DNA from: Erythrobacter sp. YJ-T3-07
GTDB lineage: Bacteria > Pseudomonadota > Alphaproteobacteria > Sphingomonadales > Sphingomonadaceae
Assembly: GCF_015999305.1 (NCBI RefSeq)
Contig: NZ_JAEAGP010000001.1
Location: forward strand, 868,001 to 932,000
Length of the DNA: 64,000 nucleotides
Direction of reading: 5' to 3'
Shown: positions 1-64,000 of the stretch, in pieces
How the letters are laid out: every line of letters begins with the position of its first letter
Position numbering within the stretch: position 1 is the stretch's first letter
The notes under the pieces: generated by a model
Told to the model about the DNA's origin: nothing
Databases searched by the model: none
Seen by the model: only the letters and a program-made list of their open reading frames with translations
Made by a program: the position numbers and the translations under genes

Positions 1-21
1 ATCCGGGGAGACCAAAAAGGA

Positions 22-1578
22 TTGACCGACGACAAGGCCAACTTGCCCGCCAAGCTCGCCCGCGACGGGTTGCTGATCGGCTATTCGCTCGAAGAGGAAG
101 AGCACAAGCCGGTGATCGGCTTCCGCTTCGGCGATGCGGTCGAGGACGACGATCCGGGCCGCGATCTGCTCGAACCGATCCTGCATACTGGCGAGGGGCA
201 CCTGGTCACCATCGCGCGGACGGGTGCGGGCAAGGGGGTCGGCTGCATCGTGCCGGCGCTGCTGCGCTATCAGGGGCCGGCGATCGTGATCGATCCCAAG
301 GGCGAGAACTACGCGGTCACCGCGCGGCGGCGGCGCGAGCTGGGGCAGACGGTCCACCTGATCGACCCCTTCGGCGTGACCGGCGAGGAGGGCGACACGC
401 TCAACCCGCTCGATATCGTCGATCCGCATTCGGACGATGCGATCGACCAGGCGGCCGAACTGGCCGAATTGCTGGTGACCCAGCGCAGCACGCGCGACCC
501 GTTCTGGGATGCGCGCGCTCTCTCGCTGATCACCACCATGATCCTGTTCGTCGCGAGCGCGCGCCCGCCAGTGCTGCGCAATTTGGAGGAGATGCACTAT
601 TTGCTCAACCAGTCGGGCGAAGATATCAAGTTTACGTTCAAGGAAATGGCCAAGAGCGCACATGCCGAACTGCGCAAGGGCGGCTCGATCTTCACCACCG
701 CCGAACCCAAGGTGTGGGCCTCAATCCTCTCGACCGCGCAGTCGCACACCGATTTCTTGCGCAGCCACGGCGCCAAGAAGACCCTCGCCAGCTCGAGTAT
801 TGATTTCGCCGCCATCACCAGGGGCGATCCTGTGACGATTTACCTCGTCCTGCCACCCGAGAAACTCGAAAGCCATGGCAAGCTGCTGCGATTGTGGATC
901 GGGGTGCTGATTGGCGCCATCACCCGCCGCCGCCACCGTCCGAGCTTGCCGACGCTGTTCATCCTCGACGAGGCGGCGCAGCTCGGCCCGCTCAAGCAAT
1001 TGCGGCAGGCAATCACGCTGCTGCGCGGCCACGGCCTCAGGACCTGGAGCTTCTGGCAGGATCTGAGCCAGCTCAAACTGCTCTATCCGCAGGACTGGCA
1101 GACCATGGTCAACAACTGCGAGGTGCTGCAGGCGTTCGGCTTCGCCAATGCGACGGTCGCGCGTGACGGGGCGGCGCTGACCGGCTACCCCGACTGGCGC
1201 GCGCTACAGGATCTCGAGCCCGAGGAGATGGTGCTGGCGATCGCCGGCGACCAGCCGGTCATCGCGCGGAAGCCCAACTACCTGTTCGACCCAGCCTTTG
1301 CGGGCCAGTTCGACGAGAACGCCTACTACGCCGAAGCCGATCCGACGGCGCTGGCCGAGCGCGAGCGGTGGCAGCTGTTCCGCCGCTACAGCCGCCCGGG
1401 GCGCGAGGGGCCTGCTTCCCTGCGCCGCGCGCGCGACCGTCCCGGCCAGCGCGCCGCGCCCGACGATCCGACGGGCCCCCGCAAGTCGGCGAGCGAAGTG
1501 CTCGACGAACCCGACGGCCCCTTCCACCTGTCTGATGACATCGCCGAGCCGCATAGGAAGGGCGACAACTGCGACTAG
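22..1578 (+). CDS. traG: TraG/VirD4-type conjugative coupling ATPase, 5' end uncertain
   Basis: Type IV coupling proteins are inner-membrane-associated ATPases that pass the relaxase-bound DNA strand to the conjugative secretion channel. The protein shows a Walker A motif TGAGKGV at residues 67-73, the family signature IVIDPKGENY just after it, and a Walker B-like LFILDEAAQLG near residue 312. The C-terminal 70 residues are proline/arginine-rich and low in complexity. The frame is open to the left edge of the window and the TTG at 22 directly touches an AAGGA, which is too close for a ribosome site. The true start is therefore probably outside the window, and any N-terminal membrane segments would lie there. 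It is the only secretion-related gene visible, so the rest of the type IV system must be to the left or elsewhere. Confidence 0.88.
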   Translation: MTDDKANLPAKLARDGLLIGYSLEEEEHKPVIGFRFGDAVEDDDPGRDLLEPILHTGEGHLVTIARTGAGKGVGCIVPALLRYQGPAIVIDPKGENYAVTARRRRELGQTVHLIDPFGVTGEEGDTLNPLDIVDPHSDDAIDQAAELAELLVTQRSTRDPFWDARALSLITTMILFVASARPPVLRNLEEMHYLLNQSGEDIKFTFKEMAKSAHAELRKGGSIFTTAEPKVWASILSTAQSHTDFLRSHGAKKTLASSSIDFAAITRGDPVTIYLVLPPEKLESHGKLLRLWIGVLIGAITRRRHRPSLPTLFILDEAAQLGPLKQLRQAITLLRGHGLRTWSFWQDLSQLKLLYPQDWQTMVNNCEVLQAFGFANATVARDGAALTGYPDWRALQDLEPEEMVLAIAGDQPVIARKPNYLFDPAFAGQFDENAYYAEADPTALAERERWQLFRRYSRPGREGPASLRRARDRPGQRAAPDDPTGPRKSASEVLDEPDGPFHLSDDIAEPHRKGDNCD

Positions 1579-2073
1579 CGATCAGATATAGGCGAATTCG
1601 TGATCCCCTCTAGGGCACGGAAGGGCGTTTATCAGATTAATTCGGAGATCAATTGGAGGACCGAGATGGGGGTACGAAGCAACCGTTCGACTTCTGAGCG
1701 GACGACCGCTGTCGGGAATTCACCATTCCAACTGTAATGTCCGAAATTGGGGCGCTTAGCCGCCCGGCCACTGGTGGGCCGGAAGCGGACTGGCGGCTTT
1801 TGGCCGACAATAGTGAATTGTAAGCATTCGAAGAGGCGCCGACACCTTCGCGGTTAACCCAACACTCTAATCAGGATCGCTATTCGCTTGTTGCTTGCTT
1901 CCATGGTAGCGAATGACCGGGGGTTAGAGCTGAGGGGGAATACGGAATAGGAAAAACCACCTCGCTCGCCGGCACGGACGAGAGGAGAGGCGACAGTGGG
2001 ATCATTCGAGCACGCCAGCCAATTCCGAGGCGGCTCCTTGTGCCCCTTACGATCCGACTAGCTCAATAGCACA
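1579..2073. repeat. Intergenic region with a copy of the dispersed intergenic repeat
   Basis: No convincing gene is visible here. Positions 1741-1755 (CCGAAATTGGGGCGC) match 60166-60180 exactly, and the flanking words (GGCGGCTTTTGGCC, GGGCCGGAAGCGG) resemble the other copies of the intergenic family. The last 30 bases before the next gene show no clear ribosome binding site. No terminator with a T-run was found for the coupling-protein gene. Confidence 0.6.
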
Positions 2074-2871
2074 ATGACACTAACGCTCGTCCCGATAGAT
2101 CACGGCGAACTCTGCCACGGCTGGGCATGGACCATCGACGATGAAGACGTGCTCGCCGAACGCGTCGCACGCATCGTACTCGGCCAGTATCGCCACGTCG
2201 CCAAGATCCTGAGCGGTGCGGGCGTGCCGGGGCCCGCTGCTAATGCCGAGCAGGCGCTTGCGGCGATCAAGCAGCTGACCTTAGCCGAGGGCGAAGATCC
2301 TTGGCACCGTGACGGTTGGCTGTTCCAGGCAATATCGTGGATCGCCGCGCACCAGCAGCCTTCCGCCTCGCTCACCCGGATGCCGCATATTCGCAAGGCT
2401 GACAAAGGCTTCGACGGCATGCAGCTCGAATTGAACGAAGCCAGCACCTCGGTCACTGCGGTCGTCGTCTTTGAAGACAAGGCCACCGATAAAGCCCGCG
2501 ACACGATCCGAGATGATGTCTGGCCGGGTATCATCGCGCTCGAAAAGGGCGAGCGGTTGAATGAACTCAGTCAAGAGGTGAGCGGGATGCTCGACGCGCG
2601 CGCCGCCGCCGATCCCGAGTTCGACCTCGATAGCGCGATCGCCAACATCCTGTGGCATGATGCCCGACGCTATCGCGTCAGTATCACCATCGGCGACACC
2701 CACAACAATGCCGATGCCCGCGCCAGACTTTTCAAGGGCTTCGACAAGTCCGCGCCCGGCACTGCGGCCCGCCGCCGCGCCGACACCATATATCTCCCGG
2801 CGATGCGCGGCTGGATGGCAAGCTTCGCCGCGCGCGTGATCGTCAAGATAAAGGCCATCGCCAATGTTTGA
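2074..2871 (+). CDS. PD-(D/E)XK nuclease-like protein, candidate HamA-type effector
   Basis: A 265-aa protein that I cannot assign to a family by sequence alone. The centre reads as a restriction-nuclease fold: D114 in FDGMQLEL is followed by a hydrophobic strand VVVFEDKA carrying E134 and K136, the D...ExK arrangement of the PD-(D/E)XK superfamily. A helix with Q85 (WLFQAISWI) precedes it. The gene overlaps the following SF2 helicase by 8 nt, so the two are translationally coupled. A small nuclease-like protein overlapping a large Ski2-like helicase is the layout of Hachiman (HamA-HamB) and related AbpAB-type phage defence. By analogy the helicase would hold the nuclease inactive until it senses abnormal DNA. 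The nuclease motif is seen; the Hachiman assignment is inference. Confidence 0.6.
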   Translation: MTLTLVPIDHGELCHGWAWTIDDEDVLAERVARIVLGQYRHVAKILSGAGVPGPAANAEQALAAIKQLTLAEGEDPWHRDGWLFQAISWIAAHQQPSASLTRMPHIRKADKGFDGMQLELNEASTSVTAVVVFEDKATDKARDTIRDDVWPGIIALEKGERLNELSQEVSGMLDARAAADPEFDLDSAIANILWHDARRYRVSITIGDTHNNADARARLFKGFDKSAPGTAARRRADTIYLPAMRGWMASFAARVIVKIKAIANV

Positions 2872-5299
2872 TGCGACGACCGCAGCACTGATTCGGGCGG
2901 CGCCTCCACTTGAGGGACTCGATCTCGACAATCTGCCGAAACGGCTGACCGAAGTCTTTGCCGATATCGTCTCGGCGCGCATTCGCCTGCGCGGTGCTAC
3001 TGTCGAAGCAGACGATGAAGCGTTGGTGGCAACCGTTGCCGAACTTCGCCGCATCGCTGCAGCGCACGAGACCTATGCCGCTTTGCTTCCCGACCGCGAG
3101 AATCGCGCCTCGGCAGCCTTTGTCGCGGCTTCGGCGCATCAAGCCGTCTCTCTGGCACTGCGCGGAGCTGACGCTCCCAGCCAAGTCGATATTGCGGCGG
3201 TCAGCCCCGAGGTTTGCGCCACATTGCTCTTCCTCCTGGCAGAAGCGCATGCCGATGCGGCCGAAGCCGCCAAGCGCATTGTGCCTGCGCCGGAGGCCGG
3301 GCCGATCGAGCGCGCCCTGCTGCTCGCAATCCGCAATCTTGCGCAAGGTCGGCTCGGGGAGATCGTCGGTGCCGACGAGCCTGGGATTGATGACGATGGC
3401 GACGATCTCGGCTCCCGCGCTCTCGATGCGCTCCGCCTGCTGCTTCTGCGCGGCATTACCAATCTTGCCCGGCAGCTGCGCCTGCGCGTCGACGTCGTGC
3501 CCGAGGCGGGTGGGGTCGTGCCAGCGAGCGCGCTGTTTGCGCAGGTGCGCGCCCTCGCCAGCGAACCGGTCGATGGCGCCGGCGTGGCAGGCGAGACGCT
3601 GCTCAGTCTCTATCCCGGCCCTTTGCACCTTGCCAATCTACTTCTCGGGCTAGAGGGCGACCTGCTCGGAACTGCTCTCAGCCGTATTCAGACGCCGGGC
3701 GGGGTCGATGACAATGGCTGGTGGCAGACGCTCCGCCGCATGGCCCGGCAGCGTCCCTATCTCTGGCGCAACCACCGCGAAGCGGTGGCGAAAGGCTATC
3801 TGGAACAGGGCGTCTCATCGGCGATCAGCTTTCCGACTGGTGGCGGCAAGTCGACTCTCGCGGAACTGAAGATCGCCACCGCGCTGCTGCGCGGTGAGCG
3901 TGTCATCTTCCTCGCGCCCACGCATGCACTCGTCGGGCAGACCCAGCGATCGCTGAAGCGCATATTCCAAGACTACAGCATTCTTGCCGATGTCGACGAG
4001 GATGTCGGCATTGGCGACGTCGTCATGCTCGGAGAAGTCACAGTCATGACCCCCGAGCGCTGCTTAATGCTGCTGTCGGTCGATCCCGATGCCTTCAAGG
4101 ATCTCGGTCTGATTGTCTTCGACGAATGCCATTTGCTTCATCCGCGCGAGGATGATCGGAGCCGGCGCGGCCTTGATGCGATGCTCGCCATTCTCAACCT
4201 TACGCGCCTCGCTCCTGACGCCGACTTGCTGCTGCTTTCTGCTATGATGAAGAACACGCAGGAGATTGCCGACTGGATTGCTCATATAACCGACCGCCAA
4301 TGCCTGACGTTAGATCTTAGCTGGAAGCCAACGCGGCAAGTGCGAGGCTGCGTCGTCTATCCCGCCGAGCAGATAAAAGCGCTCAAAGCTATCTTGGCCC
4401 AGGCCCGCACCGACTATCCCGACCACAACATGCCGCCTGTCGCGGTGAAGAACGCGCTGCTGGCGCAGCCCTTCGGTTTGTTCAGTCTCCTGCAGACTTG
4501 GTCGACCACCGCCCGCAGCGACTATGCTCTGCTGCAGCTCCTCGGCGACTGCCGCTTACTGTCGGCTGGACGTTCCAAGGGCGGCCATTGGTATCTCACC
4601 CCTAACGGCAACGAGACGAGCGGCGCAATTGCCGCCGCCGCAGCGGGCGCGGGCATGAAGACATTAGCGTTTGTGCAGAGCACTGTTTTTTGTGAGAAAT
4701 GCGTCAAGGATTACCCGGCCCGCGTCGCCACCAGCCAGATTACGCTTACAGAGGAAGAGCAGAAATGGCGCACCCTCGCCGAAGAGGAGATGGGTGGAGC
4801 CGGTTACTGCTACATGAAGCTTGCAGCTGATGGCACGCTTCGGGCGGGGACCGCCAGCCATCATGCACTGCTACTGCGCGAGGAGCGCGAACTGCACGAA
4901 AGCCTGTTTCGCCGGCCAGATGGGATCAAGGTGCTTTTCGCGACCTCGACGCTTGCTCAAGGCATGAATCTGCCGAGCGAGGTTGTCATCATTTCAGGGG
5001 ACAGTCGGTTCGATCCGCAGGCCGACAAAATGCAGAAACTTGAGGCGCATGAGCTGTTGAACGCCGCAGGACGTGCGGGACGTGCCGGCGAAGGTGCGCA
5101 GGGCTTCGTCTTGCTTGTACCCAGCAAGGTCATCGACTTTGACGATCAGAATAATCAGATTAACGGGCATTGGATGGAGCTGCAGGCAATCTTCGAGCAG
5201 GCCGACCAGTGTCTCGTTATTGACGATCCGCTAAAGGCGGTGCTCGACAGCATTCACGACGGCGGCCCTAGCTGCACGAGCCACGCTCGAGTTGCCTGA
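2864..5299 (+). CDS. Ski2-like SF2 helicase, candidate HamB-type defence helicase (C-terminus frameshifted)
   Basis: The 811-aa product starts with about 320 residues of helical, unrecognised sequence. A full superfamily 2 helicase core follows: Walker A PTGGGKST near residues 325-332, the DECH box near 419-422, motif III LLSAM, and motif VI NAAGRAGRAG near 730-740. The frame ends in an unlike tail (PSCTSHARVA), while the next frame continues at once with sequence that looks like the missing helicase C-terminus. Removing one C from the CCC run at 5266-5268 would join them into one protein of about 1049 aa reading DGGLAARATLELPEADRW. The gene overlaps the upstream nuclease-like gene by 8 nt. 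Helicase class is certain; the defence role is inferred from the pairing. Confidence 0.85.
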   Translation: MFDATTAALIRAAPPLEGLDLDNLPKRLTEVFADIVSARIRLRGATVEADDEALVATVAELRRIAAAHETYAALLPDRENRASAAFVAASAHQAVSLALRGADAPSQVDIAAVSPEVCATLLFLLAEAHADAAEAAKRIVPAPEAGPIERALLLAIRNLAQGRLGEIVGADEPGIDDDGDDLGSRALDALRLLLLRGITNLARQLRLRVDVVPEAGGVVPASALFAQVRALASEPVDGAGVAGETLLSLYPGPLHLANLLLGLEGDLLGTALSRIQTPGGVDDNGWWQTLRRMARQRPYLWRNHREAVAKGYLEQGVSSAISFPTGGGKSTLAELKIATALLRGERVIFLAPTHALVGQTQRSLKRIFQDYSILADVDEDVGIGDVVMLGEVTVMTPERCLMLLSVDPDAFKDLGLIVFDECHLLHPREDDRSRRGLDAMLAILNLTRLAPDADLLLLSAMMKNTQEIADWIAHITDRQCLTLDLSWKPTRQVRGCVVYPAEQIKALKAILAQARTDYPDHNMPPVAVKNALLAQPFGLFSLLQTWSTTARSDYALLQLLGDCRLLSAGRSKGGHWYLTPNGNETSGAIAAAAAGAGMKTLAFVQSTVFCEKCVKDYPARVATSQITLTEEEQKWRTLAEEEMGGAGYCYMKLAADGTLRAGTASHHALLLREERELHESLFRRPDGIKVLFATSTLAQGMNLPSEVVIISGDSRFDPQADKMQKLEAHELLNAAGRAGRAGEGAQGFVLLVPSKVIDFDDQNNQINGHWMELQAIFEQADQCLVIDDPLKAVLDSIHDGGPSCTSHARVA

Positions 5300-6014
5300 A
5301 GCCGACCGCTGGATCGAACAGGTCTCTAGCGCAACCGGCCTCTCAGTCGCGTTGCTGCAGCAGATCGCCGAATTGCTCGATACCGGCGCCTTTTCAGGAA
5401 CTGCAGAGCAGGTGATAGCGGCGCTGCTCGACTGGCTCGACGCGCATCCGAGTCAGTTGCTCAGCCTTCTGCGACCGGAGAGCCTGGAGGAGGCGTTCGG
5501 TACGCCTTACAAGAGCCTCGGCGACGATGAGGCGCGTGGGAAGCATGCGTTGTTGTGGCTGCGGAAACTTTTGCCGATCTGGTTGTCCGGTGTGCCGCTG
5601 TGCGAACTCGAAAAGGCATATCTCGGACGGACCACCAATCTCAAGCAGTGCAAGAATGCCCGGCATTTCGTATCGCGGCTCGTGCCCGATCTTGCCTTTC
5701 TGGCGGGCCTTCCCGGACAGTTGCTCGCAGCTCGGTTGCGCGCTGCTGGAGACGAAACACCCGTGTCCACCGTCTTGGCTACATTGAGCGGCGTTGTCCG
5801 CGAAGGCTGTGACAGTCCCGACAGTTTGGCGGTACGCTTGCATTTGACACGTTCGGTGTCGCGCGTTGCTGCCCGCAAACATTACGATGCTATCCGCCAG
5901 CATATTCAGCCTGGCAGTCCCAACGAGAGCTTTGAGGAGACGCTGGAGCGTATCCGCAATGCCGACATAGCCGCCAGCTTTGACGACCTAGATGATCTCA
6001 GTGGGGATAGTTGA
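5292..6014 (+). CDS. Probable C-terminal domain of the upstream helicase, displaced by a +1 frameshift
   Basis: This 240-aa frame opens on a TTG with no Shine-Dalgarno and overlaps the helicase stop by 8 nt. The frame is open upstream only as far as a TAA near 5231. Its content is not that of an obvious separate enzyme. WLRKLLPIWLSGVPLCELEKAYLG followed by an ARHFVSRLVPDLAFLAGL segment resembles the ratchet/winged-helix C-terminal part of Ski2-like helicases. I therefore read it as the end of the same gene, separated by a single-base insertion around 5266-5268. A genuine separate third subunit is the alternative. If the frameshift is real in the genome, the system is broken or uses frameshifting; if it is a sequencing error, the system is intact. 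Confidence 0.65.
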   Translation: MPEADRWIEQVSSATGLSVALLQQIAELLDTGAFSGTAEQVIAALLDWLDAHPSQLLSLLRPESLEEAFGTPYKSLGDDEARGKHALLWLRKLLPIWLSGVPLCELEKAYLGRTTNLKQCKNARHFVSRLVPDLAFLAGLPGQLLAARLRAAGDETPVSTVLATLSGVVREGCDSPDSLAVRLHLTRSVSRVAARKHYDAIRQHIQPGSPNESFEETLERIRNADIAASFDDLDDLSGDS

Positions 6015-6371
6015 AAGTCGTTCGGCGCCGATGATCACCTCGCTGACAGGTGACGCTACTCGAGACGGGCGATACCTTAGATCGCATCTATGATCGTGGA
6101 TGGAGAGGAGCCCAATCTTGTTCACATCGCACCGTAATCGGGCTGAACGAATGGCAGGTTCAGGGAAGAGCTACTCGGACAGTGAATGACCGAGAATGGG
6201 GCGCGAAGCAGACACACAGGGTTTGTTGCTATTCTTTACGCTACTAGGAGCTTACGGCGGGCAGAGTTTGATGTCGCAAATGGCATCCGCGCTAGGTCTT
6301 AACGTGCGTGCACGGCTTCTCAGCCGTTGGGAGTGACGTGATCCGCGAACATGGCTTGGCACATGCGGATG
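6015..6371. repeat. Intergenic region with a degenerate copy of the dispersed repeat
   Basis: No supported gene. Positions 6185-6205 differ at only two positions from the word AATGACCGAAATTGGGGCGCG found at about 60 kb, so this looks like a decayed copy of the intergenic repeat. The genes on the two sides converge here: the plus-strand helicase part and the minus-strand mobile-element block. Confidence 0.5.
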
Positions 6372-6413
6372 CAAAAAAAGGGGGGCGGGGCGGCCACCGT
6401 AGCTGGCCGCCCC
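6372..6413 (-). terminator. Rho-independent terminator for the minus-strand operon
   Basis: The perfect 10-bp stem GGGGCGGCCA (6387-6396) and TGGCCGCCCC (6404-6413) has a 7-nt loop. Read on the minus strand it is followed, after a short C-rich stretch, by a run of seven T (A-run at 6373-6379 on plus). It sits just past the end of the 6424-7251 gene. Confidence 0.85.
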
Positions 6414-6423
6414 AAGTATCGTT

Positions 6424-7251
6424 TCAATCGCCACCGATGTCACGATCGGCGAACGCGAGCTGCATCAGTCGCTCGCTCAACGCCCGCGCGCCCTGCCGGT
6501 AGGCAAGCCCGCCCCAGTCCGGCCAGCGGTCGATCCGCTCGTGGAGCCAGAACAGCATCCGGTCGCGCGCGTAGTCGTCCGCGAACGTGATGGACCACAA
6601 GACCCGCGTCAGCGGGATGTTCGGTCCGAGGCCCACCCCGGCCAGCACGATCGCAGGCTGCCCCGCGATGTCTTGGCGGCCGAACCGGTATTGCAGGTGC
6701 AGGATCGCACGCTCCTGAGCCTCGATCAGGCGATTGCGTTCGTCCTGGTCCGGCGTGCTCGCTAGACCGTGGAACGATTTGAGCGTGGGCAGCCCGATCG
6801 CGAGCGGCGCCGCGTTGGGGCTACGGGTGGAGGCGAGCATCAGCAGTACCGCGTGGCCCTCGGGGGACAGCTCGGCGTTCTGATCCGCTACCGTTTGCGG
6901 CATGAGCATCTTCAGGCCGGCGAGCCAGCTCAGGTAGTGCCGGCTCCGGTCCCAACTGCCGAACAGGTCGAGCGCGCGTTCCTCGGTGTGGATCACGCGC
7001 CGATCGAGCGAAACCAGCGTGGCGAGCATAAACTCGAGCTCCTCGTTGCGGATATCGTCGCGCGGGATCGGTGCCATTCCAAGCCGCGAGACCCAGAAGT
7101 ATTCGCGGACGCTGGGCCACCGCTGGCCCGTGTGGTCGGTCAGCGGCGGCACACCGTCGAGTTCGCCCTGGGCGACGAGCCAGTAGCCCCAGGGCAGGTT
7201 GGGATTGAACCGGTCGGAGTAGGGGATCTCGTCCCAGTCGCGCGCGCTCAC
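6424..7251 (-). CDS. Conserved hypothetical protein of the mobile element
   Basis: I do not recognise this 275-aa protein. It is rich in Trp and Arg (PWGYWLVAQGE, REYFWVSRLG), predicted soluble and largely helical, with no signal peptide, no membrane segment and no nucleotide-binding motif that I can see. Its start overlaps the stop of the upstream 228-aa gene by 4 nt, so they are co-translated. A strong terminator follows its stop. The position within the conjugation block, in the same orientation as the relaxase, suggests a maintenance or transfer-associated cargo gene. Confidence 0.75.
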   Translation of the reverse strand: MSARDWDEIPYSDRFNPNLPWGYWLVAQGELDGVPPLTDHTGQRWPSVREYFWVSRLGMAPIPRDDIRNEELEFMLATLVSLDRRVIHTEERALDLFGSWDRSRHYLSWLAGLKMLMPQTVADQNAELSPEGHAVLLMLASTRSPNAAPLAIGLPTLKSFHGLASTPDQDERNRLIEAQERAILHLQYRFGRQDIAGQPAIVLAGVGLGPNIPLTRVLWSITFADDYARDRMLFWLHERIDRWPDWGGLAYRQGARALSERLMQLAFADRDIGGD

Positions 7252-7934
7252 CGGCGGCGCTCCGGATCGAGACCGACCGGCGGCGGGGATGCCGGATCGT
7301 GCTGGGGGTCGCTCTCATGCTCGCCATCCACGGTCGCCCTGAGTTGCCGGGCGAGCCTGCAGGTCTGTTCGTAGACATAGGCGAGGTCGCGATAGACGCG
7401 GCCGTTCTCGGCGCCAAGGTCGTTCGGATTGACTCGACGACCGGGGACCAGATCGTGGTTCCGGTCGCACTGGAACCCGAACCACCAGAGCGGTTGGTGG
7501 CTGCTATGACCGTCATCGCCATCCTCGCTCCGGCCGGGGCGTTTCCGAGCAGCCGCAATCGGATGGCAAATGGTGATCTCCGCAGGCCCGTCCTCGCAGG
7601 GCGCCGCGTAGTCGAGGCCGCCGTGCGGGCTGATGCCAAGCGCACTCGGCACGGCGTCGACCTGGAAGCCGAACAGGGGATGATCCTCGCCCACTCCGAT
7701 ATAGCCTCCCAGCACCCCGTCCTGCCGCCGTAGAATGGTGCAGGCGAGACCGGTGGAGGCATCGACCCAGGCGAGCTTGTCCGGTTCGTGCTGCCACGGT
7801 CCGTCGCCCGAAGGATGGCGTGCGGGGATGTGGAACACCTGCGTCGCTTCGATCTGCGTGCTCGCGATGGGGTAGGTTCTGGTCTTGCCGACCGGCACGA
7901 GCGCCTGACTGGTTGTGGTCTTCTTTTTCGGCAT
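7248..7934 (-). CDS. Conserved hypothetical protein of the mobile element
   Basis: A 228-aa protein with no family that I can name. The N-terminus is a lysine/threonine-rich tail (MPKKKTTTSQ). The middle is rich in Gly, Pro, His and Trp (DYAAPCEDGPAEITICHP, PLWWFGFQCDRNHD), and the C-terminus is charged and disordered. It is co-translated with the downstream gene through a 4-nt overlap. Its start lies only 24 nt after a minus-strand terminator hairpin, so a promoter must sit inside or very near that hairpin, or the terminator is leaky. Confidence 0.72.
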   Translation of the reverse strand: MPKKKTTTSQALVPVGKTRTYPIASTQIEATQVFHIPARHPSGDGPWQHEPDKLAWVDASTGLACTILRRQDGVLGGYIGVGEDHPLFGFQVDAVPSALGISPHGGLDYAAPCEDGPAEITICHPIAAARKRPGRSEDGDDGHSSHQPLWWFGFQCDRNHDLVPGRRVNPNDLGAENGRVYRDLAYVYEQTCRLARQLRATVDGEHESDPQHDPASPPPVGLDPERRR

Positions 7935-7957
7935 TTTCGATAAGTCCTTCTGATAAG

Positions 7958-7989
7958 AAAAAAGCCGCTGTCCTGGTTGGACGAGCGGC
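7958..7989 (-). terminator. Minus-strand terminator-like hairpin
   Basis: The stem GCCGCT (7964-7969) and AGCGGC (7984-7989) is followed on the minus strand by six T (A-run 7958-7963). It lies in the 244-base gap between two minus-strand genes and would end transcription from the 8179-9635 pair. Confidence 0.65.
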
Positions 7990-8178
7990 TGCTGATCGCC
8001 CGCCGGATGGCGGGCGCGGATGGCACGGTAGATTGCGAACGACGGGCCGTGCCGGCTCCCGCCATCCTGCTGGATCAGGTCATCTTTTCCTCCCTCTTCA
8101 TTCCATCCTCATTGTCGTCATCGCGGCTGCCGATCCGATTGCCGCTCTACCGCCGTGGCGGGCGATACTGCTTGGCTT

Positions 8179-8739
8179 TCAGGTCGGTGCGTTGCGCGCT
8201 CGCTCGATCGCGCGCCACGCTTCCCATGCCGAGGCCAGCCAGTCGCGCTGTTGCGGCCTGCAACGGGTCCACAGGAAGAGGAGCCAGAGCGCCTGCGCAT
8301 CGCGTGCGGCGCTGGCTTCCAGCGTCGACCACATGGGACCGCTCTCGGCGACGATTTCATAGGCGGCGGCCACTTCTGCGAGTTCGCGTTGTCCGCACGG
8401 GTGGCAGATCGTCGTCAGATCGGGCCGATAGCGTGCGACCAACCCCGGCGGGTAGGGCGGCAGCGATTGATGTGGCAAAGCGTTGTGCCGCTGCGGGTGG
8501 TCCGGCATGCGCCGCGTATGCAACAGCACCGTCGCATCGCGCGGGACCCGCTCGGCGATAGACCGGGTGATCTCGGCTTGCGTCTCGCCGGATCCGAAGG
8601 ACCGTCGGTCGAGGTCGAACCGCGCGCCGTTCGACAGGTCTGTCCTTACCAAGAGCAAGGCGGCGCCCGGCGTCTCGCCGCGCTCGATACAGACCGATAC
8701 CAGAACGCGCGGATGCGACCTGCGGCGGTTCACGATCAT
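8179..8739 (-). CDS. Hypothetical protein of the mobile element
   Basis: A 186-aa unrecognised protein. The N-terminal half has alternating hydrophobic strands (RVLVSVCIERG, AALLLVRTDL), and the C-terminal half is helical and Trp-rich (ALWLLFLWTRCRPQQRDWLASAWEAW). No catalytic motif is evident. The start overlaps the stop of the PolB-exonuclease-like gene by 4 nt (8736-8739), which couples the two and suggests a shared function, possibly as a partner of that exonuclease. Confidence 0.7.
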   Translation of the reverse strand: MIVNRRRSHPRVLVSVCIERGETPGAALLLVRTDLSNGARFDLDRRSFGSGETQAEITRSIAERVPRDATVLLHTRRMPDHPQRHNALPHQSLPPYPPGLVARYRPDLTTICHPCGQRELAEVAAAYEIVAESGPMWSTLEASAARDAQALWLLFLWTRCRPQQRDWLASAWEAWRAIERARNAPT

Positions 8740-9635
8740 GCCGCCTGCTCCATCCGGTAGACATTCCCCCGCAAGGCAGCCTCGCGTAGTCGGTCACGCG
8801 CCCACGGCTTGAAGTCGCGGATCAGGAACGCGCTGTCCGGACAGGCCGCCAGTGCCGCATCGGCGACGGCCATCGCGCTGCGCTCCCGGTCGCAGCAGAT
8901 CTCGCCCATTGCCGCCAGCCAGCGCATGCCGATGATCGTGGTGGTGAGGACGTCGGCGAGGACGTGGTCTTTCACCGCATCCCAGTCGCTGGCCTCGACC
9001 AGTTTTCCGATCGCTTCGGGCGGCGAGGGCTTCGCGGGGATCCCGCAACCTGCGGCATACTCGTCGAGATGCACCGGATCGGCCTGCACGGCGGTCGAAC
9101 GGCACAGGTCGATCCGCTCGCGCGCATAAGGCGAGGTGTCGTGCAGATGGGCCGGCAGGCTAAGACCGTGGCGGGAGGCTTGGTAACGCAGCACGGCGAG
9201 GTCGCGTGCCTCTCCGCCCCACGTCACCATCCGCGCATCACGCCCGATCGCATCGAGCGCGTTGAAGAATCCGCGCAGGATGTCGGTCTCGGTGTAATCC
9301 GCGAGCGTCATGACGACCGCTTCGCTGATTTCGGGAAGGTCGCTCTGGCCATCGAACCGGACCACCATCCAGGCGGCGGCGGCAATCATGTGGAAGGGCC
9401 AGCGGATCTTCTCTTCCTTGCGCCGTCCGCGCTGGTCGTATTTGGGCTCGCGGCCGTAGGTCCATGCCTCGTGCGCTTCGCGCCGGAACTTGTACTCGAA
9501 ATCGCAGACGAGAAAGACGCGCGGACCAGTTGCCTCGTCCTGCGCCCGCGCGGCAAGCCAGGCGTTTGCCTGCCGCTCGAGCGTGCGCTCCCATGCGGCA
9601 AGATCGGTGGCGATGGTATGGATGTTATTGGTCAT
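8736..9635 (-). CDS. PolB-type 3'-5' exonuclease-like protein
   Basis: The 299-aa protein resembles the predicted 3'-5' exonucleases related to the exonuclease domain of family B DNA polymerases. An acidic pair follows a strand (VCDFEYKF, D44 and E46). A second block GGEARDLAVLRYQASRHGL resembles exo II (F/GxxxDxxxL). The C-terminal DAVKDHVLADVLTT resembles exo III with its Asp. The segment DLCRSTAVQ...HLDEYAAGCGIPAKP fits the linker of that family. Start choice is supported by GGAAG upstream of the ATG at 9635. It is coupled by a 4-nt overlap to the following gene. In a conjugative element it may act on DNA ends or on incoming single strands; that role is inferred. Confidence 0.7.
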   Translation of the reverse strand: MTNNIHTIATDLAAWERTLERQANAWLAARAQDEATGPRVFLVCDFEYKFRREAHEAWTYGREPKYDQRGRRKEEKIRWPFHMIAAAAWMVVRFDGQSDLPEISEAVVMTLADYTETDILRGFFNALDAIGRDARMVTWGGEARDLAVLRYQASRHGLSLPAHLHDTSPYARERIDLCRSTAVQADPVHLDEYAAGCGIPAKPSPPEAIGKLVEASDWDAVKDHVLADVLTTTIIGMRWLAAMGEICCDRERSAMAVADAALAACPDSAFLIRDFKPWARDRLREAALRGNVYRMEQAA

Positions 9636-9658
9636 TTGTTTTCTTCCGGTGCAGATGC

Positions 9659-9690
9659 ACGAAGGCCCGCCGGTTCGGGCGGGCCTTCGT
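9659..9690 (-). terminator. 13-bp perfect hairpin between two minus-strand genes
   Basis: ACGAAGGCCCGCC (9659-9671) pairs perfectly with GGCGGGCCTTCGT (9678-9690) around a 6-nt loop. No T-run follows on either strand, so it may be a Rho-assisted terminator, a pause or RNA-stabilising structure, or a repeat. Confidence 0.55.
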
Positions 9691-9723
9691 AAGGGTCGTG
9701 ATGAGTAAATTGGTGAGCTGCGA

Positions 9724-10611
9724 TCAGCGGTGCCGTTCGTGCGCGGTCATGGTGCCGAGCGTGGGCTCCGGAAGACCGCTGCGGTAGAACCAGGCCCGCT
9801 CGTGATCGACGAGTTCGGGCTCGATCTCCTTCTCCCAGACGCTCGCGCTCGCATTCCAGTGATATTGCCGCGCTTTCAGCAGATCCTTCTTCCCGATCGG
9901 CGAGCCGGTCGCGTGCACAAGCGTGGTGGTCCGGTCGGCTCCTTCCAGCAGGCGTTTGAAGTGGGTGCGTTCGGGATCGGCACCCCAACCGCTGCGACGC
10001 TGCTGGAGAAGCCAGAAGAGGCTCCAGACATCGTCGCCCGCGCGGTGGGCGGTGCTGTGCCAGCCTTCCTGTGCCAGGAGCCATTGCTGTGCGCGTCCGT
10101 CCATCCCGGCGCGCAGCCAGTCGATGTCCTTCATCGAGCAGCCCCAGGCGGCACCGGCGATCTGCGGATAGCGTCGTTCCAGCCAAGCGATCTCGAACAA
10201 CGCATTATGCGCTACGAGCAGGTCCGCACGATTCAGCATTGCCAGGACCGTATCGTCGGGGATCGACTTGCCGATCAGCTGGTGGTTCGCAAGGCCCGTA
10301 AGCCAGGTGATGCGCGGGTCGATCATGATGCCCGGATCTTCTTGCCAGATGCGCGGCGCCGCGTGGTTCATAACCTCTCCATTCTCGTCCACCCAGACGA
10401 GCATGATCGCCAGTTCCATGATGTGATCGCTGGCGGGATCTAGACCAGTGGTTTCGAGGTCGATGAGCGCGACGCATCGCGCATCGGGCGGCGCGCCTTT
10501 CGGCGGATCGAAATAGGGCCGCGGCACCGCGCGCAGCACGCGGTAATTGCCATCGGTTGCGAGGCGATGCGCGAGTGTCTCGCTGTCAGGATTGAGATGT
10601 TCGGTGTTCAT
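9724..10611 (-). CDS. DnaQ-like (DEDDh) exonuclease-family protein
   Basis: DnaQ-type exonuclease fold. Motif I LIDLETTGLD carries the Asp-Glu pair; motif II is HNALFEIAWLE; motif III is HRAGDDVWSL with the His and Asp of the DEDDh group. In motif II the usual Asp (FD) is replaced by Glu (FE), so the activity may be altered. A C-terminal region of about 100 residues is not part of the core. I place the start at 10611 (MNTEHLN) because AAAGG lies 9 nt upstream. A longer frame to 10683 lacks a ribosome site and adds an Arg-rich, unlikely leader. Substrates are probably DNA or RNA ends. It is the second exonuclease-like gene in the transfer block. Confidence 0.82.
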   Translation of the reverse strand: MNTEHLNPDSETLAHRLATDGNYRVLRAVPRPYFDPPKGAPPDARCVALIDLETTGLDPASDHIMELAIMLVWVDENGEVMNHAAPRIWQEDPGIMIDPRITWLTGLANHQLIGKSIPDDTVLAMLNRADLLVAHNALFEIAWLERRYPQIAGAAWGCSMKDIDWLRAGMDGRAQQWLLAQEGWHSTAHRAGDDVWSLFWLLQQRRSGWGADPERTHFKRLLEGADRTTTLVHATGSPIGKKDLLKARQYHWNASASVWEKEIEPELVDHERAWFYRSGLPEPTLGTMTAHERHR

Positions 10612-10704
10612 GTAGACTTGCCTTTCGGTTCTTTGCCGAACCGGCGAGGCGGGAGCCGAGCGTTCACGCTCTTTTCCTCTCACCCTGCCGGTTCACCCGG
10701 CAGG
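10612..10704 (-). promoter_or_regulatory. Hairpin-rich 5' leader of the DnaQ-like gene
   Basis: Going toward the gene on the minus strand there are three stem-loops: CCTGCCGG/CCGGCAGG (10684-10704), GAGCG-TGAA-CGCTC, and CGGTTC/GAACCG close to the ribosome site. Their order suggests a structured leader that could control translation or stability. No known riboswitch is recognised. Confidence 0.4.
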
Positions 10705-10773
10705 TCTCCACTCCAGTCTTTTCACGGTTCACATGACGCCGTGCAGGCGGTCATGTTTTCCTGATGCGGAAAT

Positions 10774-10801
10774 AAAAAAAGGGCGACCTCCCGGCCGCCC
10801 C
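10774..10801 (-). terminator. Minus-strand terminator of the KfrA-like gene
   Basis: The GGGCGACC/GGCCGCCC stem (10781-10800, one mismatch) is followed on the minus strand by seven T (A-run 10774-10780), 26 bases past the stop of the KfrA-like gene. Confidence 0.75.
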
Positions 10802-10826
10802 GCTCTCAGTCTATCGCGAGGATGCG

Positions 10827-11480
10827 TTACTCCTCGTAGTCGTATCGCGACATGTCGATGGGGTATCCTTCGTCCACCTCCTTGGCTTCCAATGCCTCCT
10901 GCACGCGCTCGCTGCGAGCGGGCGCGACATTCAACCTGTCGAGGAGGGTTTCGTGCTGGCCACGGACTTCGTCGAGCCTCGCTTCGGCGAGGTCTGCGCG
11001 CACCTTATCAGCTGCCGTCTCATCCATGAGTGCCGCCAGCTCCTTCGACATTGTCTCGACCTTGCTATCAGCGAGCACACGAGCCTCGCGTTCGCGGTCG
11101 AGCTCGCTTTCGAGGAGAGCGATCTTCTCGCCCAGCACGGTCTCGGTCTGGTGGCTGCGCTGACGCTCCCTGTCGATGGTCTTTCCGGTGAGCCCGAGCG
11201 CGACACGGACAATGTCTTCGACACCGGTCCTCAGTCGCTCTTCGAGTTCCTCCCGCAGGCCGATAGGCGCTTGCCGGACATGATGAATGCCCTGCGTCTC
11301 CATTCGCTTTTTCCAATCGTCCACCTTGGCGTAGATCGACTGATTGCCTTTGGGCATGCCAAGCGCGGTGGCAACGGCGTTGCCGTGTACCCGGTCGAGA
11401 TCGCCTCCGGCCTCCCTCAACAATCGATTGGCGATCGCATCGACATCGGCCTGGGTCTTCCAGTCTTCCTTCTTTCGCAT
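10827..11480 (-). CDS. KfrA-like DNA-binding coiled-coil protein
   Basis: KfrA proteins of plasmids have an N-terminal DNA-binding domain and a long coiled coil. They autoregulate and help plasmid organisation or stability. Here residues 1-60 (DVDAIANRLLREAG...ATALGMPKGNQSIYAKVDDWKKR) match the KfrA N-domain layout. Residues 90-190 are a long heptad-rich helix, LGEKIALLESELDREREAR and onward. The length of 217 aa is short for KfrA but within the family. The gene stands alone with its own terminator. An element-maintenance role is inferred from family and position. Confidence 0.75.
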   Translation of the reverse strand: MRKKEDWKTQADVDAIANRLLREAGGDLDRVHGNAVATALGMPKGNQSIYAKVDDWKKRMETQGIHHVRQAPIGLREELEERLRTGVEDIVRVALGLTGKTIDRERQRSHQTETVLGEKIALLESELDREREARVLADSKVETMSKELAALMDETAADKVRADLAEARLDEVRGQHETLLDRLNVAPARSERVQEALEAKEVDEGYPIDMSRYDYEE

Positions 11481-11580
11481 GATTTCGTATCTTTCCTGTC
11501 TACTCCAGCGAAGGCAGCGAATATCGCTGGGTTCGCTGGTTGGTATCGTCGGTCAGCCGCGTCCTCGTCGCGGCCGGCGT

Positions 11581-11796
11581 TTATCGGAAAAGATCGGCGG
11601 TTTCCTCACTCGACCGAGAGCTTGCTGCGCAGCGAAGGCAGCGAATTGCGCTTCGTCGATCTTGGCGTGCCGCAGCGACGGGCAGGAGCCGACGGCGATA
11701 GGAAGCAAAGCGGGCAAAGAGGATAATCGTGCGAGCTCGATCGTCGTATTTTACGGCGAGTTGGATCCCCAGGATGAGGAGGATGATTGCGGTCAT
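11581..11796 (-). CDS. Possible small membrane protein coupled to the relaxase gene
   Basis: A 71-codon frame starts on the ATGA that overlaps the relaxase stop by 4 nt, with GAAAG as a weak ribosome site. The first 15 residues (MTAIILLILGIQLAV) could form a membrane helix; the remainder is Arg-rich and without recognisable features. The coupling favours it being expressed, but the composition after residue 30 looks non-coding. The alternative is that it is a chance frame. Confidence 0.3.
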   Translation of the reverse strand: MTAIILLILGIQLAVKYDDRARTIILFARFASYRRRLLPVAAARQDRRSAIRCLRCAASSRSSEETADLFR

Positions 11797-14402
11797 CTTT
11801 CGATACCGTCCGGACTGGGATGACCAGGATGGCGCGGCGGTTCGGGGGGCTTCTGATCCGTCCTGTCGGCAGAACGAGAGATCCCGGCTTTAGTGCGGGA
11901 AGACTTGGCGGATGCCAGCTCAGGAACAGCGCTTTGCGAAGGTATGGTCGCGGGTTTCATTGGCGACCGTTTGCCTTTGGCGGTGGCGATATTGGTCCGC
12001 TCGTAGGCGTGCATCTGACGCGCGATGGTCTTTGCGAGCGCCGGGTCATTGTTCTGCAACGCCAGCGTTTGGCTCCGCTCTCCAGGCCGCGCGTTTTCGT
12101 CATACGTAAACCTGTCCGGCCTTGCCCGTGCGACAGCGATCAGGCGCTGGAAAGTCGGATCGGACCGCTGAGCCTTCCAGAAGGCTGCTGCCCATGAAGC
12201 GTTGTCTCCCGCAACATGGAGTTCGCCCTCCTCGATCGAGGCGGCTCCAGCGACGATTGCAGATGCAATCCATCGCCGACGCTCGATCTGGATAGCCTCA
12301 ATCGCCGCAAGATCGCGTTGGATAGCAGGGTCGAGAAGACAATGGGGTTTGTCCTTGAAGGTCTCGACCAGAACGGGATCATCGAGGAAGCGCCAATGAA
12401 GCCCCTCATGGGACGCACGATAGCGCGATGGTGCCAACCACAGCGTGTCGTGGTCGATTTCGTTGGCTAGGGTGCGCCTGGTTTCTAGCACCGGGTCGAC
12501 CGCGTTCGGGGTCAGACTGGAAGCCTGCATGTCTAGGACATAATCCGTGACAAGTTTGCCGGCATGCAACAGACGACCGGGTTGGGCGAAGACGCGACTG
12601 CGCTCGCCGCACCGGCGGCGTTCGCCGTGAGCGCTCGTCCGTTTCTCTTTGCGATCATCGTAGGTGTCGTGAAAGGCGCGACTCGAGGCCACAACGCTGC
12701 GGATCAAACCTGCGCGGACCCCTAGAACGTGCGCGATAGCGAGTTTCCTCAACGGTCCTTTTTCCAGCGCAACACCCAGTTCGGCAGCGATTCTGGCCAG
12801 TCCTCTTCGAACTTTCTGCGCCGAAGCGATGCGTAGGCGCCTGAAGCGATACCGTGCGAGCTTGATCGCATCGATCCGTGCCCTGCGTTTTTGCGAGACA
12901 ATCTCGATCGTCCGCAGACGCTCGATAAAGGCGAGGTTCTCGCCATACCAGAACTTGCGGGCGTCCCCCGTTGCCTCGATCCTGTAGCGATCTTCGAGTT
13001 CGCGGCGCTCCTCGGCTTCGCGGCGCGCTTTTGCCGGTGAGGATGCGCCTGCAGGCGGTCCCCAGAGCAGCGCCAGCGTATCCCCTTCCTCTCCGGGGAA
13101 CACGCGTGCGTCCCTGAAGGGCTTCGACAAGAACTTCTCCAGCGTCTTGACCTGAGCCACTTCCCGTTCGTGGGACCGGCGACGCTGAGCCCGCCGCTCG
13201 TTGACGTCGTCGCCTGTCTCGACGTCCCTCATCCTGCGATAGAAATCCCCGTTGTGCTTTTCGAGATGATCGGCGAGGTCCTTGCACTCCTCGATCTCTG
13301 CCCGTCGGTCGGCGAAGCGATCACGCTCTTCTTCGGTCAGCTTCTCGAACCGCGGCATCACGAACTTGCGAACCGCGAGATCGGGAGCGGCGGGCTGGTA
13401 TCCGCCTTCGAGACGGTTGCCCAATTTCTTCAGCGCCGCATTGCCGTAGGCCTTGGTGGCCGCGATGGACTGCCCTTGCGCATGCTGCCCGGCTTCAGGA
13501 AGATAGCCGTTCGCAACAATCCGCGCACCGCTCTGTCCAGCGACGTATTTCAGCCCGACCCGCGCAAGGCTTTCATGCACCTGTGCCGCGGTATTTGACT
13601 TCAGTATACGAGGCTTGGCCAGGACTTGGACCGCCCGTTCCACTTCCCATTCCTCGCCGGACTGCGCGATATGCGCGGCGTAATTATCCCTCTTCCACGC
13701 CTTGTGGGCCTTCTGGGCTGCGACGATCTCGGAACGACCGAGGATCTTGCCATTCTCGTCCGCGACCCTGATGTCCGAGTAAGTGTGATAAACCCCGGTT
13801 CGATCCGCAACGAACCGGCGATTGGGTTCCGGCTCGAGATCCAGGTCGCGCTCGATGATCGCCATGGCGATCTGGCTTGCTTCTTTCCACCAGTCCTGAC
13901 CGAACATAACCGCTCGGTCTTGTTCCGGTAGAAAACTGACCACCAGACCATGCATATGATCGTTGTCGGTGTCGCGATGATCGGCCCAGATAGAAGGGCA
14001 GTCTGCCACGCCCAGAACCCGGCGAACGACCGCCCGGACATGCTCGAGTTGCTCCGGCGTCAGATGTTCATCTTCGCGGCTGCTGACCGCGATATGCCAA
14101 AAGCGCTTCAATCCGGCTCGCGCGCCGTAGATTGCTATCTCCCGCGATTGGTCTTCCGGATCCTCTGAGCTGAGGTTGTAGGCATGCCGCCCTTCTATCC
14201 GGTGCCCCGCGGCGCTGTCTGTGTTCACATAGTCGCCGACCGGTTTGACCTGCTCCATCACCGCAATGTCCTCGGCGCTCAACTGGATGTCGAAGATGTA
14301 TCGCGCTCGCGAGAGGGACGTCGAGAAAGCGAGGTCCTGCTTCAGCTTCGGGCTGGCAACGCCGTCGAGACCGCTATCGTATCGCCAGATATTGATGACC
14401 AT
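11793..14402 (-). CDS. MOBP-type relaxase
   Basis: Relaxases nick one strand at oriT, stay bound to its 5' end and pilot it through the conjugation channel. The 869-aa protein carries HIAVSSREDEHLTPEQ and, near residues 141-151, HRDTDNDHMHGLVV, the three-histidine motif III of VirD2/MobA-type enzymes. The nicking Tyr may lie in the YVNTDS segment upstream, which I cannot confirm. The remaining 700 residues are basic and helical, of the length typical of large MOBP relaxases, without a visible helicase or primase motif. The start is set at 14402: GGGAGAGG lies 5 nt upstream and the ATG shares one base with the stop of the MobC-like gene (TGATG). A longer frame to 14474 is less likely. Confidence 0.85.
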   Translation of the reverse strand: MVINIWRYDSGLDGVASPKLKQDLAFSTSLSRARYIFDIQLSAEDIAVMEQVKPVGDYVNTDSAAGHRIEGRHAYNLSSEDPEDQSREIAIYGARAGLKRFWHIAVSSREDEHLTPEQLEHVRAVVRRVLGVADCPSIWADHRDTDNDHMHGLVVSFLPEQDRAVMFGQDWWKEASQIAMAIIERDLDLEPEPNRRFVADRTGVYHTYSDIRVADENGKILGRSEIVAAQKAHKAWKRDNYAAHIAQSGEEWEVERAVQVLAKPRILKSNTAAQVHESLARVGLKYVAGQSGARIVANGYLPEAGQHAQGQSIAATKAYGNAALKKLGNRLEGGYQPAAPDLAVRKFVMPRFEKLTEEERDRFADRRAEIEECKDLADHLEKHNGDFYRRMRDVETGDDVNERRAQRRRSHEREVAQVKTLEKFLSKPFRDARVFPGEEGDTLALLWGPPAGASSPAKARREAEERRELEDRYRIEATGDARKFWYGENLAFIERLRTIEIVSQKRRARIDAIKLARYRFRRLRIASAQKVRRGLARIAAELGVALEKGPLRKLAIAHVLGVRAGLIRSVVASSRAFHDTYDDRKEKRTSAHGERRRCGERSRVFAQPGRLLHAGKLVTDYVLDMQASSLTPNAVDPVLETRRTLANEIDHDTLWLAPSRYRASHEGLHWRFLDDPVLVETFKDKPHCLLDPAIQRDLAAIEAIQIERRRWIASAIVAGAASIEEGELHVAGDNASWAAAFWKAQRSDPTFQRLIAVARARPDRFTYDENARPGERSQTLALQNNDPALAKTIARQMHAYERTNIATAKGKRSPMKPATIPSQSAVPELASAKSSRTKAGISRSADRTDQKPPEPPRHPGHPSPDGIER

Positions 14403-14887
14403 CAGCGCCTCTCCCGCTTCTCGACCATCGGAACAGCGCGGGACTGTTCCTGCCGCTGCGCGATCAGGCGGCACAGTTCGCGCGTCTCGTCGAGCAAGGC
14501 ATTTTGGGTCGGTCTGGTCTCTTCGATCAGCGCAACCAGTTCCTCGTGTCGCTGCTTTGCGAGCAAGCCTAGAAACGCGTACTCTGGGTCATCGTCGTCG
14601 ATATCCCGTGCGCGCGCCAAGTCATCGTCCAGTCGCGTTTCGAGCGTGGTAAGCGCATCGCCGATGCGCTTCTGCCGGGCCGCCATTGCCAGAAGTCTCG
14701 CGCCAACATCGACCGCCGCGTCGCGCAAGCCCGAAGGATGGAAAATCCGATCCCGGCAGTATTGTCCGACCTCTTTGTCGGGCACTTCGCGCTGGATCTG
14801 CGACTTCTGTTCCGCGGTCACATAGAACTTGATATAGGGGCGCTTCGGACGCGTCTTTGACGTGGCTGAACCCTTGCTATTTGCCAT
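14402..14887 (-). CDS. MobC-like relaxosome accessory protein
   Basis: A 161-aa basic protein whose N-terminal part (RPYIKFYVTAEQKSQIQREV...VGQYCRDRIF) matches the ribbon-helix-helix-like region of mobilisation accessory proteins such as MobC. These bind oriT and help the relaxase open the DNA. The C-terminal half is helical, with a possible coiled coil. I choose the ATG at 14887 because AGAAGG is 7 nt upstream; an ATG 17 codons earlier lacks one. The stop overlaps the relaxase start by one base. The candidate oriT lies about 75 bp before the start, the usual arrangement. Confidence 0.78.
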   Translation of the reverse strand: MANSKGSATSKTRPKRPYIKFYVTAEQKSQIQREVPDKEVGQYCRDRIFHPSGLRDAAVDVGARLLAMAARQKRIGDALTTLETRLDDDLARARDIDDDDPEYAFLGLLAKQRHEELVALIEETRPTQNALLDETRELCRLIAQRQEQSRAVPMVEKRERR

Positions 14888-14959
14888 GGCCGAGCCTTCT
14901 TTCGCCCGCCATACGGGGAGCTCTTGAAACGCCGTCACGGAGCGTCAGCGACACGATGG

Positions 14960-15000
14960 CGAAACGTGTGGGGCACCCACACCCATCCTGTAAGAAAAAC
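14960..15000 (+). other. Candidate origin of transfer (oriT)
   Basis: The inverted repeat GTGTGGG (14966-14972) / CCCACAC (14976-14982) with a 3-nt centre is followed after exactly 8 nt by the end of ATCCTG (14985-14990) and then T. MOBP/IncP-type relaxases nick after TATCCTG or ATCCTG placed 8 nt from an inverted repeat, so the predicted nick is between 14990 and 14991 on the plus strand. The site lies between the MobC-like gene and the 15011-15928 gene. A-rich sequence (TAAGAAAAAC) follows the nick. Confidence 0.75.
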
Positions 15001-15010
15001 TGGCCCCGTT

Positions 15011-15928
15011 TCACGACTTTGCCTCCGGCAACGGGAGCCCGATCTGGTTGAAGATGAGTTCGATGCAGCGCGCGACTTCGAAGCTGCGCTCCATGGCCAT
15101 GCGCGTTGCGTCGGCATCCTGCGACAGCTTGGTCGCCTTGGCGACAAGCTCAGCGTCGTTCGCATCCCTCAATGCTCCGAAGAAGTTGTTCGCGAGCGTT
15201 TCGCCTTTCTGAAATGCTCCATAGGGCAATGTAGGGCGCCGAAGGGCGTCTGCAGGCTCGCTCTTCGCGTCACGCGAGCTGGACGGTTGATCGAGAGGAT
15301 AGGACCGCCGCATCAATTCTGTGGCGGCTTCCGCCTCAGTCCGATGGTTATGAGTCCCTTCAAACCCGATATCGTGCGATTGCATTGAGCCGTTCGCGGG
15401 ATGGGGAGGCAACGCCGCTGCCGTAGTCTCGGCCTTGCGTTCACCGTCCGCGTTACCGCGCCTAGCTGCTTGGCGTCGTTCGTGCTCGTGATCTACCTGT
15501 GCGCTCCAGACCCCGTCAGCATCACCTGGCCAGCCTGAATTCATCGTCGGCTTGCTCAAGAGCCACTGGAGCACCGGCGACTGATAGCCATCGCGCGTGA
15601 CATACCGGCGATCATTCAGCCACCGCAGCCAGCGTTTTAGTTCTTCTTCTTGCTTGTTGGTTAGGGCACAGGTCGCTGCGACCCGTGCAACTAGCGTTTT
15701 CGGATTGAACCGTTTAGTGGGCTTGGCATGGATTTGCTGCGCATCTTTGAATGCGTAGGCAATGGCGCGGTATGGAAATCCCGGCGAAAGATTTGGCTCG
15801 TCGGGATCGACCGCGCTGCCTCCGAACTCTTCCCGCAGGGCCTTGAGCCTGATCGCCTCCCTCTCTCCTGCGGTCTGCTTTCGACGTTGCGGCCGCTTCC
15901 GTTTGTTGTCGTCGTTGTCGCCGGACAT
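15011..15928 (-). CDS. Hypothetical oriT-adjacent protein
   Basis: A 305-aa protein that I do not recognise. The N-terminus is strongly basic (DDNKRKRPQRRKQTAGERE). Residues 70-125 form a helical, Trp-containing domain (KQEEELKRWLRWLNDRRYVTRDGYQ) that could be a winged helix. The central part is low in complexity and probably disordered, and the last 70 residues are helical. It is the first gene beyond the predicted nick in the leading direction and is transcribed toward the nick. A DNA-binding or relaxosome role is plausible but unproven. Confidence 0.7.
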   Translation of the reverse strand: MSGDNDDNKRKRPQRRKQTAGEREAIRLKALREEFGGSAVDPDEPNLSPGFPYRAIAYAFKDAQQIHAKPTKRFNPKTLVARVAATCALTNKQEEELKRWLRWLNDRRYVTRDGYQSPVLQWLLSKPTMNSGWPGDADGVWSAQVDHEHERRQAARRGNADGERKAETTAAALPPHPANGSMQSHDIGFEGTHNHRTEAEAATELMRRSYPLDQPSSSRDAKSEPADALRRPTLPYGAFQKGETLANNFFGALRDANDAELVAKATKLSQDADATRMAMERSFEVARCIELIFNQIGLPLPEAKS

Positions 15929-16342
15929 TCGTCTTCTCCCTAAGGTCGAGGATACCTTTTAGGATGAGTTGGCGAGAATGAGTAACGCGGGCGCTTGGAT
16001 CGCGTCGGCGTGTGAATGCGGACAGCGGTAACCACGCTCTGATCCGCTTGGCTGGTCAATCCGAAGCCTTCCCACAACCATATCCGCGCGCGTGGAAATA
16101 AAAGACATCTCCTAAATGGAGCCGCACCAGCGGCGCGTCCTTGTGGGACCTCTTCGCATTCGCGAATTCGGCCCGGAGACGGGCTGCCGGCGGGCAGCCC
16201 CTCGCTGCGCGACCCGACCGGGCGGCGCATCAGCGGCGCAATAGCGACCGCATATTTTATCCCTTGGAAAACGACGATTTTGGAAATCGTCGGTGAAAGG
16301 AAAAAGCTTTCAGACGCCGCCGGCGCAAAAAGGAAATGTGAA
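15929..16342. other. Non-coding leading-region DNA with hairpins
   Basis: No convincing gene is visible. Two strong stem-loops stand out: GGGCTGCC (16181-16188) with GGCAGCCC (16193-16200), and CGACGATTT (16272-16280) with AAATCGTCG (16284-16292). A minus-strand frame of 144 codons exists but reads as chance sequence. Confidence 0.5.
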
Positions 16343-16462
16343 ATGAAAATCGAACAGCAGAACGTACTCTTCAATCTGTCGACCGAGATGGGATCCGTGG
16401 AAGAGAAAGGAAAAACCCGACAGCGAACCTGTCGGGGGCATCCGCCGCAGCGGATGCCGTAG
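16343..16462 (+). CDS. Possible 39-aa small protein or leader peptide
   Basis: The ATG at 16343 is preceded by AAGGA at 16330-16334 with 8 nt spacing, one of the best ribosome sites in the window. It opens a 39-codon frame beginning MKIEQQNVLFNLSTEMG. The first half uses relatively AT-rich codons unlike its surroundings. The second half runs into the tandem hairpins that begin at 16416, so translation could affect their folding. No homologue is recognised. Confidence 0.4.
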   Translation: MKIEQQNVLFNLSTEMGSVEEKGKTRQRTCRGHPPQRMP

Positions 16463-16532
16463 GCGCCTTCGGGCGCCTGGGGGACGCGATGAGTTTTTGT
16501 CGCGTCCCCCTGAGGCCGGCAAGGTCAGCCGG
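16416..16532. other. Array of five tandem stem-loops
   Basis: Five hairpins follow with almost no gap. They are CCCGACA/TGTCGGG (16416-16436), GCATCCG/CGGATGC (16438-16457), AGGCGCC-TTCG-GGCGCCT (16461-16478), the 11-bp GGGGGACGCGA/TCGCGTCCCCC (16479-16510), and CCGGC/GCCGG (16516-16532). The third has a stable UUCG tetraloop. Such density points to a function as folded single-stranded DNA or RNA. Confidence 0.7.
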
Positions 16533-16718
16533 AGGTTTGCCGCCGATTTCTTGGCCGGTCTCAACCGTTTCTTAACTTCCGGCCGATTATGGCGAAGCCA
16601 CGGGGCCGGGCTCGGCTCCCGCTTTTCCTTTCTCCCCCTTCATTCGATCTGCCTGCTTCAAGTCGGGATCACGCGCGCGCGAAGGGCGGAACGGAAGCCG
16701 CCCCTATCTTGTCGCCGC

Positions 16719-17285
16719 TCATTTCCATCCGGCTAATCGGCCCATGGTCGCTATGTCGCAGGCGACCGGGGTATTGCCCATAATTACCTGAGCGCTGCCT
16801 GAGGGCGCAAGGTTGGCAATTTTCCTACGGATGGTTTCCTCTGCGAGAGTGAAACCGCTTTGGTGATAGCGGCCGGAGCCTTGGAAAACGCCTACGGACC
16901 CGTTTTTTCGGATCCTTATTTCCAAACGACGCCTTTTACCGAAAACGAGCTTGGGACGTGCTTTGGGATCGCGCTTCCAGACCATGCCGTTCAGCGCCGC
17001 GAATCCTTCTTCTTCACCGTCTGTGGCGAAATAGGTCAGGTTAAGCGCGTTGGCGTCGAAGGTCGTGCAAGGATGTGCAGGGTCCATTCCGACATGGAGG
17101 AACTTGCTGTTACTCGCGATGGCGAATTGGCCGATCTGCCAAGCGGCCGCCTCAGTGAGCCTTTCTCCGCCGATTACGAGGAGGTCGATTGGCCTCACCG
17201 TTCGGGCTTCGAGCTCGATTTGGAGGCCTTGCAGGATGTTGTTCAGCGCCGTGTTGTAGGCGCTGGGGTTATGCACAGATTCCAT
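16719..17285 (-). CDS. Hypothetical leading-region protein
   Basis: A 188-aa protein of unknown family. The pattern is mixed alpha/beta with a conserved-looking LLVIGGERLTEAAAWQIGQFA segment, a FDANALNLTYFATDGEEEGFAALNG segment and a basic stretch (KLVFGKRRRLEIRIRKNG). No signal peptide or membrane segment is present. The start is well supported: GGAAGGAAATACCGTC precedes the ATG. It lies about 2 kb into the predicted leading region and is oriented like the relaxase. Confidence 0.7.
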   Translation of the reverse strand: MESVHNPSAYNTALNNILQGLQIELEARTVRPIDLLVIGGERLTEAAAWQIGQFAIASNSKFLHVGMDPAHPCTTFDANALNLTYFATDGEEEGFAALNGMVWKRDPKARPKLVFGKRRRLEIRIRKNGSVGVFQGSGRYHQSGFTLAEETIRRKIANLAPSGSAQVIMGNTPVACDIATMGRLAGWK

Positions 17286-17654
17286 GACGGTATTTCCTTC
17301 CGCAAGTTGCGTGTGATCGGTCGCGAAGCGGAAGTTTTTCCTTCCTCCTCACGATCCGCTCTTCCTGCTCTTCGGAAAGTTCGTTCGCTTCCGGTTGCAT
17401 GCCGGAATACATCGTTTGTCGAGTTCTGCGCCACTCGGCGTCATTCCAGAGCGCCCTCGCGCTGGGAAAGATCGAGCCCACCGGGTTCTGCCCGCTAGCG
17501 CATCGGCGCGCTATTCGTCAGCGCGGACCCGGGGGGCAGGTCCATGGTTCTAGAGAACTTCTCAGTTCCGGGTCTCACCTCCCATAATAAGGGTGCAGTC
17601 CGGGTGGTCGTAAAACGACGGTTGGCAGCCGGCTCAATCGGTCGTCGCGCGATG
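17286..17654. other. Intergenic region between two minus-strand genes
   Basis: It contains the ribosome site of the 188-aa gene at its left end. A GTG-started 70-codon minus-strand frame (17269-17481) has a protein-like middle (EANELSEEQEERIVRRKEKL) but no ribosome site and a poor C-terminus, so it is not called. No terminator or repeat was found. Confidence 0.5.
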
Positions 17655-18593
17655 CTAACGACGAGCTAACCAAAGTCCATCGACCAGACCGTTCCAGGCG
17701 GCTTTCTGCTGGGCGGTGGTTCCAAGAGCAACGAGCATCAACGAGAACGGGGTCGGTTGGGACCCTCCTTTTGTGTCCAAGAACCGCACCCTGCCCTGTA
17801 GTAGGCAGATGTCTGCATCCGCGGTCAGGGTATCGTGAAACCAGACCGAGTCCGTCCGGGCAGGAACGAGACACACCACCGCTTCGACATTTCCCACCCG
17901 CCATTGCTCATGTGCGCGTTGCAGCCATTTCAGCTGAGCGGAGAAAGGCGGATTGACGAACGCGAGTCGGCCGGACCAGTCATCGATCAGTCCGTCGCCG
18001 CCCTCATCCAGCAAGATGCGCCGCTTCGCGACGACCGGGCTGAGCCGGTGTGCACAAGGGTCGATATCTACGGTGCCGAATGCCGCGTAGATGTTGTTCA
18101 TGAACTCAGGTGGCGTGAACCTGCTATCGCGGTCCTCCTTGTCGCCCTGGCCCCAGTAGGCGCGTTCGGGAGCCCGACGCTTCGCTTTCGGAGCCAGTGC
18201 CTCCATCAAGCGCATTAGGCTGGCAATCGAACCGCCCCCCCTCTCGATATTCGAGATCGTCTTGCGGGTCAGGCCAGTCCTTACCGCCAGTGCATCGAGT
18301 GCGATTCCGCGCTTGAGACGGCGAGCCCGCAGCTGCTCTGCCAGCGTTTTCCCGGGTCCGATCCCGGTCAGCCGGAACTCCAGCGCGGTCATGGCTGCGT
18401 TCAGCGTCGCTACCGAACCGATGCCGCGCTCGAGCCGATAGATTGCCTGCTCGCTCACTCCCGAACGGTCGGCAAGCGCCTTCTGGGTCCAGCCCTTGCC
18501 GCGGCGGGCGTTCCGCAGATCGTCGAGTAATATCGGATGTCTCCCGCCATCATATTCTATCCGAGTGATGCTGCATGGCGAGCAGTTAGACAA
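17655..18593 (-). CDS. Double XRE helix-turn-helix fused to Dam-type adenine methyltransferase
   Basis: The 312-aa protein has two successive XRE domains, about residues 25-75 (RGKGWTQKALADRSGVSEQ) and 82-135 (IALDALAVRTGLTRKTISNIERG). A phage-type N6-adenine methyltransferase domain follows from about 145. It contains RFTPPEFMNNIYAAFG, IDPCAH, and the catalytic FVNPPFS near residues 212-218 (an NPPF version of the DPPY motif). Phage Dam-like enzymes methylate adenine and are often orphan. Fusion to two repressor-type domains suggests targeted or autoregulated methylation. It lies in the predicted leading region, where methylases can protect incoming DNA; that is inference. Confidence 0.82.
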   Translation of the reverse strand: MSNCSPCSITRIEYDGGRHPILLDDLRNARRGKGWTQKALADRSGVSEQAIYRLERGIGSVATLNAAMTALEFRLTGIGPGKTLAEQLRARRLKRGIALDALAVRTGLTRKTISNIERGGGSIASLMRLMEALAPKAKRRAPERAYWGQGDKEDRDSRFTPPEFMNNIYAAFGTVDIDPCAHRLSPVVAKRRILLDEGGDGLIDDWSGRLAFVNPPFSAQLKWLQRAHEQWRVGNVEAVVCLVPARTDSVWFHDTLTADADICLLQGRVRFLDTKGGSQPTPFSLMLVALGTTAQQKAAWNGLVDGLWLARR

Positions 18594-18670
18594 GACCGAC
18601 CGTTCCGCGAGCCTCCATCTCGCCGCCGTAGTCTCGCAACCGCAACCGAACCGGGCTATCGCTCCCGGCC

Positions 18671-19468
18671 ATGAAGGTATTTCTTATAGTGAGCGCCGCG
18701 CTTGCCGTTTGCATTCCGAGCGCCGCGCAGGCGTGGGGTCAGACCGGGCACCGGGTGATTGGCGAGCTCGCCGACCAACGGATCAGCGGCAGGACACGCG
18801 CCGAGATCGAAATCATCCTCGGCAGCGAGGACCTCGCCGAAGTGTCGACCTGGGCAGACGAGGAGCGATCGAACCCGGACCCGTTCTGGCAGAAAGAGGC
18901 TGGCCCATGGCACTATGTGACCGTGCCCGCTGGGCAGGCCTATACCGAGGTCGGCGCGCCGCCCGAAGGGGATGCGTTCACCGCGCTGCAGCGATTCACG
19001 GACACCCTGCGCAATCCGGCGGCGAGCCGTAAAGACAAAGCGCTGGCGCTGCACTTCATCGTCCATATCGTCGGCGATCTTCATCAGCCGCTCCATAACG
19101 GAAACGGCAGGGACCGAGGCGCCAACGACGTGCGCGTCACTTGGTTCGGCGATGCGACGAACCTGCATTCGGTCTGGGACAGCCGTCTGATCGACAGCCG
19201 CAACCTCCCCTATACCGAATACTCCAACTGGCTCGGTCGCCGCATCACGCCCGAACAGACTATAGAATGGTGGACTTTCGATCCGCTGGTCTGGATTGGC
19301 GAGAGCACCGCGATCCGCAATACGATCTACCCCGAGACCGATGGCTCTGAGCCACCGCGGCTTGGCTACGCCTATCAGTATAAGCATCTCGGCACTGCCG
19401 AGCGGCGTTTGCAGCAGGGCGGTGTGCGCCTCGCCGCCTATCTCGACTGGGTATTCGCGGGCGAGTAG
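18671..19468 (+). CDS. Secreted S1/P1-type nuclease
   Basis: S1/P1 nucleases are zinc-dependent phosphodiesterases that degrade single-stranded DNA and RNA outside the cytoplasm. A 21-residue signal peptide ends at AQA, leaving Trp as the first mature residue, whose amino group binds zinc in this family. The further ligands fit: the His in TGHRVIG, LHFIVHIVGDLHQPLH with its H-D-H set, and NLHSVWD with H and D. The 265-aa length is normal. It is divergent from the methyltransferase gene and convergent with the SRAP gene, 6 bases away. It may salvage nucleotides and phosphate. Confidence 0.92.
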   Translation: MKVFLIVSAALAVCIPSAAQAWGQTGHRVIGELADQRISGRTRAEIEIILGSEDLAEVSTWADEERSNPDPFWQKEAGPWHYVTVPAGQAYTEVGAPPEGDAFTALQRFTDTLRNPAASRKDKALALHFIVHIVGDLHQPLHNGNGRDRGANDVRVTWFGDATNLHSVWDSRLIDSRNLPYTEYSNWLGRRITPEQTIEWWTFDPLVWIGESTAIRNTIYPETDGSEPPRLGYAYQYKHLGTAERRLQQGGVRLAAYLDWVFAGE

Positions 19469-19474
19469 CTGGCC

Positions 19475-20056
19475 TCAGCTTTCGTCTATCGTCACCATGC
19501 GTGAGTCGTCGAACGGCCGCGCAAGTCCAGCCGCCACATCGTAGTCACCGGTCAGCCACCTCTCGTGGCTGTCCGCCTCAAGAATCACCGGCATTGCTTT
19601 GGGATGGATCGCGCCAACGGTGTCGTTCGCTTCAGTGGTGAGGAACGCCATCCGCGGCCCTTCGCTTGTGTTTCGCCACAGACCTGCGAACGCCGAGACT
19701 CCCGCGTCGGTTCGCTCGAACCAGAGCTTGCGCTTCGATCCTTTTGGTCCGGTCCATTCGCAGAACTGCGTCCAAGGGACGAGGCAGCGCTGCTGTGGGT
19801 TCGTCAGCATCGGTCGCCAGAACGGACTGGAGAGATTGCGGACGTTGGTGACCGGTCGGCTTGCGCTCACCGGCGGCGGCACGCCCCATTTGATCTCGTC
19901 CAGCGTCAGCGTCCCGTCGATCAGTCGCAGGACTGGCGCTTTCTGGCCGGGATAGATCTCGTCGCGCGGCCCGAGATTGGACCGGTCCCCGTCAAACGCG
20001 CCGAACATCTGGCGTAGTTCATCAACGCTGGCCCGCATGCGGTAGAGGTTGCACAT
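19475..20056 (-). CDS. SRAP-family (YedK/HMCES) abasic-site protein
   Basis: SRAP proteins form a covalent bond through Cys2 with abasic sites in single-stranded DNA and shield them from error-prone repair. The protein must start at MCNLYRM so that Cys follows the initiator Met. This fixes the start at 20056 although the frame is open 91 codons further. Other family motifs are PWTQFCEWTG, the TTEANDTVGAIHPKAMPVIL block with the active His, and a closing RMVTIDES. Product is 193 aa, slightly short but complete. Its neighbours include a mutasome operon, consistent with a DNA-damage cluster. Confidence 0.92.
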   Translation of the reverse strand: MCNLYRMRASVDELRQMFGAFDGDRSNLGPRDEIYPGQKAPVLRLIDGTLTLDEIKWGVPPPVSASRPVTNVRNLSSPFWRPMLTNPQQRCLVPWTQFCEWTGPKGSKRKLWFERTDAGVSAFAGLWRNTSEGPRMAFLTTEANDTVGAIHPKAMPVILEADSHERWLTGDYDVAAGLARPFDDSRMVTIDES

Positions 20057-20156
20057 GCATCCCGTATGGCTCTGATCGCCGAAGGCGCCAAGTCTTCGGT
20101 CGCGGCGATAGCCGAACGGGCTTGTTCCCCGCACGGCAGTACGGAATACAAGACCC

Positions 20157-20603
20157 ATGATCTGGCTCACGCTTCTGGCTTCCGTCGCGGTCGTGCCTGC
20201 CGGCACGACCTTCGAGTGCACGCCCACCCACGTGTGGGATGGCGACGGTCCAGTCTGGTGTGAAGAGGGACTGCGTCTTCGCCTGAGCGGGATCGCCGCG
20301 CGAGAGAGCGACGGCACCTGCCGCTCCAATCAGCCCTGCCCCGATGCGTCCGCCGAAGACGCGAAACGTGCCTTGGTCGCTCTCCTCGGTCGTCCGGTCG
20401 GGACTAGTCGCCACGGGCACACGCTCATCGAGGGCCCCGCAATGCGCTGCCTCTCGGTCGGCGGCGGCGGTGGCAACCGGACTGCGGCATGGTGCGTGTC
20501 GCCTCTCGGTGGCGACATTAGCTGTGCGATGGTCGCCAGCGGCACGGCTCTACGCTGGGATCGCTATTGGCTAAATCACCGCTGCGGAACGCGCGGTGGC
20601 TAA
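20157..20603 (+). CDS. Secreted thermonuclease-like (SNase fold) protein
   Basis: A short N-terminal signal sequence (MIWLTLLASVAVVPAG) is followed by HVWDGDGPVWCEEG and LRLRLSGIAARES. These correspond to the DGDT loop and the R-L-x-G-I-D-A-x-E strand of staphylococcal nuclease-like proteins. The usual Thr after DGD is replaced by Gly and the catalytic Arg/Glu set is only partly recognisable, so activity is uncertain. Six cysteines suggest disulfides outside the cytoplasm. Length is 148 aa. It reads toward the small membrane peptide with an 8-nt overlap. Confidence 0.7.
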   Translation: MIWLTLLASVAVVPAGTTFECTPTHVWDGDGPVWCEEGLRLRLSGIAARESDGTCRSNQPCPDASAEDAKRALVALLGRPVGTSRHGHTLIEGPAMRCLSVGGGGGNRTAAWCVSPLGGDISCAMVASGTALRWDRYWLNHRCGTRGG

Positions 20604-20694
20604 GCGGCTTAGGTCTCTCGGTGCCTGGAGCCTGTCGGTCGGATTTTACATCCTGCTGATCGGCGGGACAGCCTACGGTTACCTCGCCTCCTGA
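20596..20694 (+). CDS. Possible 32-aa single-span membrane peptide
   Basis: A GTG-started frame overlaps the SNase-like gene by 8 nt and encodes a basic N-terminus (VAKRLRS) then one clear transmembrane helix (WSLSVGFYILLIGGTAYGYL). The composition is typical of real small membrane proteins and the overlap suggests coupling, but no ribosome site stands out. Confidence 0.4.
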   Translation: MAKRLRSLGAWSLSVGFYILLIGGTAYGYLAS

Positions 20695-20789
20695 ACCGCT
20701 AATGCGCGGTAAATAGCTGGAGGTGCGCGGAACGGTGCCGGGCCTTCCGCAATCGTCAGCCACACCGGACATCTTGTAAGTCACCGAAT

Positions 20790-20804
20790 GTTCTCATAAT
20801 GTTC
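20790..20804 (+). promoter_or_regulatory. LexA (SOS) box, alphaproteobacterial type
   Basis: GTTC-TCATAAT-GTTC exactly matches the direct-repeat SOS box GTTC-N7-GTTC used by alphaproteobacterial LexA. It lies 4 nt before the ATG of the 77-aa gene that leads into umuD and umuC, so it controls the mutasome operon. Confidence 0.88.
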
Positions 20805-20808
20805 CGGC

Positions 20809-21042
20809 ATGACCGATGATTCGACGCAGCCGTCCGGCAACCCCGATCAGCTTCGAACTGACATGATCCGCGAAGTCCGAACCGCATACGATCGCTGTCA
20901 AACTGCGGAGCGTGACCGCGATAGCTTTGCCCGCTTGATCGAACTGCGCGATGCGACCTGGGGCCTTCTGACGCTGCTCGAACGCGAGCTACCCGGCGAA
21001 GAGAACACCCTGCGCCAGCAACGCGCGTTCGCTTTCGACTGA
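20809..21042 (+). CDS. Small SOS-controlled protein at the head of the umuDC operon
   Basis: A 77-aa acidic, helical protein (LRTDMIREVRTAYDRCQTAERDRDSF, LLTLLERELPGEENTL) with no family that I recognise. The start codon is only 4 nt after the LexA box. Either the transcript is leaderless or a later in-frame ATG at 20863 (the Met of LRTDMIREV) is used. It is followed 11 nt later by umuD, so it is the first gene of the damage-induced operon and may be a mutasome accessory. Confidence 0.6.
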   Translation: MTDDSTQPSGNPDQLRTDMIREVRTAYDRCQTAERDRDSFARLIELRDATWGLLTLLERELPGEENTLRQQRAFAFD

Positions 21043-21053
21043 GCCCAGTCCCC

Positions 21054-21479
21054 GTGCCCGCCATTCGCCTAACCCAGTTGGACTGGACCGCAGTCCCGCG
21101 CGAGATGCCGCTATTGCTGGTCAGCACTCCGGCCGGTTTCCCATCGCCCGCGCAGGACGACATGGAGGAGCCGATCGATCTGGGTGCCTGGCTCATCGAG
21201 AAGCCGGCCGCCTCCTATGTCATGCGGGTCGATGGTCATTCGATGGAAGGCGCGGGTATTGCCGACGGTGACCTGATCGTTGTCAGCCGCGCGGAGCGGC
21301 CGGTGCCGGGCCGGATCGTGGTTGCGCTGGTCCATGGCGAACGCACGCTGAAGCGGTTGCGCAAGATGGATGACCGGCTTTGGCTGGTGCCCGAGGCCGA
21401 AGGCTATCCGCACACATTGGTGGACGAGTATGTCGAGATCTGGGGTGTGGTCGTCGGCCTCGCCCGCCGCTACCCATGA
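21054..21479 (+). CDS. umuD: UmuD-like S24 self-cleaving protein
   Basis: UmuD cleaves itself in response to RecA filaments and then activates the UmuC polymerase. The 141-aa protein shows the cleavage region at A27-G28 (TPAGFPSPA), the catalytic Ser63 in [10 protein letters not shown] and the Lys100 in ERTLKRL. The length matches UmuD. It starts on GTG at 21054 and its stop overlaps umuC through ATGA. Regulation comes from the LexA box upstream of the operon. Confidence 0.93.
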
Positions 21480-22756
21480 CCGGCGCCATCGCGCTTCAGG
21501 ACGCGAACAACTTCTACGTCAGCTGCGAGCGCGCATTCGATCCTTCGCTGCGCGGCGTCCCCGCGATCGTGCTGTCGAACAACGACGGCTGCGCCATCGC
21601 CCGGTCCGCCGAAGCCAAGGCGCTCGGCATCCGCATGGGCGACCCCATCCATCTGATCCGCAATAAGGTGAAGGCGCACGGTATCGCGGTGCGCTCGTCC
21701 AACTACGCGCTCTACGGCGACATGCAACGGCGCATCCTCGCCGCGATCGAGCCGTTCGCGCGCGACGTGGAGATCTACTCGATCGATGAAAACTTCCTCG
21801 ACCTTGCCGGATTCGAGGATCGCGATCTGGTCGCCCACTGCCAGGCGCTGCGTGAGCGGGTCGAGCAGTGGACGACGATCCCGACCTGTGTCGGTATCGG
21901 TCCGACCAAGACTCTGGCGAAGCTGGGCAACGCCGCGGCGAAGAAAAACCCTATCTTCGGCGGGGTCGCCGACATGCGCGATCCCGCCATCGCACGCTGG
22001 GTCTTGGACCGGTTCCCGATTGGGGATGTCTGGGGTGTCGGTCGCGCTACTACAGGCAAGCTGGCCGCGCTCGGAATCCATACCGCCGGCCAGCTTCGCG
22101 ACATGCAACTTCGGCAGGCTCGCGGGCTCGGTACAGTCGTGCTGGGGCGACTCGTCGCTGAACTTAACGGCGTCCCTGCGCAAGTGCTGGAAGTGCTCGA
22201 ACCGCAGCGCAAGGGCATGGCGGTGACCCGCTCGTTCGGCACGCCAATCACGACACTTGAGGTGTTGATGGGCGCGATTGCGCAATACGCCATGCGAGCG
22301 GGAGAGAAGCTGCGCCAGCATGGCTTGGTCGCCGGACGACTGACCGTGTTCTTCCACACCAACCGCCATCGTCCAGACCGCCCGCAATACAACGCCAGCC
22401 GCACGCTGACCCTACATCCGATGAGCGCAGACGGCTTCCTGCTGATCGCGGCAGCCCGGCGCGGTGCGGAGGCCGCATGGCGTGATGGGTTCGCCTATAC
22501 GAAAGCCGGGATCATGCTTGAACACCTTGAGCGCGCTGATCTTCGACCGCGCACGCTGTTCGAATGTGCCGACGGTATCGAGCGCCGCGAACGGCTTATG
22601 GATGCGCTCGATGCCATCAACACGCGCTACGGAAAGTTCACGGTTGTGCCCGGCGTGCAGGGATTCAGGCGCGGTTGGACGACCCGGACTGATATGAAAT
22701 CGCCAGCTTGGACAACGCGGATCGATGAGGTGCCGCGGGTGGTGGCGTGGCAATAA
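21476..22756 (+). CDS. umuC: UmuC, Y-family translesion DNA polymerase
   Basis: UmuC is the catalytic subunit of DNA polymerase V, which copies past lesions at the price of mutations. The 426-aa protein has the metal-binding motif [16 protein letters not shown], the conserved [19 protein letters not shown] block, [10 protein letters not shown] with the catalytic Asp-Glu, and [18 protein letters not shown]. The little-finger region and the C-terminal DUF4113 end are complete. The start is the ATG at 21476 within the ATGA overlap with umuD. An adjacent lexA or recA is not seen; the operon resembles mobile umuDC cassettes. Confidence 0.95.
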
Positions 22757-23062
22757 CGAGTGGTGGACTGGTCTGCTACGCGCCCCAATCCCGGTCATTC
22801 GGTAATCCGCCGCGCTACTCTGAAAAACGGACTTACGGTCAGGACCGACCAGATGGTAGCTATCCTTGGCAGCTGGCGCCCCGGAGGCAAAAGGCGGAGA
22901 CACGACCCACTCACCGTGCAGCTCCAGCGTGTTGCCATCGGCCCGCCTCGCAGTTCTCCTCGCATTCAATCAGGTCGATCTTTCTAATGCCGTTCCCAAC
23001 GGTTACCGCTAGGCTAGGATGCCAGCGACACGTCACCAAACCTGCCGAACGCCTTCGCCACG
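22757..23062. repeat. Intergenic region with a degenerate dispersed repeat
   Basis: No gene is supported. The stretch CCCAATCCCGGTCATTCGGT near 22785-22805 resembles the repeat word CCCAAAGGCGGTCATTCAG of the other copies, and TGGCAGCTGGCGCC follows near 22868. No clear terminator for umuC and no clear promoter for the next gene is visible. Confidence 0.45.
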
Positions 23063-26000
23063 ATGAGCCGAACAGAACAGAGAGGAGCAGGAGGGCCGCA
23101 TGGCGCGGGTGGGGCCGCGGCTGGGGGAGGCCTCAACTTCCAGGCGGCCATCACCGCGATCTGCTTGGTCTACATGCTCCGCGAAAGGCCCCTCAAATGG
23201 CTCGAGGGCCTCGTGCACGACCTGATCGTCCTCGTCGAATCAGAGACAGGCAGGGGCGGTGACGACATCCGCCTCCGTCTGGCCGGGGGCGAGACCGTGG
23301 AGATCCAGGCCAAGAAGGGTCTACGCGCAACCGAGGAACTGTGGAACGCGTTGCTGGCACTCGCAGAGGCGGTGGTGGTGAACGACAACATCTTCGGCGT
23401 CCTCGCGGTCTGCCCGGAAAGCAGCGGCACGATACGCAAGGCCTTACGCCGTGACATGGTGGCGATCGGGGAGGGAAGCACTGATGGACTGTCCCCGACC
23501 GGACGAAAGCTCCTCGCGCGTCTCGATGCGCATGGGTTGGACGCAAAGATAGTCTGCTCGCGGTTGCGCATCCTGGTGATCGACGCGCTGACGACTAGCG
23601 GTGGCGGCGTCCAGGCGGCGCGGTCGGAGCTGGCCGGCATCTTCATAGCGCAGAACGTCGATACAGCTTGGGCACTCCTTTGCCGCGAGGCCCACGACAT
23701 GATCGAGCGCCGCGGACGGGTTGATCGCCGACGCGCCACGACGGTGTTGGAATCCCATCCCTTGCGCTTAATTACCCACCCGCAGCAAGGGACGAATGTG
23801 CCTACTGGCTTCGGCACCTTCGCCGATATCCTTGGCGGGGTCGCCACTACACCACATAGCCCAGTTTCGTCGCTGGGGGCCAGCCTGCTCGCAGAGGCGG
23901 CCGCTAAACTGGCGGAGCGGATCCGCAGAGGTCGATACTTCGTGGGCTTTCCCACCCAGGAGGAGGCAAGGCGGCTCGCGGCGGGCCTTATCACCGGAGA
24001 ATTCTCGCAATGCACGCCAGGGACGAGGGCCCGGCTCTTAGCCAGCTGCGCCAGATGGCTGAGCCAAGCCGAGAACGAAGGCGACGTCGAAGGACTGATT
24101 GAGCTCAGCCTCTCCATCGAGGAAACGCAGGAGGCGGCGATCGCGCGGGCTTTCCTCGCGGCACGCTCGGACTGGAAGGACGGGATGAGCGCTCTCGCTG
24201 GCCGCCGAACGCCCGAAGCTCGCGCCGCAGCCCTCCAGATTCACCTCAACGCACATGACCCAGCGGAAACGCTCGCGTGGGTCGATCAGGCCGGCCTCCT
24301 GCCGGACGAGCTCGATCCCGACGGTCGCCAGGTGCTGCTTAACTGCCACGCCGCCGCAGAGAGCTGGGAACGGGCCCTTGGCATATCGGGCGTCCTCACC
24401 GCGGAGGATCTGGAGCGAACCCCCTCGCTATACGGGACGACGGCGCTGGTCCTGCTGGCCAATTCGGTGGACCCGGATCTGCGCGCCTTCATCGGCAGGG
24501 GCATTCCTCCAGATTCCCGCGGATTTCCACTCGAGGACACGACCGAAGCGATCGAGCGGCGCCGAAGGGCTGCCGGGCTCTTCAGGGCATCGGGGAGCGT
24601 AGCCGGTGATCTGGGCCGCGACGCGATCGCATCCCACCACCGGATGATGGCGCTGTGGCTCGAACTGCGCGACGAAGAAGCATATTCCGAAGCGATGAGG
24701 TCGCTGGAGGAAATCTTCTCGTCGGGCGAGGACTTCGTCCCCGTCCTACCTTTAGCGCTCGCTTTCGGTGTAACGGTCAACCGCGAAGCAGTGGCAAGGG
24801 AGCTAGCACGCCGGAGCGCACTCGATCCACAGGGCAGTCCCGACTTAGCGCTCGCGCACTTGGCGATGGCCCAGTCCGAAGCAAACGCCGAGCAGCAGCT
24901 CCACTACCTCGTGACGCATGCGGATGTGATGAGGCCCCATCTCACACCCGAGGGAATGCTCGATCTGGAGCTCCAGCTGTTGGTCGCTACGGGAAGGCAG
25001 GAGCAGGCACGGGACCGGCTGACCCAAGACGGCGGGATACTGCCCGACCAAAGGCGATCCGAGATTCGGCTCCTGCTCGATCGGGGCCAAGAAGGTCTGA
25101 CGACCCGCGATTTCGAGGAGGCCTACGCGAGATCGCCCGATACCGCCCATCTCAAGCAGCTGGTAGACCACCTCGCACGGCAGGATTTTTCACAACGCTT
25201 GGCGGACCTCGGCATCGAGCTGGTCGTCCGAACCCACAGTCGCCGCGAGGCTGAAATCCTGATCTCCATCTTAGCCTCGCACGGCCGCCACGATTGCGTC
25301 GATGCCGTCCTCGATGCCATCCCCGACCTGGTTGCCGGATCGACTATCCTGCAAACCGCAAAGGGCTGGTCGCTCTTCCGAGAAGGCGCCCTCGCTGGGG
25401 CCGAGGCGATGCTGGCGAAAGGTGACGACGACGATAGGAATAGCAGGGCGCTGCGCACGAACATCCTCATCGCCTCGGGCCGTTGGGCGGAGCTCGAGGC
25501 GATGACGGAAGCTCATTGGAGAGACCGAGAGAACCGCGATCCGGGGGAGCGGATCGAAGCTGCCCAGCTCGCCGTCCAGACAGGACAACATGAAATCGCA
25601 CTGAACCTGGCACGAGCCGCAGTCGAGGGTGCGCCGGACGACCCCCACCTGCTCCTCGCGGCATACGCCGTCGCCATCGCCCTCGGTAGGGAAGCCGAGC
25701 TTGATGCCTTCAAATGGTTCGAGAGAGCGGCCGACCTTTCCGGGGAGGATGGCCCGGTCCAGAAGACCTCGGTCAACGCCATCGTCGAACAGGCGCCGGA
25801 TTGGAACGCGCACGTCGAGCATGCCACCGAGCTCTGGCGTCGCGGCAAGGCGCCTCTGGCATCAGTCGCAGAGGCGCTTCGTCAACCCATGCTGGAGCTG
25901 CTCCTTTCGCCGATACTCGGTAACAGGGACAAGATAGAACCCCGCCGGCGCGGTTTGGTCTCGGCCTTCAGTGGTGCGCGCGCCGAACCGCAACCGAGAG

Positions 26001-27538
26001 GAAAGGGTCCGATCGCACTCGACGCAAGCGCTCTCGTGACTCTGGCCGCGCTGGGGCGTCTCGAAGACATCCTCGCCCTCCCGGAAGGCGTCCTACTGCC
26101 CCACGCGACGCTCACGTGGCTGTTCATAGAGAGGCAGGAACTAACCTTCCACCAACCCAGCCGTATCGCCTCCGCACACGAGGCGCTGCACCTTCTCACG
26201 GAAGGCAGACTCCACCGCTTCGCGCCGGAAAGCCCTATCGACCCCGCGCTCGCGGATCTGGTCGGTCGCGACCTCGCGGCGATGCTCGTAGAGGCCGCCG
26301 CATCGGAGGGCGACGCGCCGCCTCGCTTCGTGGTGCGGTCGGCTCCCGTCGCGAAGGTAGGCTCTTTCCTCGAGGAGACGGCGGACCTGTCGGATCACCA
26401 TGGGTTGCTGCGAAGCTGCCACGCGCTCCTCGACGCGCTGGTCAGGGAAGGCGCAGTGGAAAAGGACCAGTCAGAGCGGGCAGCGCGATACCTGTCGCGC
26501 AACGAGGAACAATGGCCCGGCGAGGCGCCGATACCGCGTGGAGCTGATCTCTATCTCGACGACCTCACCGTGTCCTACCTCACGACGACGGGGTTGCTGG
26601 ACCGGCTCGCTGTGGCAGGTTTCCGGGCCCATGTATCCGAAGCCGAGATCGCGACCTGGAGGGCGTTGGTTGGTTCCGAAAGGCTATCGCGGAGAACCGA
26701 TGAGTTCATTGAGGGAATCCGCTCCGCGATCGCCAAGGGTATCGCAGAAGGTGGCGTGGCCCTCGACGCGCGGGAGGAAGGCGATCCCGAGAAGGCGTAT
26801 CCGGCCCATGCGTTCCTGCGCCTCGCCGCGAAGGCCGGGGTGCTGGTCAGCGACGACCGATTCGTGAACGCGCATCCACGGATCGAGCATGACGGACATG
26901 AGGCACCCATCTGGACCAGCCTTAATCTCATCGAGCACCTCGCGCCGACGGAAGGGCCCGACCGGCGCAAGGTCTGGACGGATCGCACCGCGCTGCGGCA
27001 GTTCGGATACGTCCACATCCCCACCGACAGGGACGAGATCGAATACCATCTGTCGGAGAGCTACCTCCACGAAGAAGACCTGGTCGAAAGTCCCGGTATG
27101 CGCGCCCTGCGCGAGAACATCCGCTCGGGGCAGCAGCGGGGCTGGATGGTCCTGATGGACGAGAGTCCATGGATATTCCGTTCACTCGCGGACTTCAGCG
27201 GGGCAATTCAGTCGCAATGGGTGGACAAGGTCCCCGACGATCTCGCGCGAGCGCGCTCACTTTGGCTGCTCGACTGCGCCGATCTGCGGAACTGGGCGGG
27301 ATGCCTCGATGGCGACCCCTCGAACATCGCCCGATATGGCTCGGCACTCGTGCTGTCCCGCACGCTGATGAACAGAATCAACGACGCCGAGGGTGAGGCA
27401 CTCGAACGGATGGATGCGTGGCTTGAGGACGTGGTCGAGCACCTCGCGACCCAGGAGCCGGCAACGCATCGCTGGATGATCGACATGCTGGGTCAGAGCC
27501 TGCTCGCGTCAGCCACAGGCAACTCGGCAGATGGCTAG
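23063..27538 (+). CDS. Giant protein: N-terminal PD-(D/E)XK-like domain, helical repeats, C-terminal PIN-like domain
   Basis: A 1491-aa protein of no family that I can name. Residues 22-90 look like a restriction-nuclease fold: GGLNFQAAI, a helix, then GDDIRLRL with D67/D68 and VEIQAKKG with E80, Q82 and K84, close to the QxK form seen in Cap4-type nucleases. From about 280 to 960 the sequence is helical, with TPR-like spacing of Ala, Leu and Glu. Near residue 984 a strand ALDASALVTLAALGRLEDIL starts a PIN-like domain, with LYLDDLTVSYL and LVSDDRF (near 1260) supplying further Asp residues. No Walker motif was found. The stop overlaps the next gene by 8 nt. Two predicted nuclease domains joined by repeats suggest an immune sensor-effector; this is inference. 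Confidence 0.8.
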   Translation: MSRTEQRGAGGPHGAGGAAAGGGLNFQAAITAICLVYMLRERPLKWLEGLVHDLIVLVESETGRGGDDIRLRLAGGETVEIQAKKGLRATEELWNALLALAEAVVVNDNIFGVLAVCPESSGTIRKALRRDMVAIGEGSTDGLSPTGRKLLARLDAHGLDAKIVCSRLRILVIDALTTSGGGVQAARSELAGIFIAQNVDTAWALLCREAHDMIERRGRVDRRRATTVLESHPLRLITHPQQGTNVPTGFGTFADILGGVATTPHSPVSSLGASLLAEAAAKLAERIRRGRYFVGFPTQEEARRLAAGLITGEFSQCTPGTRARLLASCARWLSQAENEGDVEGLIELSLSIEETQEAAIARAFLAARSDWKDGMSALAGRRTPEARAAALQIHLNAHDPAETLAWVDQAGLLPDELDPDGRQVLLNCHAAAESWERALGISGVLTAEDLERTPSLYGTTALVLLANSVDPDLRAFIGRGIPPDSRGFPLEDTTEAIERRRRAAGLFRASGSVAGDLGRDAIASHHRMMALWLELRDEEAYSEAMRSLEEIFSSGEDFVPVLPLALAFGVTVNREAVARELARRSALDPQGSPDLALAHLAMAQSEANAEQQLHYLVTHADVMRPHLTPEGMLDLELQLLVATGRQEQARDRLTQDGGILPDQRRSEIRLLLDRGQEGLTTRDFEEAYARSPDTAHLKQLVDHLARQDFSQRLADLGIELVVRTHSRREAEILISILASHGRHDCVDAVLDAIPDLVAGSTILQTAKGWSLFREGALAGAEAMLAKGDDDDRNSRALRTNILIASGRWAELEAMTEAHWRDRENRDPGERIEAAQLAVQTGQHEIALNLARAAVEGAPDDPHLLLAAYAVAIALGREAELDAFKWFERAADLSGEDGPVQKTSVNAIVEQAPDWNAHVEHATELWRRGKAPLASVAEALRQPMLELLLSPILGNRDKIEPRRRGLVSAFSGARAEPQPRGKGPIALDASALVTLAALGRLEDILALPEGVLLPHATLTWLFIERQELTFHQPSRIASAHEALHLLTEGRLHRFAPESPIDPALADLVGRDLAAMLVEAAASEGDAPPRFVVRSAPVAKVGSFLEETADLSDHHGLLRSCHALLDALVREGAVEKDQSERAARYLSRNEEQWPGEAPIPRGADLYLDDLTVSYLTTTGLLDRLAVAGFRAHVSEAEIATWRALVGSERLSRRTDEFIEGIRSAIAKGIAEGGVALDAREEGDPEKAYPAHAFLRLAAKAGVLVSDDRFVNAHPRIEHDGHEAPIWTSLNLIEHLAPTEGPDRRKVWTDRTALRQFGYVHIPTDRDEIEYHLSESYLHEEDLVESPGMRALRENIRSGQQRGWMVLMDESPWIFRSLADFSGAIQSQWVDKVPDDLARARSLWLLDCADLRNWAGCLDGDPSNIARYGSALVLSRTLMNRINDAEGEALERMDAWLEDVVEHLATQEPATHRWMIDMLGQSLLASATGNSADG

Positions 27539-29444
27539 GCGCGTGACGATCGATCCGGCGACGATGCTCTCGCTCTATCCGAAGTTCCTGCAGCTAAGGC
27601 TCCTCGGCGACGAAAGTCTCCGCGATGCGCTGGGCGTCGAGATCGGGGAAACGATCACGATCGAAGGCGCGGTCTCCTTCGACCGGACGCTGCTGAACGC
27701 CGCAATCGAAGGCGCCTATGCGGGCGAGGGGGACGGCGCCAGCGTTCAAGACATGGACGGAGAGGAGTGGTCGCTCTCACTCGACAGCACGCGATCGCCA
27801 CCCGCGGTCCGACTTTCCAAGGAAGAGTCGGCCTACCTACTCGTGGGGCTCGCCTGGCTGCTTCCGAAGGCCAGCGACCGTCTACACCACCTCGAGGGTC
27901 TGCGACGGGAGCTGGCCATCGGAGTCGCCGCGCTCGCGCCGTGGCGTGAGATCCTCGCTCGGCGCACCCTCAACCTCCCAGAGATCGACGCGCTGCAGGA
28001 GGTGATCGATAGATCGCCGATGTCCCGCGCCAGGAAGATCGCGGCCGACGTCACGAAGGGGAAAGGGGATCTAGAGACGTTCGCTCCAGGAAGCGCGGAG
28101 AGCTACGCCCCCTTCGTAGGAAGCGACCCAGCGAGCGATCTGGCATCGTTCCGCGATGGCATGCTGCCCGGCATCGTGCGGGCGTGGCTCGACTGGGACC
28201 AGTTCGAGGGCGCGAAGATGGCGCTCCTCGGCTGCGGGCAGGGTTCGCTCGCCCCTGCGACCGAATTGCGGGACCTACCGGGGGACCATCTCGTGCGGCT
28301 GGCGGAGTGGGGCCTCGAGGGCGCGGACCTCCTCTCGAAAGTGGCCATCATCGAGGTGGGGCTTCCCAGCATACGCCGAGTTCCGGACCTCACGGGTCCG
28401 CTGTCTAGGCTCGTCGAGCAGATCCGAGACATGGAGCCGAAGTCCGAGGGATCGAGGGCGAAGCTCCTGATGGCGAGCCTCATCACCGTAGAGGCGGAGC
28501 TTTCGCGCACGCAGGCGCTCGCGCATCTGCCCCCCTTTCAGCGCCGCATCGCCGCCCTCGCGCACGCGTCGCTGTTCGACAGGACAGCCCACCACCGCGT
28601 GGACACCGATGGTTTCGCGAAATGGGCGCTGGAGGCGCGCGGACGGCATTTCTACCTGCAGGAGCTGGTAGACCTGCGGAGCGAGCCCCGCTGGCATCCC
28701 GAGGGGGCGACCGCGGAGCGTCTTGATGCCGAGCTCATGGGACGGATACGGAACGCCGCGTGGGCGAACACGGATTCGATCGCGGGCACGGAACTTGAAG
28801 AACTGCTCATGGGCTCCGGGGGGCGGAGCATCTCGTCGCGGGTGCAGTTCCCCGGCAGCTTCCTCCCGGGACCGGCGGAAGGAGCGTACGATGCCGCGCC
28901 CTCACCACCCCAGGAGTTCGAGGAAATACTGGACCAGTCGCTCGCCGACCGCGAACTCACGCCGAGAAGCGTCATCGCGCTAGTCAACCTGAGCGCAATG
29001 TTCCGGATCGGCGACGAGCGCATCGACCGCGCGGTCGAACTGGTCCGCGCCGCCGGCTACCACTTCTCGGCCGACGTCGGAACGGACGAGCGGGACCTCC
29101 TCATCGACGGTCTGGCCAAGGTCGCGGCGGGGACCCGGCGAGCGGACCTCGCGCGGGATGTCAGGATAATGCTCCGGCGGTTGCGCGTAGACGGGTCCGC
29201 ACCACTTCCGGCCACGAGGGAGTTCCTCACCTGCGTGACCGCCGCGGCAGCGCACGGGAATCTCGCAGAGTGGGCCGACTTCGTGGGCGACTGCGCGATC
29301 GAGGCGGCCAACTCGATCGCGAGCGAGGACGAGGCGCGGCTGCTCCACTTCGATCTCGAGCGTCTCTGTCAGTGCGAACCCCTCGTCCGGGCACGGGGAG
29401 GTGGCCGCGCCCTTGCGACACTTCAGCTCACGCTGAAGGAGTGA
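27531..29444 (+). CDS. Large helical partner protein of unknown function
   Basis: A 637-aa protein translated from an 8-nt overlap with the giant gene, so the two form one unit. It is almost wholly helical (LSKEESAYLLVGLAWLLPKASD, RELTPRSVIALVNLSAMFRIGDERIDRAVELVRAAGYHF), Asp- and Ala-rich, without signal peptide, membrane segment, nucleotide-binding or metal motif that I can see. A scaffold, sensor or immunity role for the giant nuclease-like protein is possible but unproven. Codon use is strongly GC-rich and matches its partner. Confidence 0.75.
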   Translation: MARRVTIDPATMLSLYPKFLQLRLLGDESLRDALGVEIGETITIEGAVSFDRTLLNAAIEGAYAGEGDGASVQDMDGEEWSLSLDSTRSPPAVRLSKEESAYLLVGLAWLLPKASDRLHHLEGLRRELAIGVAALAPWREILARRTLNLPEIDALQEVIDRSPMSRARKIAADVTKGKGDLETFAPGSAESYAPFVGSDPASDLASFRDGMLPGIVRAWLDWDQFEGAKMALLGCGQGSLAPATELRDLPGDHLVRLAEWGLEGADLLSKVAIIEVGLPSIRRVPDLTGPLSRLVEQIRDMEPKSEGSRAKLLMASLITVEAELSRTQALAHLPPFQRRIAALAHASLFDRTAHHRVDTDGFAKWALEARGRHFYLQELVDLRSEPRWHPEGATAERLDAELMGRIRNAAWANTDSIAGTELEELLMGSGGRSISSRVQFPGSFLPGPAEGAYDAAPSPPQEFEEILDQSLADRELTPRSVIALVNLSAMFRIGDERIDRAVELVRAAGYHFSADVGTDERDLLIDGLAKVAAGTRRADLARDVRIMLRRLRVDGSAPLPATREFLTCVTAAAAHGNLAEWADFVGDCAIEAANSIASEDEARLLHFDLERLCQCEPLVRARGGGRALATLQLTLKE

Positions 29445-29770
29445 TACGATTCATGGTAAAATCGCGCCACCGCTACCGTCGGAGGCAATCAAGGAGTTGT
29501 GAGGCGCCTCGCGCCTGTGAAGGCTGCCGTGTCGACTCGCGACCCCAAAAGGTATCTACTCTCCGTCGCTCGCATCTCGTGGAGCGTAAAAGACGGTCCG
29601 ATCAGCGGGCAGCTGTGAATTGGAGCACGTTCTTGATCTTCCTATCGGAATGTCCGCTTTTAACATCAGGTCGGCCAAAGCAGCCTGTCCGCTAGCGGCC
29701 CAACAAAGGACCTCGGAATGGGACTAGCCCCTGCATAGACCCTCGATTTATTTACCGCCCAGTTGCAGTG
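29445..29770. repeat. Intergenic region with a dispersed repeat copy
   Basis: Convergent gene ends meet here and no gene is supported. The segment GCAGCCTGTCCGCTAGCGGCCCAA near 29678-29702 closely resembles GCAGCCTGTCAGCAAGCGGCCCAA near 58973-58996, marking a copy of the intergenic family. No T-run hairpin was found. Confidence 0.55.
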
Positions 29771-30562
29771 TTATTTCGATTCAGAAATGCCCGTTGCATG
29801 CAGAACCACGCGAACGGTTTCCTCTGGCTGATCCCACATCGGGAAGTGTCCGCTACGCTCGAACCAGTGCATCGTCGCTTCAGGGAAGGCTTTGATCGCG
29901 CGATCCGCCTGCCGCGATAGACACAACCGATCCTTGCGTCCCCAGCCGATGACAACGGGCGCAGCCGTTTTCGCAGGGCCCTCCTGCATTGCACCGTTGG
30001 CGAGATCCTTCACAAGCGAATTGACGGTGCGGGTATTAGCCAATGACTTCAGTTCACGCGCAACGAATGCCGGATCGAGCGCCCATGGCCTTGCAGAGAG
30101 CTGGGCCATGAGCGCGGTCCGGCCTGCGACATTTCCGGTGATGGCAGAAAGCGCCGGTCGCAGCGCGCGAACCAGAGCAACCGATGGGGTTAAGGTTGCT
30201 TTGAAGAAGGTGCGCTCCCACCCCTGCCAGAAGCCGCCCGGATCCAGTGCGACAACCGCGCCCGCTTGGCCGCGCCGCGCCATCTCGAGCACCAGGCGAG
30301 CACCCAGTGAGCTGCCCACCATATCGATACCTGTGAGATTCTCCGCGCCGAGCCAGTCGTCCAGACTGCGCGCCAGCCCGTCGAACGTGCCGCTGTCGGC
30401 CTCTTCGGGTGTCTGACCATGGCCGGGCAGGTCTACGGCAATTACCTCCCTGACTTGAGAAAGCGCAGGCGAGATCGTGTCCCACGAACCGCAGGTCGCC
30501 CCCAGTCCGTGGACAAGGAGGAGGGGCTTTCCGCGCCCCGTGCGCGTGTAGTGCATGCTCAT
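29771..30562 (-). CDS. Alpha/beta-fold hydrolase
   Basis: The 263-aa protein has the alpha/beta-hydrolase set: oxyanion loop LLVHGLGATCGSW, nucleophile elbow VGSSLGA with Ser, the acid in IGWGRKDRLCL and the His in SGHFPMWDQPEE. It has no signal peptide, so it is cytoplasmic; substrate unknown (esterase, lipase-like or C-C hydrolase are all possible). It stands between the giant two-gene unit and the second defence-like patch. An ATG two codons downstream is an alternative start. Confidence 0.88.
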   Translation of the reverse strand: MSMHYTRTGRGKPLLLVHGLGATCGSWDTISPALSQVREVIAVDLPGHGQTPEEADSGTFDGLARSLDDWLGAENLTGIDMVGSSLGARLVLEMARRGQAGAVVALDPGGFWQGWERTFFKATLTPSVALVRALRPALSAITGNVAGRTALMAQLSARPWALDPAFVARELKSLANTRTVNSLVKDLANGAMQEGPAKTAAPVVIGWGRKDRLCLSRQADRAIKAFPEATMHWFERSGHFPMWDQPEETVRVVLHATGISESK

Positions 30563-30678
30563 GCAGTGGTAACGTCTCGCACCGACTTATAGGCCCGTGG
30601 ATGTCCATATTTCGGAAAGTGAAACCAAGAGCGGACGGTCCGCTTCCGGCCCACGAGCTGTCCGTGGAGGCGTCGGCC

Positions 30679-31500
30679 TCAGGGCCGCGTGTCATAAAGC
30701 GCAAAGTTCAGCTCGAAGAGCAGCTCCTCGCGTTCGCACCCGGTGACCTCGCAGAACTCAAGGATCTCGATGAAGGGATTGCTCCCAGGGTCGCGCTCGT
30801 AGAGCCGGGCCACCCATCGTCCGAAATGATCGTCGGCGCAGCCGAGCTGGTGATGATCGAGGATTTCGAGCTGCTTCTTCAACTCCGCCGATGTGATCTC
30901 GAACGCCTCCTCGACATCGTCGACCGGCAGCTGATTGCTGCCATGATCCCGCATGCGGGCGGCGAGTTCGATCGCGAAGGTGCGTGTCGCCCTGGGTAGC
31001 CGTGCGAGCTTGCCGATGAAATCGGCGATGCCCTGGATATCGTCGGGGCAGTTGCGCAGCTCGTCGACCTTGAGCGCGTCGGCCAGCGCGTCGAGCGTCA
31101 CCGGATAGCTCGGCGTCGCGTCCCGCGTCCGGTCCTTGTAGCGCTCGAGGAACTCATGCTCGGCCCGCTGGAAGCGGGACTCGTGCCGCCGCTTGTAGTC
31201 GCGCAGCAGCTCGGGCGGGAATGCCGCCTCGCGGTGGGGATCGTCGATGATGTCATGGTGCGGCCCGCAAACGAGGAACAGGTTGGCGAACGCTCGCCTT
31301 TGCTCCTCGTCGAGCGCGGCGTCAAAGCGCGCACCGCCGGCATTTGCGGCATGGATATGGGCGATCTTGCCGAGCATCGTACCGCCGTCATCGACCAGCT
31401 CGTTGCGGCAATCAGGCATGGCGCATTGATTGCCGCTCCATGCGAACAGCTTCTTGATTGTTCCGGGCGTCGGCGGGAGGCGCCCATCTGTCTTGGTCAT
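30679..31500 (-). CDS. HNH endonuclease-like protein
   Basis: HNH proteins cut DNA with a metal held in a beta-beta-alpha fold. Residues 20-90 contain WSGNQCAMPDCRNELV (zinc Cys pair), KIAHIHAANAGGARFD with the HNH histidine region, and NLFLVCGPHHDIIDDP with Asn, Cys and the paired His. The remaining 180 residues are helical and could form a regulatory or partner-binding domain. The start at 31500 (MTKTDGRLPP) fits the HNH boundary. The frame runs 209 codons further without a stop, but that part crosses the TGTCCGG repeats and reads as non-coding. It is the last gene of a minus-strand run with the AlbA_2 and DUF4062 genes. Confidence 0.8.
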   Translation of the reverse strand: MTKTDGRLPPTPGTIKKLFAWSGNQCAMPDCRNELVDDGGTMLGKIAHIHAANAGGARFDAALDEEQRRAFANLFLVCGPHHDIIDDPHREAAFPPELLRDYKRRHESRFQRAEHEFLERYKDRTRDATPSYPVTLDALADALKVDELRNCPDDIQGIADFIGKLARLPRATRTFAIELAARMRDHGSNQLPVDDVEEAFEITSAELKKQLEILDHHQLGCADDHFGRWVARLYERDPGSNPFIEILEFCEVTGCEREELLFELNFALYDTRP

Positions 31501-31529
31501 CGGACCGCTATATAGGAGATGGTCGCCAG

Positions 31530-31820
31530 TGTCCGGGAAATGTCCGGCCGGGCCGCCAATAATCAAGCGCAGGCGATGGAAATCTCGGAAAATCAGTGCG
31601 CTAAGCGTTTGCGTTGCTGCCCGGCGTTCCTCGCGCAATGTCCGGCAATGTCCGGCCCGGCCAGTTTGGCCTCCGGGGCGGACATGGCGGCCGCGACTGG
31701 CGCCATGTCCGGCTTTTCGTTCGATCAAGCGGGTCTGCGCGTGAAATGTCCTGATTTCCGCGGAAAAGGCGACGGCCCCCGCCAGCCGGATGTGTCCGAC
31801 CATGTCCGGCAAATGTCCGG
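31530..31820. repeat. Cluster of TGTCCGG repeats, many at one-helical-turn spacing
   Basis: TGTCCGG occurs exactly at 31530, 31541, 31639, 31649, 31706, 31803 and 31814, with near copies TGTCCTG at 31747 and TGTCCGA at 31793. Pairs are 10-11 bp apart, one DNA turn, so a bound protein would contact the same face. The cluster fills the gap between the HNH gene start and the AlbA_2 gene stop and may be an operator or iteron-like element. Confidence 0.75.
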
Positions 31821-33221
31821 CTATGTATCGGCGAGCCGCCGATACACCGTTGCGACACTTTGCCCCTCCTTGCGCACAAACCGGAACTTCTCGAGCTCGA
31901 TTAGATCTCGCCGCGCCTGCCTGGGCGATATCTCCGGCGCGAAGCGGGCGATATAGTCGGCCACCGCAATCGCTTCGCCCGGCTGCAGGGCTCCCAGAAA
32001 CGCCCTCTGGCGCTTGTTCAGGTGGGTTGCGGCTTTCTCCGGCGAAGAGAGGGCCGCATATAGCGTGAGCGTCACGCCGCCCTGATCCTGGGTCCAGACG
32101 GGCGGCGGTGCGCCGATCTGCTTGCACGCCTCCGCAATCCGCTCGGTGCCCCGGCCGGTCCGGTCCATAACGCGGTTCAGGTAGAAAACATGGGCAATAT
32201 CTGGATTGACCGGAAAGGACTGATGCTTGCGCGGCAGGTCCTTGATCGAAATCTCCGGCGGCAGTTTGCCCGTGTTCCAGAACTCGATCCGGTCAGGATA
32301 GACCGACACCTTCACGCCGCCTGAGAAGGACTCGTAGCTGCGATGCGCGAGAGCATTGACGATGCCCTCGCGCAGCGGGAAGTCGTGATAGGCTGGCTGC
32401 TCTTCCCGCTCCAAGGAGCCTTCGATAAAGCGCGCTCTGGTCCTCTTATAAGGCTGCAGCGCCGCGAAGAGCCGCTCCACGATCTCGATCGCCGACCCTT
32501 CGAACCATTTGTAATTCTCATAGGTGTCGTCAGTCTTGTCGCCGCGGAACTCGAGAAGCTGCACGCGAGTCTGCGGCAACCGCTGGCTCGGCTTCTTGGC
32601 GAAGAGGACGTCGCAGGCATTGGTGAAGCCCTTGGGTCGCCGCAGCGACAGCTCGTCGAGCATCTCCAGTTCGGTCTCAGCGTCGAGCAGGGCCAGCCGT
32701 CCGGCCTTCTCGGCGGACTCCCTGACCCGGCGGACCAGCGCAAGATCGAGGTCGCGCTCCCCCATGCCGGTCGATATCCGGCGTTCCCACCGCAAGCTTG
32801 CCTGCTCGGTCCCGGCGAACATCACGCGAATATCTTCGGCCGCCGCGGGCCTCGCGCCAGCGCCTTCGCGCACCCAGACGGCGCCGGCGACGACATATGG
32901 GCGGTCGCTTCCAGGCGGCACCTCAATCGTCAGCACCGTGCCCTCCTTGACCATGTCCACGGACACCGAGAAGAGCGCCGATGGCGAGATTTCAGCCTGG
33001 AGCGCGGCTTCGAGCAACCGGGCTGCGTCCAAGGTCAGATCGCCCTGGAGCGGCTTACCCTTCTCATCGACCGCCGCAAACACGATGCCGCCGTCGCCGG
33101 AGTTCAGCAGGCTGCAGACCTCCCGGGCGATCATCTGGCAATCCTCCGGATTCGCGATGAAACTGGTCGTCCCATTCTCGCCCTTGGCGAGGCGCTGGCT
33201 GATAGAAGAACTTGCCATCAC
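31821..33221 (-). CDS. AlbA_2 (Schlafen-like) domain protein with GHKL-type ATP-binding region
   Basis: The 466-aa protein begins with an AlbA_2 domain (ANPEDCQMIAREVCSLLNSGDGGIVFAAVDE, residues 21-55), found in Schlafen-like nucleases and in transcriptional regulators. Near residues 275-320 LREGIVNALAHRSYESFSGGVKVSV and IEFWNTGKLP match the N- and G1-box regions of the HATPase_c_4 module. GRGTERIAEACK near 357 and a C-terminal winged helix (ISPRQARRDLIELEKF) complete a known architecture. Its start overlaps the stop of the DUF4062 gene by 4 nt, so they are coupled. Function is unknown; a defence role is suggested by the partner. Confidence 0.82.
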   Translation of the reverse strand: MMASSSISQRLAKGENGTTSFIANPEDCQMIAREVCSLLNSGDGGIVFAAVDEKGKPLQGDLTLDAARLLEAALQAEISPSALFSVSVDMVKEGTVLTIEVPPGSDRPYVVAGAVWVREGAGARPAAAEDIRVMFAGTEQASLRWERRISTGMGERDLDLALVRRVRESAEKAGRLALLDAETELEMLDELSLRRPKGFTNACDVLFAKKPSQRLPQTRVQLLEFRGDKTDDTYENYKWFEGSAIEIVERLFAALQPYKRTRARFIEGSLEREEQPAYHDFPLREGIVNALAHRSYESFSGGVKVSVYPDRIEFWNTGKLPPEISIKDLPRKHQSFPVNPDIAHVFYLNRVMDRTGRGTERIAEACKQIGAPPPVWTQDQGGVTLTLYAALSSPEKAATHLNKRQRAFLGALQPGEAIAVADYIARFAPEISPRQARRDLIELEKFRFVRKEGQSVATVYRRLADT

Positions 33222-33853
33222 TTGCCCGCCTCAGCGGCCTTCCCGCGGATCATGTCTTCCAGAATCTCCCGGTTATGGCCTTCCGGATCGAAGTTGGTCG
33301 CGACGAAGCGTTTCACATCCTCCTCACTTTCATACTCCTGGACCCAATGATTGGTTCGGTCATCGAAATCCGGACCCTCGTTCAGCGCCGCCTCAAGCAT
33401 ATCGATGGTGCGTATGTCGCCGATGATGGCCTTGCTGGTGAGACTGAGCGGCGCTCGACCGTCGGTACCCTTGAGGGGCTTCTTTTCATAAGCGAGAGTG
33501 TTCAAGAGCACACGCGACGACACCACGGCCTGGTGGCACAGCATGAACCGAGGTCTTTCGAGCTCGATCGCCTTCAGCAGCTCCATATGCGTGACGGAGC
33601 GATTTTCCTTCGCGGAAACGCCCGTCCCATAAGAGGGCGTGATGAGGCCGAAGAACAGGTCGCAGGACTCGACCGCGCGAATGCAGCTGTCGAAGTTATG
33701 CTTGCGGGGATCTACGGCAACGGTGGCCCCGTCGGACATCAGGACTTCATGTCCATAGCCGGTCAGCATGGCGAAGACCTGCTTGAGCAGCGGCCGGATT
33801 CCATAGACGGTCGACGACACCATGACCGTCAGCTTCGAATCATCAGCCCCCAT
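33218..33853 (-). CDS. DUF4062-domain protein
   Basis: DUF4062 is a small alpha/beta domain, often at the N-terminus of NACHT-type or other immune-like proteins. I believe it belongs near the TIR/SEFIR-like folds, but that is from memory. The diagnostic start VMVSSTVYGIRPLLKQVFAMLTG at residues 10-32 is followed by FDSCIRAVESCDLFFGLITPSYGTG and SVTHMELLKAIELERPRFML. Here the domain makes up most of a 211-aa protein, coupled to the AlbA_2 ATPase gene by a 4-nt overlap. This pairing is not one that I know as a named system. Confidence 0.82.
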   Translation of the reverse strand: MGADDSKLTVMVSSTVYGIRPLLKQVFAMLTGYGHEVLMSDGATVAVDPRKHNFDSCIRAVESCDLFFGLITPSYGTGVSAKENRSVTHMELLKAIELERPRFMLCHQAVVSSRVLLNTLAYEKKPLKGTDGRAPLSLTSKAIIGDIRTIDMLEAALNEGPDFDDRTNHWVQEYESEEDVKRFVATNFDPEGHNREILEDMIRGKAAEAGK

Positions 33854-33936
33854 ACGGTCCGACGTCTCCCCGATGAATATACTACCTAGGCCTCTCTAGG
33901 CGGCGAATTGCAATTATACGGCTTGGAGCCTTACTC

Positions 33937-35097
33937 TCAACCAGCTTCCAGCAGCGCGTCGAAGTCCGCCGCCTTGACGATTTCGCCGACCAGGCCGGTA
34001 AGCCGCGGCTCCTTGCGCTGGGCGCGCAGGAAATCTTCGGCCGTCCGCTTGTCGACATAGAGGGCCGCGCAATAGGCGGCGAGGACGCCCAGATAGCCAT
34101 CGTTGAGGTCGCTTCCGGGACGGACCTGCCGCACTTGCCCATGAGCGCGGAGCGCGTCGCCGATGACCCGGCTCGGGAGAACGTCCATCGGCACAGACTT
34201 GAGGGCCTCGAACGAACGGCCGGTCTCCGACGCAACGACGCGCAACTGATTCCTGAACATCGCCAGCCGGCTGAGATCGGCCAGGACGCACTCGTCGCGG
34301 ATTTCGGCCTCGTCCACGCCTTGGTCCACCAACGTGGACTCCAGCAGCTCGCGCACCGTAGTGCCCGGCGGCGGCATCATTGCGACGACCCGCGCCACAA
34401 AATCATCGGCCATGAGGCGCGCCCGCGCGCTGTCGTTCCCCGTGCTCTGCAACGCCTGCTGCAAAGCCTTGGCGTGGATCCGGTCGAGCTGCGCGCCCAT
34501 CTCGGCCCGAGAATTGATCGCGCCTTTGGCCAGTTCTCCGATCGTGCGGCTGTCGTCGAACGTCCGCAGCGGTCCAAGCGCTGCGACCTGGTCGGTTTGG
34601 CCCTTTCGCGATCGCAGTATCGGCCGGACTGCCTCCCAGACCCAGGCTTCCTCGCCGATCGCCTGAGTGCCGGTGCCCGTCTTCAGCAGCAGCTCGCGCG
34701 CTCGGTCCCGAACCGAGATCAGATCGCGCAGCCCTTCGGAGGCTGCGGTCGCCTCCGCCGCCAGCACCTGCGCGATCGATCCGAGGCCGGCGTCATCCTT
34801 GGGCAGACGCAGGAAGGCGACCAACGGCAAGTCCTGAAGGAAGCGAACGCGCGCGCGCGCGGCCGCATCATCCTCGCCGCCGAGCAGTTCCTCCAGATGA
34901 TGCCATGAGAGAAGCGGTATACGGCCCTGGTCGATCAGCTGGCCATGCAGATCGCGGGCTCGCTGCCGCCGATCGGCGTTGCTTCCCGACGCCGCGTCCA
35001 ACCATTTCGCCCAATGTGAGCTGTCGGGCGCAATGATCTTCGGTGCGATGATGGTCAAAGACAGCTTCCGTGAAGACAAACGACAGTCGATTGCCAT
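33937..35097 (-). CDS. PIN-like nuclease domain protein
   Basis: The 386-aa protein starts with a strand IIAPDSSHWAKWL whose Asp fits the first acidic residue of PIN domains. LLSWHHLEELL supplies a Glu, and near the C-terminus SDLNDGYLGVLAAYCAALYVDKRTAEDF gives the DxxD and D pattern of the PIN active site. The large helical insert (residues 90-330) is unusual. An ATG at 35097 has no ribosome site; a TTG at 35058 with GGAAG 6 nt upstream may be the true start. It lies 83 bases upstream of the DUF4062 gene in the same direction and could be part of that unit. Confidence 0.6.
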   Translation of the reverse strand: MAIDCRLSSRKLSLTIIAPKIIAPDSSHWAKWLDAASGSNADRRQRARDLHGQLIDQGRIPLLSWHHLEELLGGEDDAAARARVRFLQDLPLVAFLRLPKDDAGLGSIAQVLAAEATAASEGLRDLISVRDRARELLLKTGTGTQAIGEEAWVWEAVRPILRSRKGQTDQVAALGPLRTFDDSRTIGELAKGAINSRAEMGAQLDRIHAKALQQALQSTGNDSARARLMADDFVARVVAMMPPPGTTVRELLESTLVDQGVDEAEIRDECVLADLSRLAMFRNQLRVVASETGRSFEALKSVPMDVLPSRVIGDALRAHGQVRQVRPGSDLNDGYLGVLAAYCAALYVDKRTAEDFLRAQRKEPRLTGLVGEIVKAADFDALLEAG

Positions 35098-35730
35098 AAC
35101 GGCTTGGCGTTGAGGTCGCGACCATATTGAGGTCGCACTCGAAGGCTCGATCGTTCTTTCGGCAACGTGGTATCCATGCGATCAATCGAGGTGTGGTCGA
35201 GGCGTTTACGGTGCGCAACCTTTGCGCTCATGGCATCCCGGTCTTCTAACGCAAGGCGGTGAACCGTATAACGGCAGCAGCGGGCCGCAGCATCGCCATT
35301 ATAGAGGGCGAGCCAATCCGGCTCCATAAAAAGAAGTTCGGGACCTACACCGCGACGTTGCGGGCTTTCGCGAGAACGCTGGCCGATGGGGTCACGAACC
35401 TCCCCAACATGAAGGCTGTGCCTTGAACGACCACGCAACGGCGCCCAGAGCGGTCAGCCACACGGCGTGTGCTCCTTGAGGCAATGGCGGCTTACCCGCC
35501 CGCGAAAAGCGGTCGGACAGCTTACGGCCCAGCTCCTGCCCGTCGTCAGAGCGGCCAGTTGCCAGAAGTTCGAGGGTCACGAGGTCACCGCCGGAAGCCG
35601 TCGGCGTTGCCATCCCGATGTTTAGTGTGATCGGCCTCTCATGTGCGATTGATGCTGAATAGATAAGCGCTGCATAGGATAGGACTATCCGCTCCGCGCG
35701 GATCGCCGTGCTTCACAACGTGGATCGAGT
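35098..35730. other. Long intergenic region with gene-like fragments
   Basis: No intact gene is supported. A 73-codon minus-strand frame at 35392-35613 has a plausible composition and one hydrophobic segment near its end (HAVWLTALGAVAWSF) but weak initiation. A short plus-strand frame ending at 35427 (IAIIEGEPIRLHKKKFGTYTATLRAF) also looks protein-like but starts on GTG without a clear site. These may be remnants at the junction of accessory and chromosomal DNA. Confidence 0.45.
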
Positions 35731-36489
35731 TCAAAAGGCGGCCGTCAGCGAGACGACTATGGCGGCGTCGACGATCTCGGTCGTCGCGCCCGCAGCGATG
35801 GCGTCGAAATCCGAGATGTCGGTGTCCACATAGGCGACGCGCGCGGTGAGCGCCTTCCCGCTCGCGCTCGCGCCCAGCGACCAGTCGGTATAGCCCTCGC
35901 CTGGCGTCAGCGTGGTCTTGCCCTCCGACCGGCCGACATGCGCGTCCAGCGCAAACGGAGTGCCCTCGATCGGCAGGGTTGCGTCGGCTGAGATATAAAG
36001 GTTGTCGTTGTCCCCGATTGCATCCTGCGCGGGAGCATAGGCGACGCCCAGCGTCAACGCGGCGGGACCTGCCTCGAGGCCGAGCTTGGCATAGGGTTCG
36101 AAGAACTCGAAATTGCCGCCGGTCGAACCTGGGTAGGCATAGTAAATTAGACCGCCATCTAGCGTGACGCCATCGGCGAGCGCGGTCTTGTAGCCGGCGT
36201 AAAGATCGAGCTCGAGATTGGAGCCGCCGAGCTCACCGAAGCCGTCGACCCTCGAAGCCCAAGTGCCGACATAGAGGCCGCTCTTGTGGGTGACGTTAAC
36301 CCAGCCCTGCGCTGCCACTTTGTCGTCCGACAGGTCGATCCCGCGAAATCGGTAGGAGGAGACCAGCGCCGTTACGCCCGACACCGTGACATTGCCGGCT
36401 GCGGTCTGGTCGGTGTCCAACTGCACTTCCTGGCCGAAGGCGGGCGTGGCGAGCGAGGCCGCAAGCGCGGCGAGGCAGATCATGCGCAT
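35731..36489 (-). CDS. TorF-family putative outer-membrane porin
   Basis: The 252-aa precursor has a signal peptide (MRMICLAALAASLATPAFGQ) and a beta-rich mature part (VTALVSSYRFRGIDLSDDK, GLYVGTWASRV, LELDLYAGYKTALADGV). The closing VSLTAAF has the terminal Phe of outer-membrane barrels. The SYRFRGI start and these repeats fit the TorF/Gcw_chp family of putative porins. I set the start at 36489, with AAGGA upstream; an ATG 12 codons earlier would give an unlikely leader. It is divergent from the kdp operon and could share regulation with it. Confidence 0.85.
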   Translation of the reverse strand: MRMICLAALAASLATPAFGQEVQLDTDQTAAGNVTVSGVTALVSSYRFRGIDLSDDKVAAQGWVNVTHKSGLYVGTWASRVDGFGELGGSNLELDLYAGYKTALADGVTLDGGLIYYAYPGSTGGNFEFFEPYAKLGLEAGPAALTLGVAYAPAQDAIGDNDNLYISADATLPIEGTPFALDAHVGRSEGKTTLTPGEGYTDWSLGASASGKALTARVAYVDTDISDFDAIAAGATTEIVDAAIVVSLTAAF

Positions 36490-36597
36490 CGGAAAAACGG
36501 TCCTTGATGAAAGGGCGGCGACCATCGCCGCGCCGTGCGCAAGGTCTCTCTTCTGACAGCGCGTTAAATCGCCATGCGGATCGCTGGGTGGTCAGTG

Positions 36598-36645
36598 AAA
36601 TCTGCGTGAAAGCCGAGCGAAGCGGGCATATTTTCACGCGGATTT
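36598..36645. promoter_or_regulatory. Inverted repeat in the kdp/porin divergent promoter region
   Basis: AAATCTGCGTGAAA (36598-36611) and TTTCACGCGGATTT (36632-36645) form a 14-bp inverted repeat with one mismatch and 20 bp between the arms. It is about 80 bases before kdpF and 110 before the porin gene. It is a plausible binding site for KdpE or another regulator; the identity of the binder is inferred. Confidence 0.5.
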
Positions 36646-36726
36646 AATGCGACCGCGCGCGATCACCCGGCGAATTTTCATGCGCGCGAGGTCCAGAGCG
36701 GCTGCCGAATAAGGGAGCTGTTTCGC

Positions 36727-36816
36727 ATGACATTCGATCTCATCCTCGTGGGGCTCGTGGCGCTCGGCCTGCTGGCTTATCTCACCGCAGTCCTCCTGCG
36801 GCCGGAGCGCTTCTGA
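36727..36816 (+). CDS. kdpF: KdpF, small membrane subunit
   Basis: A 29-aa peptide, [19 protein letters not shown] and onward, ends LLRPERF, the KdpF signature (single helix then RPE-F). It stabilises the KdpFABC potassium pump. GGGAG lies upstream with suitable spacing, and the stop overlaps the kdpB start (TGATG). Confidence 0.9.
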
Positions 36817-38840
36817 TGGAGCGCGCTAGCTCTGCCCAAACCGGGCTGTTCCAGCGCGAGCTGGTCGTCCCCGCGATCCGCGACTCCTTCGTGAAGCTCG
36901 ATCCGCGCACGCTGGTGCGCAACCCGGTAATGTTCGTCACCGCGATCGTCGCCGCAACTGCGACGGTAATCCTGCTGCGCGGGATCGCGACCGGGGCCGA
37001 GGATATCGGCTTTCAGGCCCAGCTGGTCTTCTGGCTGTGGCTGACCGTGCTGTTCGGCAATTTCGCCGAGGCGCTCGCCGAGGGACGCGGCAAGGCGCAG
37101 GCCAAGGCACTGCGCGACACCAAGGAGAGCCTTGTTGCGCTCAGAATTGGCAAGACCGGCGATACCGAAAGGATCCCCGCAACGCAGCTGCGCTACGGCG
37201 ACATCGTGGTGGTCTGCGAAGGTCAGCAGATCCCTGCCGATGGCGAAGTCGTCGCCGGGGTCGCTTCGGTCAACGAAGCGGCGATCACCGGCGAAAGCGC
37301 GCCGGTGATCCGCGAGGCGGGCGGCGACCGTTCAGCTGTGACCGCAGGCACAACCGTGATCTCTGATGAAATCCGGGTGAAGGTGACCGCGGAGCCGGGC
37401 AGCGGCTTCCTCGACCGGATGATCGCCCTGGTCGAAGGTGCGAGCCGCCAGAAAACGCCGAACGAGATCGCGCTCACGATCCTGCTGACGGGCCTCACCT
37501 TGATCTTCCTCGTCGCGGTCGGCACGCTGCCTGCCTTTGCGGAGTTTGCCGGGGGCGCGATTGCCGTGCCGGTGCTGATAGCACTGTTCGTGGCGCTGAT
37601 CCCGACGACCATTTCGGCACTTCTCTCAGCCATTGGCATAGCCGGGATGGACCGGCTCATCCGCTTCAACGTGCTCGCCAAGTCTGGCCGCGCGGTTGAG
37701 GCGGCGGGCGATGTCGGCACACTGCTGCTCGACAAGACGGGGACGATCACGATCGGCGACCGGCAGGCGAGCGAGTTCGTGACCCTGCCCGGTATCGCCG
37801 AGACCGACCTGATCGAGGCGGCGCGTCTTTCCAGCCTCGCCGACACGACACCCGAGGGTCGCTCGATCGTTGCGCTGGCGGGGGGCGAGGGCTCGCTGCC
37901 GGGCGATGCCGAACCGGTCGCCTTCACCGCGCAAACCCGCGTCAGCGGGGTCGACCTGCCCGGCCGGACGATCCGCAAGGGTGCGGTCGATGCGGTTCTC
38001 AAGCTGGGCGAATATCCCGAAGACACCGTGCTGGCGCTGAAGAAGATCACCGATCGGATCGCGCAAGCGGGCGGCACTCCGCTGGCGGTGGTCGAGAACG
38101 GCCGTCTGCTCGGTGCCATCCATCTCAAGGACATCATCAAGGCGGGTATTCGCGAGCGCTTCGTCGAACTGCGCCGGATGGGGATTCGCACGGTGATGAT
38201 CACCGGCGACAACCCGCTGACCGCCGCCGCTATCGCCGCCGAGGCGGGAGTCGACGATTTCCTCGCCGGGGCGACGCCCGAGGACAAGCTCGCCTACATC
38301 CGCAAGGAGCAGGCCGAGGGCAAGCTGGTCGCTATGTGCGGCGACGGGACGAACGACGCCCCCGCGCTCGCGCAGTCCGATGTCGGTGTGGCGATGAACA
38401 CCGGCACGCAGGCCGCGCGCGAGGCGGGGAACATGGTCGATCTCGACAGCGACCCGACCAAGCTGATCGAGGTGGTCGGCATCGGCAAGCAGCTGCTGAT
38501 GACGCGCGGCAGCCTCACCACCTTCTCGATCGCCAACGATGTTGCGAAGTATTTCGCGATCCTCCCGGCGATCTTCGTGGTGCTCTACCCCGCGCTGGCT
38601 GCGCTCAACGTGATGGGGCTGGCCAGCCCGCAGAGCGCGATCCTCTCCGCGATCATCTTCAACGCGATCATCATCCCGCTGCTGGTGCCGCTGGCGCTCA
38701 AGGGTGTCGCCTATCGCCCGATGCCTGCCGCCAGCCAGCTGCTTCGCAATCTCGCCATCTACGGCGTGGGCGGCGTGATCGCCCCGTTCGTCGGCATCAA
38801 GCTTATCGATCTCGCCGTCGCCGGCCTCGGCCTCGCGTAA
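36816..38840 (+). CDS. kdpB: KdpB, ATPase subunit of the potassium pump
   Basis: KdpB is the P-type ATPase that drives high-affinity potassium uptake through KdpA. The 674-aa protein has the TGESAPV actuator loop, the phosphorylation site DKTGTIT, the nucleotide-domain [10 protein letters not shown] and the hinge [19 protein letters not shown], with the expected membrane helices. It starts at 36816, overlapping the kdpF stop. In the usual operon kdpA comes first; here kdpB precedes kdpA, with 21 bases between them. Confidence 0.97.
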
Positions 38841-38861
38841 GCCCGCGAAAGGACATTCTTC

Positions 38862-40520
38862 ATGCTTTCCGCAATTCTCGCCATCATCCTGATCGTCGGC
38901 GGCACTGCGCTGCTGGCGTGGCCGCTCGGCAAATATATGGCCGGGCTCTTCTCGGGCCGTTTCGCACGCGCCGACGGGCTGTTCGCCCGCACGGTCGGCG
39001 GGCCCCCCGAACAGGACTGGAAGCAGTATTCGCTCGCCCTGATCGCGTTCAACATCGTGATGTTCGGCTTCGTCTTCACGCTGCTGGCGACGCAGCACCT
39101 GCTGCCGTTCAACCCCGACGGCCAGGGCTCGGCCTCGCTGGACCTCGTGTTCAACACCGCGGCCAGCTTCACCACCAACACCAACCTGCAGCACTATTCG
39201 GGCGAGAGCACCTGGAGCTACCTCGCCCAGTTGGGCGGGTTGATGTGGCTGCAGTTCGTTTCGGCGGCGACCGGTATCGCTGCGCTGGCTGCACTGGCGC
39301 GGGGCATCGGTGGCAAGCCCACCATGGGTAACTTCTTCGTCGACGTGCAGCGCGCCTCGTTCTGCGTGCTGCTGCCGCTGGCGATCATCGTCGCGGCGGT
39401 GATCGCGTTGAACGGCGTGCCGATGACACAGCAAGGCGCGGCGCAGGTCACCACGCTCGAAGGCGTGGCGCAGACCATCGCGCGCGGGCCGGCCGCTGCC
39501 TTCGTGGCGATCAAGCAATTGGGCACCAACGGAGGCGGGTTCTTCGGCCCTAACTCGACACACCCGCTGGAAAACCCCACCTTCTGGTCGAACGCGTTCG
39601 AGATGGTTGCGATCATCCTTATCCCGATGGCGTGCGTGTGGATGTTTGGCCGGATCATCGGCAGGCCCAAACATGCCATGGTCATGTTCGGCGTGATGGC
39701 GGCACTGCTGCTGATCAAGATCGTCGCGTCGGTCGGTTTCGAGACCGCGCCAACCCAGGCCTTCGTGGACCTTCCCGTGGCGCAGGACGTCGGCAACCTC
39801 GAAGGTAAGGAATTGCGCCTAGGCGCTACCGCCGGCCCGCTATGGGCAGTGCTGACCACCTCGACCAGCAATGGTTCGGTCGGTGCGATGCACGACAGCC
39901 TCAACCCGCTGACCGGCCTCGTCCCGATGGCGGGCATGTGGCTCAACGAAACCTTCGGCGGCGTCGGCGTCGGCATGATCAACATGTTCCTCTACATCGT
40001 GGTTGCGGTGTTCGTCGCAGGCATGATGGTGGGCCGAACGCCGGAGTATCTCGGCCATCGGATCGAGGGGCGCGAGATGCGGTTCGCGGTGCTGGCGCTG
40101 ATCAGCCACCCGGTGCTGGTCCTCGGCGGCACGGCGCTGTTCGCGGCGACTGCCTGGGGGCAGGACACGCTCAACAACGTCGGCGCGCACGGCTTCTCCG
40201 AAATTCTCTACGAATTCAGCTCGGCCGCCGCGAACAACGGTTCCGGGTTCGAGGGGCTGGGCGACAACACCGTGCCGTGGAACATCGCCACCGGGCTCGT
40301 GATGCTGATCGGCCGCTATCTGCCGATCATCGTCCCGCTCGCCATCGTCGGCTCGCTGATGGCCAAGCGCCGCAGTGCGGAAAGCGCAGGCACGCTCAGC
40401 GTGGAGAGCAGTACCTTCGGCGTGATGCTGTTCATCACCATCCTGATCTTCGGCGCGCTGACCTTCTTCCCCGCGGCGGCGCTCGGCCCCATCGCCGAAC
40501 ACCTCACCTTCATGCGCTGA
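38862..40520 (+). CDS. kdpA: KdpA, potassium-channel subunit
   Basis: KdpA carries potassium through a KcsA-like pore made of four related repeats. The 552-aa protein shows all four filter regions: TNTNLQHYSGE, GTNGGGFFGPNSTHP, TSTSNGSVGAMHDS and NNGSGFEGLGDN, with ten or so hydrophobic helices. Length is normal. It follows kdpB, the reverse of the standard order. Confidence 0.97.
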   Translation: MLSAILAIILIVGGTALLAWPLGKYMAGLFSGRFARADGLFARTVGGPPEQDWKQYSLALIAFNIVMFGFVFTLLATQHLLPFNPDGQGSASLDLVFNTAASFTTNTNLQHYSGESTWSYLAQLGGLMWLQFVSAATGIAALAALARGIGGKPTMGNFFVDVQRASFCVLLPLAIIVAAVIALNGVPMTQQGAAQVTTLEGVAQTIARGPAAAFVAIKQLGTNGGGFFGPNSTHPLENPTFWSNAFEMVAIILIPMACVWMFGRIIGRPKHAMVMFGVMAALLLIKIVASVGFETAPTQAFVDLPVAQDVGNLEGKELRLGATAGPLWAVLTTSTSNGSVGAMHDSLNPLTGLVPMAGMWLNETFGGVGVGMINMFLYIVVAVFVAGMMVGRTPEYLGHRIEGREMRFAVLALISHPVLVLGGTALFAATAWGQDTLNNVGAHGFSEILYEFSSAAANNGSGFEGLGDNTVPWNIATGLVMLIGRYLPIIVPLAIVGSLMAKRRSAESAGTLSVESSTFGVMLFITILIFGALTFFPAAALGPIAEHLTFMR

Positions 40521-40548
40521 CCGCAGCGGTCAACAAGGATACAAAACC

Positions 40549-41103
40549 ATGAACTATGTCCTTCCCTCGCTCCGCCTGTGGCTGGTGACGATCCTCGTCT
40601 GCGTTATCGGCTACGCGGGCCTGATTCTCGCCTTCGCCCAGACGATTGCCCCCTACCAGGCCAACGGTTCGATCGTCGAAGTGGACGGCCAGGCGGTGGG
40701 CAGCGAACTGATTGCGCAGGACTTCAGCAGCCCGCGCTATTTCTGGCCGCGCCCCTCGGCCGCCGCTTACGACGGCCTGGGCGCGGCAGGGAGCAACCTG
40801 TCGCCCACCAGCGCGGACCTCGCCGCTCGCGCCGTAGAGACGGTCGCCCGCTACGGCGCCACGGCCGAGAACCCGGTTCCGGCGGATCTGGTGGCGGCAT
40901 CGGGCGGCGGGCTCGACCCGCACATCTCGCTCGATGGCGCTCTCTATCAGGCGGACCGGGTCGCCGCTGCGCGCGGGCTCGATCCGGCTCGGGTGCGCGA
41001 CCTGATCGAGCAGGAGGCCGCCGCTCCGGGTGCCATCTTCGCACCCGAGCGTATCGTGAACGTGTTGCAACTCAATCTGGCGCTCGACCGGCTGGAAGAA
41101 TAG
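40549..41103 (+). CDS. kdpC: KdpC subunit
   Basis: KdpC is a single-span subunit that assembles with KdpB and raises its affinity for nucleotide. The 184-aa protein has an N-terminal membrane helix (LWLVTILVCVIGYAGLILAF) and the conserved blocks FWPRPSAAAYDGLGAAGSNLSPTS and GLDPHISLDGALYQADRVAAARG. The C-terminal NVLQLNLALD closes the family. It is 28 bases after kdpA. Confidence 0.96.
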   Translation: MNYVLPSLRLWLVTILVCVIGYAGLILAFAQTIAPYQANGSIVEVDGQAVGSELIAQDFSSPRYFWPRPSAAAYDGLGAAGSNLSPTSADLAARAVETVARYGATAENPVPADLVAASGGGLDPHISLDGALYQADRVAAARGLDPARVRDLIEQEAAAPGAIFAPERIVNVLQLNLALDRLEE

Positions 41104-41115
41104 GCGAGGCGAACG

Positions 41116-43761
41116 ATGGCCGACCAGCAGCCCAGCAACGATGCCGAACGTTTCATGCGGCTGGTCCGCGCCGAGGAACGCGGTCGCCTGACGGTCTATC
41201 TCGGTGCGGCACCCGGCGTCGGCAAGACCTACCGCATGCTGCAGGACGCGGCACGGCGGCAGGCCGAGGGCGTCGACGTGGTCGTGGGTGTCGCCGAAAC
41301 CCATGGCCGCAGCGAGACCGCGCTCTTGCTCGAACCGCTGGAGGTGATGCCGCGCCGACATTACGACCACGAGGGCCATCGGCTGGAGGAGTTCGACATC
41401 GATGCCGCGCTGGAGCGGCGGCCGCAGCTCATCCTTGTCGACGAACTTGCGCACACCAACGCGCCCGGTTGCCGTCATCCCAAGCGCTGGCAGGATGTCG
41501 CCGAACTGCTCGTTTCGGGCATCGACGTCGCCACCACCATCAATATCCAGCATCTCGAGAGCCTCAACGATATCGTGGCCGGTGTGACACACGTCCGCGT
41601 CCGCGAGACGGTGCCCGACAACATCCTTGAGAATGCAGAGATCATCGCGGTCGACCTGCCGCCCGAGGCGCTGATCGAACGACTCGAGGCGGGCAAAATT
41701 TACCTACCGGAGACCGCCGGTCGCGCGCTGTCCAACTTCTTCACCCCCACCAAGCTCGCCGCCTTGCGCGAGCTTGCGCTGCGCTATGCCGCGAGCAATG
41801 TCGACCGACGGTTGAGCGACCAGCTCGAACTCAGCGGCGAAGGGGGCGGTTTCGTTTCCGGCGACCGGCTGATGGTCGCGGTAAGCCCCGGTAAGGGCGG
41901 AGCTCGCGTGGTGCGCGAGGCCAAGCGCCTTGCCGACATGCTGCATGCGTCTTGGACTGCGGTGGTGATCGAAAGTGGCAGCGCGCGCGCGGTCTACGGC
42001 GCGCAGCGCGAGCAACTGGCGGACAATCTCGCGCTCGCATCGTCGCTCGGCGCGTCGCTGATGACGGTCGCGGCCACCGATGTTGGCCAAGCGCTGGTCG
42101 ATCAGGCACGCGAATTGCGTGCGAGCCAAATTGTGATTGGCAAGAGCCGCCGGAGCCGCTGGTTCGAGTGGCGGCACGGCTCGATCGCGCAGGAAGTCAT
42201 CCGTAAAGCCAAAGGCGTTTCGGTCCACGTCGTTCCCGTCGACGAAGCGGACGAAAAGCCGCAGCGAGCCGCCGATCCGCATCCTTATCGCGATCCCATG
42301 CTGGCGCTGGTCCTCGTGGGCGCGAGCGTCGGACTGATCGAGCTGGCCCTGCCGTGGATCTCGCCGAGCGCGGTTGACCTGCTGTTGCTGCTGCCGGTGA
42401 TATTCGCCGCCACGCTACTGCGTATGGGCGGGGCGATCTGGTCGGCGGTCTGGGCGGCGCTGGCGTTCAACTTCTTCTTCACCGAGCCCTATCACACGCT
42501 TACGATATACAGCCCCGCCGACGTCATCACTTTCGCCGTGCTGGCGCTGGTGGCGAGCGTTGTGGGCGCGCTGGCCGGACGAGTGCGCCGCCAGGCGCAG
42601 ACTAGCGCGGGGGTTGCCCGGCTCAACGCCTCGCTGGCGCGCTTCGCCGGGCTGATGGGCGGGCTCTCCGACCGGGACGAGACTGCGCGCGTCGCGTGCG
42701 GCGAGATCGGCGGCCTGCTCGATGTGGAGGCGATCATCGTTTCGATCGAGGATGACCGGCTGGTGGTGCGCGGGAACGAGCACTACCGCGAACTCGATAT
42801 GGTCGATCAGGCTGCGGCGAAGTGGACGCTTGAAAACGGCGAGCCTGCCGGGCGAGACACCGGCACCCTGAACGCAGCCGACTGGCAATTCCACCCGTTG
42901 AGGACTGCGCTCGGCATGATGGGTGTGCTGGGCATCGCGCGACCGTCTCAGCAGCGCGTGATCCGCCCCGACGACGCGACGCTGCTCGCCTCGCTGGTCG
43001 ATCAGACCGCCTTGGCGCACGAGCGGCTCGTGCTGGAGGCGCGCGCGCGCGAGGTCGATGCCCTGCAGCAGCGTGACCAGCTTCGCGGAGCTCTGCTCGG
43101 TAGCATCGCCCACGATCTGCGCACGCCGCTTACCGCAGTGATCGCCGCTACCGAGGCAATCCCATCCGAGGGATCTTTTGCCAGCGAAGTGCTCATCGCG
43201 CGCGAGGAATCGCGTCGGTTGCAACGCTTTCTGAACGATCTGCTGGAAGCTTCGCGGATCGAGCATGGCGCTATCCAGCCCAAGCTGGAAAGCGTCGATC
43301 TGACCGACATCATCGCCGCGGTCCTGCGCGATTTGCGGCAAACCGGCCCCGATACGCGGGTCGAGACCGCGATCGATGCCGATTGCCCGCTGGTGCGCAC
43401 CGATGCCCTGCTTGTCCGACATGTGCTGATCAACCTGATCGACAACGCGCTCAAATTCTCGCCGCAGTCGAGCAAAATTCTGGTCGAGCTCGATTGCAGA
43501 AACGATGACGTGGCGCTGCGAGTGCTCGACCGGGGGCCGGGCCTCCCGCCCGACGCTGCCGCGCTGTTCGACCGGTTCGAGCGGCTCGAAGGAACCGATC
43601 GCGTGGGCGGTTCGGGCCTTGGCCTTTGGATTGCGAAGAACTTCGTCGAGGCGGTGGGGGGCTCCATCACGGCCCAGAATCGCGAAGGCGGCGGCGCAGT
43701 GTTCGCGATCGCGCTGCCATCCGCTACGCTCGTGTCCGAGGAGACCGCTGACGATGCGTAG
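41116..43761 (+). CDS. kdpD: KdpD, osmosensitive potassium-sensor histidine kinase
   Basis: KdpD senses low potassium and osmotic stress and phosphorylates KdpE. In the 881-aa protein the N-terminal KdpD domain has Walker A GAAPGVGKTYRML and the DELAHTNAPG motif. A universal-stress domain (about 240-365) follows, then four membrane helices (about 395-490), a GAF-like region, the HisKA box SIAHDLRTPLTAV with His near 665, and the HATPase motifs NLIDNALKFS, DRGPGLP and GSGLGLWIAK. It overlaps kdpE by 8 nt. Confidence 0.96.
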   Translation: MADQQPSNDAERFMRLVRAEERGRLTVYLGAAPGVGKTYRMLQDAARRQAEGVDVVVGVAETHGRSETALLLEPLEVMPRRHYDHEGHRLEEFDIDAALERRPQLILVDELAHTNAPGCRHPKRWQDVAELLVSGIDVATTINIQHLESLNDIVAGVTHVRVRETVPDNILENAEIIAVDLPPEALIERLEAGKIYLPETAGRALSNFFTPTKLAALRELALRYAASNVDRRLSDQLELSGEGGGFVSGDRLMVAVSPGKGGARVVREAKRLADMLHASWTAVVIESGSARAVYGAQREQLADNLALASSLGASLMTVAATDVGQALVDQARELRASQIVIGKSRRSRWFEWRHGSIAQEVIRKAKGVSVHVVPVDEADEKPQRAADPHPYRDPMLALVLVGASVGLIELALPWISPSAVDLLLLLPVIFAATLLRMGGAIWSAVWAALAFNFFFTEPYHTLTIYSPADVITFAVLALVASVVGALAGRVRRQAQTSAGVARLNASLARFAGLMGGLSDRDETARVACGEIGGLLDVEAIIVSIEDDRLVVRGNEHYRELDMVDQAAAKWTLENGEPAGRDTGTLNAADWQFHPLRTALGMMGVLGIARPSQQRVIRPDDATLLASLVDQTALAHERLVLEARAREVDALQQRDQLRGALLGSIAHDLRTPLTAVIAATEAIPSEGSFASEVLIAREESRRLQRFLNDLLEASRIEHGAIQPKLESVDLTDIIAAVLRDLRQTGPDTRVETAIDADCPLVRTDALLVRHVLINLIDNALKFSPQSSKILVELDCRNDDVALRVLDRGPGLPPDAAALFDRFERLEGTDRVGGSGLGLWIAKNFVEAVGGSITAQNREGGGAVFAIALPSATLVSEETADDA

Positions 43762-44452
43762 CGACGTGCTGATCATCGACGACGAGCCCGCGATCCGGCG
43801 TTTGCTCACCAGCGCGCTCGACCGCAGCGGCATTAGCCATGCCGAGGCAGCGAATGCGGGGGAGGCACTGCGGCTCGCAACGGCCCAGCCGGCACCGCTG
43901 GTTGCGCTTCTCGACCTTGGCCTGCCCGATCGCGACGGACTCGAAATCGTCCCGCAGCTTGCCTCGCTGGGCCTCGCGGTCATCGTCCTGACCGCGCGCG
44001 ACGCCACCGAGGAGAAGGTCGATGCGCTCGATCTGGGTGCCGATGATTTCGTCACCAAGCCGTTCGACAGCGAGGAGCTGCTCGCCCGGGTTCGGTCCGC
44101 GCTGCGGCGTAAGGCAGGCCCGCTCGCCGACAGCGCTTCGCGGCAATTCGCCGAGGGCACGATCGATCGCGAGGCGCATGCCGTCACGATACGGGGCGAG
44201 AAAGCCGAACTGACGCCGCGCGAGTTCAATCTGCTCTGGGCGCTGGCCGACCGCCCGGGACGCGTAGTCACGCATGAGAGCCTGCTAGAAACGGTCTGGG
44301 GGCCCGCGCACCGCCAGGACTTGGACTATCTGCGGGTCGCGATCCGCTCCCTTCGACGGAAAATGGAGCAGGATGCGAGTAATCCGAGGTTGATCGTGAA
44401 CGAACCCGGCGTTGGCTATCGCGTAGCCGTAACCCAAGGTTTGCGAGACTAA
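43754..44452 (+). CDS. kdpE: KdpE, OmpR-type response regulator
   Basis: The 232-aa regulator has the acidic pocket IIDDEP, the phosphorylated Asp54 in LLDLGLPDRDG, the Thr in VLTARDA and the Lys in FVTKPF. A winged-helix DNA-binding domain ends in LRRKMEQDASNPRLIVNEPGVGYR. The start is the ATG at 43754 inside the end of kdpD; a much longer upstream frame is only the kdpD shadow. It should control the kdp promoter and possibly the divergent porin. Confidence 0.95.
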   Translation: MRSDVLIIDDEPAIRRLLTSALDRSGISHAEAANAGEALRLATAQPAPLVALLDLGLPDRDGLEIVPQLASLGLAVIVLTARDATEEKVDALDLGADDFVTKPFDSEELLARVRSALRRKAGPLADSASRQFAEGTIDREAHAVTIRGEKAELTPREFNLLWALADRPGRVVTHESLLETVWGPAHRQDLDYLRVAIRSLRRKMEQDASNPRLIVNEPGVGYRVAVTQGLRD

Positions 44453-44667
44453 TTTGATCCGAGGTGAGCGGCACACCGGGTGGTCTGCTTACGGCCCACA
44501 AGCCGCCAGACTGCTGCAGTCAGCAAAGCGCCCCAAAGGCGGTCATTCAGCATACTGCTAGAACTGCCTGTCAGCTGCCATTCGAAATCACTGGCCGACT
44601 ACAGGCTGATCAATAATCTACACCCTGAATCCAAGACGCCGAGTCGAAACTATCGCCCATCCAGCGG
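44453..44667. repeat. Dispersed intergenic repeat copy
   Basis: The 19-mer CCCAAAGGCGGTCATTCAG at 44532-44550 matches 60063-60081 exactly. GCCCACAAGCCGCCA at 44494-44508 is the exact reverse complement of 59026-59040. The region lies between the convergent kdpE and arsR ends and holds no gene. Confidence 0.75.
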
Positions 44668-45012
44668 TTATAGACTTTCAAGCTTCGCAAAATTGGCTAC
44701 CCCAGGTGCTGGCTGGCGCGAATGGCGTATTGGCCCAGCGGACAATCCGCCAAGCTTCCCTGCCGCATCGGCAACTTTCGCAAGCCTGCCTTCATCGATC
44801 CTGTAATAGACGAGCTTGGCGTCCTTCCGGGTTTTCACGAGGCCGGCATTGCGAAGGACCGCCAACTGCTGTGATAGCGTCGGCTGGCCGATCTCCGCTG
44901 CGTCGTCGATCTCACCGACATTACGCTCCGTGCCCGTCAAAGCCTGCATTATCCGCAAGCGCACGGGATGAGCGAGTGCCTTCAAGGCTTCGACCAGCTC
45001 TTCGTCAGTCAT
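44668..45012 (-). CDS. ArsR-family transcriptional regulator without cysteines
   Basis: A 114-aa winged-helix regulator with DEELVEALKALAHPVRLRIM, the recognition helix region IGQPTLSQQLAVLRNAGLV and the wing DAKLVYYRID. This layout resembles the BigR/SqrR group that controls sulfide genes. It contains no Cys at all, so the dithiol switch of that group cannot operate. The start at 45012 overlaps the peroxiredoxin stop (ATGA); a longer frame upstream is a shadow of the peroxiredoxin gene. It probably represses the divergent operons through the palindrome at 45713-45731. Confidence 0.88.
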   Translation of the reverse strand: MTDEELVEALKALAHPVRLRIMQALTGTERNVGEIDDAAEIGQPTLSQQLAVLRNAGLVKTRKDAKLVYYRIDEGRLAKVADAAGKLGGLSAGPIRHSRQPAPGVANFAKLESL

Positions 45013-45677
45013 TTGCGCGCCCCTCGCTTGGTTTCTCTCATGAACCAGTCGGTCTGACCCTTGGTGGAGAAAACCGTATCCAGCGATGCGTCGGGCTGGG
45101 CCAGCAGCGCTTCTCCAGGTGCCCAATTCGCAGGGGCGAGAACCGGTCCATCGTCGACTGCCTGAAGAGCATCGAGGGTCCGCAGCATTTCGGGCGTCGA
45201 ACGGCCTACGTTTGCGGGATAGCAGGTCATCGCCCGGATAACGCCGGTTGGATCGATGAAGAATGTCGTCCGGACTGTCGCGCTGTCGCTGTCGTTCGGC
45301 GCCACCATGCCATAGGCGCGCCCGATCACGAGTGTGGGATCCTCAACGATCGGGAAGCGCACCTCGATGTCATAGCGATCGCGGATCAGCCGCAGCCAGG
45401 CGAAATGCGAGAACAGGCTATCGACTGAGAGCGCCATCAGCGCGCAGTCGCGCTGTTCGAACTCGCTGGCCGCTTGGGCCAGTGCGACGAACTCGGTCGT
45501 GCACACAGGCGTGAAATCCGCAGGGTGCGAGAACAGGATCAGCCACCGCCCCCGGCAATCCGAAAGGCGGACATCTCCTGTCGTGCTGCGCGCGGAAAAG
45601 TCGGGGGCGACGTCTCCGATACGCAATCCGGCGCACGGCGCCTGTCGTTCGCCATCGGCTTTGATCATCTCGGTCAT
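45009..45677 (-). CDS. 1-Cys (Prx6-type) peroxiredoxin
   Basis: Peroxiredoxins reduce peroxides with an active Cys. The 222-aa protein has FSHPADFTPVCTTEF with the peroxidatic Cys, the long C-terminal extension of the Prx6 group (PANVGRSTPEMLRTLDALQ) and several extra Cys. I place the start at 45677 (MTEMIKADG) with GAAAG 4 nt upstream; an earlier ATG at 45716 lies inside the operator. It is co-transcribed with arsR and divergent from the MBL gene, so it is likely induced with the sulfide genes. Confidence 0.9.
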   Translation of the reverse strand: MTEMIKADGERQAPCAGLRIGDVAPDFSARSTTGDVRLSDCRGRWLILFSHPADFTPVCTTEFVALAQAASEFEQRDCALMALSVDSLFSHFAWLRLIRDRYDIEVRFPIVEDPTLVIGRAYGMVAPNDSDSATVRTTFFIDPTGVIRAMTCYPANVGRSTPEMLRTLDALQAVDDGPVLAPANWAPGEALLAQPDASLDTVFSTKGQTDWFMRETKRGARK

Positions 45678-45693
45678 CGAGCTTTCATAACAC

Positions 45694-45721
45694 TTGACAG
45701 CAGAATAGCAACACATATAAA
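45694..45721 (+). promoter_or_regulatory. Sigma-70-type promoter of the sulfide operon
   Basis: TTGACA (45694-45699) and TATAAA (45716-45721) with 16 bp between them form a near-consensus plus-strand promoter. Transcription would begin near 45728, giving a leader of about 25 nt before the start at 45752. Confidence 0.75.
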
Positions 45722-45731
45722 CGGTTTATGT
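45713..45731. promoter_or_regulatory. AT-rich palindromic operator, probable ArsR site
   Basis: ACATATAAACGGTTTATGT is an imperfect palindrome that covers the -10 box of the plus-strand promoter and lies between the divergent peroxiredoxin-arsR and MBL operons. A repressor bound here would block RNA polymerase. ArsR-family regulators bind AT-rich dyads of this kind. Confidence 0.65.
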
Positions 45732-45751
45732 AAATGTATGGAGATCAAGCC

Positions 45752-46681
45752 ATGGCTGACGATCAAAACCTCAACAGCGCCGCCGCCCAGGTCGAGCGCG
45801 CCCAGGCCGACAAGTGCCTCCGCCCCTCTATTGCGGGATTTTTTGACGAGGCAACGAACACGGTCTCGTATGTTGTGCACGATCCCAAGACGGACGAAGC
45901 GGCGATTATCGACTCGGTCTTGGACTTCGAAGCAGCGTCCGGGCGGACCTCGAACGGTTCGGCCGACCGCATTATCGAGTATGTCACTTCTAATAATCTG
46001 AAAGTGACATGGCTGATCGAGACGCACGCGCACGCGGATCACATCTCAGCAGCTCCCTATCTGCAGGAGCGGCTCGGGGGTAAGCTGGCTATCGGACGCG
46101 ACATCATCCGCGTGCAGGAGGTATTCGGCAAGCTCTTCAACGCGGGCACCGATTTCGAACGTGACGGATCGCAGTTCGACAAGCTGTTCGAAGACGGCGA
46201 AACCTTCAAGGTCGGTGAGTTGGAAGGCATCGCCCTCCATGTTCCCGGTCACACACCTGCCGATATGGCCTTCATCATCGGCGATGCTGCATTCGTGGGC
46301 GACACGATTTTCATGCCAGATTTCGGGACCGCACGGGCTGACTTCCCCGGCGGCGATGCGCACCAGCTCTATCGGTCCATTCGCCGGCTGCTCTCGCTCC
46401 CGGACGAAACTCGCCTGTTCCTGTGCCACGACTACAAGGCGCCGGGCCGCGACGAATACGCCTGGGAAACCACCGTCAAGCAACAGCGCCAAGAGAACGT
46501 GCATGTGAAGGACGGGGTAAGCGAGGAAGACTTCGTCGAGATGCGGACCACCCGCGACAAGACGCTCGCCATGCCGAACCTGATCATGCCCTCGGTGCAG
46601 GTGAATATCCGCGGCGGTCGTTTGCCCGACCCCGAAGACAACGGCGTCAGTTACATCAAGATTCCTGTGAACGCCGTATGA
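45752..46681 (+). CDS. Persulfide-dioxygenase-like MBL-fold protein (BigR-linked type)
   Basis: The 309-aa metallo-beta-lactamase-fold protein has ETHAHADHISAAPYL (metal ligands), VPGHTPADM and GDTIFMPDFGTARADFPGGD. This is the form of the Blh/persulfide-dioxygenase group that oxidises glutathione persulfide to sulfite. The start at 45752 has GGAG 8 nt upstream; an ATG 18 bases earlier is too near the expected transcript start. It heads an operon coupled by ATGA to the YeeE gene, with SQR downstream. Confidence 0.88.
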   Translation: MADDQNLNSAAAQVERAQADKCLRPSIAGFFDEATNTVSYVVHDPKTDEAAIIDSVLDFEAASGRTSNGSADRIIEYVTSNNLKVTWLIETHAHADHISAAPYLQERLGGKLAIGRDIIRVQEVFGKLFNAGTDFERDGSQFDKLFEDGETFKVGELEGIALHVPGHTPADMAFIIGDAAFVGDTIFMPDFGTARADFPGGDAHQLYRSIRRLLSLPDETRLFLCHDYKAPGRDEYAWETTVKQQRQENVHVKDGVSEEDFVEMRTTRDKTLAMPNLIMPSVQVNIRGGRLPDPEDNGVSYIKIPVNAV

Positions 46682-47124
46682 CGCTCCCCGGTTTCCCTGA
46701 AGCTGCGCCGCTTGCCGGCTTGGCGGGCGGCGTCCTGATCGGCCTCGCATCGGCAGTCATGCTGCTAGGTCTTGGCCGGATCGCCGGGGTTTCCGGCCTT
46801 GCCGCAAAGGCAATCGGATTAGGCGGCAGCGGTATTGCCAGAAGCGGCGCTTGGATGTTCGTGATCGGGCTGCCACTCGGCGCACTCATCGTTGTGCTGG
46901 CATCGGGCGGGCTCGGAGCCAGTTTCGCCAGTCCCTTAACGCTCGCGATAGCTGGACTGGTGGTCGGAATTGGCACGCGTCTTGGAAGTGGATGCACCAG
47001 TGGGCACGGGGTTTGCGGTGTTAGCCGTCTATCGGGCCGCTCGATCGTCGCCACGCTCACTTTCATGGCGACCGGTATTGCGACAGTAGCGATCATGAAC
47101 GCGCTCGGGCTGGAGGCGTTGTGA
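46678..47124 (+). CDS. YeeE/YedE-type sulfur transporter, first half
   Basis: A 148-aa membrane protein with about four helices and the motif GTRLGSGCTSGHGVCG, whose Cys residues pass sulfur species in the YeeE family. It starts in an ATGA overlap with the MBL gene. It is half of the usual YeeE length and pairs with the following gene, so the two probably form one thiosulfate- or persulfide-type transporter. Confidence 0.88.
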   Translation: MTLPGFPEAAPLAGLAGGVLIGLASAVMLLGLGRIAGVSGLAAKAIGLGGSGIARSGAWMFVIGLPLGALIVVLASGGLGASFASPLTLAIAGLVVGIGTRLGSGCTSGHGVCGVSRLSGRSIVATLTFMATGIATVAIMNALGLEAL

Positions 47125-47543
47125 TGCGGACCGCTCTCACCTCAATCGTATCCGGCGTGCTTTTCGGCGCCGGGCTTGCTCTTGGCGGCATGACCGACCC
47201 TGCGCGGGTGCGCGGCTTTCTCGACATCTTCGGCGACTGGGACCCCACGCTCGCTTTCGTGATGGGCGGAGCCGTCATCGTCATGGCCATCGCGTGGCAG
47301 ATCGTCTCGCGCCTGGCCGAACCGATTTTCGCGGGTGAGTTTCACCTGCCGACCAAATCCGATCTCACTCCGCGCCTTATCGGTGGAGCAGCCCTGTTCG
47401 GAATTGGCTGGGGAATAGCGGGGCTGTGTCCGGGACCCGGAATAGCTGCTCTCGTGATCGAGCCTGCAGCGGCCGCGATATTCGTCGTCGCCATGCTCGC
47501 CGGCATGGCTGTTGTTCGGCTTTTCGAAGGGGCAACATCATGA
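47124..47543 (+). CDS. YeeE/YedE-type sulfur transporter, second half (DUF6691-like)
   Basis: A 139-aa membrane protein with the motifs GAGLALGGMTDPARVRGFLDIFGDWDPTLAFVMGGA and GIAGLCPGPGIAAL, typical of the second half of the split YeeE/YedE transporters. The ATG at 47124 shares a base with the preceding stop (TGATG); a GTG at 47121 is an alternative. Its stop overlaps the next gene by ATGA. Confidence 0.88.
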   Translation: MRTALTSIVSGVLFGAGLALGGMTDPARVRGFLDIFGDWDPTLAFVMGGAVIVMAIAWQIVSRLAEPIFAGEFHLPTKSDLTPRLIGGAALFGIGWGIAGLCPGPGIAALVIEPAAAAIFVVAMLAGMAVVRLFEGATS

Positions 47544-47953
47544 AGCTTGTCAGTGTAAGCGACACCTTCGCCGTCTCCCCTCAGCTTGAGCCGAGCGACA
47601 TGCGCGGGCTTGCCGACGCGGGATTCAGCGCGGTGATCTGCAACAGGCCGGATGGCGAAGAGCCAGGCCAGCCAAGCGTCTCATCAATGCGAAAAGCTGC
47701 CGAAGAAGCCGGGTTGGCCTTCCATCATATCCCGGTTTCGGGTGGCGAGTTTCCGCCGGTTGCGATCAAGGCCTTCGCCAAGGTCCGCGAAGAAACGGAC
47801 GGCAAGGTGCTTGCCTTCTGTCGGACCGGCACGCGCTCCATCACGCTCGATGCCCTCGCCAACGTCGAGAATGAAACTGCCGACGCGCGCATCGAACACG
47901 CCAAGCGAGCTGGCTACGATTTGTCCGGCTTGCGTGACCGGCTTGGCGAATAA
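47540..47953 (+). CDS. DUF442 (TIGR01244-type) sulfur-transferase/phosphatase-like protein
   Basis: A 137-aa protein with FAVSPQLEPSDMRGLADAGF at the start and the Cys loop AFCRTGTRSITL of the phosphatase-like DUF442 fold. In Blh-type proteins this domain is fused to the MBL persulfide dioxygenase; here it is a separate gene in the same operon. It probably handles persulfide sulfur. ATGA coupling to the transporter half supports a shared job. Confidence 0.88.
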   Translation: MKLVSVSDTFAVSPQLEPSDMRGLADAGFSAVICNRPDGEEPGQPSVSSMRKAAEEAGLAFHHIPVSGGEFPPVAIKAFAKVREETDGKVLAFCRTGTRSITLDALANVENETADARIEHAKRAGYDLSGLRDRLGE

Positions 47954-47976
47954 CGAAAAAAACTGGAGAGTTTGTC

Positions 47977-49209
47977 ATGCCCCGAAGCCTCAATCATGAA
48001 GTCGTAATCATCGGTGGAGGGTCAGCGGGGATTGCGACTGCATCCTCCATGCTGAAGCGGCGCCCGTCACTCGATATCGCAATCGTCGAGCCGAGCGAGG
48101 ATCATTACTATCAACCCGGCTGGACGATGGTCGGCGGCGGCGTCTTCGAAGCTTCCGCCACCAGACGCAGCACGGCGAGCGTGATGCCGAAACAGGCAAC
48201 CTGGTTGAAAATGGCGGCGGCGTCTTTCCAGCCCGATAACAATCAGGTCACGCTCAGCGATGGCACTACGATCACCTACCGCGTTCTGATTGTCGCTCCG
48301 GGGATCCGGCTTGCCTGGGAAAAGATTGACGGGCTGGAAGAAACACTCGGCAAGAACGGCGTTACCTCCAACTATCGCTACGATCTGGCTCCCTACACAT
48401 GGGAGCTTGTGCGCAACCTGAAATCGGGGCGCGCAATCTTCAGTCAGCCGCCGATGCCCATCAAGTGTGCAGGTGCGCCGCAGAAGGCCATGTATCTGTC
48501 ATGCGATGCCTGGCTGGAGCGCGGTGTTCTCGGCAACATAGACGTCGAGTTCCGCAATGCTGGAGGCGTCCTGTTCGGGGTGAAGGAATACGTCCCGGCC
48601 CTGATGCAATATATCGATAAATACGGCGTCGACATGAAGCTGAACCAGACCCTCGTTGCAGTGGATGGTTCGGCCCGGGAAGCCGTATTCAAGACCGAAG
48701 CCGGTGAAGAAACAGTCGAGTTCGACATGCTGCATGTGGTTCCGCCGCAGGTTGCCCCGCAGTTCGTCACCGACAGCCCTCTCGCGAATGCCGAAAGCGG
48801 ATTTGTCGACGTCGACAAGTTCACGCTCCAGCACGTCCGCTATCCCAACGTCTTCGGTCTCGGCGATGCGGGATCTACTCCCAACGCCAAGACGATGGCG
48901 GCTGCGCGCAAACAGGCACCGATCGTAGCGGTCAATACGCTTGCCCAGCTCGATGCAAAGCAGCCTGTGGCCGATTACGATGGCTACGGCTCCTGCCCGC
49001 TGACCGTGGAACGCGGTAAGATCGTGCTCGCCGAATTCGGATATGACGGGAAGCTCCTGCCAAGCTTTCCGAAATGGGTGATCGACGGCACGAAGCCGCG
49101 CAAGCTCAGCTGGCTTCTGAAATCCGAAGCGCTGCCATGGATCTACTGGAACGGCATGCTCAGGGGCCACGAATGGCTGGCCAAGCCGCATGCCAAGAAG
49201 GCAGCGTAG
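47977..49209 (+). CDS. sqr: Sulfide:quinone reductase-like FAD enzyme
   Basis: SQR oxidises sulfide to persulfide and passes electrons to the quinone pool at the membrane. The 410-aa protein starts with a GGGSAG FAD loop (VVIIGGGSAGIATASSM), has YYQPGWTMVGGG, the redox Cys region PMPIKCAGAPQK and YLSCDAW, and the second FAD motif VFGLGDAGSTPNAKT. The overall sequence fits type II-like SQRs. GGAG lies 8 nt upstream of the ATG. It is downstream of the MBL and DUF442 genes, so persulfide made here would be oxidised by them. Confidence 0.9.
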   Translation: MPRSLNHEVVIIGGGSAGIATASSMLKRRPSLDIAIVEPSEDHYYQPGWTMVGGGVFEASATRRSTASVMPKQATWLKMAAASFQPDNNQVTLSDGTTITYRVLIVAPGIRLAWEKIDGLEETLGKNGVTSNYRYDLAPYTWELVRNLKSGRAIFSQPPMPIKCAGAPQKAMYLSCDAWLERGVLGNIDVEFRNAGGVLFGVKEYVPALMQYIDKYGVDMKLNQTLVAVDGSAREAVFKTEAGEETVEFDMLHVVPPQVAPQFVTDSPLANAESGFVDVDKFTLQHVRYPNVFGLGDAGSTPNAKTMAAARKQAPIVAVNTLAQLDAKQPVADYDGYGSCPLTVERGKIVLAEFGYDGKLLPSFPKWVIDGTKPRKLSWLLKSEALPWIYWNGMLRGHEWLAKPHAKKAA

Positions 49210-49215
49210 CAGAAC

Positions 49216-49992
49216 ATGATCGACGCTCTGCATCTGGGCCTTGGCGCACTGTCTGGCGCGCTCGTTGGATTTACGCTTGGCCTGGTAGGCGGTGGGGGCT
49301 CAATCCTTGCCGTTCCACTGATGGTCTATCTCGTTGGGGTCAAAAGCCCTCATATCGCCATAGGCACGAGCGCGCTGGCTGTCGCTGCCAATGCCGCTAC
49401 CGGCTTGCTGCAGCACGCCCGCGACCTGAATGTGCGCTGGCGCTGCGGCTTCATGTATGCGGGCGCCGGCATCGTCGGCGCGATGGCTGGCTCGACGCTC
49501 GGGAAGAACTTCGATGGCCAGAAACTCCTGTTCCTGTTCGCGCTTCTGATGATCGTGGTCGGCGCACTCATGCTCCGCAGCCGTAAGGCTGAGGGCACGC
49601 CGGGGGCGGCGTGCAACCGCCGAAATGCGCCGAAGGTTCTCGGCTACGGTCTCGGCACAGGTGCTTTCAGCGGCTTCTTCGGAATTGGCGGCGGCTTCCT
49701 GATCGTGCCGGGTCTGATGGCCTCGACCGACATGGTGATGATCAATGCGGTCGGCACCAGCCTGATCGCAGTAACCGCATTCGGACTTACCACGGCGGCG
49801 AATTATGCGCTGTCCGGTCTCGTCGACTGGGCACTCGCGGCGGTCTTCATTCTCGGCGGTGTCGGTGGCGGATATTTCGGCACCCGGCTTGCCAAACGAC
49901 TGTCGGGCGGCGGCCAGCTCAAGACAGTGTTTGCTGGCCTGATATTCGTGGTCGCGCTCTACATGCTCTGGAAGAGCTGGAACGCGCTGTGA
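49216..49992 (+). CDS. TauE/SafE-family exporter
   Basis: A 258-aa protein with seven or eight hydrophobic helices and the paired glycine motifs GLVGGGGSILAVP and GFFGIGGGFLIVPGLM of the TauE/SafE family. Members export sulfite or other sulfur anions, which fits an operon whose last step yields sulfite. It overlaps the next small gene by GTGA. Confidence 0.9.
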   Translation: MIDALHLGLGALSGALVGFTLGLVGGGGSILAVPLMVYLVGVKSPHIAIGTSALAVAANAATGLLQHARDLNVRWRCGFMYAGAGIVGAMAGSTLGKNFDGQKLLFLFALLMIVVGALMLRSRKAEGTPGAACNRRNAPKVLGYGLGTGAFSGFFGIGGGFLIVPGLMASTDMVMINAVGTSLIAVTAFGLTTAANYALSGLVDWALAAVFILGGVGGGYFGTRLAKRLSGGGQLKTVFAGLIFVVALYMLWKSWNAL

Positions 49993-50144
49993 CGCAGATC
50001 CCCGACAAGGACGCGAAATGTCGGAAGATCGAGGCGCTTATCGCGAGCGGCCGGGGCGTCTGCGAAAGCTGCCGCGAGGTCGGGATATCCGAGAAAACCT
50101 TTTATCGCTGGCGCAAGGGGTGCGCCGCAGATCTAGTCAGGTAG
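49989..50144 (+). CDS. Small helix-turn-helix protein, transposase-orfA-like
   Basis: A 51-aa product from GTG at 49989 (GTGA overlap with the exporter). IEALIASGRGVCESCREVGISEKTFYRWRKG is the helix-turn-helix of IS3-type orfA proteins. There is no second transposase gene and no visible inverted ends, so it is either a tiny remnant or a domesticated regulator held in the operon by coupling. The cydA start is only 3 bases after its stop. Confidence 0.65.
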   Translation: MTQIPDKDAKCRKIEALIASGRGVCESCREVGISEKTFYRWRKGCAADLVR

Positions 50145-50147
50145 AGT

Positions 50148-51602
50148 ATGTTCGAACATTTCGATGCGCTGGTGCTCGCTCGTATCCAGTTTGCCTTCAC
50201 GGTCAGCTTTCACTTCATCTTCCCGTCTTTCTCGATCGGCTTGGCGAGCTACCTCGCGGTGCTCGAAGGATTGTGGCTCAAGACCGGCAAGTCGATCTAT
50301 CTCGACCTGTTCAAATACTGGATCAAGATTTTCGCCATCGCCTTCGCGATGGGTGTCGTTTCCGGCATCGTGATGAGCTACCAGTTTGGCACCAACTGGG
50401 CTGTATTCAGCGACAAAACTGGTCCCGTAGTAGGGCCGCTAATGGCCTACGAAGTGCTGACCGCCTTCTTCCTCGAGGCGGGGTTCCTTGGTGTGATGCT
50501 GTTCGGCATGAACAAGGTCGGCAAGGGCCTACATTTCACGGCCACTTGTATGGTTGCGCTCGGCACCTTGATCTCCGCGACCTGGATACTCTCGGTCAAC
50601 AGCTGGATGCAAACGCCGGCGGGCTTCGAAATGGGAGCCAACGGCCAATTTCTCCCCGGTCCCAGCTGGTGGGCGATCGTTTTCAATCCCAGCTTCCCTA
50701 TCCGTTTGATGCATACGGTGACGGCGTCCTACCTGACTGTCGCTTTCGTGGTCGGCGGCGTCGGCGCCTGGCATCTGTTGCGCGATCGAATGAACCCGCA
50801 TGCCCGCAAGATGTTCTCAATGGCGATGTGGATGGCGACGCTGGTTGCACCCGTCCAAATCTTTCTCGGCGACACGCACGGGCTCAACACTCTCGAGCAC
50901 CAGCCGCAGAAAGTCATGGCAATGGAAGGTCACTTCCAAAGTCACCCGGATGGTGCACCGCTGATCCTGTTCGGTATCCCGAACAGCGAGGAAAAGCGTG
51001 TCGATTATGCGGTCGAGATCCCCAAGGCGTCTTCACTGATCCTGAAGCACGATCCTGATGCACCTCTTGCCGGACTGGATACGATCCCGGACGACGAGGA
51101 ACCGCCCGTGGGCATCGTGTTCTGGGCGTTCCGCATTATGGTCGGAATCGGTTTTGCGATGTTGGGGCTTGGCCTTTGGAGCCTGATCGCGCGCGTTCGC
51201 GGCAGGCTCTACGATTGGCCTCTGCTTTACAGGGCAGCACTGGTGATGGCCCCGAGCGGATTTGCCGCGGTCATCGCTGGCTGGATAACCACCGAGGTCG
51301 GTCGCCAACCTTACGTCGTCTACAATCTCTTGAGAACGGCAGATGCGGCAAGCCCGTTGGACGCGCCCGCAGTTGCGGCATCGCTGCTCGCCTTCGTAGT
51401 CGTCTACTTCGCAGTCTTCGGTGCGGGGGTCTGGTATATCCTCCACCTCATGCACAAGCCGCCGCAAGCGGGCGAATACGGCGTCAAGCGCGGCGACACC
51501 GGGCCAATCCGAACCGCCGGCATCACGCCTGGTCCGTCGCAGAATCCTAGCAATCCCGACACATTGCCGCGCGATCACGAGGAGGCGACCGATGGACGTT
51601 AA
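50148..51602 (+). CDS. cydA: bd-type quinol oxidase subunit I (cyanide-insensitive type)
   Basis: Subunit I of the cytochrome bd family binds the haems and oxidises quinol. The 484-aa protein has the N-terminal LARIQFAFTVSFHFIFPSFSIGLA with the haem His, EAGFLGVMLFGMNKVGKGLHF, RLMHTVTASYLTVAF with the haem b His, and GWITTEVGRQPYVVYNLLRT. The Q-loop is short, as in CioA-type enzymes that resist cyanide and sulfide. Its location after SQR suggests that it accepts electrons from sulfide oxidation. Confidence 0.95.
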   Translation: MFEHFDALVLARIQFAFTVSFHFIFPSFSIGLASYLAVLEGLWLKTGKSIYLDLFKYWIKIFAIAFAMGVVSGIVMSYQFGTNWAVFSDKTGPVVGPLMAYEVLTAFFLEAGFLGVMLFGMNKVGKGLHFTATCMVALGTLISATWILSVNSWMQTPAGFEMGANGQFLPGPSWWAIVFNPSFPIRLMHTVTASYLTVAFVVGGVGAWHLLRDRMNPHARKMFSMAMWMATLVAPVQIFLGDTHGLNTLEHQPQKVMAMEGHFQSHPDGAPLILFGIPNSEEKRVDYAVEIPKASSLILKHDPDAPLAGLDTIPDDEEPPVGIVFWAFRIMVGIGFAMLGLGLWSLIARVRGRLYDWPLLYRAALVMAPSGFAAVIAGWITTEVGRQPYVVYNLLRTADAASPLDAPAVAASLLAFVVVYFAVFGAGVWYILHLMHKPPQAGEYGVKRGDTGPIRTAGITPGPSQNPSNPDTLPRDHEEATDGR

Positions 51603-52599
51603 CGTGGACCTGACGACAATCTGGGCTTTCATCATCGCCTTCGCCGTCTTCGCCTACGTCGTGATGGACGGGTTTGACCTCGGCATCGGAATCCTCTTTC
51701 CGACCTTTGATGTCGGGCCGGAGCGCGACCGGGCAATGAACTCGATCGCACCTGTATGGGATGGAAACGAGACGTGGCTGGTTCTGGGCGGCGGCGGCCT
51801 GTTCGCTGCTTTCCCGCTGGCCTATGCGGTCATCCTGCCCGCGACCTACCCGCTCATCATCGCCATGCTGCTGGGGCTGGTGTTTAGAGGCGTAGCCTTT
51901 GAGTATCGCTGGCGCGATCCGGGGCACCGCCGATACTGGGACATGGCCTTTACCGGCGGCTCGCTGGTCGCTGCGCTGGCGCAGGGCATGACGCTGGGCG
52001 CTCTTCTCCAAGGCATCGAAGTCGTAGATCGATCCTATGCGGGCAGCTGGTTCGACTGGCTCACGCCCTACACACTTTTGACCGGCCTCGGCACGGTTGC
52101 TGGCTACGCTCTGCTTGGCGCGACCTGGCTGGTGTGGAAGCTGGACGGGGAGAGTCAGCATCATGCCCGAAAGCTAGCCAAGTGGGCGGCATGGGCAACG
52201 CTGGTGCTGATGGGGGGCGTCAGCCTCTACAATGTGTTCCTGAACGCCGAATATGCCGAACGCTGGCTGACGGCGCCGGAGATCTACTTCGCCGCACCGG
52301 TCCCGATCCTCACGGCGGTGATTGCCGTCCTGTTGCTGCGAGCTCTTTCGGTCGACCGGCACAGCAAGCCGTTCTGGCTGAGCCTTGCGTTGTTCTTCTT
52401 TGGGATGGCCGGCCTCGGCGTCACCATGTGGCCCTATGTCGTTCCGCCGGGCCTCACGATCTGGGACGCCGCTGCGCCGGAGCGCAGCCAGATCTTCATG
52501 CTAGTGGGTGTCGCAATCACCATGCCGCTCATCATCGCCTACACCGCCTGGGCCTACTGGGTGTTCCGCGGCAAGGTGGCTGACGAGGGATATCACTGA
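51592..52599 (+). CDS. cydB: bd-type quinol oxidase subunit II
   Basis: Subunit II partners CydA/CioA. The 335-aa protein shows FAYVVMDGFDLGIGILFP, APVWDGNETWLVLGGGGLFAAFP and FRGVAFEYRWRD, typical CydB/CioB signatures, with eight membrane helices. The ATG at 51592 is preceded by GAGGAGGCGACC and overlaps the end of cydA by 11 nt; a longer upstream frame is not used. Confidence 0.95.
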   Translation: MDVNVDLTTIWAFIIAFAVFAYVVMDGFDLGIGILFPTFDVGPERDRAMNSIAPVWDGNETWLVLGGGGLFAAFPLAYAVILPATYPLIIAMLLGLVFRGVAFEYRWRDPGHRRYWDMAFTGGSLVAALAQGMTLGALLQGIEVVDRSYAGSWFDWLTPYTLLTGLGTVAGYALLGATWLVWKLDGESQHHARKLAKWAAWATLVLMGGVSLYNVFLNAEYAERWLTAPEIYFAAPVPILTAVIAVLLLRALSVDRHSKPFWLSLALFFFGMAGLGVTMWPYVVPPGLTIWDAAAPERSQIFMLVGVAITMPLIIAYTAWAYWVFRGKVADEGYH

Positions 52600-52721
52600 T
52601 GGACGAGCCGCAGAATCGCCCGCTGTGGCAGCGGCTCGGCTGGATGTTCGCGATCTGGCTCGCCAGCATAACCGTGCTGGGCCTCGTCGCTTCGGTCATC
52701 AGGCTGTGGCTCAAAGCATAA
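52599..52721 (+). CDS. DUF2474 small subunit of the bd oxidase (CydX-like)
   Basis: A 40-aa peptide, MDEPQNRPLWQRLGWMFAIW and onward, with one membrane helix. DUF2474 peptides follow cioAB-type genes and play the role of CydX in assembly or haem stability. It overlaps the cydB stop by one base (TGATG). Confidence 0.82.
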   Translation: MDEPQNRPLWQRLGWMFAIWLASITVLGLVASVIRLWLKA

Positions 52722-52915
52722 CTGGCATCGGAAGTGCGAGACTCAATTATGCATTGTCTTTAACTGATTGCGCGATCAGCGCACAAAAATGGAGCTTTTG
52801 CGTGTGGTGGAGCCATCCTCGTAATTTATCACTTAGTGGAATCGATAATTTGAATTGGGCAGCTGAAGGTGTGTGTGCTACCTAGCGTGCATCAACATGA
52901 AGCGAGGAAATTGAA

Positions 52916-53545
52916 ATGAGCCTGCACATTGGTGACATCGCCCCCGACTTTACCGTCGACACTCAAAATGGCGAAATCAGCCTGCACGACTGGGCTGGCG
53001 ATAGCTGGGTGTTCTTCTTCAGCCACCCGGCCGACTTCACCCCCGTCTGCACTACAGAGATGGGCCGCACCGCGCAGCTCGCCAGCGAGTTCGACAAGCG
53101 CAATGTGATGCCGCTCGGGCTTTCGACCGACACTGCCGAAGAACACGCCAAGTGGATCGAAGACGTCAACGACACCCAGAACACCAATCTCGTGTTTCCC
53201 ATCATCGCTGATGCCGATCTTAAGATCGCCAAGCTCTATGACATGATCCATCCGGATCAGAGCGAGACGGCGGCTGTGCGGTCGGTATTCATCATCGATC
53301 CGGACAAGAAGATCCGGCTCACCATGACCTATCCCATGAGCGTGGGACGGAACTTCGACGAGATCCTGCGCGCGATCGATGCGCTCCAGTTCAGCGACAA
53401 GCATGGCGTGGCTACTCCCGCCGATTGGCGCGAAGGCAAGGATGCGATCATTCCGCCGTCGGTTTCCGATGAGGATGCGAAAGCGCGCTTTCCGCAGGGT
53501 TTCACCACGCTTCGTCCTTACCTGCGCACGGTAAAAATCGACTAG
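52916..53545 (+). CDS. 1-Cys (Prx6-type) peroxiredoxin
   Basis: A 209-aa peroxiredoxin with FFSHPADFTPVCTTEMGRT as active-site region; that Cys is the only one in the protein, so it depends on an outside thiol. RAIDALQFSDKHGVATPADW and the C-terminal extension place it in the Prx6 group. GCGAGGAAATTGAA precedes the ATG. The 194-base gap before it shows a small CTGAT/ATCAG hairpin after the oxidase operon and probably holds its own promoter. It is the second such enzyme within 8 kb. Confidence 0.93.
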   Translation: MSLHIGDIAPDFTVDTQNGEISLHDWAGDSWVFFFSHPADFTPVCTTEMGRTAQLASEFDKRNVMPLGLSTDTAEEHAKWIEDVNDTQNTNLVFPIIADADLKIAKLYDMIHPDQSETAAVRSVFIIDPDKKIRLTMTYPMSVGRNFDEILRAIDALQFSDKHGVATPADWREGKDAIIPPSVSDEDAKARFPQGFTTLRPYLRTVKID

Positions 53546-53557
53546 CATGAGACTCGG

Positions 53558-53587
53558 CCCGCCCCTCGAAAATGATCTTGGGGCGGG
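53558..53587. terminator. Terminator-like hairpin after the peroxiredoxin gene
   Basis: CCCGCCCC (53558-53565) pairs with GGGGCGGG (53580-53587). There is no long T-run, so termination may be weak. Confidence 0.5.
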
Positions 53588-53633
53588 TTAGGTCACGAAA
53601 AGCGACGCCTTAACGATCAAAAACGGATTGAAG

Positions 53634-54173
53634 ATGAAGATAGTTTCAGGGGCGAAAGGTCGGGTAAAACCTGTCGAGCAGCTATTTATCGCTACTTTCA
53701 CGCAATCCGAGGGCGTTGAAGAAGGTCGCGTTATAGGCGATCTTGTCCGCGATCTTCTGAGCAATACGCCCTCTGGCGATCTTCGCACTTTCTACGCGTA
53801 TCACGCCGATCGCATAGTCGGCGCAGCCATCTTTACGCGCTTGACCTACCGAGACGATAATCAGGTGGTCTTCCTTCTTTCCCCCATGGCGGTAGATGCC
53901 GATTGTCAGCGCCAAGGTATTGGGCAGAAATTAATCCAGTTCGCCTTGAATCAGCTAAGAGATGAGGGTGTCGACATCGCAATCACTTACGGCGATCCGG
54001 AATACTACAAGCGAGTTGGCTTTCTCCCGATCTCCCAAGAACAGGCCCGACCTCCGCTCCAGCTATCCATGCCCCATGGCTGGATTGGTCAATCTTTATC
54101 CGGTTCCAAGACGATGAGTCTGGCCGGGCCTTCATTCTGCGTGCCAGCCTTGAACAAAAGCGACGTTTGGTGA
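53634..54173 (+). CDS. GNAT-family N-acetyltransferase
   Basis: A 179-aa protein with the acetyl-CoA loop LSPMAVDADCQRQGIGQKLIQFAL (Q/RxxGxG/A motif A) and ITYGDPEYYKRVGFLPIS, typical of the small YhbS-like acetyltransferases. Substrate unknown. I use the ATG at 53634; a TTG two codons earlier is also possible. Codon use is less GC-rich than the neighbouring genes. Confidence 0.88.
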   Translation: MKIVSGAKGRVKPVEQLFIATFTQSEGVEEGRVIGDLVRDLLSNTPSGDLRTFYAYHADRIVGAAIFTRLTYRDDNQVVFLLSPMAVDADCQRQGIGQKLIQFALNQLRDEGVDIAITYGDPEYYKRVGFLPISQEQARPPLQLSMPHGWIGQSLSGSKTMSLAGPSFCVPALNKSDVW

Positions 54174-54233
54174 GGAAACGACATGCGCGTGCTCAAGTTC
54201 GCGCAAGCGCTCAAAATTAGGTGAAACAGATTT

Positions 54234-55586
54234 ATGCTGCTCGAGAAAATCAAAACACCCGGCCTGTCCCACCTGTCCTACCTGATTGGTTCAGGCGGAA
54301 AGGCGGCCGTCATCGATCCGCGCCGCGACTGCGAATGCTATGTCGAAATGGCGCGCGCCGAGGGGCTGGACATCACCCATATCTTCGAAACCCATCGCAA
54401 CGAGGATCTGGTTTCGGGGGCGCCCATCCTGAAGCAATTGACTGGCGCGCGCGTCCTGCACGGTCCCAATCCTGCCGGCACTGTCGAATATGCCGAGATG
54501 GCTCACGAGGGTGATGAGTTCGAGATCGGGCAGCTGACAATTCAGGTGCTCGAAACGCCGGGGCACACGGACGATCATCTTGCTTTCGTTCTCCACGACA
54601 CTGCCTATCCCGATGGGCCAGTCGGAGTGTTCACGGGAGACGCACTGTTCGTCGGTGACGTCGGTCGCACGGACTTTTATCCCGACCGTAAGCGCGAGGT
54701 CGCAGGCCTTCTCTACGATTCCCTCCAGAAGATCCTCGATCTTGGCGATCAGGTCATCCTCTATCCGGCACATGGTGCGGGGTCAGTTTGCGGGTCGGGA
54801 ATGGCGGAACGCGAGTTCTCGACCCTCGGCCACGAACGCGCGAACAATCCGCGTCTGCAGTTCGAAAGCCGCGATGCCTTCGTCGACTTCAAGGTGGCGG
54901 AGAACCACTACCAGCCGCCCTATTTCCGGCTGATGGAGCGCCTTAATCTGGAAGGCGGCGATGCTGCGCCACGTGTTATGCGACCCAAGCGCCTGTCGCT
55001 GTCCGAATTGGGCGACATCAGTGTCGACCACCTGGTGGATGTGCGCGAGCCGCTTGCCTTTGCATCAGGCCATCTTCCCGGTTCCATGAACCTGCCGGTC
55101 GGCATGATCTCGGCATTCGCAGGATGGTTCATCCGCGAAGGCGAGAGGGTCGCTCTCATCGCTTCCGATGAAGACCAGCTCGAAGCTGCTATGACGCATC
55201 TCGTGCGGATTGCGCTCGACGATATCCAGGGCGGCTATGTCGGCGTCGTTCCTGCCGCTGCACAGGGCAAGCCGATGCGGACTATTCCGATGATCGGAAC
55301 CGAGGAAGTCGAGCGCCGCCTGGAAGGAGGCGAAGATGGCTGGACGCTGCTTGACGTCAGGGATGCGGACGAACGCGCGTCGAATGAGATCGAGGGTTCC
55401 CAGCATATCTACGTGGGCGAACTCAACGAGCGTTATCGCGATCTCGATGCGGCACATCACTACACGTTGATGTGCGCCAGCGGGATGCGGGCGACGGTCG
55501 CTGCCGGCTGGCTTGCGAGCCGCGGCTTCGACAAGCTGCACATCTATCTCGGCTCCATGGGTGCATGGAAAGCGGCCCATGACTAA
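54234..55586 (+). CDS. MBL-fold persulfide dioxygenase-like protein with two rhodanese domains
   Basis: The 450-aa protein joins an MBL domain (residues 1-230) to two rhodanese domains (about 258-345 and 355-450), as in CstB-like persulfide enzymes. The metal motif reads ETHRNEDLVSG instead of THxHxDH, so one His ligand is missing. The other ligands are TPGHTDDHLAF, GDALFVGDVGRTD and YPAHGAGS. The first rhodanese lacks the catalytic Cys (LIASDED); the second has it (MCASGMRA, Cys near 413). The ribosome site is weak. It overlaps the methyltransferase gene by 8 nt. Confidence 0.9.
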   Translation: MLLEKIKTPGLSHLSYLIGSGGKAAVIDPRRDCECYVEMARAEGLDITHIFETHRNEDLVSGAPILKQLTGARVLHGPNPAGTVEYAEMAHEGDEFEIGQLTIQVLETPGHTDDHLAFVLHDTAYPDGPVGVFTGDALFVGDVGRTDFYPDRKREVAGLLYDSLQKILDLGDQVILYPAHGAGSVCGSGMAEREFSTLGHERANNPRLQFESRDAFVDFKVAENHYQPPYFRLMERLNLEGGDAAPRVMRPKRLSLSELGDISVDHLVDVREPLAFASGHLPGSMNLPVGMISAFAGWFIREGERVALIASDEDQLEAAMTHLVRIALDDIQGGYVGVVPAAAQGKPMRTIPMIGTEEVERRLEGGEDGWTLLDVRDADERASNEIEGSQHIYVGELNERYRDLDAAHHYTLMCASGMRATVAAGWLASRGFDKLHIYLGSMGAWKAAHD

Positions 55587-56199
55587 ACCGGATCAGGCGG
55601 CCTTCTGGGATGAGCGCTATGCGGCGGACGAGTATCTGTTCGGGACCGCGCCCAACGCTTTTCTGGCGCGCGAGGTGCATCGCCTGACCCCGGGATCGAA
55701 AGTCCTGGCGGTCGCCGATGGCGAAGGGCGAAACAGCGTATTCCTGGCCCAGCATGGCCATCGCGTCGTCGCTACTGACGTTTCGGAAAGGGCGCTCGAT
55801 AAGGCGCGAGCTCTCGCAGAGCGGCGAGGAGTCGAAGTCGAGTATCGGCAGGCAAATCTTGCCGAATGGGCATGGCCGGCGGAAGCTTTCGATGCGGTGG
55901 TCGGCATCTTCATCCAGTTTGCTGGTCCCGAACTGCGTGAGGACATCTTCGATGGCATGCATCGCTCGCTGAAGCCGGGTGGTCTGCTGCTGCTCGAAGG
56001 CTATCGCGAAGAACAGCTGGCCTACGGGACAGGCGGTCCGCCCAATATCGAAAATCTCTATACGGAGGACGGTTTGCGCCGCGCCTTCTCGACGTGGGAG
56101 ATAGAATTGCTCGATGCCTACGATGCCGAGATCGAGGAGGGGACCGGCCATTCGGGCAAGTCGGCGCTGATCGATCTTATTGCGCGGAAGCGAGGTTGA
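55579..56199 (+). CDS. SAM-dependent methyltransferase (TehB/thiol-methyltransferase-like)
   Basis: A 206-aa class I methyltransferase. VLAVADGEGRNSVFLAQHGHRVVATDVS is the SAM motif I with its acidic end, followed by NLAEWAWPAEAFDAVVGIFIQF and RSLKPGGLLLLEGY. This set is close to TehB-like or thiol/selenol methyltransferases. Coupling to the persulfide enzyme suggests methylation of sulfide or another thiol as a detoxification step (inference). Start at the ATG 55579. Confidence 0.86.
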   Translation: MTKPDQAAFWDERYAADEYLFGTAPNAFLAREVHRLTPGSKVLAVADGEGRNSVFLAQHGHRVVATDVSERALDKARALAERRGVEVEYRQANLAEWAWPAEAFDAVVGIFIQFAGPELREDIFDGMHRSLKPGGLLLLEGYREEQLAYGTGGPPNIENLYTEDGLRRAFSTWEIELLDAYDAEIEEGTGHSGKSALIDLIARKRG

Positions 56200-56202
56200 C
56201 GA

Positions 56203-56234
56203 ATGCCAGCCGGAGCTCCGGCCCCGGCTGGCAT
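56203..56234. terminator. Bidirectional terminator-like hairpin between convergent genes
   Basis: The 11-bp perfect stem ATGCCAGCCGG (56203-56213) and CCGGCTGGCAT (56224-56234) has a 10-nt loop. It sits between the methyltransferase stop and the TonB-receptor stop. There is no T-run on either side. Confidence 0.65.
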
Positions 56235-56239
56235 CAAGA

Positions 56240-58375
56240 TCAGAAGTTTGCGCTCGCGCGAATCCAGACACCCCGACCATAGCCCGGCAGTCGTTCGCCC
56301 AGCGGCACGTCAGATGCCTCCACGCGGTTCCTGCCTGCAAGATGCGGCTGGTAGAAGGTGTCGAATATGTTCTCGACGCCAGCTTCGAGCTTGAAATCAT
56401 CGCGCAATCTGAACTGCGCGAACAATCCCGCAATTACATAGCCCTCGGTGGTATCCTCGTCGTTGCTGATCGAAACGGCATTCTGATCGGCCGCACCTGT
56501 CAGCTCGCCGCCAATGGCGAATCGATCGCCCTCATAGGCAATCGAGATACGCCCATTCAGCGGAGGAACGCGGTAGAGATCATCGTCGATATCTCTCCTC
56601 ACCCCTCGAACGTAATTCATCGTGCCATCGATCAGCATGCGCGCTGTCGGTCGGACGGTAAAATCCAGATCCACGCCGTAAAATTCGGCGTCGACATTAC
56701 GGAAAGTCAACGGCGTCGCGTCACCGTTCATATTCGCGACCATTTCGACCGGCGTTTCGAGCACGCCAACGGTTGCATCGAAGGGTGTGCCCTGGATGAA
56801 ATTGTCGACCCGGCGATAGTAGGCGGTCGGGCGGAACGTGAAGCCTTCACCGTTAAAATCGGCGCCGGCCTCCAAGGTATAGGCTACCTCTGGCTCGAGA
56901 GCCTGATTGCCAACATAAATATTCCCGTCCGCCAGGCCATAGCTCGCTTCCGTTGGTAGCCATGCGAAGCGTTCCAAAAGGCTTGGAACACGAGTCTTGC
57001 GCGATAGGGTCACACGCGGGACGATTTCGCCCATCGGGACCCACGCCCGTGCAACCACATCCACCGTCGTATCCCTTTGTTCGCGTCCGGATGCAGCGAA
57101 TACTGCCGCGAGCATACGCGGCCCCATCGGAACGGCTGTCCCGAGCTGAGGGACGCCTGCGGTCTGGCTGGTTCGATCGAGACGCGCGCCAAGTTCGAAC
57201 TCGGCTGCTCCGATGCCGCCACGCCACTGAACGAAGCCACCGAAGCGCTCCGAAGACAAGTTCGGTTGGGCTTCCAGAAAAAAGGCGGCATTGGTCGAGT
57301 TGGTGATCGTCACGTCTTTGTCGACCATCTCGACATCGCCGCCCACGGTTACGTTGCGCCTATCCGAGCCGAAGCGCAGTGCAACTTCGGCGGTATTGGT
57401 GTCGGCTTCCGCAAACGTCGCACGTGCCCGCATCGCCGGAGCTGCCGGCTGCCTGGTCGTCTGATTGTCCATAAGGTGACGAACCGCAACATGGCCCATC
57501 CGCAGATCGAGATGAAGGTCATCGGTAAGCTGCCCCCGGTAACCGGCCTGAAGGAAGTCGGTATCGAAATACACGATGTCCAGCGCGAAAGGCGGGTTGC
57601 CGGTCGGGTCGGTTTCGCTGCGCCGGTATTCGACGAAAAATTCGCCTTCACCAGCACGAAAGCCCCCTTCGATACCGTAAAGCTGTCGCTCGAAGGATGT
57701 GCCGACTGCCGTGCCACCAGCGTAATCGTAATCCTCACCTTCCTCGCGGCTACCGATGACGCCTAGTCGCCACTGAGGCGTCACAATGCCGATTTGCCCA
57801 CCAATCGCGTAGCTGTTGTCGACACTTCGATATTGCCCCGCTGCGTAGGCGTTGGCGGTAAGCTCACCAGTGTCGGAGAAACGCGTCCCGACAAGCTTCG
57901 CATCGACTGCGGCGGACAGGCTCGACCCTTGTGATACGGGCGCAGTGCCCCGCGTGATCTCGATACGGTCGATAAGGATGGATGGCGCGTAATGCAGTGG
58001 CGGATCCATGGCGTTCGGCCCGCCGGATGCAAACCTCTGGCCATTGATGCGGCCGAGAACGCGTTCTCCGAAGAGACCGCGATAGGAAAGCTGCCCCGAA
58101 AGCGCGCCGTTCTGAACCAGTGCACCCCCGGGCGTGCGCGCGGCAATTCCCGCTGCATCGGCTGGAATCGCAATCTGCTCTGGAGGGGATTGGTTATCCG
58201 CTTGGAGCGGGTTCGTCTTTGCTGCCGTTACAATAATCGTATCAGTAAGCAATTCGTTGGCGTTGGAACGATCTTCTTCTGGCGCATTGATCTGCTGGGC
58301 CATCACGGCCTTTGGTGCCGCCACAAGCGAAAGAGCCGAGGCGCTCAAAAGCGCCCCGCGAAGGGAAAATTTCAT
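56240..58375 (-). CDS. TonB-dependent receptor, probable copper type
   Basis: A 711-aa outer-membrane receptor with signal peptide (LLSASALSLVAAPKAVMAQ), a TonB-box-like DTIIVTAAK and a plug domain (RGLFGERVLGRINGQRFASGGPN, APSILIDRIEITRGTAPVSQG). The long beta-barrel closes with GYGRGVWIRASANF and a terminal Phe. The upstream DUF2946 gene is the usual companion of TonB copper receptors, so copper or a copper complex is the most likely substrate. That part is inference from the neighbour. Confidence 0.9.
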   Translation of the reverse strand: MKFSLRGALLSASALSLVAAPKAVMAQQINAPEEDRSNANELLTDTIIVTAAKTNPLQADNQSPPEQIAIPADAAGIAARTPGGALVQNGALSGQLSYRGLFGERVLGRINGQRFASGGPNAMDPPLHYAPSILIDRIEITRGTAPVSQGSSLSAAVDAKLVGTRFSDTGELTANAYAAGQYRSVDNSYAIGGQIGIVTPQWRLGVIGSREEGEDYDYAGGTAVGTSFERQLYGIEGGFRAGEGEFFVEYRRSETDPTGNPPFALDIVYFDTDFLQAGYRGQLTDDLHLDLRMGHVAVRHLMDNQTTRQPAAPAMRARATFAEADTNTAEVALRFGSDRRNVTVGGDVEMVDKDVTITNSTNAAFFLEAQPNLSSERFGGFVQWRGGIGAAEFELGARLDRTSQTAGVPQLGTAVPMGPRMLAAVFAASGREQRDTTVDVVARAWVPMGEIVPRVTLSRKTRVPSLLERFAWLPTEASYGLADGNIYVGNQALEPEVAYTLEAGADFNGEGFTFRPTAYYRRVDNFIQGTPFDATVGVLETPVEMVANMNGDATPLTFRNVDAEFYGVDLDFTVRPTARMLIDGTMNYVRGVRRDIDDDLYRVPPLNGRISIAYEGDRFAIGGELTGAADQNAVSISNDEDTTEGYVIAGLFAQFRLRDDFKLEAGVENIFDTFYQPHLAGRNRVEASDVPLGERLPGYGRGVWIRASANF

Positions 58376-58431
58376 TGGTCATATCCTGAATACGGAAATG
58401 TGTGATCAACTCCGCTGGTCGCAGAGCGCGT

Positions 58432-58866
58432 TCAGGAGATGATTGGCGGACCTGTTGATGGAGGTGGCGGTGCCGCCAGACCCATCCCTATGCCGACGTT
58501 CGAAGCAAGGAAAGGCAAGTCCGCTTCAATGCCTTCGACTGGTTCTGCCATCAGCGGAGAAACGGGCGGGACCGCGAAGGCGTTCGCCACCACGCCGTAA
58601 GGGCACGGATCGCCGGCCACTTGGTGCTCGTCGCCGGAATGCTGATCGTCACCATGCATAGCATGGTCGATCCGAGCTTGAGCGAGCGCTTCGAAACGTA
58701 TGCGCTGTCCTTCGGTTAAGCCTTGCGAGCAGATTCGGACGACAAATTCGCCGTGGGCACCCTTTGCTGGCATCCACCCTGTCGGGACGACATTGGTCAT
58801 CATCAACATAATCGCTGACAGCAGCAGCACTATGCAGCGATTCTGGGGTGGCGATTGTCGTCGCAT
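58432..58866 (-). CDS. DUF2946-family protein
   Basis: A 144-aa protein with an N-terminal membrane segment or signal (CIVLLLSAIMLMMTNVVPTGWMPA) and the DUF2946 pattern WMPAKGAHGEFVVRIC, followed by a His/Asp-rich middle (HAMHGDDQHSGDEHQ) that could bind metal. It is 56 bases upstream of the TonB receptor gene in the same direction; the pair is a common copper-uptake arrangement. Confidence 0.8.
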   Translation of the reverse strand: MRRQSPPQNRCIVLLLSAIMLMMTNVVPTGWMPAKGAHGEFVVRICSQGLTEGQRIRFEALAQARIDHAMHGDDQHSGDEHQVAGDPCPYGVVANAFAVPPVSPLMAEPVEGIEADLPFLASNVGIGMGLAAPPPPSTGPPIIS

Positions 58867-59173
58867 GTGCCCCGCCTACCGCCTGGGAATGCGTGCCTCA
58901 AGCACCAGCCATATTACTACTGCCAATCAAATTCCGTCCTTCGGCGGTTTTGGGCAAGTAGTTTGCCGTAAGCAGCCTGTCAGCAAGCGGCCCAATTCCA
59001 GCCAGTCCATACGAGCGCGCGCAAATGGCGGCTTGTGGGCGCTAGCGGACTGAACACTTGTTGGCACCATGACCTCTAAACCGGCATGTCGGCTTACGCC
59101 CCCTGAATGGACACTGCTGAACTCTTCGGCGTGCACTGGAACCCGCGTTGGGCTTGCGCGTCTGTGAGATCAG
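58867..59173. repeat. Intergenic region with dispersed repeat copies
   Basis: TGGCGGCTTGTGGGC at 59026-59040 is the exact reverse complement of 44494-44508, and GCAGCCTGTCAGCAAGCGGCCCAA near 58973-58996 resembles the 29.7-kb copy. It lies between the divergent DUF2946 and ATP-grasp genes and must also hold their promoters, which I could not define. No gene is supported. Confidence 0.65.
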
Positions 59174-60052
59174 ATGAAGCTCCGCAATTTGCCCTCACTA
59201 CCGCACTGGCTCATCCCGTCGCCGAAGTTACGCATCACCCTGACGTATTTGTGGCGGCATGGACAATTGCCGGACCTTCGCAATCCGAAGCGATTTACCG
59301 AGTTGATACAGTGTCGAAAACTTTCGAATAGAAATCCGCAAATGGCCCCTTTGATCAATAAAGTGACTGCAAAGACGGTCGCGTCGCGCATACTTGGCAG
59401 TGATTGGGTCATACCAACGATATGGACCGGTAGTTCGTTACCCGTTGATCCGGATTGGCCTTACCCCGTCATCCTAAAGGCCAGTCATGGGTGTAATCAG
59501 AATGCCGTTTGCTACAGTAGGTCGGATTATGATCAAGCTCGAAAGCGGGCAACCAAATGGATTTCGAAGCCCTACGGTTTATGGCTCCATGAATGGGCTT
59601 ACCGCCAGGTTCCAAGAGGTTTTATCGTCGAACCATATTTGGGCGACGAAGAAACACTTCCGGTGGATTACAAGGTCTACGTTTTCGGTGGCAGCGCGAC
59701 CTTGGTGCAGGTGCACATCGACAGGAATCGAAGGCATCGTTGGATCCTTCACGACCGAGAATGGAAGCAAGTTTCGCAATTTGGCGAAGGGGCTATGCCT
59801 TCGCCGAAGAGTCTGGCGAAAATGCTTGATGCTGCGGAAAGAATGGCCGGCGCCTTCGAATTTGCCCGAGTGGATTTTTATGAGATCGACGGAGTTCCCA
59901 AATTCGGGGAGGTGACGTTTTATCCCGGTTCAGGGTTGGATCGCTTCGATCCACCCGAACTCGATGTCGAAATTGGCGCGATGTGGTTGGCGGCGCGCAA
60001 AAACTGGTTGCGAGAAGATGATTTTCAACGCGACCAAGTGGAAGCGGCCTAA
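59174..60052 (+). CDS. TupA-like ATP-grasp protein
   Basis: A 292-aa protein of the TupA-like ATP-grasp family, often found in polysaccharide or teichuronopeptide gene sets, where it joins amino acids or glutamate to sugars. Diagnostic parts are the N-terminal FTELIQCRKLSNRN and LINKVTAKTVASRILG, then PVILKASHGCNQNAV, FIVEPYLG, DYKVYVFGG and FARVDFYEIDGVPKFGEVTFYPGSG. Base composition is lower in GC than the neighbours and repeats flank it on both sides, which suggests transfer. No other polysaccharide gene is near. Confidence 0.85.
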   Translation: MKLRNLPSLPHWLIPSPKLRITLTYLWRHGQLPDLRNPKRFTELIQCRKLSNRNPQMAPLINKVTAKTVASRILGSDWVIPTIWTGSSLPVDPDWPYPVILKASHGCNQNAVCYSRSDYDQARKRATKWISKPYGLWLHEWAYRQVPRGFIVEPYLGDEETLPVDYKVYVFGGSATLVQVHIDRNRRHRWILHDREWKQVSQFGEGAMPSPKSLAKMLDAAERMAGAFEFARVDFYEIDGVPKFGEVTFYPGSGLDRFDPPELDVEIGAMWLAARKNWLREDDFQRDQVEAA

Positions 60053-60421
60053 CCGGTTTTCACCCAAAGGCGGTCATTCAGGGGCCGCTTGGGCAGTCCT
60101 AAAGGCAGATATCGCCGAAGGCAGCTACGACCGCTTCCAGGTTAGCCTAGCGAAAGTCGGAATGACCGAAATTGGGGCGCGTTGCTGCCATCCCTACATT
60201 CTAGGCCGAATTGGTCGGCGTGTTGTATCAGAGCGCTTCACGCCGACGGTGAGCCTGTGCACAAGCCGCCAGATACCCGCGACACCTTCTTGCATCCCGA
60301 ATCCAACCGATTCATGGTGCCAACATCGAGACCGCGACAGGGTGCCACGGCAAGGTGCCTCGAGGTTTTGACTCGCAGGGAAACCTGAGTTTTTTCAGTT
60401 GCTTGTCTTATTTCGAAAGCC
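60053..60421. repeat. Dispersed intergenic repeat copies
   Basis: It contains CCCAAAGGCGGTCATTCAG (60063-60081, same as 44532-44550) and CCGAAATTGGGGCGC (60166-60180, same as 1741-1755). A small CAGG-GAAA-CCTG stem followed by TTTTTT lies at about 60376-60395 and may be a weak plus-strand terminator. No gene is supported. Confidence 0.7.
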
Positions 60422-60496
60422 TGGCTGGGGTGGCAGGATTCGAACCTGCGCATGCCGGTACCAAAAACCGGTGCCTTACCGCTTGGCTACACCCCA
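60422..60496 (-). tRNA. tRNA-Gln (anticodon TTG)
   Basis: Read on the minus strand it starts TGGGGTGTAGCCAAGCGG. The anticodon stem is CCGGT/ACCGG with the loop holding TTG, the T-arm has GGTTCGAAT, and the acceptor TGGGGTG pairs with CACCCCA before G-CCA. It fits the bacterial tRNA-Gln pattern closely, and CCA is encoded. Confidence 0.97.
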
Positions 60497-60580
60497 TCAG
60501 CAGGCGAGTGCGCCCCTATAGCGTCGCGAACGGCGATGTGAAGGGGTGCCATGGTGCAGCGGGCACGGTAAGCCCTCACC

Positions 60581-61732
60581 ATGACCGATCTCGCCACTGC
60601 CCGCCAAATCCTCGACACGCTAATCGGGTTCGACACCACCTCTCGAAACAGCAATCTCGCGCTGATCGAATGGGTCGAGGCGTATCTCGCCCGCCACGGC
60701 GTCGAATCGCAGCGGGTGCCAAACGAAGACGGGCGCAAGGCGAACCTGTTCGCGACCTGCGGGCCGAAGGTCGAAGGCGGGGTGATCCTGTCGGGCCACA
60801 CCGATGTCGTCCCGGTCGGCGGGCAGGACTGGTCGAGCGATCCGTGGACCGTGCGCGAGGCGGACGGGAAACTCTTCGGACGCGGCGTGGCGGACATGAA
60901 GGGGTTCATCGCGCTCGCGCTCGCCTTCGTGCCGCGCTTCGCCGCGGGCAGGCTGCCGGTGCATCTGGCGCTGAGCTATGACGAGGAAGTGGGCTGCCAG
61001 GGCGCGCCTGCGATGATCGCGCGGATGGCGGAAACGATTCCAGCGCCGCGCCTCGCGATCGTGGGAGAGCCGAGCCTGATGGGGATCATCACCGGGCACA
61101 AGGGGATCGCGGTGCACGAGGTCAGCGTGCGCGGGCATGCCGCGCATTCCTCACTGGTCGATCACGGGATTTCAGCCAACGCCGTCGCGGTGCAGCTGAT
61201 GCACGAGCTGCTGGCGCTGGCGGAGGAATTGCGCGCGCGGGCGGACACGGACAACGGCTTCGACCCGCCGCAGGCGACGCTGACCATTGGGGTGATGGAG
61301 GGCGGCACCGCGTCGAACATCCTAGCCGGGCACGCGCGCTTCCAGTTCGACCTGCGCTGCCCGCCGGGGGAGGATGCCGGGGCAATCCTCGCCCCGTTCA
61401 AGGCGCGATGCGAGGCGCTGGATGCAGAGTTGAAGAGTCGCTTCCCAGACGCTGGCGTGCAGGTGGAGCAGCACGCGGGCACCCCGCCGATGACGCCGCA
61501 GGACAGCGAGGATGCGGTCGCCTTCGTCCGCGCGCTGACGGGAGAGAACGGCGCGCCCGGTCAGGTCGCCTTCGCGGCCGAGGGCGGGCAGTTCCAGGCG
61601 GCGGGCTTCCCGACGGTGATCTGCGGCCCCGGCTCGATCGAGCAGGCGCACCAGCCGGATGAGTGGATCGCGCTGTCGGAGCTCGAGAAGGGCGCGGCGT
61701 TTATGCAGCGGCTAGCGGAGAGGTTGGGGTAG
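60581..61732 (+). CDS. argE: Acetylornithine deacetylase
   Basis: ArgE removes the acetyl group from N-acetylornithine in arginine synthesis. The 383-aa M20-family protein has ILSGHTDVVPVGG (metal His and Asp), LFGRGVADMKGFIA with the bridging Asp, ALSYDEEVGCQGA with the catalytic Glu pair, and the dimerisation domain with RGHAAHSS. The last metal His is in GSIEQAHQPDEWI. Other M20 deacylases are possible, but the sequence fits ArgE well. Confidence 0.92.
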   Translation: MTDLATARQILDTLIGFDTTSRNSNLALIEWVEAYLARHGVESQRVPNEDGRKANLFATCGPKVEGGVILSGHTDVVPVGGQDWSSDPWTVREADGKLFGRGVADMKGFIALALAFVPRFAAGRLPVHLALSYDEEVGCQGAPAMIARMAETIPAPRLAIVGEPSLMGIITGHKGIAVHEVSVRGHAAHSSLVDHGISANAVAVQLMHELLALAEELRARADTDNGFDPPQATLTIGVMEGGTASNILAGHARFQFDLRCPPGEDAGAILAPFKARCEALDAELKSRFPDAGVQVEQHAGTPPMTPQDSEDAVAFVRALTGENGAPGQVAFAAEGGQFQAAGFPTVICGPGSIEQAHQPDEWIALSELEKGAAFMQRLAERLG

Positions 61733-61740
61733 GCCAAATG

Positions 61741-61887
61741 TCCTCCCCGTTTTTCCGTCAGGACAAATGGAGAGGTGGCAGACGCCGCAGGCGGCTGACG
61801 GAGGGGTAATGGCGAATGTGCCCCTCCACCACGACACCTGCGGTGTCGCGGTCCCCCTCCCCATTTGGCCGCGCAAAACGGGGAGGA
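61741..61887. repeat. Palindromic intergenic repeat element
   Basis: TCCTCCCCGTTTT (61741-61753) and AAAACGGGGAGGA (61875-61887) are a perfect 13-bp inverted repeat closing a 147-bp unit. Inside it are smaller pairs such as GGAGGGG/CCCCTCC. It fills the gap between the convergent argE and yghU genes and looks like the foldable repeats common between Sphingomonadales genes; it could also end transcription from both sides. Confidence 0.75.
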
Positions 61888-61900
61888 TACTTCGGTCCGC

Positions 61901-62761
61901 CTACTCCGGCTTGCTGGGCTTCAGCACCTTGCCCTCGAAGTCCGCTCCCGAGTGCCGCTCGCGCAGCTGCGAATCCTCATCGCCCCACACCTTGGTGACG
62001 ATCCGGCCGCGCTGCACCGCCGGGCGGGCGGCGATTTCCTCGACCCAGCGCGCGACGTTGGCGTATTCGTCGATTGAGAGGAAGGTCTTCGCGTCGTTGT
62101 AGATATTGCCTTCCACGAAGGGCGCGAGCCAGGCGAAGGTGGCGATATCGGCGATCGTGTAATCCTCGCCCGCAAGGAAGCGGCTCTCGCCCAGCCGCTG
62201 GTCGGCGACGTCGAACAGCCGCTTGGTCTCCATCGCGTAGCGGTTGATCGGATATTCGAACTTCTCGGGCGCGTAGGCGTAGAAGTGGCCGAAGCCGCCG
62301 CCGATGAAGGGCGCGCTGCCGATCTGCCAGAACAGCCAGCTGAGCATTTCCGCACGTGCTTGCCCGGTGGGTTGGAAGGCGCGGAATTTCTCCGCGAGGT
62401 GGAGCAGGATCGCGCCGCTCTCGAACACCCGGATCGCTTCAACCCCGGTCCGGTCGACCAGCGCGGGAATCTTGGAATTGGGATTGATCGCGACGAAGTC
62501 GGAGCCGAACTGGTCGCCATCGCCGATATTGATCGTGTAGGCGTCGTATTCCGCCGGATGGCCCGCCTCCAGCAACTCTTCCAGCATGATCGAGGCCTTT
62601 ACCCCGTTGGGCGTGGCGAGCGAGTAGAGCTGGAACGGGTTGTCCCCCTTGGGCAGCTCGCGCTGCTCGCGTGCACCGGCGGTCGGGCGATTGATATTGG
62701 CGAACTTGCCGCCATTTTCGGCGTCGTGGGTCCAGACCTTGGGGGGCACATATTCGCTCAT
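61901..62761 (-). CDS. yghU: YghU-type glutathione-dependent disulfide-bond oxidoreductase
   Basis: A 286-aa glutathione S-transferase-fold protein of the nu class. The N-terminal VPPKVWTHDAENGGKFANINRPTAG, the thioredoxin-like FQLYSLATPNGVKASIMLEEL with the Thr-Pro-Asn active region, FVAINPNSKIPALVD and the helical domain with FIGGGFGHFYAYAPEKFEYPINRY match YghU closely. The start at 62761 has GAGGAA upstream. A longer frame to 62992 is not expected to be used. Confidence 0.92.
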   Translation of the reverse strand: MSEYVPPKVWTHDAENGGKFANINRPTAGAREQRELPKGDNPFQLYSLATPNGVKASIMLEELLEAGHPAEYDAYTINIGDGDQFGSDFVAINPNSKIPALVDRTGVEAIRVFESGAILLHLAEKFRAFQPTGQARAEMLSWLFWQIGSAPFIGGGFGHFYAYAPEKFEYPINRYAMETKRLFDVADQRLGESRFLAGEDYTIADIATFAWLAPFVEGNIYNDAKTFLSIDEYANVARWVEEIAARPAVQRGRIVTKVWGDEDSQLRERHSGADFEGKVLKPSKPE

Positions 62762-62986
62762 CGGGCAATTCCTCGGAAAAAGTTGGGACGACGACGCATT
62801 TGGGTCCGCGAACATCAACCGCAAGCGCGCGGGCCGTTGCCGGGGCGACAAGATGATCTGCCTGGCGCGATAGCTTGTCTTCACCCCGGCGGGCCGGGAT
62901 CGGGCGATTTCGGGTAACCCTAACGGGACTTGTGTGTTGAGCGAGGCCCTGCGCGCGGTAGCCAGTCGGGCGAGGGAGACGAACTT

Positions 62987-63496
62987 ATGCATCGTGCACT
63001 TTACCTGGCCTTGGTGATCTTGCCGCTGGCAGCTTGCGGGCAGTCGCAGGCTGTGGCCAAGCAGGCTGAGGCTGCGACCGAGGCTCAGGCGGAAACGCCC
63101 CTGCCTGCGGTCGACGATCAGGCGGAGATAGAGCGGATCGCGGCCACCTTGTCCGAAGAGGGCAAATATCCGGACCGGACCATGTTCACCGGGTTCATGT
63201 TCGGGAAGAAGCTGCTCGAAAGCGGTGCGCTGAGGACGCGGGACAAGGGCCGCTACAGCGAAACCACGGTAGAGACCGCGATCGCTGCGGAGCGAGCGCG
63301 CAAGGTGGCGCGCGACGAACGTGCCGCCAGAATCGCGCAGCGTCGCAATGCGGGCGACCTCTCGCTCGCCACGGCGGATTGCGAGCAGATGCAGAACGGG
63401 ATCGATGGCCGCCCGGTCGCCTATCCGATGGGCTATTCCTTCAGGGGCCGGAAATACCCCGACCCATGCGCCGCGCTGGCGGCGGGCAGCAAATAG
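62987..63496 (+). CDS. Predicted lipoprotein
   Basis: A 169-aa protein with a lipoprotein signal (LYLALVILPLAACGQ, lipidated Cys17) and an Ala/Glu-rich linker. The rest is a helical, Arg-rich domain (AIAAERARKVARDERAARIAQ) and a C-terminal RGRKYPDPCAAL. GAGGGAG precedes the ATG by 8 nt. The family is unknown. Regulation may be shared with the divergent yghU gene. Confidence 0.82.
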   Translation: MHRALYLALVILPLAACGQSQAVAKQAEAATEAQAETPLPAVDDQAEIERIAATLSEEGKYPDRTMFTGFMFGKKLLESGALRTRDKGRYSETTVETAIAAERARKVARDERAARIAQRRNAGDLSLATADCEQMQNGIDGRPVAYPMGYSFRGRKYPDPCAALAAGSK

Positions 63497-63556
63497 CGGG
63501 AACCGCCGCGTTGCGTGGGAGTCGTCTCAGCAGCACCCAACTGTGGACGCAACCTC

Positions 63557-64000
63557 ATGGAAAAGCTCATTTTCGTCGACGACAGCCTGCCCGGCATCAC
63601 CCGCAAGGGCGCCGGGCGCGGGTGGGCCTATTACGACCCCGATGGCGAGCTGATCCGCGATGCTGCCGAGCGCGAGCGTCTGAACGCGATCGCGCTGCCG
63701 CCTGCCTATAGCGATTGCTGGTTCTGCCCCGCACCCAACGGGCACATCCTCGCCACCGGATACGACGCGAAGGGGCGCAAGCAATATCGCTACCACCCCG
63801 AATTTCGCGCCAGTCGGGAAAGCGAGAAGTTCGACCGCTGCCTCGCCTTCGGTGCACGTCTGCCGCTGTTGAGGAAGCGGGTGGTCGACGATCTGGGTGC
63901 GCGCGATCTGGGGCTGGCGCGCGCGCTGGCCGGGGTGGTGCGGCTGCTCGACCTGGGCGCGATCCGGATCGGGAACGACACCTACGCACGCGACAATGGC
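63557..64000 (+). CDS. DNA topoisomerase IB, N-terminal part (runs off the window)
   Basis: Bacterial type IB topoisomerases relax supercoils through a Tyr-linked nick. The visible 148 residues include ITRKGAGRGWAYYDPDGELI, ALPPAYSDCWFCPAPNGHILATGYDAKGRKQYRYHPEFR and RLLDLGAIRIGNDTYA, all standard for the family. The catalytic Tyr is beyond the right edge. The gene starts at 63557. Confidence 0.93.
   Translation, partial: MEKLIFVDDSLPGITRKGAGRGWAYYDPDGELIRDAAERERLNAIALPPAYSDCWFCPAPNGHILATGYDAKGRKQYRYHPEFRASRESEKFDRCLAFGARLPLLRKRVVDDLGARDLGLARALAGVVRLLDLGAIRIGNDTYARDNG

Follow-up and report, generated by a model that had tools for sequence, protein, structure and literature searches.

Split gene pair with an effector nuclease and two PIN-like copies in Erythrobacter sp. 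YJ-T3-07, related to the predicted TPR-GreA/B-C-PIN conflict system

Results

Organisation of the gene pair

The window, that is the whole stretch of 64,000 nucleotides that was analysed, holds two overlapping genes on the plus strand, and all features of the pair described below lie on this strand. Gene A (23063..27538, 1491 aa) encodes an effector nuclease, a TPR-like region, an HTH, two PIN-like copies and a C-terminal region, and gene B (27531..29444) encodes a protein of 637 aa whose homologs sit after A or prolong A's frame. The stop of A and the start of B overlap by 8 nt (27531..27538), and the coordinates and lengths given for the two open reading frames in the initial annotation were re-found. 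In each of the split pairs (10/10, the window included) the two frames can overlap by 4, 8 or 11 nt, alternative start codons being possible in these pairs. In database copies gene A begins at residue 38 (P0013), and residue 5 is the start used for B (P0001). For A, conservation of the NFQAA stretch at residues 25-29 favours 23063 as the start.

The proposal that A and B form a two-gene unit was borne out by the search for homologous gene pairs, in which the two parts were observed together in 16/16 other loci, eight of them from one homolog set and eight being non-own PF24407 matches of the family and phylum scans. B follows A in overlapping frames in nine of these loci, and A and B are joined in one frame of 1928-2155 aa in the other seven. 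Since B is next to or fused with A in every case, the window is the split form of the pair. By BLAST with the window B, the B part was recognised in 10 loci (L004-L011, L035 and L037) and weakly in L032 (8.5e-6), and a profile including one-frame A+B relatives matched it in L032, L033 and L034. The B-only profile gave matches to L036 (2.4e-11), L039 (1.9e-10) and L038 (3.1e-6) that cover mainly its first 120-190 positions; two NACHT proteins used as controls reached 0.019 and 0.032, and 0.68 was the best value for a shuffled piece. In 3 of the 16 loci recognition covers just the first part of B.

The N-terminal nuclease and its exchange among relatives

The N-terminal domain of A (23063..23782, residues 1-240; E61, D67, D68, E80, Q82, K84) is, by its modelled fold together with its catalytic residues, a Cap4/DUF4297-like effector nuclease of the PD-(D/E)XK class. 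A PD-(D/E)XK domain had been proposed at this place, and all of D67, D68, E80, Q82 and K84 were found as described. The confident structure model matches nucleases from defence systems, namely those of HerA-DUF, Avs3, Lamassu and Cap4, with lower scores, down to 6.2, for other LmuA and DUF4297-HerA entries. These five residues are invariant in 11/11 rows of nuclease-bearing A homologs, and with NACHT relatives added D67, D68, Q82 and K84 are identical in 38/38 rows and E80 in 37/38. The same nuclease domain is carried at 34-54% identity by 27 proteins outside the A family (P0049-P0075); in the six of these that were scanned the domain is followed by a NACHT match (6/6), four of these matches lying under the Pfam cut-off. 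The PADLOC candidate family PDC-M54A matches the window nuclease (1.3e-7) and 3/3 NACHT relatives scanned. PDB sequence searches with the nuclease gave weak matches only (8zue among them, E 0.8 and 0.22) together with chance-like ones, and PF14130 matched in 1/149 genomes and did not match in the own genome.

Other effectors take the place of this nuclease in relatives, HNH_2, Mrr_cat and DUF676 each being found in 1/15 A homologs scanned. The HNH domains of L009 and L010 match PADLOC PDC-M68A best, followed by CBASS HNH effectors. On a tree of 33 cores the effector kinds, which were partly assigned by eye, switch between branches, some nodes having low support. By this comparison of sequences the N-terminal effector of the A family is exchangeable.

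The middle, HTH and C-terminal regions of gene A

TPR-like helical repeats are indicated at 23915..25762 (about residues 285-900) by homolog and profile matches. TPR_19 is found in 7/15 A homologs scanned and the profile of A region A1 matches PPR and other repeat chains, in agreement with the TPR-like middle suggested initially; the window A itself has no TPR family at E<=1 in Pfam except Sel1 at 0.99. The repeats are followed by PF24407 HTH_upst_double_PIN at 25781..25981 (residues 907-973; E 7.5e-18, 65.1 bits, cut-off 27), and both PF24407 and PF20698 match 15/15 A homologs scanned (E<=0.1). The chain ends in a conserved C-terminal region at 26963..27535 (residues 1301-1491) with well-kept columns such as W1386, W1401, W1453, R1398 and W1411. 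The initial statement that an NTPase is not visible holds in Pfam, where neither protein matches an NTPase family at E<=1.

Two PIN-like copies lie between the HTH and the C-terminal region. Copy 1 (26012..26533, residues 984-1157) has D987 and E1023 and lacks the SDD, and copy 2 (26540..26962, residues 1160-1300) has D1166, E1195, D1264 and D1265. PF20698 PIN-TPR-GreABC matches residues 986-1030 at E 8.2e-6 and 26.6 bits, below the cut-off of 27.8 by 1.2 bits, and gave no match in the own genome by six-frame search. By hhalign, copy 1 (residues 975-1157) aligns to copy 2 (1158-1300) over 139 columns (75%, E 2.6e-5). Against the PIN found in canonical single-chain members, copy 1 aligns over 45 columns (53%, E 1.3e-4) and copy 2 weakly (9%, E 0.0037). 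The C-terminal region had been annotated as one PIN-like domain with an Asp near 984 and an SDD near 1260; its PIN-like nature and these residues (D987 and S1263-D1265) stand, but by profile they belong to two tandem copies and not to a single domain.

Conservation is uneven between the copies. D1264 and D1265 are Asp in 33/33 rows; at the other positions of copy 2, D1166 is Asp in 25/33 rows and S, T, N or A in 8/33, and E1195 is Glu in 24/33. For copy 1, D987 is Asp in 29/33 rows and E1023 is Glu in 26/33, and an Asp is present at D987 and/or D1166 in 32/33. Judged by these residues only copy 2 holds the full acidic set in the window, and copy 1 is probably degenerate. The divergent relatives L038 and L039 miss the stretch between the halves and have one PIN, in which D and DD motifs are kept. 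The doubling is therefore probably derived, and a predicted composite PIN active site across both halves is possible.

Gene B

Gene B had been described as a helical partner with no known motif. This did not hold, as PF24388 Permuted_GreAB-C recognises residues 45-86 (27663..27788) above its cut-off (E 6.2e-7, 29.4 bits, cut-off 27). The N-terminus of B reached a probability of at most 1.5% against GreA or canonical GreAB-C by hhalign of profiles, and a permutation test with doubled versions of GreA-C and of canonical GreAB-C gave 0.3% and 0.8%. Canonical GreAB-C against GreA as a positive control reached 95%, though at least one of six GreA rows displayed from the set was in a wrong frame. 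The predicted GreAB-C assignment of B is therefore that of Pfam alone. Across 289 genomes of the class PF24388 gave two matches, being the own genome and one sub-cut-off match in a frame of 198 aa.

Distribution and genomic surroundings

PF24407 was found in 6/298 genomes of the taxonomic family and in 4/398 of the phylum sample, the own genome being counted in both. PF20698 was found in 11/396 genomes of the order, nine over cut-off and the own genome not among them, and at least two of these 11 genomes (G518 and G1094) are of the double-PIN kind. The A-B stretch was matched at the DNA level by 0/9 other genomes of the same genus, in agreement with the accessory location proposed at the outset, and the distribution is patchy in these scans. 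One scan of viral contigs gave 35 pattern matches with no relative among them.

The same window holds genes for a coupling protein (22-1578), a DEAD helicase (2864-5299) and a relaxase (11793-14474), as well as a Dam/HTH gene, SRAP and an AlbA_2/Schlafen gene. The gene umuC, previously placed beside the pair, was found there at 21380-22756, and the frame adjoining it (20759-21196, minus strand) had no family match. An integration site at tRNA-Ser (34692-34775) was considered and rejected, the tRNA lying inside the open frame 33937-35097 and being a possible false call. Near the 16 other loci, resolvases (5), phage integrases (4) and type I specificity subunits (3) were found among 118 neighbour ORFs (at least 130 aa, within about 6 kb, picked by length without overlap), counts that stand without a matched control region. 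Single matches to TrbI and CagX were also found near relatives.

Discussion

Relation to known systems

The initial annotation knew of no named system with this architecture, a statement to be replaced by an assignment to TPR-GreA/B-C-PIN as given in excerpts of Kaur et al. 2021 (PMC8195603) and to the Pfam families PF20698, PF24407 and PF24388. In these excerpts TPR-GreA/B-C-PIN is a predicted conflict system that by prediction acts on RNA polymerase, and an excerpt of PMC9503650 uses the name TPR-GreA/B-PIN. This is a known kind of system, and Pfam models exist for its split, double-PIN form as well. Shared with the published architecture, as excerpted, are a variable N-terminal effector (the published kinds include REase), TPR and PIN, to which Pfam adds a motif that it assigns to the GreAB-C type, and the HTH of the window family aligns to the stretch preceding the canonical PIN (85%). 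In the eight canonical members L021-L028, drawn from the same taxonomic order, the open frames measure 1279-1367 aa and GreAB-C lies ahead of a single PIN. The window differs from these in having its core in two overlapping genes instead of a single chain, in carrying a second PIN-like copy, and in having the GreAB-C-type motif, 'permuted' according to Pfam, in a separate downstream protein. The matches listed in the openly licensed literature include no paper describing the split, double-PIN form, and GreA is not mentioned in the excerpts of PMC7159879, PMC10853773 and PMC12419801.

The initial contrast with Avs and other STAND systems held for the absence of an NTPase, for which an Avs member was rejected, but the separation is softer than proposed, the nuclease being common to NACHT proteins and its fold being like that of the Avs3 nuclease. 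The NACHT (STAND) proteins P0049-P0075 have the same catalytic residues in this domain, but they differ in the NACHT that follows it in those scanned, which gene A lacks, and at E<=0.01 these six matched neither a PIN nor a GreAB-C family. CBASS, for which a cyclase gene close by and a SAVED sensor on the effector would be expected, was considered and not adopted; neither protein matched a SAVED family (E<=1), the neighbours having been scanned in part. Sensor modules differ between systems, being STAND in Avs3, SAVED in Cap4, SMC-like in Lamassu and HerA in HerA-DUF. The nucleases of Avs3, Cap4 (CBASS), Lamassu LmuA and HerA-DUF are alike in fold to that of the window by the model, whereas the parts beside it in the window are TPR, HTH, PIN and the GreAB-C-type motif, unlike any of these sensors. 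A PIN RNase is also part of the anti-phage systems DS-3 and DS-5 (DefensePredictor), which are likened to the window by their description in excerpts of PMC13092281, the PIN of DS-3 being split between its ends.

Proposed function and alternatives

The reading given somewhat better than even weight is that the pair is a split version of the predicted TPR-GreA/B-C-PIN conflict system and works as an immune complex with two nuclease tiers. An immune role directed against invaders, probably phages, is likely. Counted for the reading as a whole were the swapping of effectors among relatives, the likeness of the nuclease to defence nucleases, the domain and PADLOC candidate family that it has in common with NACHT proteins, the Pfam families of the named system in both proteins, the joint occurrence of A and B, the patchy distribution, and the resolvase, integrase and type I R-M genes among the neighbours. 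Counted against it were the low profile probabilities of B with GreA and canonical GreAB-C, the missing SDD of PIN copy 1, the replacement of D1166 in eight rows, the sub-cut-off PIN score of the window and the missing PF20698 match in the own genome. The TPR region and B would form a sensor or docking platform, and B would bring the complex to RNA polymerase that transcribes invader DNA, provided that its GreAB-C-like part behaves like that of GreA. In a first tier PIN copy 2 would cut the transcript at that polymerase. On failure of this tier or on oligomerisation the N-terminal nuclease would be released and would cut DNA, and thereby stop infection or kill the cell; we infer this order of the two tiers. 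We lean towards two working nucleases, PIN catalysis being predicted. RNA polymerase as docking partner, which is taken from the published prediction, is doubtful and the weakest link of the proposal. A more specific version, in which B places A on the polymerase at invader DNA, the transcript is cut by a PIN site shared by both copies (D987/E1023 and D1264/D1265) and the DNA is then destroyed by an Avs/Lamassu-type nuclease, is improbable in all its parts together; such a shared site is suggested because an Asp is retained at D987 or D1166 in all rows except one and because two divergent relatives have a single PIN.

The N-terminal DNase might instead be the sole effector, with the TPR, the HTH, catalytically dead PIN copies and B all serving as sensor or regulator. 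The missing SDD of copy 1, the altered D1166 of eight rows and the occurrence of the same nuclease on the unrelated scaffold of the NACHT proteins are in line with this; the invariance of D1264 and D1265, however, and the D and DD motifs retained in the single PIN of L038 and L039 argue against dead PIN copies, and the explanation is judged unlikely although it is the strongest of the competing ones. A housekeeping or mobile-element maintenance complex that processes DNA or RNA in transfer, with no immunity involved, would suit the relaxase and coupling-protein genes of the window and the resolvases, integrases and TrbI and CagX matches near relatives. It is given a low probability, since immune-type effectors are swapped at the N-terminus and the nuclease model resembles defence nucleases. 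Least probable is a toxin-antitoxin-like pair with A as a constitutively harmful nuclease kept inactive by B: the overlap of the genes and the nuclease in one partner fit, but A and B share one frame in seven of the 16 loci and B is large and downstream.

For the preferred two-tier complex, the occurrence of split and one-frame relatives across the 16/16 loci offers separable subunits with which polymerase surveillance by an immune complex can be tested. Experimental tests of the family are absent from the matches listed in the openly licensed literature, and the gene pair makes this predicted immune family testable. The nuclease common to A and the NACHT proteins presents one effector on two unrelated sensor scaffolds.

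Genes upstream of single-frame relatives

At two other loci carrying relatives of gene A (L037 and L038, in locus-own coordinates), long frames lie directly upstream of a relative in which A and B share one reading frame. L037 has a tandem pair of such frames (1264-7914), 1107 and 1104 aa long, and L038 has a single one of 1111 aa (3858-7193). These frames are possibly an extra partner in that branch. In Sphingopyxis sp. HIX (L004 10001-14422), gene A contains an internal stop.

Neighbouring genes in the window

Close to the A-B pair, the gene at 31821-33221 (-) encodes an AlbA_2 (Schlafen) and RecG-C-like HATPase_c_4 protein and is possibly another defence or regulator gene. The open frame 30679-32127 (-) gave no Pfam match over its whole length at 0.001; read by eye, its later part, with GNQCAMPDC...CGPHH, has the look of an HNH protein. 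Since a relaxase (11793-14474, -) and a T4SS coupling protein (22-1578, +) are both encoded, a mobilisable or conjugative element is suggested within the window. The tRNA-Ser called by ARAGORN at 34692-34775 (-) is enclosed by the open frame 33937-35097 and may be a false call.
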